A DNA stretch of 32,616 nucleotides, from positions 1 to 32,616 of the forward strand of contig MPNB01000038.1 in the NCBI GenBank assembly GCA_002238805.1. Direction: 5' to 3'. Each line of letters opens with the position of its first letter. The stretch's first letter is position 1. The notes under the pieces are model-generated. The model saw only the letters and a list, made by a program, of their open reading frames with translations. It made no database searches and was not told the origin of the DNA. Below, in pieces: positions 1 to 32,616 of the stretch. Made by a program: the position numbers and the translations under genes. The stretch is from Rhodothermaceae bacterium bin80. GTDB lineage: Bacteria > Bacteroidota > Rhodothermia > Rhodothermales > Bin80.

Positions 1-374
1 TGCCCCCACAACTGCTGAACATCCATCCACAACACCACATAGGACTGCTGATCAAATCTGCGGTGCTCAAACACCTCCAGAGCCTCCGTACGTACACGAT
101 GCAATGCAGCCTCATCACCGTATTCCGAACATGCAAGCTCAGAAGGCACCAACGCAGGGCTTTCCTCAACCGGATCCGACTGGAGTTCCACAGGGGGAGA
201 CGCAGTTCCCGCCTCGTCCGGAAAACGGGGAACTGCATCGATATCCAGATTCGACGTCAAATGACGTACCAAATCGCTGAAATGGCGCAAAAGATACAGA
301 CGCAACTGATGACCAGACGCTCCAGATTCTTGAAGCAGGTCATCAAGCTGTGAAAAATCATCGGAAAGGATCAT
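1..374 (-). CDS. Transposase, IS256/Mutator-like, N-terminal part (runs off left edge)
   Basis: An open frame on the minus strand starts at ATG 374-372 and stays open for 124 codons to the window edge, so only the N-terminal part of the protein is visible. Residues about 100-124 read like the segment just before the first catalytic Asp of Mutator/IS256-type transposases: a basic stretch, then hydrophobic residues ending in WMDVQQLWG. I infer a transposase from that segment and from a terminal-repeat-like sequence about 95 bp upstream of the start. The DDE domain lies outside the window, so the family call is tentative. The short plus-strand frame at 63-353 is a shadow of this gene. Confidence 0.5.
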   Translation of the reverse strand, partial: MILSDDFSQLDDLLQESGASGHQLRLYLLRHFSDLVRHLTSNLDIDAVPRFPDEAGTASPPVELQSDPVEESPALVPSELACSEYGDEAALHRVRTEALEVFEHRRFDQQSYVVLWMDVQQLWG

Positions 375-439
375 AGATCAATCGGAAATGGTTAATGTGA
401 GTCAGTTGAATCGCTCAACCCTATCATAAACCAGTTCGC

Positions 440-468
440 AAAAGATCAACTAAATCTGGGACATCCCC
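440..468 (-). mobile_element. Probable terminal end of the left IS256-like element
   Basis: Read on the minus strand the sequence begins GGGGATGTCCCAGATTTAGT, which resembles the terminal inverted repeats of IS256-family elements. It lies 94 bp upstream of the transposase start, a normal distance. The matching opposite end and the target duplication are outside the window, so the exact boundary at about 468 is inferred. Confidence 0.4.
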
Positions 469-766
469 TTGATCCGTCATGGTCGCCAATGGAATGGCCG
501 CTTGGCTATCATGCAGGGAGGCCGAAGAGACCAAACGGAGATCCAAGTAATCGGCAACAAAGTTTCACTTAGACGGGTAATTCCCCAAATTATTGGTTTT
601 CATCTGTGCCTCTTGCCTCCTGGTTATAGTATGGAGCAGGTCGTTGATTGCAGAGATGCACTCAGCTTTCAGGCTGGTCATTAACACTGGTTCTGGCTTA
701 AGGTCTGATGGGTGAGAATGACGAACGGTGCGGAAAACACGCACCTGTTTTTCATCGAACCTCAGG
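469..766. other. Intergenic stretch beside the IS end; no clear gene
   Basis: No convincing gene is visible. A minus-strand frame from ATG 681 reads 38 codons to a TGA and then continues open in the same frame to about position 430. It could be debris of a gene hit by the IS, but I recognise no family. A 6-bp hairpin (ggtgcg 727-732 with cgcacc 740-745) is followed on the plus strand by TGTTTTT. It lies just past the stop of the permease gene but has its T-tract in the opposite orientation, so a terminator role is uncertain. Confidence 0.3.
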
Positions 767-2471
767 CTAGGAAGAGGGGGTATGCATCTGCAGAGTAAGG
801 ATGTCTACCCCATGAAATTGTTGATGGTGTACGGTCGTGGCCAGACTTCGTAGAATGCGCAGTGGAATTTCCTCCTCCAATGTGTCCAGGTTTACTTGAC
901 GGCCCAATAGCACGATTTGATCCTCAAGATTATCTGCCGTTTCCAACGTAGAAACAAACTCAAGTGTAGCGCCCCCCCGAACTCGTCGTGCCAGTACCCG
1001 CACCCGTCGCATCCCCGTCTCCGTTTTGCCATCTTGGCTGCGCTGTAGCATTACCAGGGCTTCTTCTCCTATGTTTTCCAGCTGTCCAGTACTAACATCC
1101 GCCCAACCATAGCGGTGAGCAAAATCACGAAGGAATGCGTGGAGCTTGGGAATCTTACTTGTATCCAACACCATCTCAAACCTGTGGGCACGAGAGTACG
1201 TCAGATTCATACTCCACGTCAACACGATCGAACATATCCCACCTGCGGTCATTGCGTTTTTCAGTGCACCATTCGCAAACGTGTCAAAAAAGCCCGGTGC
1301 AATCAGATTCGCCTCTACGCCAATACCCATTAGTAGAGAGAGCCCGATGATGGTTCCACTATGCCAGTCCACCCCATCCCGAGCTACCATTCTCAAACCC
1401 ACGAGAAAAAGTAGTGCCATAGCCAACAACACATAAACCCCGAAAACCGATTTGGGAATTGCAATGATGAAGGCCTGCACTTTTGGTATCCACGCCAGAA
1501 GTATTATGATTATGCCGGCAGCAATCCCTGTGTTGCGCGAGGTGCCCCCTGAACATTCGGGCAAAGGATACATTCGTTAGCATTACCATTCCCGGCAGGG
1601 CACCTAAAAGCCCTGTCAGTAGGTTGCCAACGCCTTCTGTCGTAACTGCATTCTCAACCAATCGAAAGTCAACGGCCTTTGATGTGCCATGTGACAATCG
1701 TATCACATCTGTCGTGCTACTAATCGTTCGGAGCGATGCTATAGTCGCTGCCAGTAAAAACCCTGGCAACAGGCACCAGAATGAACTTCCAAATGCGATG
1801 TCGAATCCTGGCCACTGCAACTTGGGAAGGTCAATCCACGAAATTCCCGCCACGTATGTGGTATCATACAGCCCGAATCCTGCACCAATCAGTGAACCTG
1901 TGAGAATGCCCAGGGCAAGGGCCCATGGCCGTAGAGCACTCCGTGCGAAAAACCTTAATCCAAGAATGGTGACCACCGTTGCAGCAGCACTCACGATGGG
2001 ACCGACTGCAGAAGTCGCCTGCAATCCATTTTGGGGGAGGGTTACGATAATTGGGACAACCGAGATAGGGACCAGCATAAGCAGTGTACCCGTAACCTTC
2101 GCCGTTATCACATGCCGGAGCACGGAGAGTTTGCCAGACAGAAAACACTGAAATAGTGCAGATGCGACTACAAGAATGGCCAATAATTCGAGACCGCCCG
2201 CCTCGAGTGCCTGTACAGCAACAGCGATATAAATACCGGTGGCGGAAACCACGAGAATATGTCCTGTACCGATACGACCTAGACGACCTGCCTGCAGGAT
2301 AGAGGTAATGCCCGTCATGAGCAAGGAAGCAAACACGAGCCATGACACCTCGGCAGGGGATGACCCCGCAGCATTAGTGACCAAGGTAACTATGATAATC
2401 GAGGTGAGCAGGCTTGTAATTGCCAGCGTTACGCCGGTTGTGAGAGGGTTACCATTCGTAATGCCGCTCAT
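767..2471 (-). pseudogene. NCS2-type xanthine/uracil permease with C-terminal HATPase-like domain, frameshifted
   Basis: Two minus-strand frames together make one protein of about 567 residues. The first (start ATG 2471, or 2534 by extension) has the many hydrophobic spans of a nucleobase:cation symporter-2 permease and the family-like stretch GVGNLLTGLLGALPG. It then leaves frame. The second (from about 1549 to TAG 767-769) resumes with further membrane spans and ends in about 130 soluble residues that resemble an anti-sigma-type HATPase, including an N-box-like ENIGEEAL. Removing one base from the C5 run at 1545-1549 (plus strand) restores a continuous family-like reading, FRGTSRNTG. The gene is therefore either a recent pseudogene or carries a homopolymer sequencing error. 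Purine or pyrimidine uptake is inferred from the family. The N-terminus lacks the usual QH motif, so the start is uncertain. Confidence 0.7.
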
Positions 2472-2534
2472 GATCGTGCCATGCATATCAAGGCAGGCAC
2501 ATGGCCGACCGCCATGCTCTTGCTGTATTCCCAC

Positions 2535-2900
2535 TGTTCCATGGCACGTATTACATTAAATTCTGCCATTATTATGTCGTTGGGGTTCATTTGGCAGTGC
2601 GCTGTATACTGAAGTTCAGTCGTATGTCTGTTATCCTTGCCCATCTTTGTCATTCCCCCTGACAAGGATGGGTTAAGATTGAGGATTTTTTGGCTTTGCG
2701 AAGGTTTGCAGATCCTGTTCCTAGGCTCGTACAATTGGACGTGTATGGAGGTTCAGGGAGAAGCTTCCACAGCCTTTTTGAGCAGATACACGGCATAGTC
2801 CATTCCCCCACAAGCCGAAACGGCAAAGGACGGGGGCTCTAAATTTTGTATCCTCAGAGCCCCTTTTAGGACTGAATTCAGGGGTACCGGATATCCTTCA
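2535..2900. other. Intergenic region between permease and PH-domain genes, with a strong hairpin
   Basis: No gene is supported. A minus-strand frame at 2468-2734 overlaps the permease start in another phase and has no recognisable family. A 59-codon minus-strand frame (ATG 2932 to TGA 2753) overlaps the end of the PH-domain gene and runs through the hairpin, which argues against it being coding. Confidence 0.4.
2833..2867 (+). terminator. Hairpin with 8-bp stem and T-tract
   Basis: The arms ggggctct (2833-2840) and agagcccc (2856-2863) are perfectly complementary and followed by TTTT on the plus strand. It lies 35 bp beyond the stop of the minus-strand PH-domain operon. The T-tract is on the plus strand, so for the minus-strand operon it would at best be a weak terminator or an mRNA 3'-end hairpin. 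Confidence 0.45.
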
Positions 2901-4349
2901 TTAATCCTGCTTAGCGCGGCCCCGGAAAACATCGTACAGCTCAGCGAGCAGCTTTTCTGCTTCGTCGCGTTTTAGGTCAATGATTTTGGGGTGGCGCAAA
3001 ACTCCCGCTCCAGCGGTATCTACTCTCAGCGTACACAGGCCCAAGCGTCGTTGAAAGAAGGTAGCATTGATTTCAAAGGCTTGAAAGCGCTCAACCGGCA
3101 CAACCCAAAGCTGCTGGCTGAGTATGCGTCGACGGATGAACAGGTTTCCATCGTGGAATGTCCAGCTATGATATAAGTATTGGAGCCAGGCAATTCCCCA
3201 CGCAATAGGCAACAGTGTCAGACCCCAGACAGCATACGGCCACCACAGATACAGGGTGGCAGCAGGTGCCAAAATGAGCAGGGTATAACGCAAACAACGC
3301 CTCCGAATGGTGAGCCGGCTGATACGTGTGTATGTTTCAGGAACTGTGAAGGGGCGGATTTTGGAGCCCAATGCTACAATCTCAGCCCATTTTGCAAAGG
3401 GCATTGCGGGCTGGAATCCACGTTCGCCACTCTCCAAGCCCAAGGTCTGCATTTCCATTCGATACCAGTCATGTAATCTCATCAGAGGGTTGGATCGAAT
3501 TAAGAGAGACTGGACGCGCTTGTAAGGCAAGGTTCCTTCACGCAGCGTAATGAGACCGTATTTACGATGAATTTTCTCAAGGCCCAATTCAATATGGAAG
3601 TTGTAGTACCGAATGAAGTTCTGGGCGAAGCCGAGTATCCAGCAAAGAACGAGCGTGATCAAAATTAGCGCAGTAATGAGCATAGCCAGCGTGTACTCCT
3701 GGGAACTTGTGATCTCGAAGAAATATCGTTCAAGGATGTGTCTAGCGGTCACTTCGATATTTAACAGGCCGGCAAGCTCCAACTGTTGCAGTACGCCTAC
3801 AAGGACTGCAAAGAGCCCAAGAGAGAACTGATAAACACTCGAAATCAACAACCGGGGGAGGGCCAGATGAAAACTGGGTAATGCGGGGGTGTCCTCCTCA
3901 GGTGTGTGGGTAGTTTCTGCAGTGTGGAGTAAATCTCGTATGCGGTTCGCTTCACGAACACTAACGAATGACAGTACCCCTTCCGCTTGTGCAGTGCCTG
4001 CAGTTTCGATCTTTACGACGGCAGTCCCGAGTATGCGGGCAAGGAAGTTGCGCTCAATGGCCACGTTCTGAACACGATCAGAGGGAATATTGCGTCGGAC
4101 GCGCTTGAAGACACCGTAATGCATCACCAGTTCTTCGCTGGTCACGTAGTATCGGAATCTCAAATACTTGGCAAGGGAAATGGGACCCATGATGACCAGG
4201 TAAATCACGCTAAAGATGAGAGAACTTCTCTGAATGCTTGATTCAGGCGATGTTGTCCAGGCTATCACGAAGCCAATGATCGCCAGGAACGCATAATGCA
4301 CGAACGTTAACAGATGCAGGCGACGAAACACTGCTGAGGTCTCCTGCAT
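2901..4349 (-). CDS. Membrane protein with bacterial PH (bPH2) domains, YdbT-like
   Basis: The 482-residue product has three pairs of hydrophobic spans (about 13-33/38-58, 165-190/220-240 and 352-395). Each pair is followed by a bPH2-type domain with the usual signature of a basic YRYY.h.EEL strand, then RVQNV or equivalent, then a TAG segment. This three-unit architecture matches YdbT-like proteins, which pair with a single-unit YdbS-like partner in the inner membrane. The partner is directly upstream: its stop and this start share one base (TAATG at 4351-4347), so the two are translationally coupled. The biochemical role of the family is poorly known; it is linked to envelope functions. Start choice is fixed by the overlap. 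Confidence 0.8.
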   Translation of the reverse strand: MQETSAVFRRLHLLTFVHYAFLAIIGFVIAWTTSPESSIQRSSLIFSVIYLVIMGPISLAKYLRFRYYVTSEELVMHYGVFKRVRRNIPSDRVQNVAIERNFLARILGTAVVKIETAGTAQAEGVLSFVSVREANRIRDLLHTAETTHTPEEDTPALPSFHLALPRLLISSVYQFSLGLFAVLVGVLQQLELAGLLNIEVTARHILERYFFEITSSQEYTLAMLITALILITLVLCWILGFAQNFIRYYNFHIELGLEKIHRKYGLITLREGTLPYKRVQSLLIRSNPLMRLHDWYRMEMQTLGLESGERGFQPAMPFAKWAEIVALGSKIRPFTVPETYTRISRLTIRRRCLRYTLLILAPAATLYLWWPYAVWGLTLLPIAWGIAWLQYLYHSWTFHDGNLFIRRRILSQQLWVVPVERFQAFEINATFFQRRLGLCTLRVDTAGAGVLRHPKIIDLKRDEAEKLLAELYDVFRGRAKQD

Positions 4350-4816
4350 TAATCCATATGCTCGGCGACGAAGTCCCGCACGGTGTCCCGCAGGCGCACG
4401 GCCTCTTCGTAGGGTAAGCCGGGAATTACGACATCGGTGCTCCGTGTTCCTGCAGTATGCACGACCAGACGGGCGAGGTCATAATTTCCTTCGATCAGAT
4501 CCTGCGCGACATCAAGGTGTTGAATGCGCCGGAGTGGCACGATGGTCTGTACACGGTTCCAGATTCCACGTATTGCATATAGATCTTCCTCACGCAATTC
4601 ATAGCGCCAGTATCTGTACCGTAGCTTAGGTACAATGAGCGTCCACACCAAACAAATGATTATTAGGAGACCTGTCCAAAGTCCAGGTAGAAAAGTGTCG
4701 CTATCGGAGAATAAGAGAACAACATCTGCTGTCGCAGAGAAGGGAAGCAAGATGCACCAACGTAATAGACTCTTGATGGTCCAGACGCTCTTGACTGCTG
4801 GATCAAGCAGTTCCAT
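4349..4816 (-). CDS. Membrane protein with single bPH2 domain, YdbS-like
   Basis: The 155-residue product has two membrane spans (about 16-36 and 44-63) followed by one bPH2 domain (about 70-150) with the motifs YELREEDLYAIRG, RIQHLDV and VVHTAGT. Size and order match YdbS-like proteins, the usual partner of YdbT-like proteins. It is the first gene of a two-gene operon with the downstream PH-domain gene, overlapping it by one base. Its start lies 54 bp from the divergent epimerase-like gene at 4871, so both promoters must fall within or near that short gap. Function in the cell is inferred only as envelope-associated. Confidence 0.8.
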   Translation of the reverse strand: MELLDPAVKSVWTIKSLLRWCILLPFSATADVVLLFSDSDTFLPGLWTGLLIIICLVWTLIVPKLRYRYWRYELREEDLYAIRGIWNRVQTIVPLRRIQHLDVAQDLIEGNYDLARLVVHTAGTRSTDVVIPGLPYEEAVRLRDTVRDFVAEHMD

Positions 4817-4870
4817 GGTATTTTCGAAAGATTACCAGATGCTACGCACCAACAGATTGCTTGTTGTATC

Positions 4871-5692
4871 ATGACAGAACCAACGGCCAGTGTGCTGGGC
4901 TGCGGGTATATCGGTCGCCCGTTGGCCAAACTACTACTAGATCGGGGCTGGCGTGTGCGTGGGTCCACGACCAGCGAAACGAAGCTGGACCAACTGTTGT
5001 CTGACGGTGTCGAGCCGTACCTACTGAAGTTAACGCCGGATTTGCAGGGGCGTGGTCGGCGTGATTTTTTCGACTCTGATGTGGTGGTACTCAATTTTCC
5101 ACCAGGGCGCAGGCGTGCGGACGTGAAAATATTTATGGAGTCTGCGATGGAATCGCTACTTTTCTATCTGAAAGGTGGTAATGTACAGAAGGTGTTGTTT
5201 GTGAGCTCAACAAGTGTTTACAGATCAGGGCATGTTAGGGAGGAGGACGCAGGAAAGCTCATACCAGAGACGGCGTCGGGATGTGCGCTCCTGGCCGCAG
5301 AAAAGACAGTCAAGAGTGCCTGTGAATTTCAAACCACGATACTTAGGTGCGGCGGGCTCTATGGGTACGAACGCAAACCTGGGAGATTTTGGTCGGGGCG
5401 TCTATTACGGAATCCACAAAATTCTGTTAATCTGGTGCATCGGGATGATGCCGTGGGAATCGCACTGGCGACCATTATGCAGAACTGCTGGGGGGAAACC
5501 TTCAACGTATGTGCAGATCAGCATCCGTCCAGAGCCGAATTCTATACGCAGGCGGCTTTACGACTAGGTATAGCGCTTCCGAAGGTGGGTTTCGATGAAT
5601 CACAGTCCGACAAGGTTGTGCTGAATCACTGGGTGCGCAAGCGATTGGGATACGCATTCAAGTATCCAGATCCATTGACTCCTGCACCCTGA
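4871..5692 (+). CDS. NAD(P)-binding epimerase/SDR-like protein (YeeZ-like)
   Basis: The 273-residue protein opens with a Rossmann nucleotide-binding loop, GCGYIG at residues 10-15, preceded by a hydrophobic strand. A strand-turn VLFVSSTSVYRSG around residue 110-122 and LRCGGLYG near 157-164 fit extended short-chain dehydrogenases such as NAD-dependent epimerases. No canonical YxxxK catalytic pair follows the SSTSVY segment. This places it with atypical, YeeZ-like members whose substrate is unknown. The start ATG is close behind the divergent PH-domain operon. MsrB follows 65 bp downstream on the same strand, possibly co-transcribed. Confidence 0.75.
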   Translation: MTEPTASVLGCGYIGRPLAKLLLDRGWRVRGSTTSETKLDQLLSDGVEPYLLKLTPDLQGRGRRDFFDSDVVVLNFPPGRRRADVKIFMESAMESLLFYLKGGNVQKVLFVSSTSVYRSGHVREEDAGKLIPETASGCALLAAEKTVKSACEFQTTILRCGGLYGYERKPGRFWSGRLLRNPQNSVNLVHRDDAVGIALATIMQNCWGETFNVCADQHPSRAEFYTQAALRLGIALPKVGFDESQSDKVVLNHWVRKRLGYAFKYPDPLTPAP

Positions 5693-5757
5693 GGGCAACA
5701 TAAGACGATACCTCCAAGTTGTAGACAGAGTTGATCTGAATACCAAATCAAGACGAG

Positions 5758-6126
5758 ATGAACAAGCTCACACCCGAAGAGGCCTATGTGATTCTGAACA
5801 AGGGAACCGAACGTCCCTTTACGGGGGAATTTTACGAGCATTATGCCCCGGGGTTTTATATTTGTCGACAATGCGACACGCCGCTTTATCGGTCAGAGGA
5901 CAAATTTCGTTCTGGGTGTGGGTGGCCAAGCTTCGATGATGAAATCCCGGGACGCGTCCGCCGTGCACCGGACGCCGATGGACGGCGCACGGAAATCGTT
6001 TGTGCCAATTGTGACGGACACCTGGGGCATGTGTTCACAGGCGAAAGGTTTACCGCCAAGGATACGCGTCACTGCGTCAACTCACTCTCCATGAAATTCG
6101 TAACGAGTGACGAGGCCGTTCACTAA
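5758..6126 (+). CDS. msrB: Peptide-methionine (R)-S-oxide reductase
   Basis: MsrB reduces the R-isomer of methionine sulfoxide in damaged proteins using thioredoxin. The 122-residue sequence is a complete single-domain MsrB. It has two zinc-binding pairs (C36/C39 in CRQC and C82/C85 in CANC), the CGWPSF motif with C54 as probable resolving cysteine, and the catalytic C106 in RHCVNS. It has no signal peptide, so it is cytoplasmic. The length is typical for a stand-alone enzyme. It ends 20 bp before the tRNA-Leu gene on the opposite strand, so transcription of the two converges. Confidence 0.95.
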
Positions 6127-6145
6127 TGTTTACCATCAATGCAAG

Positions 6146-6229
6146 TGCCGGAGGTGGGACTCGAACCCACACATCCGAAGGGACACAGGTTCCTAAGACC
6201 TGCGCGTCTACCAGTTCCGCCACTCCGGC
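6146..6229 (-). tRNA. tRNA-Leu (anticodon UAG)
   Basis: Read on the minus strand, the gene has a 7-bp acceptor stem (GCCGGAG with CTCCGGC) and a D-arm with AACTGGTAGACGC. The anticodon stem-loop carries CTTAGGA, with the anticodon TAG at plus-strand positions 6193-6195. It also has a long class II variable arm (GTCCCTTCGGAT) and the T-loop GGTTCGAGTCC. Length is 84 nt ending in discriminator A at 6146. The 3' CCA is not encoded; TTG-type flank follows. The plus-strand open frame that runs through this gene from 6126 is not real coding there. Confidence 0.95.
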
Positions 6230-6287
6230 ATGGAAATTGCAGAAAGGTGGATATAAACTCATTAAATATTGTTCCATCCCCTGCTGT

Positions 6288-7373
6288 ATGGTCGGCGTTC
6301 TGCTATTTGTATTAGTTACCGCAGATTCGTTTGCTCAGGTGGAACAGGCTGTTCCGCCGAGCACGGACGAAAATGTCGAGATAAAGCACACCTGGCGCTT
6401 TGCCCAAGAGGCGGCATCCCAGTCTTCACTTCCACATGTTATAGACGCAAATTGGATTGAAAATGCGCGTTTAGGAACACTTCAGTTACCTGGATGCGCC
6501 GCGGCACTTGTAAGTGCCGACGGTCTGGCGATAACCAGTGCAACGTGCCTGCGCTCTCTTGAGACCTGGATCCGTCCGAATGACAGTGTCTTTGTAGCCA
6601 GTACGCTGTCGGATGAGCGTAAACTATCAGGGTTGACCGTGCGGCAGCTGGTGGACATTCGTGAGCTTGCTCGTATTGAGGATGCATCTGAAGATTTGGA
6701 GACCGGAGTCGAAGCAGTGGTTATTGCAGTTGACGATAGCAGCACCCTCAGGGAATATGTTTGGCGCACATACAATGACGTGAGGCTCGTTGTGATTCCT
6801 TCTGTGGATGTCACAGATTTTGGGAACGAGGATGGTGTATACCCCAGATATGCGATAAATTTTGCACTATTCAGGGTTTACGATGACAGTGCTCAGCCTC
6901 TGGATACGGAGAGCTATTTTGCATGGAATGATCGCAGGCCTCTTGATCGGGAGAGGTTCTTCGCAACTGCATTTGACGCAAATGAGCCATTCACAGTGAT
7001 GACGCTCTCGAAAACGTTCAGCTACAATGGGACCATTTCACCGCCGTATACCACATTGTATGGGATGCTGGACCAGCACTATTCGCACGGAGCGATAGGC
7101 TCATGGGTGTTGTCGGAAGACTGGCTATCTGGCATCAAAGAGAGTGATTTGGCAACTGCATTAAATTTTTCCGTGGTTGGTGAATGTGCACAGACAGGTG
7201 CAGGGCTTATAAACGTGGACATGGAAATTCTAGGAGTTGCCTTCGATAACACGGATACCGAGGAAGGCACGTATTGCGTGGCTATTTCTACTTCCGGGAT
7301 ATTGGCACTATTGCGCACTGCATTGAAGGCTGAGGGCGTGGCAGATGAGCTGGCTGAACAAGCATTGCCATAA
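6288..7373 (+). CDS. S46-peptidase-like pseudoenzyme lacking the catalytic triad
   Basis: The exported protein (361 residues from ATG 6288) aligns over both barrel halves with the S46 peptidase encoded next to it. Its barrel motifs correspond: GLAITSATC to GLILTNHHC, YPRYAINFALFRVYD to FPRYALDVAFLRAYD, and a C-terminal DMEILGVAFDN to HLEIVGLLHDG. All catalytic positions differ: His to Thr, Asp to Asn, and the Ser loop reads QTGAG. The roughly 300-residue helical domain of S46 enzymes is absent. A hydrophobic signal segment ends at SFAQ. The start is doubtful: ATG 6288 gives no basic n-region. An in-frame ATT at 6261, 11 bases after AGGTGG (6245-6250), would add KYC and look more natural. The stop abuts the next ATG, so the pair is coupled. 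A binding or accessory role is inferred. Confidence 0.75.
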   Translation: MVGVLLFVLVTADSFAQVEQAVPPSTDENVEIKHTWRFAQEAASQSSLPHVIDANWIENARLGTLQLPGCAAALVSADGLAITSATCLRSLETWIRPNDSVFVASTLSDERKLSGLTVRQLVDIRELARIEDASEDLETGVEAVVIAVDDSSTLREYVWRTYNDVRLVVIPSVDVTDFGNEDGVYPRYAINFALFRVYDDSAQPLDTESYFAWNDRRPLDRERFFATAFDANEPFTVMTLSKTFSYNGTISPPYTTLYGMLDQHYSHGAIGSWVLSEDWLSGIKESDLATALNFSVVGECAQTGAGLINVDMEILGVAFDNTDTEEGTYCVAISTSGILALLRTALKAEGVADELAEQALP

Positions 7374-9602
7374 ATGATGACTCATAGCCACATGAATTGG
7401 TTGTTTACTGGGTTGCTGCTTCTTCTGATGGCACTGGCGGGTTGCGCTCCTGCTGCTGTGGAAGTTGTGCAGGTGATAGAGCAACCTCTGGTTGTGGAGG
7501 AGGCCCCGCCTCCAGCAGCGGAACCGGTGGAGGAGGTTCCCTTCGGGATAGACAGGTTCGATGTTAACCTCGGTCGTTTTGATGGAGGCAAGATGTGGAC
7601 ATTTGATAACCCACCGGTTGACTGGTTTGCCGAAGCTTATGGCATAGATGCCGATTCGGCATGGTTTGCGAAAGCCAGGTTGGGTGCGTTAAGACTTTCA
7701 TCGGGCTGCTCTGCCAGTTTTGTCTCAGATCGGGGATTGATCCTGACGAACCACCATTGTACGCGTGAGAGCATTGTGGAAGTATCCCGTGACGGGGAGA
7801 GTTTGATGGAAGAAGGTTTTCTTGCTGCAACTGGTGCGGATGAGCGAAAAGTACCTGACCTATATGTTGAACAGCTTTTGGGAATCACAGACGTTACGAG
7901 TCGGGTTCACGGCGCCAGCCGCATCGTACGGGGTGATAATGAGCGCGTCCAGGCCCGTCGCAACAAAGCTTCGGCTATTGAAAAAGAGTTAAGGGAGGCC
8001 GCAGCAGTACGTGATTCCGCACTGCATGTGGAAGTGGTTGAGCTCTACAGCGGTGAGCGCTACGCCGCATACACCTATAGGCGCTACGAGGACGTACGTT
8101 TGGTCATGGCTTCGGAAGAGCAAATAGGTTTCTTCGGGGGTGAGAGTGACAACTTCACGTTTCCCCGTTATGCTCTTGATGTGGCTTTTTTGCGGGCCTA
8201 TGACGAGGACGGCAACCCTGCAGTGACGCCGTACCATTATGCATGGAGCACCGAGGGGGCATCGGTTGGCGACGCGGTTTTTCTTGTGGGTAATCCGGGC
8301 TCGACCAGCCGGCTTGGCAGTGCATCACAGTTGATTTTTGAGCGCGATCACGTGTTGCCTCAACAAGTTGTAGCATTGGAACGGCGGGCAGAATTACTTC
8401 GCCCGTTCGCAGGTACCGCCGGATCGGATTCGGCGGATGTTCTTAACAACATGTGGTTTGATGTCAGCAATACGCTCAAGTCGTTTTCGGGAAAGTTGTC
8501 TGGTCTACGTAACGATACGTTGATTGCTCGACGCAGTGCAGCTGAGTACCAGGTCCGGGAGGACCTTTTCAAATCGGATTCCCTGTCGGTGCGCTATGGT
8601 TCCCTGTTTCAGGAACTGGATGATCTCCAACTTTCAAAGCGGGCAGAGGCCGGTCGTATGGCGGGGTTTGCATTCTTCGGGACAACACTTGGATCGAGGA
8701 TCCTGTTGCGTGCGCTGTATGGGTACTATTATGCTAATCTGCAGCGTAGAGGCTTTGTAGACCAGGAAGTGCTCACTGATATTCGCAAGGATGCACTGGC
8801 TCTGGACGACTTTCCCGCAGAGGTGGATGAGTCTCTGATCAAGTTGCGGCTTCAGGAGCTCCAGGAAGCTCTGGGGGCGCAGGATCCGACAATGCGTAGT
8901 CTGTTGGGGGGACTTACGATGGATAGTTTGGCCTCAAGCATTGTCGCCACTACATCACTTACGGATTCGGCTGGATTTGCCGAGCTTTTGGATCAGGGAT
9001 TCCTGGGCAGCGATGATTCGACCGTGCGGGTGATCAGTGCCTTGGCTCCGTTGTATTTCACGGTTCAACAGCAGGTAGAGAGTTTTCAGAATCGCGAAGA
9101 CTTACTTGTTGCGGAGCTGGCAGCACTGCGATTCACGCTCTACGGTACAGATATACCCCCGGACGCGTCTTCTTCGTTGCGGATATCAGATGGGCGTGTT
9201 GATGGATATGCGTATAATGGAACGCGTGCTCCAGCATTCACAACATTCTATGGGCTGTACGACCACTTTCACGCCTATCGTGATATCAGTCGGGGATGGG
9301 ATCTTCCCGAACGCTGGCGTGATCCTCCTGAGGCGTTTGATCTCTCAACGCCGTTGAATATAGTCAGCACCAACGATGTAGCCGCGGGTAATTCAGGGTC
9401 TCCACTCCTGAACCAGCATCTGGAGATTGTGGGATTACTTCACGACGGTAACATAGAAGCCTTGGCCAATGTGTATGTATTCTCCGATCGTACTGCACGA
9501 GCTATTTCGGTGGATGTACGTGCCATTCTGGAATCGCTGCGCCACGTCTACGGGGCTGATCGCTTGGTGCAGGAGATTATTGCTGAGCCAGATGAATTGT
9601 AG
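7374..9602 (+). CDS. S46 family serine peptidase (DPP7-type dipeptidyl-peptidase), lipoprotein
   Basis: S46 enzymes remove dipeptides from the N-terminus of peptides in the periplasm or at the outer membrane. The 742-residue protein has a lipoprotein signal with lipobox LAGC (C24), so it is probably membrane-anchored. The catalytic triad is present: H128 in TNHHC, D269 in RYALDV, S674 in GNSGSP. The helical domain lies between about residues 310 and 600. The residue 18 after the nucleophile is Gly (G692). Established work on DPP7/DPP11 links Gly there to hydrophobic P1 preference and Arg to acidic preference, so a DPP7-like specificity is inferred. ATG 7374 directly follows the stop of the pseudoenzyme gene; ATG 7377 is an equivalent alternative. 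Confidence 0.92.
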   Translation: MMTHSHMNWLFTGLLLLLMALAGCAPAAVEVVQVIEQPLVVEEAPPPAAEPVEEVPFGIDRFDVNLGRFDGGKMWTFDNPPVDWFAEAYGIDADSAWFAKARLGALRLSSGCSASFVSDRGLILTNHHCTRESIVEVSRDGESLMEEGFLAATGADERKVPDLYVEQLLGITDVTSRVHGASRIVRGDNERVQARRNKASAIEKELREAAAVRDSALHVEVVELYSGERYAAYTYRRYEDVRLVMASEEQIGFFGGESDNFTFPRYALDVAFLRAYDEDGNPAVTPYHYAWSTEGASVGDAVFLVGNPGSTSRLGSASQLIFERDHVLPQQVVALERRAELLRPFAGTAGSDSADVLNNMWFDVSNTLKSFSGKLSGLRNDTLIARRSAAEYQVREDLFKSDSLSVRYGSLFQELDDLQLSKRAEAGRMAGFAFFGTTLGSRILLRALYGYYYANLQRRGFVDQEVLTDIRKDALALDDFPAEVDESLIKLRLQELQEALGAQDPTMRSLLGGLTMDSLASSIVATTSLTDSAGFAELLDQGFLGSDDSTVRVISALAPLYFTVQQQVESFQNREDLLVAELAALRFTLYGTDIPPDASSSLRISDGRVDGYAYNGTRAPAFTTFYGLYDHFHAYRDISRGWDLPERWRDPPEAFDLSTPLNIVSTNDVAAGNSGSPLLNQHLEIVGLLHDGNIEALANVYVFSDRTARAISVDVRAILESLRHVYGADRLVQEIIAEPDEL

Positions 9603-9702
9603 CAGGCATTGTTATCTCGTACCCGGTAAGATGGGTTGCATATGTTTGTGACTGTTGCACAAAAACAGTCGCAGTAACTTGGAGTTGAGTGCTGATTAGG
9701 AG

Positions 9703-10872
9703 ATGAACAATGCATCTAATCTTAGTGAAGAGGGCCCCCCGAGGCGGCTGGCATTGGTGCTGGCAGGTGGTGGTGCACGATCGGCCTATCAGGCTGGCGT
9801 TGTGCATTTCATGCAGGAATTGGTCCCGGAAATTACGTTCCCGATCATTACGGGAGTTTCTGCCGGGGCAATCAATGCTGCATTTCTTGCAGGGCATCCT
9901 AACCCGGGAGGTACAGAAGCCTTGTTACACTGTTGGCAGAATATCAATCAGGATAAGGTCTACTTGCCCGAGTCCAGTGTAAGTTTGTTTCGGCGCATCC
10001 TGGGGCGTATACGGTTCGGCAATACCGTGATTCGTGTGGAAGAAGGCGAAGCACTTCTCAACACACAACCGCTGCGTCGGTATTTGTCTGGGCAGCTACC
10101 TGCTGCCCCAGACGGCACATTGCCGCAGATTCGTAAGAACCTCGCCAGCGGAAAATTATTATCGGTTTGTATTACGACAACCAGCTTCACCACAGGTCAG
10201 TCAGTGAGCTGGGTACAGGGGCGTAACATCGAAATGTGGCATCGTCCGAACCGCATAGCACATAAGACTGAAATCACACTCGATCACGTGATGGCCTCTT
10301 CGGCTTTGCCGCTGTTATTTCCTGCCGTAAAGCTTGGCGAAGCGTGGTATGGGGACGGTGGTATTCGTGTGATTGCTCCTCTCGCGCCGGCATTGCACTT
10401 GGGAGCAACGGACATCATCTGTATTTCACCCAAATACCCACGCTCCCGGGAGGAAGCAGGCGAGCCAGCGATTATCGGATATCCGCCAGCAGCACAGGTA
10501 ATGGGTATTATGCTGAATGCCATTTTTTTGGATGCTTTTGATCATGACGTACGAGTGGCCGAGAGGATAACCAAATTAGTCAGGCATACGCCGCATGCCG
10601 AACGAAATGGAATGCGTCCTGTTAACATCCTTCTGATTCAACCATCCAAGGACATCGGTAGGCTGGCAAGAGGACTGGAGGTTAGGACGGAGGGTGTCCT
10701 ACGGTTGCTTACGCGAGGGCTCGGAAGCGGGGATACCCTGAGTCCAGACTGGCTCAGTGTGATGTTGTTTGATCCAGAGTTCATTGGGCGTGTGCTGGAG
10801 CTGGGTTACGAAGATGGCAAGCGGCAATCTGCTGCCATAGAAACATTCCTGGAGGAAGCCATCAATGCATAA
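9703..10872 (+). CDS. Patatin-like phospholipase
   Basis: Patatin-domain enzymes hydrolyse acyl esters of lipids with a Ser-Asp dyad. The 389-residue protein has the oxyanion loop GGGARS (22-27), the nucleophile elbow GVSAG with S53, and the DGG motif with D218, so it should be active. No signal peptide is apparent, which suggests a cytoplasmic or membrane-peripheral location. An AGGAG (9698-9702) touches the ATG with no spacer, so initiation at 9703 is unusual. No other in-frame start precedes the oxyanion loop. Its last codons overlap the next gene by 8 bases (ATGCATAA), which couples it to the DUF5686-type outer-membrane protein. Confidence 0.9.
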   Translation: MNNASNLSEEGPPRRLALVLAGGGARSAYQAGVVHFMQELVPEITFPIITGVSAGAINAAFLAGHPNPGGTEALLHCWQNINQDKVYLPESSVSLFRRILGRIRFGNTVIRVEEGEALLNTQPLRRYLSGQLPAAPDGTLPQIRKNLASGKLLSVCITTTSFTTGQSVSWVQGRNIEMWHRPNRIAHKTEITLDHVMASSALPLLFPAVKLGEAWYGDGGIRVIAPLAPALHLGATDIICISPKYPRSREEAGEPAIIGYPPAAQVMGIMLNAIFLDAFDHDVRVAERITKLVRHTPHAERNGMRPVNILLIQPSKDIGRLARGLEVRTEGVLRLLTRGLGSGDTLSPDWLSVMLFDPEFIGRVLELGYEDGKRQSAAIETFLEEAINA

Positions 10873-13243
10873 ACAACGTATCGGCAGAACATTGGGTCTG
10901 ATCATGGTTCTGTGTTTGGCATGGTCACCGGAGATCAAAGCACAGATTCTACGTGGCCGTGTTGTTGATGCCAGCACTAATGAAACGCTCCCCGCGGCGA
11001 CGGTGCAGATCGCAGGTACCTACAAAGGGACGATTACAAACAGTGAGGGGGTCTACGAAATAGCAGTGGATGATCTACCGGTTGATCTTGTGGTGCGGTT
11101 CATCGGCTTCCGAACCGATACGCTTACTGCCCATACCGAAACTCCGCTGGAATTTCGGTTGGAGCCCGTGGTCATGGAGATGAGGCAGATGGTAGTGACA
11201 GATGAAGATCCAGCTGTATCAATCATGCGCGAGGTGATTGAGCGCAAAAAAATTTGGCACAGGGAGCTGAGTACATTTGAAGTTCAGGCATATGCACGGT
11301 ATACGTTTTCCAATGACTCCGGCATTGTTGCTATTGTTGAATCTGCAGCCACGGCATGGTGGGATAAGGATCGGGGAATTCGTGAGGAGATAACTGGAAC
11401 GCGGAACACCGGGAATGTGCCTTTTGGAGATGGAATGCCTGCGGCACTGACCATGGTGAATTTGTACAATGACGACGTGGAAGTTAGCGGCCATACACTC
11501 ATTGGTGTCACGCATCCGGATGCGCTAGGTAAGTATGTATTCACGCTGGAAGGGATGCGCAGTGTCGATGATCTACTCATCTACGATATTGCCGTTGAGC
11601 CAAAGTATAGACAGACAAGCGCTTTCGTAGGCACAGTGTCCGTCGTGGATGGTGTCTTTGCTCTTATTGAAGCCAGGTTACGCCCAGGGCCGGCCTTTTT
11701 CTTTCCTTTCCCAATCCGGAGATATGAGACCACCTACCTGCAGCAGTTTTCCAACTACGGTGGCGATATCTGGCTGCCTGTGGATTTGCGTTCGAAGGCC
11801 ATTGTAGAAATTTCCTTCGGACCACTGTTGAGTATTCCAACTGTTTTCGTCGATCAGGTGTCTCGCTTCACGGATTACCAGTTGAATATTGCACTGGCGG
11901 ACAGCCTGTTCGAGGATGATGATAGGCTGCATGTTGATTCATTAGCGGTAGCATCTGGCGAAGGATTCCAACGTGAAGGGGTTGTGGTTCCGCTCAATCC
12001 CGAAGAAACAATAGCCTATGCATCCATAGATAGTACTCACTTGCTTAGGGAAGCCTACGAGCCGCGCGGACCTTTGGGACGTGCGCTGAGCAGGAGAGCC
12101 GAAATGGAAGAGCGACGCTCATCCATGGACAAGGTCTTTGGTTTTTTTACCGACATTGGGGTTACGCCGCGTCTGTGGTACAACCGGGTAGATGCTTTCC
12201 ACGGAGGTGTAGGATACGGCAAAGAATTCTATCGCGAAGAATCCGATCGAACACTGGCAATAGAAGTGGGTGCAGGTTTGAGCACTGGGCAGAAAGGGGC
12301 TGCACAGGTTTCGTATGATGGAGCTGTTCGCTGGGAGAAAGATTGGTTCATGGGCGCAGGTTACCGTTCTGAAAACACATTCACCTATCAGTCCAGCAAC
12401 AAAAACAGATTGAGTAACAGTAGTTTGATGCTCCTTGGGCAAGAAGACTACTTTGACTACTACCGACGGCAGGGGATATCAATCACGGGGGGCTATCGCA
12501 TGCAAGGGACTCGGGGCACTATATCGGCTACGTATCTGCATGAAATTCATTCACCGTTGACCGGTAGTTTCAGCTATGACTTGTTAGGTAGGCGTGAACT
12601 CCAGCGGCCAAATGTATTGGTTCCGGAGGGCGAAATGCGGACGTTCACGGTCAAGCTTAATTTTGGCCGCCCCCCGGTGTTACTAATGGGTCCATCGAAG
12701 CATCTAGCTCTCAGCGCTGAATTCTCAATGCCGCAGTCGGATTTCGTTTTTCGTCGGTACTATTTGAAAGCAGGTGGGCGCGTGATTACATTTTTACGCA
12801 GACGTTTTATACCGGCAACCCTTGATTACGGTATTTCGGTGGGTCTGGCTTCCGATGGCGGTCGGACTTTACCACTGCAGCGTTTTTTCATTGTCGAGGG
12901 AGGAACCACGGTCTATCATTGGGATGGTTCATTACATACCCTTCGGGGACTCCCTTATCAAGGTAGTGGAATAGTTTTTGGATACTGGGAGCACAACTTT
13001 CGTACGCTGCCCTTCGAGCTGCTGGGCCTTGCATCCATTGCTGAGAGGGGTTACAACGTATCGGTTTTCGGTGGGCATGCTTTTGTTCGAGGGGCGGGGG
13101 GATTACAGCGTCGCTGGAGTCACCATAATGAGTTAGGGTTATCATTGAGCGGAATATTTGGCTTAGGGCGCGTGGATTTCGCCTATCACATTGAGGGAAA
13201 GCGCTTCTTATACCCGACGTTTGGTCTAGCACGTATCTTTTGA
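10865..13243 (+). CDS. Outer-membrane protein with carboxypeptidase-regulatory-like domain and DUF5686-like region (paralogue 1)
   Basis: The 792-residue protein has a signal peptide (about 1-27, ending KAQ). Next comes a carboxypeptidase D regulatory-like beta domain (about 30-110: GRVVDASTNETLPAATV, then IGFRTD). The segment EDPAVSIMREVIERKK near 118-133 marks DUF5686-type proteins. The C-terminal half is rich in alternating, aromatic beta strands and ends in F, consistent with an outer-membrane barrel. The family is typical of Bacteroidota; its function is not established. It overlaps the patatin gene by 8 bases. Its 3' end (13155-13243) is part of a direct repeat found again at 22623, and a full paralogue lies at 22724. 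Confidence 0.8.
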   Translation: MHKQRIGRTLGLIMVLCLAWSPEIKAQILRGRVVDASTNETLPAATVQIAGTYKGTITNSEGVYEIAVDDLPVDLVVRFIGFRTDTLTAHTETPLEFRLEPVVMEMRQMVVTDEDPAVSIMREVIERKKIWHRELSTFEVQAYARYTFSNDSGIVAIVESAATAWWDKDRGIREEITGTRNTGNVPFGDGMPAALTMVNLYNDDVEVSGHTLIGVTHPDALGKYVFTLEGMRSVDDLLIYDIAVEPKYRQTSAFVGTVSVVDGVFALIEARLRPGPAFFFPFPIRRYETTYLQQFSNYGGDIWLPVDLRSKAIVEISFGPLLSIPTVFVDQVSRFTDYQLNIALADSLFEDDDRLHVDSLAVASGEGFQREGVVVPLNPEETIAYASIDSTHLLREAYEPRGPLGRALSRRAEMEERRSSMDKVFGFFTDIGVTPRLWYNRVDAFHGGVGYGKEFYREESDRTLAIEVGAGLSTGQKGAAQVSYDGAVRWEKDWFMGAGYRSENTFTYQSSNKNRLSNSSLMLLGQEDYFDYYRRQGISITGGYRMQGTRGTISATYLHEIHSPLTGSFSYDLLGRRELQRPNVLVPEGEMRTFTVKLNFGRPPVLLMGPSKHLALSAEFSMPQSDFVFRRYYLKAGGRVITFLRRRFIPATLDYGISVGLASDGGRTLPLQRFFIVEGGTTVYHWDGSLHTLRGLPYQGSGIVFGYWEHNFRTLPFELLGLASIAERGYNVSVFGGHAFVRGAGGLQRRWSHHNELGLSLSGIFGLGRVDFAYHIEGKRFLYPTFGLARIF

Positions 13244-13274
13244 TTGGTGCAAGGAATGCCCGCCTGCTCTCGAT
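13155..13274 (+). repeat. Direct repeat copy 1 (end of DUF5686 paralogue 1 plus start of a lost paralogue)
   Basis: These 120 bp match 22623-22742 without gaps (constant offset 9468) with 17 mismatches by my count, about 86% identity. An identical core of 35 bases spans 13210-13244. The copy covers the last 28 codons of the DUF5686 gene, its stop, and an ATG-led stretch at 13255 equivalent to the first six codons of paralogue 2 (MPACSR against MPVCSR). That stretch runs into a stop 12 codons on. Confidence 0.9.
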
Positions 13275-13417
13275 GGGTGGGCAAATTGATCTGAATACAC
13301 AGCCCCCTAAATAGCGAGGATGGAAGGAATGTGGGGTTATAGTTTTATCAAGTGCGTAGTTTAGTTGTTACAAGTGCACTTCCCTGAGTCCCCACTAAAA
13401 TTGATGCATCATCTAAA
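13275..13417. other. Gap before the squalene synthase-like gene
   Basis: No gene, clear promoter or hairpin is visible. This stretch contains the left junction of the block inserted between DUF5686 paralogues, immediately after the direct repeat. Confidence 0.3.
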
Positions 13418-14479
13418 CTGGATTCGCAAATTGGCAGTTCAATCAACTTAAAAGAAGATATTACTTACCAAACGGACATCCTAAACGATGTCTCGCGAAC
13501 GTTTGCATTGACCATTCCCCAGTTACCTGATCCGCTGGGAGTGGTGGTGGGTAATGCCTATTTACTCTGCAGGATTTCAGATACAATTGAGGATGAAGAG
13601 GCGCTCTCGGCGCTACAAAAACGTGAGTTTTATGAGCGTTGGATCAGCGTTGTTCAAGGCAGTCACGACGCTCATGAATTTGCACAAGATCTCAGTAGTC
13701 TACTCAATCTTTCGGCAACCATTCACGAGCAGGATCTTATCGTCAATACACCCAGAGTCATCAGAATCACCCAGAGTTTTTCAGAGTCTCAGCAGCAAAT
13801 ACTCCAGCGCTGTGTAAATATCATGGCCGATGGCATGGCTAAATTCCAAGAAGGCGCAACCCTAGAAGGGTCAAGTGACCTTGAGCATTTCAACAACTAC
13901 TGCTACTACGTTGCGGGAGTTGTAGGGGAAATGTTGACAGAACTTTTCTGTGATTACTCCGACGAGATCGATGCGAGAAAAGAAGAGCTCTTTGCACTGG
14001 CTTCTTCTTTTGGGCAAGGTCTTCAAATGACGAATATTCTTAAAGACATGTGGGAAGATCATAAGCGTGGCGTATGCTGGTTGCCGCGAAATATCTTTCT
14101 TCACTACGACTTTGATCTGAAGAGTTTATCTCGAGAGAAGATTGATCCAAGATTTATTCAGGGTTTGAACACGCTCATTGGAATTACAAAGCATCACCTC
14201 AATAATGCTCTAAAATATATTCTTCTGATCCCCTCACACGAAACTGGAATCCGTCGTTTTTGCTTATGGGCACTCGGGATGGCCCTTCCAACTTTGCGAC
14301 GCATTTACAATACGCCTACATTCAAAAGTGGTCAGGAAGTCAAAATTTCACGGCGTACTGTCAAAGCAGTTGTTGCCTCCACCAGCGGGTTGGCACGCTT
14401 CGATTTAGCTTTGAAAGCTCTTTTCTTTTGGCTTGGCCGCAACCTCCCCCTCGTCTCACCTCACTCAGACTTCTCATGA
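13418..14479 (+). CDS. Squalene/phytoene synthase family protein (start codon unresolved)
   Basis: Family members condense two prenyl diphosphates head to head. Two Asp-rich Mg-binding motifs are present: DTIEDE at about 13580 and DMWEDHKRG at about 14046. The conserved N-terminal string SRTFALTIPQLP begins before the first canonical start (TTG 13508), so the true start lies upstream. The frame is open back to 13388 (stop TGA 13385-13387) but contains only ATT, ATC or CTG codons. I placed the start at CTG 13418 as a compromise. Either a rare start is used or the 5' end was lost or altered at insertion. The gene is more AT-rich than its neighbours and faces the oxygenase-like gene tail to tail. 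Squalene versus phytoene product cannot be decided. Confidence 0.8.
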   Translation: MDSQIGSSINLKEDITYQTDILNDVSRTFALTIPQLPDPLGVVVGNAYLLCRISDTIEDEEALSALQKREFYERWISVVQGSHDAHEFAQDLSSLLNLSATIHEQDLIVNTPRVIRITQSFSESQQQILQRCVNIMADGMAKFQEGATLEGSSDLEHFNNYCYYVAGVVGEMLTELFCDYSDEIDARKEELFALASSFGQGLQMTNILKDMWEDHKRGVCWLPRNIFLHYDFDLKSLSREKIDPRFIQGLNTLIGITKHHLNNALKYILLIPSHETGIRRFCLWALGMALPTLRRIYNTPTFKSGQEVKISRRTVKAVVASTSGLARFDLALKALFFWLGRNLPLVSPHSDFS

Positions 14480-14709
14480 AGACGGAGGATCGAAGAATTA
14501 ATCAAACTTGGGTTAGCGCGTCACCAACACTTGGTAGGGGGGTCACTAGCAAGCACGTTGAGGGTGTTCCAGATCATCGAAGTGACCGGCGGGTGTCTCC
14601 CGAGGCGTCCGCCAGATCTCCTGCACCAACTTCATCAAGGCGTTGTACCCCATGACGGCCCCACACGCCAGAACCGACAGCCAGAGCGCGAGACTCCCAC
14701 GAGGACGGC

Positions 14710-15882
14710 TTACCAATGCGAGGATTTATCGGCGTGCACATGGTCGGGTATGTCGTAGCGCAGGCCTCCCGCGTTTTCGTACATCGACGCACCGAAGGCC
14801 GCCGCCAGTCCGTGGTCGCTTGGCCGCAGGAGTTTGCCGACCGTGTTGTTCAGGCGGAACTTGAGCAGCGCGAGCCGCATCTTGAGCATTCCATGCCCTG
14901 GGATCTTCAGCTGGTCCGCGAGGTCCTCGCCGACCAGCATGCGGGAGACAGGGTAGATGGTCCTCTTGATCATCTTCGTCCGCTCGGCCGGATCCGCGAT
15001 CCCCGCGACCAGGGGCGCGGACCTGATGAGCGCATGGGTCATGATCACAGCGCTGTCGCGGGGTGCCGGCTCGCAGGCAGACCCGATGGAGAACCACCTC
15101 AGAGCATCTTCTTCGTCGGTGTAGAGGATGTCGTCGGGAACGCCCATGAGATGTCCGGCGTAGCGCCATACGGCGCAGAAGCTCTCCCGCTCCTCCCTAG
15201 AATAGATCGCGCCCAAGGTTTCCGAGTGCTTCAGTGTCCGCGCGGAGAAACAGGCGCTCGCATAGCCCATGTGGGCGGCACTGATCGGTGTCCCGTAGCT
15301 ATTGAAATCCCATTCCGGGGACTGGCTTAGCAGATACCGGACCTGCGCATGGACTAACCGAATTCGGACCGACAGCTTCCAACCGTCGCCGTCCCGTTGC
15401 ATCCCGCCCGGCCAGAATATCTCCACCTGGTGCCGGTTGTTCTGTCTAAGTCGCCTGACGCCATATTCGAAGATGCGCCCCGTCTGGACGAAGGACTCGC
15501 TGATTAGCGTTGAGAAGCCGTCAATCAGTGTCCCGGCAACGAACGCAGCGAAGATGTTGACGACATTAGTCAGGAAGACACGGGAGCCCAGCCGGAAGAC
15601 CTCATGGTCGAGCCAAGGCGGCTCAGGTTCGGCGAAAACATCGCGTAGCGACTGCGGCGCCTTGCAAAAAATGCTCTCGTTCTGATTCATGCCGGCCTTG
15701 ATGAACCGCGACGCCTCCCCTCGCGACAGCGAGCTAAGGTCCCTTGTCGCCGCGTCCGCCAGGGGATCGCCGATCCGGGTGTGCCGGACGTAGATGTCGG
15801 CGAGCCTCTTGTCGATCGCAGCAGCTCTGGCATGGCCTTCGATATACGCAGAAGGGACTCCGTTCAACGTGCCTTCGGGCAT
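14710..15882 (-). CDS. Oxygenase of the MpaB / DUF2236 family (rubber-oxygenase-like)
   Basis: The 390-residue protein resembles the DUF2236 catalytic domain shared by ER-bound MpaB oxygenase and the latex-clearing protein. A helical core contains RIRLVHAQVR (about 173-182), whose His and Arg are typical family positions near the heme. It is followed by GTPISAAHMGYASACFS and EERESFCAVWRYAGHLMGV, all in family order. Known relatives use a b-type heme to cleave or oxidise isoprenoid chains, which makes the neighbouring squalene/phytoene synthase suggestive. No signal peptide is seen. The gene is visibly more GC-rich than everything around it, suggesting transfer. Start ATG 15882 gives a length within the family range. 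The substrate is unknown. Confidence 0.7.
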   Translation of the reverse strand: MPEGTLNGVPSAYIEGHARAAAIDKRLADIYVRHTRIGDPLADAATRDLSSLSRGEASRFIKAGMNQNESIFCKAPQSLRDVFAEPEPPWLDHEVFRLGSRVFLTNVVNIFAAFVAGTLIDGFSTLISESFVQTGRIFEYGVRRLRQNNRHQVEIFWPGGMQRDGDGWKLSVRIRLVHAQVRYLLSQSPEWDFNSYGTPISAAHMGYASACFSARTLKHSETLGAIYSREERESFCAVWRYAGHLMGVPDDILYTDEEDALRWFSIGSACEPAPRDSAVIMTHALIRSAPLVAGIADPAERTKMIKRTIYPVSRMLVGEDLADQLKIPGHGMLKMRLALLKFRLNNTVGKLLRPSDHGLAAAFGASMYENAGGLRYDIPDHVHADKSSHW

Positions 15883-16525
15883 TGGTTCTCCGGGGGATTA
15901 TGTAGTGTCGGCCATAAAATACCTATTTTAGCCGAGTCAAGGGCGTCATGGCCATGGTTTGCGTTTGTCTGAAGCATCAATTCGAAGGGGTAGTGGCTTG
16001 GTCTCGGCGTATTTGAGTTGGCTCTGTGTATTCAGGCAAGGAATAAATAGCCCGAATAAAGGCCCCAATTTACGGGAAGTCCCGGGAATGATGCCCAAAT
16101 CATCTCCGAATTACCCAGATGCAGCGCAATATTCGCCAGAATAAGCTCCGAGGTTAAGAGGGTCCCCAGACGCCAAAACCAGACCATATGGGCCGAAATA
16201 CGGCCAAAAGCCACCAAAAAACCCTAAAGTAACATGCTAAACCTACGAATATTTATATTTCCGGGCAAGCACTAGGTAATGCTTGCCAGAAAATGATTTT
16301 GGTTGTGGGATTATACTGATTATTCTTACCAATCCGATCATGGTATAAAGCTCCAAGTGTTGACATTCCCCATATTATCGTTATTTTACGCTTGAGGTAA
16401 AGGTGAACAAGGGCTAAAATTGAACGCCCGTCTGGATCTCCTGTCTTCAGCGGCGATTGCGGTTCTCCAGTTCCAAGTCACTAGATTGTTCTGCGAGCAT
16501 ATGCATAGAGGAGGTTTTTACTTGT
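15883..16525. other. Long intergenic region upstream of the efflux operon
   Basis: About 640 bp without a supported gene. It contains a perfect 8-bp hairpin (ggcaagca 16264-16271 with tgcttgcc 16280-16287, 8-base loop) with no T-tract. A TTGACA lies at 16360-16365 with a weak -10-like ATTTTA 17 bases on (16383-16388). The hairpin could be an operator for the efflux operon, but no regulator gene is adjacent. Confidence 0.35.
16360..16388 (+). promoter_or_regulatory. Possible promoter of the RND efflux operon
   Basis: A consensus-like TTGACA at 16360-16365 is followed after 17 bases by ATTTTA. The hexamer spacing is right but the -10 match is poor, and FCB-group promoters often differ from this consensus. 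Confidence 0.25.
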
Positions 16526-16642
16526 ATGGCAGCGCACGACCTGCATTTATTGGCACCAGCCCCCCATCAGTTAGACGCTATCAGATTTCTTCAACAGCGA
16601 GGATTTGTACGGATACTTGCACTGCTGAAACGCTGGAGGTAG
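16526..16642 (+). CDS. Possible 38-residue leader ORF ahead of the efflux operon
   Basis: A small frame starts at ATG 16526, 11 bases after AGGAGG (16509-16514), and ends TAG at 16640-16642. Its last codons (TGG AGG TAG) form a Shine-Dalgarno for an ATG at 16645 that is in frame with the efflux lipoprotein. This looks like translational coupling. The peptide is basic at its C-terminus and matches no family I know. It could equally be chance. Confidence 0.3.
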   Translation: MAAHDLHLLAPAPHQLDAIRFLQQRGFVRILALLKRWR

Positions 16643-16722
16643 GTATGGTACTCAGAGACGTGGTCAATTCGATTTCCTCATCTCCCTCACGAACGGGAGA
16701 TACATTTATTGGTAGAGCAAAC

Positions 16723-18198
16723 ATGTCCCGACGCATGTGTTCTTTTCTTGCGATGGGTTTGCTTGCCGTAGTGATTCTTTCCGGGTGTTCAATGGCTCCA
16801 CACTTGGAGGATCCGGTGCAGGTGCTTCCAGAACAATTTGAGATTGCTACGCTTGCCGAAAGGGGGGCGCAGCATTACTGGTGGCACGGCTTTGGAGATC
16901 CGTATCTGGACCAGTTAGTCGATTCTGTCATTGCACGTAATCTGGATCTGCGCGTTGCTGTGGCTCGAGTGGCGGAACTACAAAACCAATTTCGTATGGT
17001 CCGGGCCGAGCAGTTTCCGGCAATGGAACTGGCTGCACGAAGAGATCAGCAGGATACGCCCTCCAATACGGGCATAGGAGGGCAGTTAGGGGATCGTCTC
17101 AATATACCCGGGGGGCCCGACTTTCCCGATCGTTTCGAATTTACCACCTATAGTGCCTCCCTTGGCTTTACCTATGAGATAGACTTTTGGGGTCGAGTGC
17201 GGGGAGCGAAACGGGCAGCGCTGCGGGAGTTTTTTGCTACTCAATCCGATGTTCGTACGATACTCTTGGGTGTCATCGGTGAGACGGTTGCTACATATTT
17301 TGAGATTGCCGCCCGTCAGCGCATCCTTGCGCTGACGCGCGAAAACGTGGATATTCTCACGGAACGTGCCCAGATCATGTCTGATCGATATGAACGAGGT
17401 TTAGCCTCCTCCCTGGAATATTACGCCGCCCAGCAGGAGCTTGAGGCTACAAAAGCGGATATGCCCCTGATCGAAATCCAGCTGGAGGCGGCCCAGGGGC
17501 GACTCGCCCTACTTCTAGGGCACTACCGAGTCCCGATGGATTCCATGCTGGTGCCGGAAAGTGCCTACACGTATGCTTTAGAGGAAATACCGAGTGGTCT
17601 GCCTTCAGAGTTACTGCAGGAAAGGCCGGATGTGGTTGCCGCATTTCAGCGTTTAGAAGCCGCTCGTGAGCGCATCGGAGTAGCACGTGCTGCTCAGTTT
17701 CCCAGTTTTTCATTGACTGGTGCAGCCGGCACACAAAGTAGCGTGCTGTCCGATATCGTACAGACCGGTCAGAAATTTTGGCTTTTTAGCTCCGGTCTGA
17801 CTGCTCCTATATTCAATGCCGGTAGGATCCGGGCCAACATCAGGGTAGCCTGGGCTCAGTACGAGCAATTGTCCGCTCAATATGAGAAGACCGTGCTCAT
17901 GGCCTTCAGGGATGTGGAAGCCGCACTGATTAACTATGGTAAGTTAAAGGAGCGGCATGCTTCCCTTTTAGCCGCCAGTGCCTCTGCTATTGAGAGGGTT
18001 CGTATTCAAGAACTTCGCTATTCTCATGGTACAAGCGACTATTTGGGATTTCTGGATGCCCGGCGCAATCGTACTTTGACGGAAATGGCATTAACGGAAT
18101 CGCATCGCGCCCTGGCAGAGGCTCGTTTAGCAGTACACAGGTCCCTTGGCGGGCTTTGGATTCATGGAGCATCACAATTTGATCATGGGACACCGTAG
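16723..18198 (+). CDS. RND efflux outer-membrane lipoprotein, TolC/NodT family
   Basis: This is the outer-membrane channel of a tripartite efflux pump. From ATG 16723 the protein (491 residues) has a lipoprotein signal with lipobox LSGC (C22). Two OEP repeats follow, recognisable by YWWHGFGDPYLDQLVD, then NLDLRVAVARV, then FWGRVRGAKRA, and in the second half ERPDVVAAFQRLEAARERIGVAR and APIFNAGRIRA. Length is normal for the family. Upstream in-frame ATG 16645 has a much better Shine-Dalgarno (GGAGG 16635-16639). It would add 26 residues before the signal, which is awkward for a lipoprotein. The adaptor gene starts 40 bases after the stop, so the three pump genes form one operon. Confidence 0.88.
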   Translation: MSRRMCSFLAMGLLAVVILSGCSMAPHLEDPVQVLPEQFEIATLAERGAQHYWWHGFGDPYLDQLVDSVIARNLDLRVAVARVAELQNQFRMVRAEQFPAMELAARRDQQDTPSNTGIGGQLGDRLNIPGGPDFPDRFEFTTYSASLGFTYEIDFWGRVRGAKRAALREFFATQSDVRTILLGVIGETVATYFEIAARQRILALTRENVDILTERAQIMSDRYERGLASSLEYYAAQQELEATKADMPLIEIQLEAAQGRLALLLGHYRVPMDSMLVPESAYTYALEEIPSGLPSELLQERPDVVAAFQRLEAARERIGVARAAQFPSFSLTGAAGTQSSVLSDIVQTGQKFWLFSSGLTAPIFNAGRIRANIRVAWAQYEQLSAQYEKTVLMAFRDVEAALINYGKLKERHASLLAASASAIERVRIQELRYSHGTSDYLGFLDARRNRTLTEMALTESHRALAEARLAVHRSLGGLWIHGASQFDHGTP

Positions 18199-18237
18199 AG
18201 TTTCGTTGATGTCACTGTTCAAGTATATTTCGCGATC

Positions 18238-19416
18238 ATGAAGCGAGCAAGACTCGTATTTGCTGTCGGTACTGTCGTCGTTGTTGCATGCGTCATAGTT
18301 CTGGCCATGATGTTGCCGAGGCCACGCAATAGTTCTCCAGAAACTACGCCGAATCAGGCCGTTCCTATTGTCACCACGGTTGTACCTAAGTCGCAAGATG
18401 GACGTGTCAAGATACTGGGGAATGGAACGGTTCGACCGCTGCAGGAAGTGACCCTTGTAGCTGAAGTTGGGGGAAAGATCACCTGGGTGGCAGAGGAGTT
18501 CGTTACTGGCGGCTCTTTCCGTCAGGGTCAAGAGATGCTCGGGATTGATTCGACTGATTACGCCAACGCGGTAATCGTTGCCCGGGCCGAGGTAGTTCAG
18601 CGACAGTTCGATTTGCTCAGGGCCGAAGAAGAGATGGCAATTTCAAAGCAGGAATGGAGGCTTTTGGAGAGCCGAACAGGTGTGCATAGGCCGGTCGACA
18701 GCACTGAGCTCGGGAGTCTTGTCTTCAAGGAGCCGCATTGGAAGGTTGCGGTTGCACAGCTTCAGAGTGCTCGGGCACGCCTTCGCGATGCTGAGATGCG
18801 TCTGAGCAGGACAAGAGTCGTTGCACCGTATAATGGACGATTACGAACCAAGGGTGCAGGGCTTGGGCAGTTTGTTGGGCCAGGGCATATGATCGGTTCT
18901 TATTACGGGACGGATGCGGTCGAGATCAGCGTGTCCGTTTCAGGTCGTGATTTGACCTTGTTGGGAGACTTACTCGGTCGTGAATCCCCCTCTACACGTG
19001 CAAGACTTATTGCCCGTTATGCTGGAGCCGAGCATGAATGGATGGGGGTCGTTCATCGCACGGAAGGTGCTCTGTCTGAGTTGACGCGAACCCTGAATGT
19101 GATCGTTCGTGTGCAGAGGCCATATGAGAGGAGTAATGTGCGTCCGCCTCTTTTGGTGGGTACGTTCGTTACTGCATATCTGGAAGGCCGGCACTTTGAT
19201 CAATACTACATGTTGCCCCGCGAAGCCCTCAAGGAAGCGGGTGAGGTTTGGGTGGTTCGTGGGGGCCGCCTGTATGGGCAACCCGTTGAAGTTATTCAAG
19301 AAGTGGAGGATACCGTCTATGTTCTGAGTGGAGTCACGGAGAGGGACTCGGTCGTGACCAATATGCTGAATGTCGTAACTGACGGTATGCGCGTACGGGC
19401 TGGGGTAGAGAAGTAG
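18238..19416 (+). CDS. RND efflux periplasmic adaptor (membrane fusion protein)
   Basis: The 392-residue adaptor has an N-terminal membrane anchor (about 5-27), then a barrel/lipoyl half (GNGTVRPLQEVTLVAEVGGKI). An alpha hairpin of charged heptad-like helices follows (about 110-185), then the returning lipoyl half with the motif RVVAPYNGRL. The C-terminal beta-barrel and membrane-proximal parts complete the HlyD/AcrA pattern. It bridges the pump at 19429 and the channel at 16723. The gap to the pump gene is only 12 bases and contains GGAG, so the two are co-translated. Its substrate cannot be read from sequence. Confidence 0.9.
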   Translation: MKRARLVFAVGTVVVVACVIVLAMMLPRPRNSSPETTPNQAVPIVTTVVPKSQDGRVKILGNGTVRPLQEVTLVAEVGGKITWVAEEFVTGGSFRQGQEMLGIDSTDYANAVIVARAEVVQRQFDLLRAEEEMAISKQEWRLLESRTGVHRPVDSTELGSLVFKEPHWKVAVAQLQSARARLRDAEMRLSRTRVVAPYNGRLRTKGAGLGQFVGPGHMIGSYYGTDAVEISVSVSGRDLTLLGDLLGRESPSTRARLIARYAGAEHEWMGVVHRTEGALSELTRTLNVIVRVQRPYERSNVRPPLLVGTFVTAYLEGRHFDQYYMLPREALKEAGEVWVVRGGRLYGQPVEVIQEVEDTVYVLSGVTERDSVVTNMLNVVTDGMRVRAGVEK

Positions 19417-19428
19417 GAGCTTACCGAT

Positions 19429-22400
19429 ATGAAAAAAGCCATTGCATATATGGCACAGAACAGTGTCGCAGCGAACCTGCTGATGTTGCTGATTCTGTTC
19501 CTCGGACTCCTGAACGTGTCTAGGATTCCGCAGGAGATTTTTCAGGAGGCCAGTCTTGATGCCGTCGAAATTCGGACGGATTATCTCGGTGCTTCCCCGG
19601 AAGAAGTAGAAGACGGAGTCGTGCGACGCATTGAAGAGGCTATTGAAGGGATTGATGGCATTGATCAAATCTCGTCTGTTGCAGCAGAAAATGTAGGAGT
19701 GGTGACCGCAAGCCTCAAGTTGGGCGCAGATGTTGGTAAGGCGCTCAATGATATCAAGAGTGGTGTGGATCGCATCAATACATTTCCCGCCGAAGTGGAG
19801 CGCCCGGTTGTGCGGGAGTTGACCAACCGCAGAAATGTGCTCCAGATCGCCATTTACGGGGATGCCAGTGAGCACACATTCAAGGCGCTGGCGGAACAGG
19901 TCAAGGATGACCTGACAGCGCTTGACGAAATTTCCTTTGTGCGCTTGACGGGTGTGCGAGACTACGAGATATCAATTGAAGTCTCCGAGAATACGTTGGC
20001 TGCCTATGGACTACGTCTATCTGACATAGCGGCTGCTGTAGGACGTGGGAGTCTGGATCTGCCTGGAGGTAGCCTAGAGACCCGAAGTGAAGAGATTCTG
20101 GTTCGTTCAAAAGGACAGAGGTACACTGCAAGAGATTTTGAGGAGATAATTGTTCTGGCAAGTCCGACGGGTGCAAGTGTTCGCCTAAGTGATCTCGCCA
20201 CGGTAACAGATGGATTTAAGGAGGATAACTTGATTGCGCGATTTGGAGGACAGCCGGCGGTGTTGGTCTCGGTTTCCCGTTCCGGGGACGAGCGGGTTCC
20301 GGATATCGCTGAAGCCACCAAAGCGTACTTGACTGACCTCCGCTCTCAGTTGCCTGAGGGAATCTCCGTGGATACGTGGCGGAACGAACACTATTACCTC
20401 GAAAGCCGTCTCAATCTGTTGATTAGGAATGGAATTGCGGGTTTCATACTGGTGACTTTGGCTCTTGTCCTCTCTATGAATCTTCAATTGGCATTATGGA
20501 CTTCCTTTGGACTGTTGGTGTGCTTTATCGGCACGTTTTCGGTCATGGCCTTCCTTGGAGTCTCCATTGATATGACCTCTTTGTTTGCCTTCATCATTGC
20601 AATTGGTATTGTGGTTGATGATGCGATTGTCATCGGAGAAAGCATATTCAGAGAGCAGGAGCGTGGGGTCCCCCCGATGCGAGCTGCGGTTCAAGGGGCC
20701 CAGCGTCTTTGCATTCCCGTGACCTTTGCAGTCTTAACGACCATTGCTGCATTTTCGCCAATGCTGTTTGTCCCGGGGTCCATTGGCAAGTTAATGGCCT
20801 CTATCCCGACGGTTGCGATCACAGTTCTGGTCTTTTCTCTGATCGAATCACTCTTCATCCTGCCTGCGCATCTATCGCACATGAAAAGGAAGAAGAGTTC
20901 TGGCAGGATAGTTCGACGACTGAATCTCATTCAGTCTGCTACGACGCGGGCCTTGGAACGCTTCACACATGGTCCGTTAGATCGCGTACTGCGGTTTACC
21001 ACCCGCCGTTACATTCTAGTGCTGGTCAGTTCTGTGATCCTGATTGGTTTGTCTCTCACAATTGTGGGTAGTGGATTGATCCAGTTTGTTTTTCTTCCTG
21101 AGATTGAAGGCGAAGTTGTAACGGCTCGCATCGAAATGCCGCCAGGCACTACAGCTGAACGGACGCAACAGATTGCCGAATTGCTGGAAGCACAGGGTCA
21201 TGAGGCTGCTGCCGAATTACAAGCCAGTCTCCCAGAGAATCATTCGCCTGTGGTAACGAATACGATGACCGTGGTCGGTGACCAGCCCTCTCTTATGTTG
21301 GAGCCCATGTCGGCCGATCAACATCTCATTGTCCAGCCCCACCTGGGCGAGGTCAGTTTTGAACTGACAAGTGCCGAGACACGGAAGTTTCCTGCACTCA
21401 GGTTCGAGGAGGTATGGCGGGATAAAGTGGGCGAAATTCCTGGTGTAAGCTCCCTTGTATTCCAAGCCTCACTTATCTCTCTTGGAAGTAGCATCCGGGC
21501 TGAACTGACCGCGTCTACTCCGCAGGCATTGGAGGAGGCAGCGGTACGCTTCCGGGATGAACTCACGAGTATTGCGGGGGTCTCCAATATTGACGACGAT
21601 CGAGACCGAGGGAAACGTGAGGTTCAGTTAGAACTACTTCCAGAGTCACGCTCTCTTGGTCTGACGTTCGAAGATATGGCACAGCAGGTGCGCAATGCCT
21701 TTTTTGGTGCTGAAGCTTTGCGCATTCAAAGAGGAAGAGATGACGTTCGCGTGATGACTCGTTTGCCGGAGGAGGAACGCAACAGCCCAGAGGACCTGAA
21801 GCGCCTCCGTATCCGTACGCCCGCCGGAGCTGAAGTCCCTCTCAGCGAAGTTGCCGAAGTGAGCTTTGGTACTGGTCCGGCCAGTATTTATCGGCGTGAC
21901 CGTCGGCGTGTGATCACGATATCTGCAGATGTAAACGAAGAAGAGACCACATTAAACAAAGTCTTGGACCGTTTGGAATCAACAATCATCCCGGAGATGC
22001 AGGGGAAAATTCCGGGATTCCGCGTGAGTTTCGAAGGCGAGCAGCGCCAGCAAGCGGATGCTATGGATGCGCTTACCAGAGGTTTTATTATTGCCTTGTT
22101 TGTGATGTATGCACTTTTGGCAATTCCTTTTCGTTCCTATGTTCAACCATTTATCATCCTAGCCATAGTTCCATTCGGATTTGTTGGCGCTCTGATTGGA
22201 CATATTTTTATGGGTCTGAGCCTGAGTACGCTCAGCCTGTGGGGAATTGTTGCGCTAAGCGGAATTGTAATTAATGATTCGCTGGTGCTGATTGATTACA
22301 TTAACAAGAGGAGTCGGGCGGGGATGTCTATGGAGGAGGCAATTTGGGAAGGGGGTAAAGTGCGTTTTCGCCCAATCCTGCTTACGTCAGTAACAACGTT

Positions 22401-22614
22401 CTTGGGAGTGCTCCCACTTATCCTTGAGCAGAGTACTCAGGCACAATTCCTCATTCCGATGGCGGTAAGCCTCGGTATTGGTGTGCTGTTTGCCACGGCA
22501 ATCCTGATGATGCTGGTGCCGGCGCTCATGATGTTGCATTATCGCATGGGCTTCTTGCTTCGTCGTGGGCACTCTGACTTATCTGAAAATGAGTTCAGCA
22601 TCAGGCCAGAGTGA
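19429..22614 (+). CDS. RND efflux pump, inner-membrane transporter (AcrB/HAE-like superfamily)
   Basis: The 1061-residue protein has the RND layout: TM1 at about 13-31, a periplasmic porter domain, TM2-6 (about 335-480), a second large periplasmic loop, and TM8-12 near the end. The proton-relay acidic pair is present as D397-D398 in GIVVDDAIV within TM4. The sequence fits the AcrB/MdtB-like proton-driven branch rather than CusA metal pumps. In the C-terminal half a Ser-Gly-Ile-Val-Ile-Asn-Asp segment occupies the TM10 relay region. Third gene of the efflux operon; no regulator is encoded beside it. The drug or lipid exported is unknown. Confidence 0.92.
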   Translation: MKKAIAYMAQNSVAANLLMLLILFLGLLNVSRIPQEIFQEASLDAVEIRTDYLGASPEEVEDGVVRRIEEAIEGIDGIDQISSVAAENVGVVTASLKLGADVGKALNDIKSGVDRINTFPAEVERPVVRELTNRRNVLQIAIYGDASEHTFKALAEQVKDDLTALDEISFVRLTGVRDYEISIEVSENTLAAYGLRLSDIAAAVGRGSLDLPGGSLETRSEEILVRSKGQRYTARDFEEIIVLASPTGASVRLSDLATVTDGFKEDNLIARFGGQPAVLVSVSRSGDERVPDIAEATKAYLTDLRSQLPEGISVDTWRNEHYYLESRLNLLIRNGIAGFILVTLALVLSMNLQLALWTSFGLLVCFIGTFSVMAFLGVSIDMTSLFAFIIAIGIVVDDAIVIGESIFREQERGVPPMRAAVQGAQRLCIPVTFAVLTTIAAFSPMLFVPGSIGKLMASIPTVAITVLVFSLIESLFILPAHLSHMKRKKSSGRIVRRLNLIQSATTRALERFTHGPLDRVLRFTTRRYILVLVSSVILIGLSLTIVGSGLIQFVFLPEIEGEVVTARIEMPPGTTAERTQQIAELLEAQGHEAAAELQASLPENHSPVVTNTMTVVGDQPSLMLEPMSADQHLIVQPHLGEVSFELTSAETRKFPALRFEEVWRDKVGEIPGVSSLVFQASLISLGSSIRAELTASTPQALEEAAVRFRDELTSIAGVSNIDDDRDRGKREVQLELLPESRSLGLTFEDMAQQVRNAFFGAEALRIQRGRDDVRVMTRLPEEERNSPEDLKRLRIRTPAGAEVPLSEVAEVSFGTGPASIYRRDRRRVITISADVNEEETTLNKVLDRLESTIIPEMQGKIPGFRVSFEGEQRQQADAMDALTRGFIIALFVMYALLAIPFRSYVQPFIILAIVPFGFVGALIGHIFMGLSLSTLSLWGIVALSGIVINDSLVLIDYINKRSRAGMSMEEAIWEGGKVRFRPILLTSVTTFLGVLPLILEQSTQAQFLIPMAVSLGIGVLFATAILMMLVPALMMLHYRMGFLLRRGHSDLSENEFSIRPE

Positions 22615-22622
22615 TTGCTGCC

Positions 22623-22711
22623 TATTTGCCTTAATGCACGTGGATTTTGCCTATCATATTGAGGAAAATCGCCAACTATACCCGACGTTTGGTCTAGCAC
22701 GTATCTTTTGA
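22623..22711 (+). pseudogene. C-terminal remnant of a third DUF5686-type gene
   Basis: In the frame from 22625 the sequence encodes 28 residues ending YPTFGLARIF and a TGA at 22709-22711. These match the C-terminus of the gene at 10865 in 22 of 28 positions, with several silent third-base changes. It directly follows the RND pump stop (22612-22614) with no 5' part, so it is the tail of a paralogue whose body has been lost. Confidence 0.85.
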
Positions 22712-22742
22712 TTTTCGCAAGGAATGCCTGTCTGCTCTCGAT
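22623..22742 (+). repeat. Direct repeat copy 2
   Basis: Second copy of the 120-bp repeat at 13155-13274. It includes the paralogue tail fragment and the ATG plus first six codons of the following intact DUF5686 gene. The two copies bound a 9.35-kb block. Confidence 0.9.
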
Positions 22743-25078
22743 TGCCAGAGGCACACTCCGGGCCGTTAGGCAGGCAGTCGATCCTGCGGTGGTTGCTGGC
22801 TGGTTTGAGCGTTGTCGTTATCCAGGTGTGCATGCAGCAGGCATTGGGGCAGGTGCTTGTTACAGGGTCCGTGCGGGATTCTGTCACGCGACTGCCACTA
22901 ATTTCGGCACATGTTGTTCTGGATGGTGCTGTTCAGGGTACGATCACAAATCGGGATGGTGCTTTCGAGCTCACGCTTCCTGGTTTGCCCGCCACTCTGA
23001 TTTTTCGGCACATCGGCTATAATCCTGTGCGGGTAACCCTGGGGCCGGATGATTCACGAGTCATTAACGTGAATCTAGAACCAGCGGTTATTCCTTTGCC
23101 TGAAGTACTGGTAACAGGAGATAATTTAGCCGCCGGTATCATGGAGCAGGTCATTCGCCGCAAGGTTGCCCGTCGAGTCCATCTGGAATCCTACAGTGCT
23201 CTTATGTATTCCAGAATAACTTTGCGGCGCCGCGACAAAATCGTCCTGATAAGTGAAGCCGTTCTTGATCGATTTGTCACCAGTCAGGCCGGAACCCGGG
23301 ATATCATACGGTCTATGCGTTCGACGTCTGATTTTTATGAACAGCTGGGTCTAACCCCAGCACCTCAGGATTTTTCGTCGGATCATGTGCAGATAAACGG
23401 GTTGACATTTTTCGGGCCCACACACCCAGATGCGCTGGATCATTACAATTTTACACTTGCGGGGCGTCGCCCCTGGGGTGATCAACAGCTCTACGATATA
23501 TACATTGCTCCAAAAAACAATCAGGAAGCCGCACTGATAGGACGAATTTCTGTGCTGGATGGTGTTTATGCGCTTGTAGAGGTCGATTTAAGACCTGCTT
23601 CTCACGTGATTTTTCCCCCTGATACCCGGGATTGGAGGGTAGCTTATCGTCAGAGTTTTGCCCAGGCAGATTCATTTTGGCTGCCCATAGACCTTCGTCT
23701 GGAAGGCCGCATTCATGTGGAGCCGGAAGGCGAGGCTACCAGCCCAACTACGGTGCGGCAAGTTGCCAGACTGATGAACTATCAGATCAACCAGACTGTA
23801 CCCGCAGCGCTATTCGCTCGTCGAGAGCAGTTACAGGTGGATTCGATTTCCGTCTTTCGGGATGATCTGTTTTTGATGGGATTGGATATGGTTGCCTTGA
23901 CGGTCCAGGAATTGGAGGTGATTGATGACCTGCTCCGTGGACGACCACTAACCCTGCGTCAGGCATTACCGGCTACAGCCTCGGTCCGCGGTGCAGAAAT
24001 GGAGGCACGCAGCTTTCACCTGGGTGATCCGCCCCAATTTGTTTGGCCGCTCATCGGAGGTTTTGCACCATGGCTGCGCTATAATCGCGTGGATGGTACC
24101 CTCGTGGGAGTCGGTAAGGCATTTCCCATAGGAGAGCGCGCAGAATTGGCTGCCCGTATTGGAAAATCATTGGGATATGGTCGTACGCGCGTGGCTGCTG
24201 CGCTGAGCAATCAACTGACGAACGTCCTGCAAACTTCCGTGATATTTGAGCGGGATATGCAACCGCAAAATGGCACAATGATTCACACCGAGGCCACAAA
24301 CTCGTTGTCAGCGAGGTTGTTGGCCCGGGATTACTTCGACTGGTATTGGGCCACGAGGGTTCGCTTGAACGCAAGTTATGAGGCGCATGGGATCAGGGCA
24401 AGGGTTTCCGGGATGTATGCCACTATCGATTCTGTTCAAACCCAGGTGAGGAGTCCGTGGCCGCATCAACGGGAGTTTCCGAACAATTATTTGATCACGC
24501 CGGGGCACCATAAGTCCTTCGAACTCAGGGTTGCTACCGGTAGCGACTGGCAGCCGTATCGCATAGATCCCCAGCAAAGGGTTGAAGTTAGGGTTGAGTA
24601 TGGCGACGCTCCTCGAAGCCGTCGGTATTTGAAGGCAACCCTGTTTACGGATGGGTACATACGTACGCTGATGCGTCGTCGCCCGCAGTCTGCCGGAATG
24701 TCAGTACGTGTCTTGGCGGGATTTGCAACACTCAAAGCTCCCATTGAGCAATGGCATGTGGCAGAGGGCAGCATGGGTCCGATTGGAACACTCGGTACAC
24801 TCCGCACCGTCCGTAACCGTCGTTTAATTGGGCGTCATATGGTGGGAATATATTGGGAGCACGATTTTCGCAGTTTACCATTTGAGATGTTGCGTATCAG
24901 GCCACTTGTAGATCAAAAGGTCAGCATGCGATTTGGAGCCGCGCATGTGTATGTCGATGATAGATGGACCCATGAAATCACTTTGAGTATTGCAAGATTT
25001 CCATTACGTGTAGATCTTAGCCGCAGAATAAGACAACCGGGACTATTCGTTAGCATAGGTTTGACTGGGCGTCGTTAG
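22724..25078 (+). CDS. Outer-membrane protein with carboxypeptidase-regulatory-like domain and DUF5686-like region (paralogue 2)
   Basis: The 784-residue protein is a divergent paralogue of the gene at 10865. It has a signal peptide with a long n-region (hydrophobic core about 22-38, ending ALGQ), then a regulatory-like beta domain (GSVRDSVTRLPLISAHV to HIGYNPVRV). A DUF5686-type central part shares FFGPTHPDALDHYNFTLAG with the partner's IGVTHPDALGKYVFTLEG. The C-terminal half is beta-rich. Unlike paralogue 1 it lacks the EDPA stretch but keeps GIMEQVIRRK in the same place. ATG 22724 follows AAGGA with short spacing. It is followed after 23 bases by an RluA gene, probably in the same transcript. 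Function is unknown. Confidence 0.78.
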   Translation: MPVCSRLPEAHSGPLGRQSILRWLLAGLSVVVIQVCMQQALGQVLVTGSVRDSVTRLPLISAHVVLDGAVQGTITNRDGAFELTLPGLPATLIFRHIGYNPVRVTLGPDDSRVINVNLEPAVIPLPEVLVTGDNLAAGIMEQVIRRKVARRVHLESYSALMYSRITLRRRDKIVLISEAVLDRFVTSQAGTRDIIRSMRSTSDFYEQLGLTPAPQDFSSDHVQINGLTFFGPTHPDALDHYNFTLAGRRPWGDQQLYDIYIAPKNNQEAALIGRISVLDGVYALVEVDLRPASHVIFPPDTRDWRVAYRQSFAQADSFWLPIDLRLEGRIHVEPEGEATSPTTVRQVARLMNYQINQTVPAALFARREQLQVDSISVFRDDLFLMGLDMVALTVQELEVIDDLLRGRPLTLRQALPATASVRGAEMEARSFHLGDPPQFVWPLIGGFAPWLRYNRVDGTLVGVGKAFPIGERAELAARIGKSLGYGRTRVAAALSNQLTNVLQTSVIFERDMQPQNGTMIHTEATNSLSARLLARDYFDWYWATRVRLNASYEAHGIRARVSGMYATIDSVQTQVRSPWPHQREFPNNYLITPGHHKSFELRVATGSDWQPYRIDPQQRVEVRVEYGDAPRSRRYLKATLFTDGYIRTLMRRRPQSAGMSVRVLAGFATLKAPIEQWHVAEGSMGPIGTLGTLRTVRNRRLIGRHMVGIYWEHDFRSLPFEMLRIRPLVDQKVSMRFGAAHVYVDDRWTHEITLSIARFPLRVDLSRRIRQPGLFVSIGLTGRR

Positions 25079-25101
25079 TTTGGTTTACACGTTGTATTCT
25101 C

Positions 25102-25767
25102 ATGTGGCTTTTCGAGGACAATCATTTGTTGACGCTCAATAAACCTGCGGGTCTACTCTCGCAGGCCGACATTACCGGAGATCCAGACTTGGTAACGTTG
25201 GCCCGTGCCTACCTGAAAAAGAAATACAATAAGCCGGGAAATGTTTACATCGGGTTGGTGCATCGTCTGGATCGCCCTGTATCAGGTGCTATGGTGCTTG
25301 CGAGAACATCTAAGGCGGCACGGCGCTTGAGTCAGGTATTCCGTGATCGTCGGATAAAGAAGGAGTATATTGCTGTTGTGGAGGGCCTGATTGGAGGGAG
25401 TGGTGTAATGGAAGACTATTTACACAAGGAGATGTGTCGGGCGCACATTGTCCAGGACGAAGAGTCCGGCAAGTATTCGAGTCTGCGTTGGAGGGCATTG
25501 AGCAGTGATGGGATTTTTACGTCTGTGTGGGTGGAGTTAATCACTGGTCGTGCTCATCAAATCCGATGTCAGTTCGCTGCCCGGGGTTTCCCTGTCCTGG
25601 GAGATGTACGTTATGGTGCGCGTCATCGTTTTGATGGGCGAAACATTGCATTACATTGTTGCGGCCTGACTTTCGATCATCCTGTTGCTCGGGTGCCCGT
25701 AGAGGTAAAAGCTACGTTCCCCGAGAGTTGGCCGACTAAGCTTCTGAAGCTCGTAGAGACTGACTAG
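25102..25767 (+). CDS. RluA-family pseudouridine synthase
   Basis: RluA-type enzymes isomerise uridine to pseudouridine in rRNA or tRNA. The 221-residue protein is a stand-alone catalytic domain without an S4 domain. The motif LNKPAGLL lies at 12-19, the catalytic HRLD has D57, and GRAHQIRCQ with LGDVRYG follows in the C-terminal half. Which RNA position it modifies cannot be told. It lies 23 bases after the DUF5686 gene and ends 85 bases before the convergent mcrC end. Confidence 0.93.
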   Translation: MWLFEDNHLLTLNKPAGLLSQADITGDPDLVTLARAYLKKKYNKPGNVYIGLVHRLDRPVSGAMVLARTSKAARRLSQVFRDRRIKKEYIAVVEGLIGGSGVMEDYLHKEMCRAHIVQDEESGKYSSLRWRALSSDGIFTSVWVELITGRAHQIRCQFAARGFPVLGDVRYGARHRFDGRNIALHCCGLTFDHPVARVPVEVKATFPESWPTKLLKLVETD

Positions 25768-25852
25768 GAAGAGTCGATGGAGATTCGAACCGCCTCCGCG
25801 CGCCGTCTTCTATTTGAGGCCCACGGTCTTCATTGGTTCTAGCGCCTGTCTT

Positions 25853-27118
25853 CTACTCCAGTTCGCGGAGCGCACGCTGCACGCTGCGCTCGGAACCTGC
25901 GGGTGACGAAACGTCGAACGGTAGGAGGACGAGTTTCAGGCCGTCGAAGAACTGAAAGTTGCACGGACGGATGAAGGTGCTGTTTCTAGGATAGACTAGA
26001 GCCACGGTTTGACATTTGTACCGTTTCCCGTAGGCGTAGATCTGGTACAGGTCGCTGCCGTGGACATCGCTGATCGTTTTGTTTTCGTTTTCGCCGAGGT
26101 GGATCCACTTGGCGTCGAGGATGAACCGGACATTGCTGGATGGTTTGCAAAGCGAAATGTCTGGCTTCATTGCGTTGTGTCCAGAACTTGGCTGGAGCAT
26201 CCGCTCCCTAGGTCCTTGGGCGACCACCTGAAATTCGGTTTGATAGCGACGGAAACCATGGGTTACGAAGTCCTCGTAGACCTGCTCCATCGGGAAGAGT
26301 AGGGACTGATTGATGTGCCTGCCGGAATAGGTTGTGAGCCCCTGGTTGAAGAGGAAGAGTTCGACCCACTGCATGACCTCCTCGTAGTGCCGCATGCAGC
26401 GATCAATACTGTGGCTTCGCCAGTCTGCCCGTATGTTTTGCGATGTTGGTATCGCGCTGAACGCTGGCTCGAGGTCTGCGAGTAACCGTCGGTTGCGCTC
26501 TTCGCGTACAATGGGCTTGAGCCTGTCAAGGGTGGTGCGGATGAGTCGGTTGGCGGGGCGGTTGGGATTCAATTCGTCGTGTTCTACATAGAAACGAGAA
26601 CGGTCGATCAGGTTCTCGCGTAGGTGATCTCGGAAGACTATGCGACCGCGCAGGAAGGACAGATTTTCCTGGATCGTCCTATACTGTCGGCCGAGGCCGC
26701 CTCGAACCAAAAGGCCGACATTCTCTAGGAAGAGGTGGACGAAAACCTCAAGTAAAGGGAAGCGGCGTAGCGCTCGGATGGCACTGGGAGGAAGGCTCTT
26801 AGTCCTCTTCAGGCCGCCGTAGGTACGCAGCATCATCAAAAATGCCTCACGAGTCCGCTCGTGGCTCGTGCACGAAGACTCGCCAAGGTCAATCTTGGGC
26901 AGGATCTCGACGACCGTACCACGTTTTGTAGTGATCACGCCGACGTAGTTGCTCGCATGGAGGCGGCCATTCCAGCCAAAGTGAAAGACTGGGGGGTACG
27001 GATGTTTTTTAGTGAAGGCTATTAGATCATTCAGATCGTGCTTGTCGAGTACTGGGAGCTCCTCGTGTTCCCGAATGGTGTAGACACCAGGCATAGGTTC
27101 AAAACTGACCGTCAGCAA
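25853..27118 (-). CDS. mcrC: McrC-like nuclease subunit of a modification-dependent restriction system
   Basis: McrC partners the AAA GTPase McrB, stimulates its NTP hydrolysis and supplies the nuclease. The 421-residue protein has the N-terminal McrC region (VEILPKID at 70-77). A C-terminal PD-(D/E)xK nuclease core follows, with D320 in MKPDISL and D335/K337 in FILDAKW, so it should be catalytically competent. The gene lies 29 bases downstream of mcrB on the same strand, forming a two-gene operon. The predicted role is cleavage of foreign DNA carrying modified bases. Confidence 0.9.
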   Translation of the reverse strand: MLTVSFEPMPGVYTIREHEELPVLDKHDLNDLIAFTKKHPYPPVFHFGWNGRLHASNYVGVITTKRGTVVEILPKIDLGESSCTSHERTREAFLMMLRTYGGLKRTKSLPPSAIRALRRFPLLEVFVHLFLENVGLLVRGGLGRQYRTIQENLSFLRGRIVFRDHLRENLIDRSRFYVEHDELNPNRPANRLIRTTLDRLKPIVREERNRRLLADLEPAFSAIPTSQNIRADWRSHSIDRCMRHYEEVMQWVELFLFNQGLTTYSGRHINQSLLFPMEQVYEDFVTHGFRRYQTEFQVVAQGPRERMLQPSSGHNAMKPDISLCKPSSNVRFILDAKWIHLGENENKTISDVHGSDLYQIYAYGKRYKCQTVALVYPRNSTFIRPCNFQFFDGLKLVLLPFDVSSPAGSERSVQRALRELE

Positions 27119-27147
27119 GATCGGAATTCTTGTCCATCGGCTGGTTG

Positions 27148-29748
27148 TTACGCGACTGCGTCGTTCTTCTCATATATGAGCCGATACTGCCCCGGATCTA
27201 ACCATTCCTCCGCCGTCCCAGGGAGTCTCTCGAAGGTGTCAGTGTCTGGATCCAGCAGACCTTCAGCCACCAGGCCGCCTAGATGCTCACCATCTTCCTT
27301 CACGACCACGAAGGTTGCTCCCCCCAGCACTTCCCGAACTTTCGCCCAGTCGTCATAGAAGTATTCCAGCAAGAGGGGGAGGATAGCCGTTTTGAACTTG
27401 TTGGCCAGCGATTTGACGTTGTCCACGTTGAAGAGGTAGGTGTGACCGATTTGGCGTTCGCGATCCAAGAGTAGCGAGATGCGTGCGTTGATCGCCTTTA
27501 GCATCCTGCGGAGATTGATACCGTCAACGTTATCCGAGATGAGTGGATGATCAGGGTTGGGCATCATCTCCACATGGTCGAACCTACGCCGTAGTGCGAT
27601 GTCGAGAGGAAGAATGGAGCGATCGGCTGTATTCATGGTGCCAATGATATAGAGATTGCCCGGAACTCCGAAGCGGTCGCCGGAATATGGCAACGTGACC
27701 TCGGTCTCGTTGTCCTGACCGAGGCGGCGGGACGGTTCGATCAGCGTGATGAGCTCGCCGAGGATCTTGGGAATGTTGCCTCGGTTGATCTCATCAATGA
27801 TCAGGATGTAGGGGCGGTCAGGATTGTCCAGTGCAGCCTTCACAATTTCCCTGAATACTCCGGGCCGGAGTTCGTAGTCAAGGTCACCATCCCCGGCGAG
27901 CCGGGGGCGGATGCCTTCCACGAAGTCTTCGTAGGAATAGTTCTGGTGGAATGTTACCATGGTGATCTGGCCTGTCTCTTCTTTCGATTCGAAGCGGAGA
28001 TCACGGAATTCGTTACGATGCTCCTCAGTTACATCATCTACCTTGATTCCCTTAACGATGGCCATGGCACGGGCGGTCGTGCTATAGGTCTTCCCGGTGC
28101 CGGGTGGACCGTAGAGGATCTGGTTGAGCTTGTAGTCGCCAGGAGGTAGCGGTGGGTCTGGTAGGTCTACGATCTTCTCGAAAGCGAACATGAGCCACTG
28201 CTTGTAGGGACTGAAATCAGTGAACGTCTTGGTAGTAATGGTACGTGTCTCGGGCAAGGGCCAACGGCCGATCTTTTCCCACTTGACATCACGTACGTGT
28301 CGAAATTCAGGGCGGTTCTCGTCGAACGTGTACTCGGATTTGATGACCCCGTATCCCAGCAGCAACTTGCCTCCCCGCATGGCCATGACATGGTCTCCGG
28401 GTTGCATCTCGTGGGCAAATTGATAACAGGCAAGAGAAGTTATGGTTGGTTTCGACATGTCGGTGATTTCCCGGAGTCGTTCGTAGATGTCCGCTCTATT
28501 ATCGAACTCTCGAAGATTGCCGAGTTCGTCCCACCCGATCGCAACGATCTCCTTCTCTTGGAACTCATCCCAGTGTTCCGCACTGGCCCTGAGCATCCAC
28601 ACCCGTGCTGTTCCGAACCTCTCCTGATACCATTGCTCGGCATCTATGCGAGGTGGTAGCAACAAATCTGAGATTGCCGAATAGGCGGGTATGTTAGCAA
28701 AGGCCTCGTAGTAGTCTATGCCAACTCTCGAAAAACGGGCCACCGGCATGTTGATGATCAGAGGGGCCTGTTTCTTGTTCACCCACAGCACATGTATCCG
28801 GTCGTTCGCGTGTAATGATTCGTGGTAAGTGTTACGGTATACGATACCGATCCCGTACCCTTCTTTTCTTCCTGAGTGGACAAAGATGACATCTCCGGGT
28901 GCAGGTTTGTCAAGCGGGAAATCTCGCTTGAGTCTTGGGAGTAGGTCTCCTTCCGCAGTCCATGTCTCGTCTCCCGGTTTTCCGTAGTAGACCCAGTTGT
29001 TATCACGAAAGTCGGCCCACCTATCCTTAAGTGTGTTGATCTGATACCGGTGATTGTCTTCGCGGGGCAGCCGTCCGCTCGACCACAGATAACTGATAAT
29101 ATTGATCTCGTAGCATTGACAGCCGGAGAACGCGGTCTGGATTCTGTCCATCTCTTCGAGATACTCAGCCCAGGATATCCTGCTGGGGCTTTTCTTGAAC
29201 TTACCAATGCCCAGCGACAGAACGCTCGCGTTATCAAAGGGCAAAAATGCTCTCGGATTGATCAGAAAAAGGACTTGTGTAAGCTTCGGGACGCCGACTC
29301 CGCTGATATTCAACATCTTGGCGAAGGTATCAGTAACGTCGACATCGTGCGCTGTACCGTTGAGTGCGCATGCCTGATCAAACATCCTCCAGAGAAGCTG
29401 TGGATCAGCTCCGGTGTTGTTGAATTGAACTTGGAATCCAGGTGGAACTGGAAAGATGAAGCAGTCGTCGACGCTGTAGTTGAGCTCATTTTCGATCCCG
29501 AACACCTCCGAGACGCTCGCGTAGATCGTTCTTCTTTTGTCTGCTTTACCGCCCGCAATCGACGCAAGATGATAAAAGAACGTAAGCGGATCGGCTTTAT
29601 CCTCCCCTTGTTCGAGCACGGCACACTTCCTTCCGGCCCAATCCACCTTTTTCGCTCTTTCCACGAGGCCCTCTCGCCGACCCTCTCCCACCTTTTTGGC
29701 TAACTCTTCAAACCATGGTACCCATTGGAATAACTCCTTCATCCGCAC
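27148..29748 (-). CDS. mcrB: McrB-like AAA GTPase with large N-terminal DNA-reader region
   Basis: The 866-residue protein ends in an McrB-type AAA module: Walker A GPPGTGKT (547-554), Walker B ILIIDE (648-653) continuing into INRGNIPKI, and the McrB signature MNTADRS (705-711). The N-terminal 540 residues are much longer than in classic McrB. They contain a helix-hairpin-helix-like stretch (LNISGVGVPKLTQVL, 146-160). A beta-rich segment follows (PAPGDVIFVHSG to HVLWVNKK, about 282-326). An EVE/PUA-like domain comes next (VWMLRASAEHW to VRDVKW, about 383-490) with the typical AIGW and MQPGDHVMAM strands. Such domains read modified bases in related systems. Start GTG 29748 (GGAGGAG upstream) or ATG 29742. 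Confidence 0.88.
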   Translation of the reverse strand: MRMKELFQWVPWFEELAKKVGEGRREGLVERAKKVDWAGRKCAVLEQGEDKADPLTFFYHLASIAGGKADKRRTIYASVSEVFGIENELNYSVDDCFIFPVPPGFQVQFNNTGADPQLLWRMFDQACALNGTAHDVDVTDTFAKMLNISGVGVPKLTQVLFLINPRAFLPFDNASVLSLGIGKFKKSPSRISWAEYLEEMDRIQTAFSGCQCYEINIISYLWSSGRLPREDNHRYQINTLKDRWADFRDNNWVYYGKPGDETWTAEGDLLPRLKRDFPLDKPAPGDVIFVHSGRKEGYGIGIVYRNTYHESLHANDRIHVLWVNKKQAPLIINMPVARFSRVGIDYYEAFANIPAYSAISDLLLPPRIDAEQWYQERFGTARVWMLRASAEHWDEFQEKEIVAIGWDELGNLREFDNRADIYERLREITDMSKPTITSLACYQFAHEMQPGDHVMAMRGGKLLLGYGVIKSEYTFDENRPEFRHVRDVKWEKIGRWPLPETRTITTKTFTDFSPYKQWLMFAFEKIVDLPDPPLPPGDYKLNQILYGPPGTGKTYSTTARAMAIVKGIKVDDVTEEHRNEFRDLRFESKEETGQITMVTFHQNYSYEDFVEGIRPRLAGDGDLDYELRPGVFREIVKAALDNPDRPYILIIDEINRGNIPKILGELITLIEPSRRLGQDNETEVTLPYSGDRFGVPGNLYIIGTMNTADRSILPLDIALRRRFDHVEMMPNPDHPLISDNVDGINLRRMLKAINARISLLLDRERQIGHTYLFNVDNVKSLANKFKTAILPLLLEYFYDDWAKVREVLGGATFVVVKEDGEHLGGLVAEGLLDPDTDTFERLPGTAEEWLDPGQYRLIYEKNDAVA

Positions 29749-30233
29749 ACTCGGCTTAGCTCCTCCGCGCCCCCGCGGGAGATACTCATGTTATTCATTG
29801 ACCTCATCTGGGGAAATTATTGAATGAGAAGTGATCTGGTGCTAAGTATGACTACTTGCCGCAAAAATGTCTTACCGGTATATAATACGTCATTTCCGGT
29901 ACTGACAATGAGTTTTGTATAACCCTACACCAGTTTGTTGCTTTTGCCACAGAAAAACTATTTCCAATGAACAGATCAGGTACTCCGAGACAGAGGTAAA
30001 TGATATTCGCAAACCGCTGTCGCGGAAATTCGCGACAGCGGACTCTGATGCTTTTGATTCGACTGTTGACGTTTTTCACAGGGAGATTACTCATCGAGAG
30101 TACGCGGTGTGGGTATTGATTACTTCTAGGCTGTACTCAGATGAAAAACTCTCAGTCTTTCCTCAGAAACCTTGTCTGATTTGGTTAGCAAGACGGCGGG
30201 ATCGGATATGATGCTGGCGGCCGCCTAGTTGAT
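29749..30233. other. Intergenic region upstream of mcrBC, with a perfect palindrome
   Basis: No supported gene. Short overlapping frames on both strands (29852-30094 and 29915-30211) match nothing I know and run through the palindrome. The promoter of mcrBC must lie at the left part, but no clear hexamers were identified. Confidence 0.35.
30014..30041. repeat. Perfect inverted repeat, 11-bp arms
   Basis: Arms ccgctgtcgcg (30014-30024) and cgcgacagcgg (30031-30041) are fully complementary around the 6-base centre gaaatt. No T-tract follows on either strand, so it is not a standard terminator. It lies between mcrBC and the convergent glycosylase gene. It could be a protein-binding or recombination site. 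Confidence 0.8.
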
Positions 30234-30848
30234 TCAGAGGTCATTTGCTCGCCAGAGATACCAACTAGCAATGCTACGGAATGGCTTCCAGCGATCCCCG
30301 CTGGCACGTAGTTCAGATGGTTTTGGAAGTTCATCCAGATCATAGGCAATCTTGTAGCCCCGCCGGATGCCGAGGTCTGTGACAGGCCACACATCTGGAC
30401 GTCCTAGGTTGAAGATGAGGAGCATCTGGGCAGTCCAAATACCAATACCGCGGTGTATGGTTAGTGCTTGGATTATTTCCTCATCAGTCAGCGTTTCCAT
30501 GGCTGCTCGATCCGGGAGCGTACCCTCAGCTGCATGTACGGCCAAGTTTCGTATGGTTTTTTCCTTGGCTTGGGAGAGGCCTACGGCCCTTAATTTCTCC
30601 GGTGTTGTTTGAAGCACTGCATCAGGTTCGGGGGCGCCGTCAAACAAGCTAAATAGGCGGCCCTGAATTGCTCGACCGGCATGTGTTGAAATTTGCTGAA
30701 AGATGACAGAGCGCACTAATGCCTGAAATGGACTCCAGTCATCGGTTAGCACCAATTCAAAGGGGCCCACCCGAGCAATCAGGTTGGCCATGTGTGTGTC
30801 GGAGGCCCGGAGGGCGCCCACAGCTTCATCAATGTTAAGGGGGGACAT
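30234..30848 (-). CDS. DNA-3-methyladenine glycosylase II family (HhH-GPD)
   Basis: AlkA-type enzymes excise alkylated bases from DNA to start base-excision repair. The 204-residue protein contains the helix-hairpin-helix IHRGIGIWTA (131-140) and the GPD loop with the catalytic Asp D158 in VWPVTDLG. The motif FQALVRSVIFQQIS (41-54) is typical of the family. No Fe-S cysteine cluster is present, so it is not MutY or Nth. Length matches short AlkA homologues that lack the N-terminal domain of E. coli AlkA. It is divergent from the exported-protein gene at 30968, about 120 bp away. Confidence 0.9.
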   Translation of the reverse strand: MSPLNIDEAVGALRASDTHMANLIARVGPFELVLTDDWSPFQALVRSVIFQQISTHAGRAIQGRLFSLFDGAPEPDAVLQTTPEKLRAVGLSQAKEKTIRNLAVHAAEGTLPDRAAMETLTDEEIIQALTIHRGIGIWTAQMLLIFNLGRPDVWPVTDLGIRRGYKIAYDLDELPKPSELRASGDRWKPFRSIASWYLWRANDL

Positions 30849-30967
30849 TTCGAAGATTACATTAATCGGGTCTTTGTGACAAATTTAAGTATCAAATGTA
30901 ACCTATGTAAGCGCTTTTCGTACTGACATGCAGGTCCACGCAAACAAAACCAAAAACTCTAGATACG

Positions 30968-31402
30968 ATGAAAAAACTTCTCTCTCTTTACCTCTTGGTG
31001 TTATTCGCAGTACCCGTCCTTGCACAGGACAGCACACCAATGCTTGCAGACGAAACCGTTCGGTGGAATCTGGTGATCGCTCAACTTGAGACCTCGTTAG
31101 ACTCTGAATATCAGTCGGTTCGTGAGCAAACGCTTAAGAACGCAATTGTGTTGACTACACTCTATCGAGACAAGGTTGATCTGGCTCACCAGAGATCATT
31201 CCTACGCAAGGTCTACGAAGAATCAAAATCCTCAAAAAACCGCAAACTATCTTTGGCTTTGCTTCAAGCTATTGGAGGTCACCGCGTCCAGGATTTCCTC
31301 GCTCGTAATGCAACTCAGGCAGAGTCTGACGAGGGACGTTTGACTGTAGCATCGGTGTTGAATGACTACTACAGCAATCATATGAACCCGGTCACGGGGT
31401 AA
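30968..31402 (+). CDS. Small exported protein of unknown function
   Basis: The 144-residue product has a clear signal peptide (MKKLL, hydrophobic core, cleavage after VLAQ at about 20). The mature part is all-helical by appearance, with HEAT-like amphipathic stretches (LDSEYQSVREQTLKNAIVLTTLY and KLSLALLQAIGG). I recognise no named family. It is monocistronic: divergent from the glycosylase gene and followed 45 bases on by a strong terminator. Location is inferred to be periplasmic. Confidence 0.75.
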   Translation: MKKLLSLYLLVLFAVPVLAQDSTPMLADETVRWNLVIAQLETSLDSEYQSVREQTLKNAIVLTTLYRDKVDLAHQRSFLRKVYEESKSSKNRKLSLALLQAIGGHRVQDFLARNATQAESDEGRLTVASVLNDYYSNHMNPVTG

Positions 31403-31447
31403 CCAGCAGACTTTGCTCCAGCCTCACCGGTTGGATTTGCAAGATTG

Positions 31448-31485
31448 AGCGCGCACGGTGTTTATCATCGTGCGCGCTTTCTGTT
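31448..31485 (+). terminator. Rho-independent terminator after the exported-protein gene
   Basis: A 10-bp GC-rich stem (agcgcgcacg 31448-31457 with cgtgcgcgct 31469-31478) and an 11-base loop, followed by TTCTGTTT. It sits 45 bases after the stop at 31402 on the same strand. Confidence 0.8.
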
Positions 31486-31514
31486 TGGTTGCTGCCGAAA
31501 CGAGAGCACCGCCT

Positions 31515-31745
31515 TTACTCTGATGAAGGCAGATTTAGGCGGATCAATAGGAGTCTGGTATGGGAAGACTGTATGCCGGACAGCAGTGTTTCAAAAGTAG
31601 TTGACAGTGGGGGCGTATAGACACTTTTGAAATACTCCCCCGGTAGGAGCCTGGTGATATTGGCGAGGGTAGTTTTGAGGACCTTTACATTGTTCTTAGG
31701 TGGAGGTTCGAATGAATTACGGTTGGGAATCCGGGCAACGTACAT
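31515..31745 (-). pseudogene. N-terminal remnant of an IS1634/IS4-like transposase
   Basis: The 76-codon frame begins MYVARIPNRNS, which matches the typical opening of IS1634-type (IS4 superfamily) transposases. It then loses similarity except for a stretch ending KTTLANITRLLP, corresponding to the conserved KxRTLANLSxLP. Full-length relatives are around 450-600 residues, so only a decayed N-terminus is left. No catalytic DDE part or terminal repeats are recognisable nearby. Confidence 0.55.
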
Positions 31746-31871
31746 GGGCAGTCATTTTGAGGAGACTGACCGATCAAAAACACGCCTAATGGGAATTATC
31801 CATTAAGGTGGAACCTTTTCTACGTCATGTGCCTAGGTGATTGGCTCACGACGCCATACATCCGATTATGA

Positions 31872-32042
31872 TTATGTTAGCTGACTGATTGAAAGTATAA
31901 TTGTCATTGCAGCACCAATAATGGAAATGACAATAATCAAAGTTTTGTACTGGTTGTTTTGAGCATCCAATTTAGACTCAATTATCCTGTTTTGCGCATC
32001 CATCTTAGATTCCAGTCTAGCAATAATATTCGTCGATGCCAT
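31872..32042 (-). CDS. 56-residue membrane protein with coiled coil (DUF1640-like)
   Basis: A complete small gene (ATG 32042 to TAA 31872) preceded by GGAGAA. Residues 8-33 form a charged coiled coil with a repeated unit (ESKMDAQN, then ESKLDAQN). Residues 34-53 form a single hydrophobic transmembrane helix (LIIVISIIGAAMTIILSI). This coiled-coil plus C-terminal anchor resembles small DUF1640/Bdr-like proteins of unknown role. It lies just outside the end of the ISL3-like element and opposite to it in direction. Confidence 0.55.
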   Translation of the reverse strand: MASTNIIARLESKMDAQNRIIESKLDAQNNQYKTLIIVISIIGAAMTIILSISQLT

Positions 32043-32060
32043 TTCTCCAATTATTTCATT

Positions 32061-32245
32061 GGTTCTATCCCCATTTGTGTGGAATGATTAATTTTGGGTG
32101 AACCAAAGTTAATCATTTTCATGTCAGATACCATTACCGACTTAATGATGCGGTACACCTTGAGGCTCAGTTCTGACTGGCAGGTTGATCGGGTGGTCAT
32201 GGATACGGAGCATCAACGTGTAGATGTCTATCTATCGCATTCGGG
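32061..32245 (+). mobile_element. Left end of an ISL3-like element, interrupted by an IS21-family element
   Basis: The ISL3-like transposase start (32121) is preceded by a candidate terminal repeat beginning ggttctatccccattt at 32061. The element is cut at 32245 by the TGTCTAAC terminus of an IS21-like element. A 9-bp inverted repeat (aatgattaa 32083-32091 with ttaatcatt 32109-32117) lies between the putative end and the gene. The exact left boundary is inferred. Confidence 0.45.
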
Positions 32246-32252
32246 TGTCTAA
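32121..32252 (+). pseudogene. N-terminal fragment of an ISL3-family transposase
   Basis: The frame from ATG 32121 reads 43 codons. The segment WQVDRVVMDTEHQRVDVYLSH corresponds to the typical N-terminal beta region just before the zinc-finger cysteines of ISL3 transposases. It is cut after the SHSG residues where the IS21 terminus begins, and stops at TAA 32250-32252 inside that terminus. The rest of the gene would lie on the far side of the IS21 element, outside the window. Confidence 0.6.
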
Positions 32253-32616
32253 CGTCAATTAAAATTTACCTCGACGACAATTAAAAGTTTCCTTTAAAAG
32301 TTCCATTGGAGGAGGACGCGCAACGAAGCGGAGCAGCGAGCTGCGGAGCGAAGTTGCGCGCGATAAATCCCACGAATTTCGTCTGCGCCCCGACTGACAA
32401 ATTGTCAGTCCGAGATGGACACGAACCAAGTGAGATACGGGTGAATTTATGTTCGAGAGATTCATCAATCGTAGATTCAGGAGGACCCAGTTTCAAGCGG
32501 TTCCTGCTTTGCTTTCTGCCGCTGTTGCGCCGCTTCAAGTCGGTAGCTCGGCAGGTTGAGTTCAAGGATCACGCTGTGATGCACAAACCGGTCCACGGCC
32601 GCCGTCGTGACCGTGG
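32246..32616 (-). mobile_element. IS21-family element, one end and istB tail (continues beyond right edge)
   Basis: The terminus begins TGTCTAACGTCAATT at 32246. It shows the multiple subterminal repeats of IS21 elements: CAATTAAAATTTACC (32256-32270), CAATTAAAAGTTTCC (about 32278-32292) and a partial TTTAAAAGTTCC. Between the terminus and the istB stop there are two inverted repeats: cgcgcaac with gttgcgcg, and gactgacaa 32392-32400 with ttgtcagtc 32402-32410. The latter could end istB transcription. Confidence 0.75.
32477..32616 (-). CDS. istB: IstB-like ATPase, C-terminal part (runs off right edge)
   Basis: The last 46 codons of a minus-strand gene ending TGA at 32479-32477 are visible. 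They include TTAAVDRFVHHSVILELNLP and SYRLEAAQQR, which is the standard C-terminus of IS21-family transposition helper ATPases (IstB). The AAA core and IstA transposase lie outside the window. Confidence 0.8.
   Translation of the reverse strand, partial: TVTTAAVDRFVHHSVILELNLPSYRLEAAQQRQKAKQEPLETGSS

Follow-up and report, generated by a model that had tools for sequence, protein, structure and literature searches.

A 9.35-kb block separates two tandem DUF5686 genes, here called A and B, in the genome of Rhodothermaceae bacterium bin80. The block is a mosaic of a squalene-synthase-like gene, an MpaB-type oxygenase gene, an insertion sequence (IS) relic, and an OEP-HlyD-RND exporter. We consider it probable, at roughly two chances in three, that this mosaic cassette was inserted at the A-B junction of a two-gene tandem, which left the junction on both sides of the block with its useless halves decaying. 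Relatives lack the block at this site, an IS21-type end lies at its left edge, and the MpaB gene has a foreign composition. The window analysed is the whole stretch of 32,616 nucleotides, and it belongs to a metagenome assembly of 192 contigs (G000, the genome's own handle below); its features are collected in Table 1.

Table 1. Features of the DUF5686 locus and of the block between genes A and B
Feature	Position	Strand	Description
DUF5686 gene A	10865–13243	+	792 aa, intact; CarboxypepD_reg N-terminus; PF18939 72 bits, PF13715
Repeat copy 1	13155–13274	+	functional end of A and orphan start of B
IS21-family end	13276–13301	+	26 bp, tip at 13301, left block edge; remainder of element lost
Squalene-synthase-like gene (SQS_PSY)	13388–14479	+	PF00494 186 bits
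MpaB/Lcp-type oxygenase gene	14710–15882	-	PF09995 70.6 bits, cut-off 23
Relic of multicopy insertion element	15898–16278		both ends kept, transposase region lost
IS21-type tip	16024–16035	-	12-bp exact match, inverted relative to 13276–13301, inside the IS relic
Outer membrane efflux protein (OEP/NodT type)	16420–18198	+	PF02321; TIGR01845 300.8, cut-off 210
Periplasmic adaptor (HlyD/RND_mfp)	18238–19416	+	PF13437; TIGR01730 116, cut-off 95
RND inner-membrane pump (AcrB family)	19429–22614	+	PF00873 538 bits
Repeat copy 2	22623–22742	+	orphan tail of A and functional start of B
DUF5686 gene B	22724–25078	+	784 aa, intact; PF18939 56 bits

Direct repeats at the block edges

A self-comparison of the window confirmed the ungapped 120-bp direct repeats, about 86% alike, that a preliminary description of this DNA had reported: the two copies are identical at 103 of 120 positions (85.8%). 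They form the only direct-repeat family of at least 40 bp within the window, no third copy is found in the 4.08-Mb genome, and the longest exact run between them is 37 bp (13209–13245, equal to 22677–22713). Both copies have the composition given earlier, the tail of a DUF5686 gene followed by the start of the next. Copy 1 ends a whole gene A in frame and continues into a B start (ATG at 13256) that reaches a stop after 12 codons, in line with the description of an intact gene with a lost follower. Copy 2 is the converse, a lost gene with an intact follower, as had also been claimed: an A tail of ~30 codons, its frame still open, lies directly before the whole gene B. This orphan A tail begins 8 bp past the stop codon of the RND pump, and at the other edge B homology stops near 13272, where the repeat meets the IS21-family end. 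The boundary segments 14480–14712, 16270–16425, and 22560–22640 gave no other match among the sequences compared.

An ancestral tandem of two genes

Genes A and B are distant, old paralogues, ~28–30% identical, and hence make up one A-B pair and not a set of recent copies. Their orthologues in the congeners G004, G008, and G009 are 84–85% (A) and 85–86% (B) identical. In eight congeners (G002–G009), as well as in G012 and G011, A lies directly before B and the block is absent; G011 and G012 belong to the same family outside the genus, G011 to a different genus. In G001, the ninth congener, all that is left of B is a 73-aa match; wherever both genes survive in the relatives compared, they are neighbours. 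Relatives keep the surrounding gene order (S46 peptidase, patatin, A, B, pseudouridine synthase), and the gap from the A stop to the B ATG measures 12 bp in G008 and G009. The comparison with related genomes, which the preliminary description had proposed as a search for an uninterrupted locus, thus found one, and the ancestral locus was a two-gene A-B tandem without the block. The order DUF5686, synthase, oxygenase, RND, DUF5686, whose conservation across distant relatives would have refuted the preliminary description, is not conserved.

These results divide the earlier claim of a broken DUF5686 array. The block does lie between two tandem DUF5686 genes; the three or four ancestral paralogues do not stand, for G002–G009 and G012 have two. 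The block's own genome holds no other DUF5686 copy or fragment beyond the 105-bp tail in copy 2, and more than two such genes in tandem occur only outside the genus (three in G011, for example). The statement that at least three, probably four, paralogues must have existed is not supported, as all the pieces follow if the A-B junction was duplicated once. Given the adjacency of A and B in relatives and the exact junction restored by joining the repeats (described below), two genes suffice. Comparison with relatives here overturns a history read from a single sequence: a gene tail and the next gene's start on both sides of a block do not imply a lost array.

A single duplication of the junction, followed by decay

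The mutual identity of the two repeat copies exceeds their identity to the A-B junction of G008 (83.3 and 81.7%), G004 (81.4 and 79.2%), or G009 (79.7 and 78.3%). Changes between the copies were polarised with G008, G009, and G004 as outgroups, which left 15 resolvable changes; 11 of them fall in the orphan halves (eight in the A tail of copy 2, three in the B start of copy 1) and four in the functional halves, a small bias with a one-sided binomial probability of ~0.06. Since the copies are closest to each other and the changes lean toward the orphan halves, the A-B junction was duplicated once, in this lineage, and its functionless halves then decayed. Change in the orphan halves amounts to ~0.09 per site, whereas four-fold sites in the flanks show ~0.2 per lineage. 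As a rough guide from few sites, the insertion would have taken place about midway between the divergence from G008 and the present.

Insertion-sequence remains and the route of insertion

The block has six long ORFs, which are the synthase, oxygenase, and exporter genes, and profile searches of the block ORFs gave no match to an integrase, other recombinase, or transposase. Mobile-element remains are present at two places. Ends similar to the one at the left block edge occur elsewhere in the genome, eight forward and eight reverse, against 0 for a reversed-pattern control, copies of this end adjoin IstB genes (PF01695), and one copy lies beside an IstA-like gene. This likens the edge to the IS21 family, which is characterised by istA/istB and repeated terminal motifs; it differs from whole IS21 elements in that only terminal remnants are found, with no istA or istB in the window and no such end at the right block edge. 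The tip match inside the IS relic would be expected ~0.1 times in the window at one mismatch or fewer. The relic itself recurs dozens of times in the genome, often at the ends of contigs, and a fuller copy lies on contig C12 (740–2654). On contig C180 of the same genome, a broken remnant of another MpaB gene abuts an IS21-type end.

Target duplications produced by IS21 elements span a few bases and not ~120. The block, with a duplication of ~120 bp and an IS21-type end at one edge only, does not resemble a simple transposon insertion; the duplication exceeds the length of transposon target sites. Recombination or break repair is the likeliest origin. An IS-rich fragment may have been joined at the A-B junction by homologous recombination or break repair, the candidate routes being a single crossover with a junction-carrying molecule or the repair of a long staggered break, and the left side would later have been trimmed beside the IS21 element. 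This route allows for a transient A-B-A-B duplication but does not require one. Several points weigh against the insertion account: no donor was found, no recombinase or transposase of the block explains the ~120-bp duplication, the lean of changes toward the orphan halves is small, the genome is a metagenome assembly, and the cargo, which is not from a single source, may have come in more than one step.

A different order of events, the main rival as to route and the strongest form of the history in the preliminary description, is in our view unlikely: a tandem duplication of the A-B pair (A1 B1 A2 B2) would have come first, and B1 and A2 would have been nearly lost when the block entered or through an IS21-adjacent deletion. 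The left B remnant ends exactly at the IS21 end, as it would after an IS-adjacent deletion, and tandem DUF5686 expansions are known elsewhere in the family, as in the three genes of G011. However, no congener carries more than two genes at the site, two independent deletions, sparing only ~30 bp in B1 and ~90 bp in A2, would be needed, and the genome holds no other remains of either. It is far less probable still that the block is an assembly chimera of the metagenome-assembled genome. IS copies like that of the block also lie at many contig ends, but the IS relic has no exact stretch of at least 40 bases in common with the copies compared. Both orphan pieces, the A tail next to the RND gene and the B start next to the synthase, have mutations of their own, which a misjoin would not create. 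Insertion at the junction of a two-gene tandem remains the preferred reading.

Joining the repeats in silico within the 37-bp run yields full-length A, full-length B, and a 12-bp gap as in G008 and G009. One exchange between the copies would recover both genes exactly, and excision of the block, as suggested in the preliminary description, is possible. In E. coli, RecA-dependent exchange needs ~23–27 bp (RecBC) or 44–90 bp (RecF) (PMC12074656). The 14% mismatch between the repeats, outside an exact run of 37 bp, would lower the rate of exchange.

Relation to known repeat-flanked blocks

The genomic island of E. coli H47 (PMC5426353) and the wzy locus of S. Typhimurium (PMC12074656) are likewise repeat-flanked blocks without a recombinase of their own; their repeats are of similar length (in the wzy locus 113 bp, and identical; PMC12074656), and there, as here, exchange would leave one repeat copy. 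The repeats of H47 and wzy are reported to recombine, whereas those of the present block, 86% alike with an exact run of 37 bp, are only candidates for such exchange; they also differ in being a duplicated gene junction. With att-type genomic islands the block shares the flanking direct repeats and the uninterrupted site in relatives, and it lacks the integrase or recombinase.

The cargo genes and the foreign oxygenase

The synthase contains a full squalene/phytoene synthase domain, closest to the squalene synthase model; unlike curated squalene synthases, it scores 133 bits against NCBIfam squal_synth (TIGR01559), below the cut-off of 287, and its product is only putative. The start of the gene is uncertain, since no in-frame ATG, GTG, or TTG precedes 13508. 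The outer membrane protein, adaptor, and pump genes are adjacent and in one orientation, as in a tripartite RND efflux system. Pumps 81–83% identical to this one occur in named relatives, which are Rhodothermales, Rhodothermaceae, and Bacteroidota metagenome-assembled genomes; a search of the named genome collection with the RND protein returned no donor. From isolate names and general knowledge, we take these relatives to be mostly from sponges, and the source bacterium is probably sponge-associated.

The second cargo gene encodes a putative oxygenase of the MpaB and latex-clearing protein type (DUF2236), with the domain scoring above its cut-off, and differs from known members in its linkage to a squalene-type synthase and an RND exporter. 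The protein was aligned with the rubber oxygenase 5o1m around the VHA motif, whose histidine is invariant among the homologues. The haem-binding residues of LcpK30 are R164, T168, and H198 (PMC6311187); the alignment made here covers the histidine of the VHA motif. The GC content at third codon positions (GC3) of the gene is 0.78, compared with 0.46–0.53 in the other block genes and the flanks and 0.51–0.66 in its homologues. Its nearest homologues are ~40–49% identical, nothing above 49% was found in 114 genomes of the order and 395 of the phylum, and the best match on plasmids is ~32%. Judged by this GC3 and by the identity of at most 49% across order and phylum genomes, the MpaB gene is foreign to the genome and was imported.

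Origin of the synthase and the exporter

For the other cargo genes, relocation and import are nearly equally probable, and the copy found here may be the native one, moved. Flanking genes group this genome with G004, G008, and G009 (support 99–100), and their distance to G008 at four-fold sites is 0.26–0.41; the block genes reach 0.76–0.92. In the trees of the pump and the OEP, by contrast, this genome falls outside the other congeners altogether, and the grouping seen in the flanks is rejected (AU p 7.5e-7 and 8e-4, respectively). At the same time, the OEP, HlyD, and RND genes of G007 and G008 are separated by 0.34–0.42 at four-fold sites against 1.13–1.45 in the flanks, so exchange among relatives explains at least part of the tree discordance. 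An import of the whole block, initially read from the trees, was withdrawn for the synthase and exporter once this exchange had been measured.

There is about an even chance that the synthase and the exporter are native genes of the lineage that reached the A-B junction from another place in the genome, and that MpaB alone was imported. The genome holds one close copy each of the synthase and exporter genes, the pump distances from G000 to G003 and G007 (0.91–1.15) are near the level of vertical descent, and the pump tree fits the flanks if the ancestor of G004, G008, and G009 received its copy from the G007 lineage. On the other hand, a vacated source is not demonstrable: the synthase site of the G004/G008/G009 type is empty here and, because all other lineages have the synthase at a different place, was perhaps never occupied. 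The reading of this empty site (contig C23) as a deletion scar was rejected, the synthase neighbourhood differing in every other lineage. A reading in which both entered with the block from a relative not yet sampled stands slightly below an even chance. It draws on the pump and OEP rejections in a genome whose flanks group with G004, G008, and G009, and on the roughly twofold excess at four-fold sites, relative to the flanks and measured against G008, shown by all four genes (synthase, OEP, HlyD, and RND). Yet the exchange among relatives' copies, which did occur, yields the same pattern, the AU tests for the synthase (0.07) and HlyD (0.16) do not reject the grouping, and no donor was found among the 114 order genomes.

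A recurrent gene set in varying neighbourhoods

The synthase is present in 10 of 10 congeneric genomes in seven neighbourhoods, as judged by shared neighbouring ORFs and within the limits of contig ends: G004/G008/G009, G003/G005, G007, G006, G002, G001, and this genome. In G007 it adjoins an intact IS21 IstB gene. MpaB adjoins the exporter in G003, G005, G009, G011, and G012. The cargo genes relocate unusually often among related species, while the rearrangement itself is of an ordinary kind. A broader proposal, that synthase, oxygenase, and exporter form a Rhodothermales cassette of mostly sponge-associated hosts that is moved and exchanged again and again, lacks its own recombinase, is carried by IS21 activity and duplicated-junction recombination, and can still leave this site cleanly through the repeats, is speculative and in this full form improbable.

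The linkage of synthase, MpaB, and exporter elsewhere makes the cargo look like a functional set and suggests an exported, oxidised isoprenoid; most likely, the encoded proteins would make a C30 isoprenoid, oxidise it, and export it. The set is clustered in two Rhodothermales families, and it is scattered and repeatedly exchanged within one genus. In the other family, the synthase, MpaB, and RND genes lie in one stretch in G029, G039, and G054, and the stretch in G039 also holds an FAD oxidoreductase, a sulfotransferase, and glycosyltransferases.

Synthase gene and its neighbourhoods
All ten congeneric genomes (G000–G009) carry the squalene-synthase-like gene, yet it lies in seven different gene neighbourhoods, counted over the window copy and loci L103–L108 and L114–L116 of the congeners. 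In the window, its frame offers no ATG, GTG or TTG upstream of 13508, while synthase homology extends back to at least 13472; the ATG at 13404 is out of frame. In another family of Rhodothermales, G039 (L100), G054 (L101) and G029 (L102) have the synthase grouped with an RND pump and with MpaB, which is there as one gene or two; this is a candidate isoprenoid gene cluster, which in G039 additionally contains an FAD oxidoreductase, a sulfotransferase and glycosyltransferases.

Exporter and MpaB genes
Comparison of the exporter loci G007:C40, G008:C34 and G009:C105 revealed that, between congeners G007 and G008, OEP, HlyD and RND differ at four-fold sites by only 0.34–0.42, as against 1.13–1.45 for their other genes, a result of gene exchange between lineages. 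A second, genus-type MpaB gene survives in G000 as two remnants; the one on C180 adjoins an IS21-type end, and its nearest match is in G007 (86.5% DNA identity).

DUF5686 and restriction genes
In congener G001, DUF5686 gene B is almost gone with neighbouring gene A intact, which shows B to be dispensable in one congener. McrBC-type restriction genes directly follow the pseudouridine synthase in the window, and a second, broken McrC gene piece lies nearby in G008.

Coordinates of the features
Feature	Location
Synthase gene	window 13388-14479
Stretch of synthase frame without ATG, GTG or TTG	window 13388-13508
McrBC-type genes	window 25853-29748
MpaB remnants	G000:C180:4168-4552; G000:C186:9425-9866
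Gene B remnant (73-aa match)	G001:C94:2063-2281
Tandem of three DUF5686-type genes, related genus	G011:C1:1676255-1682306
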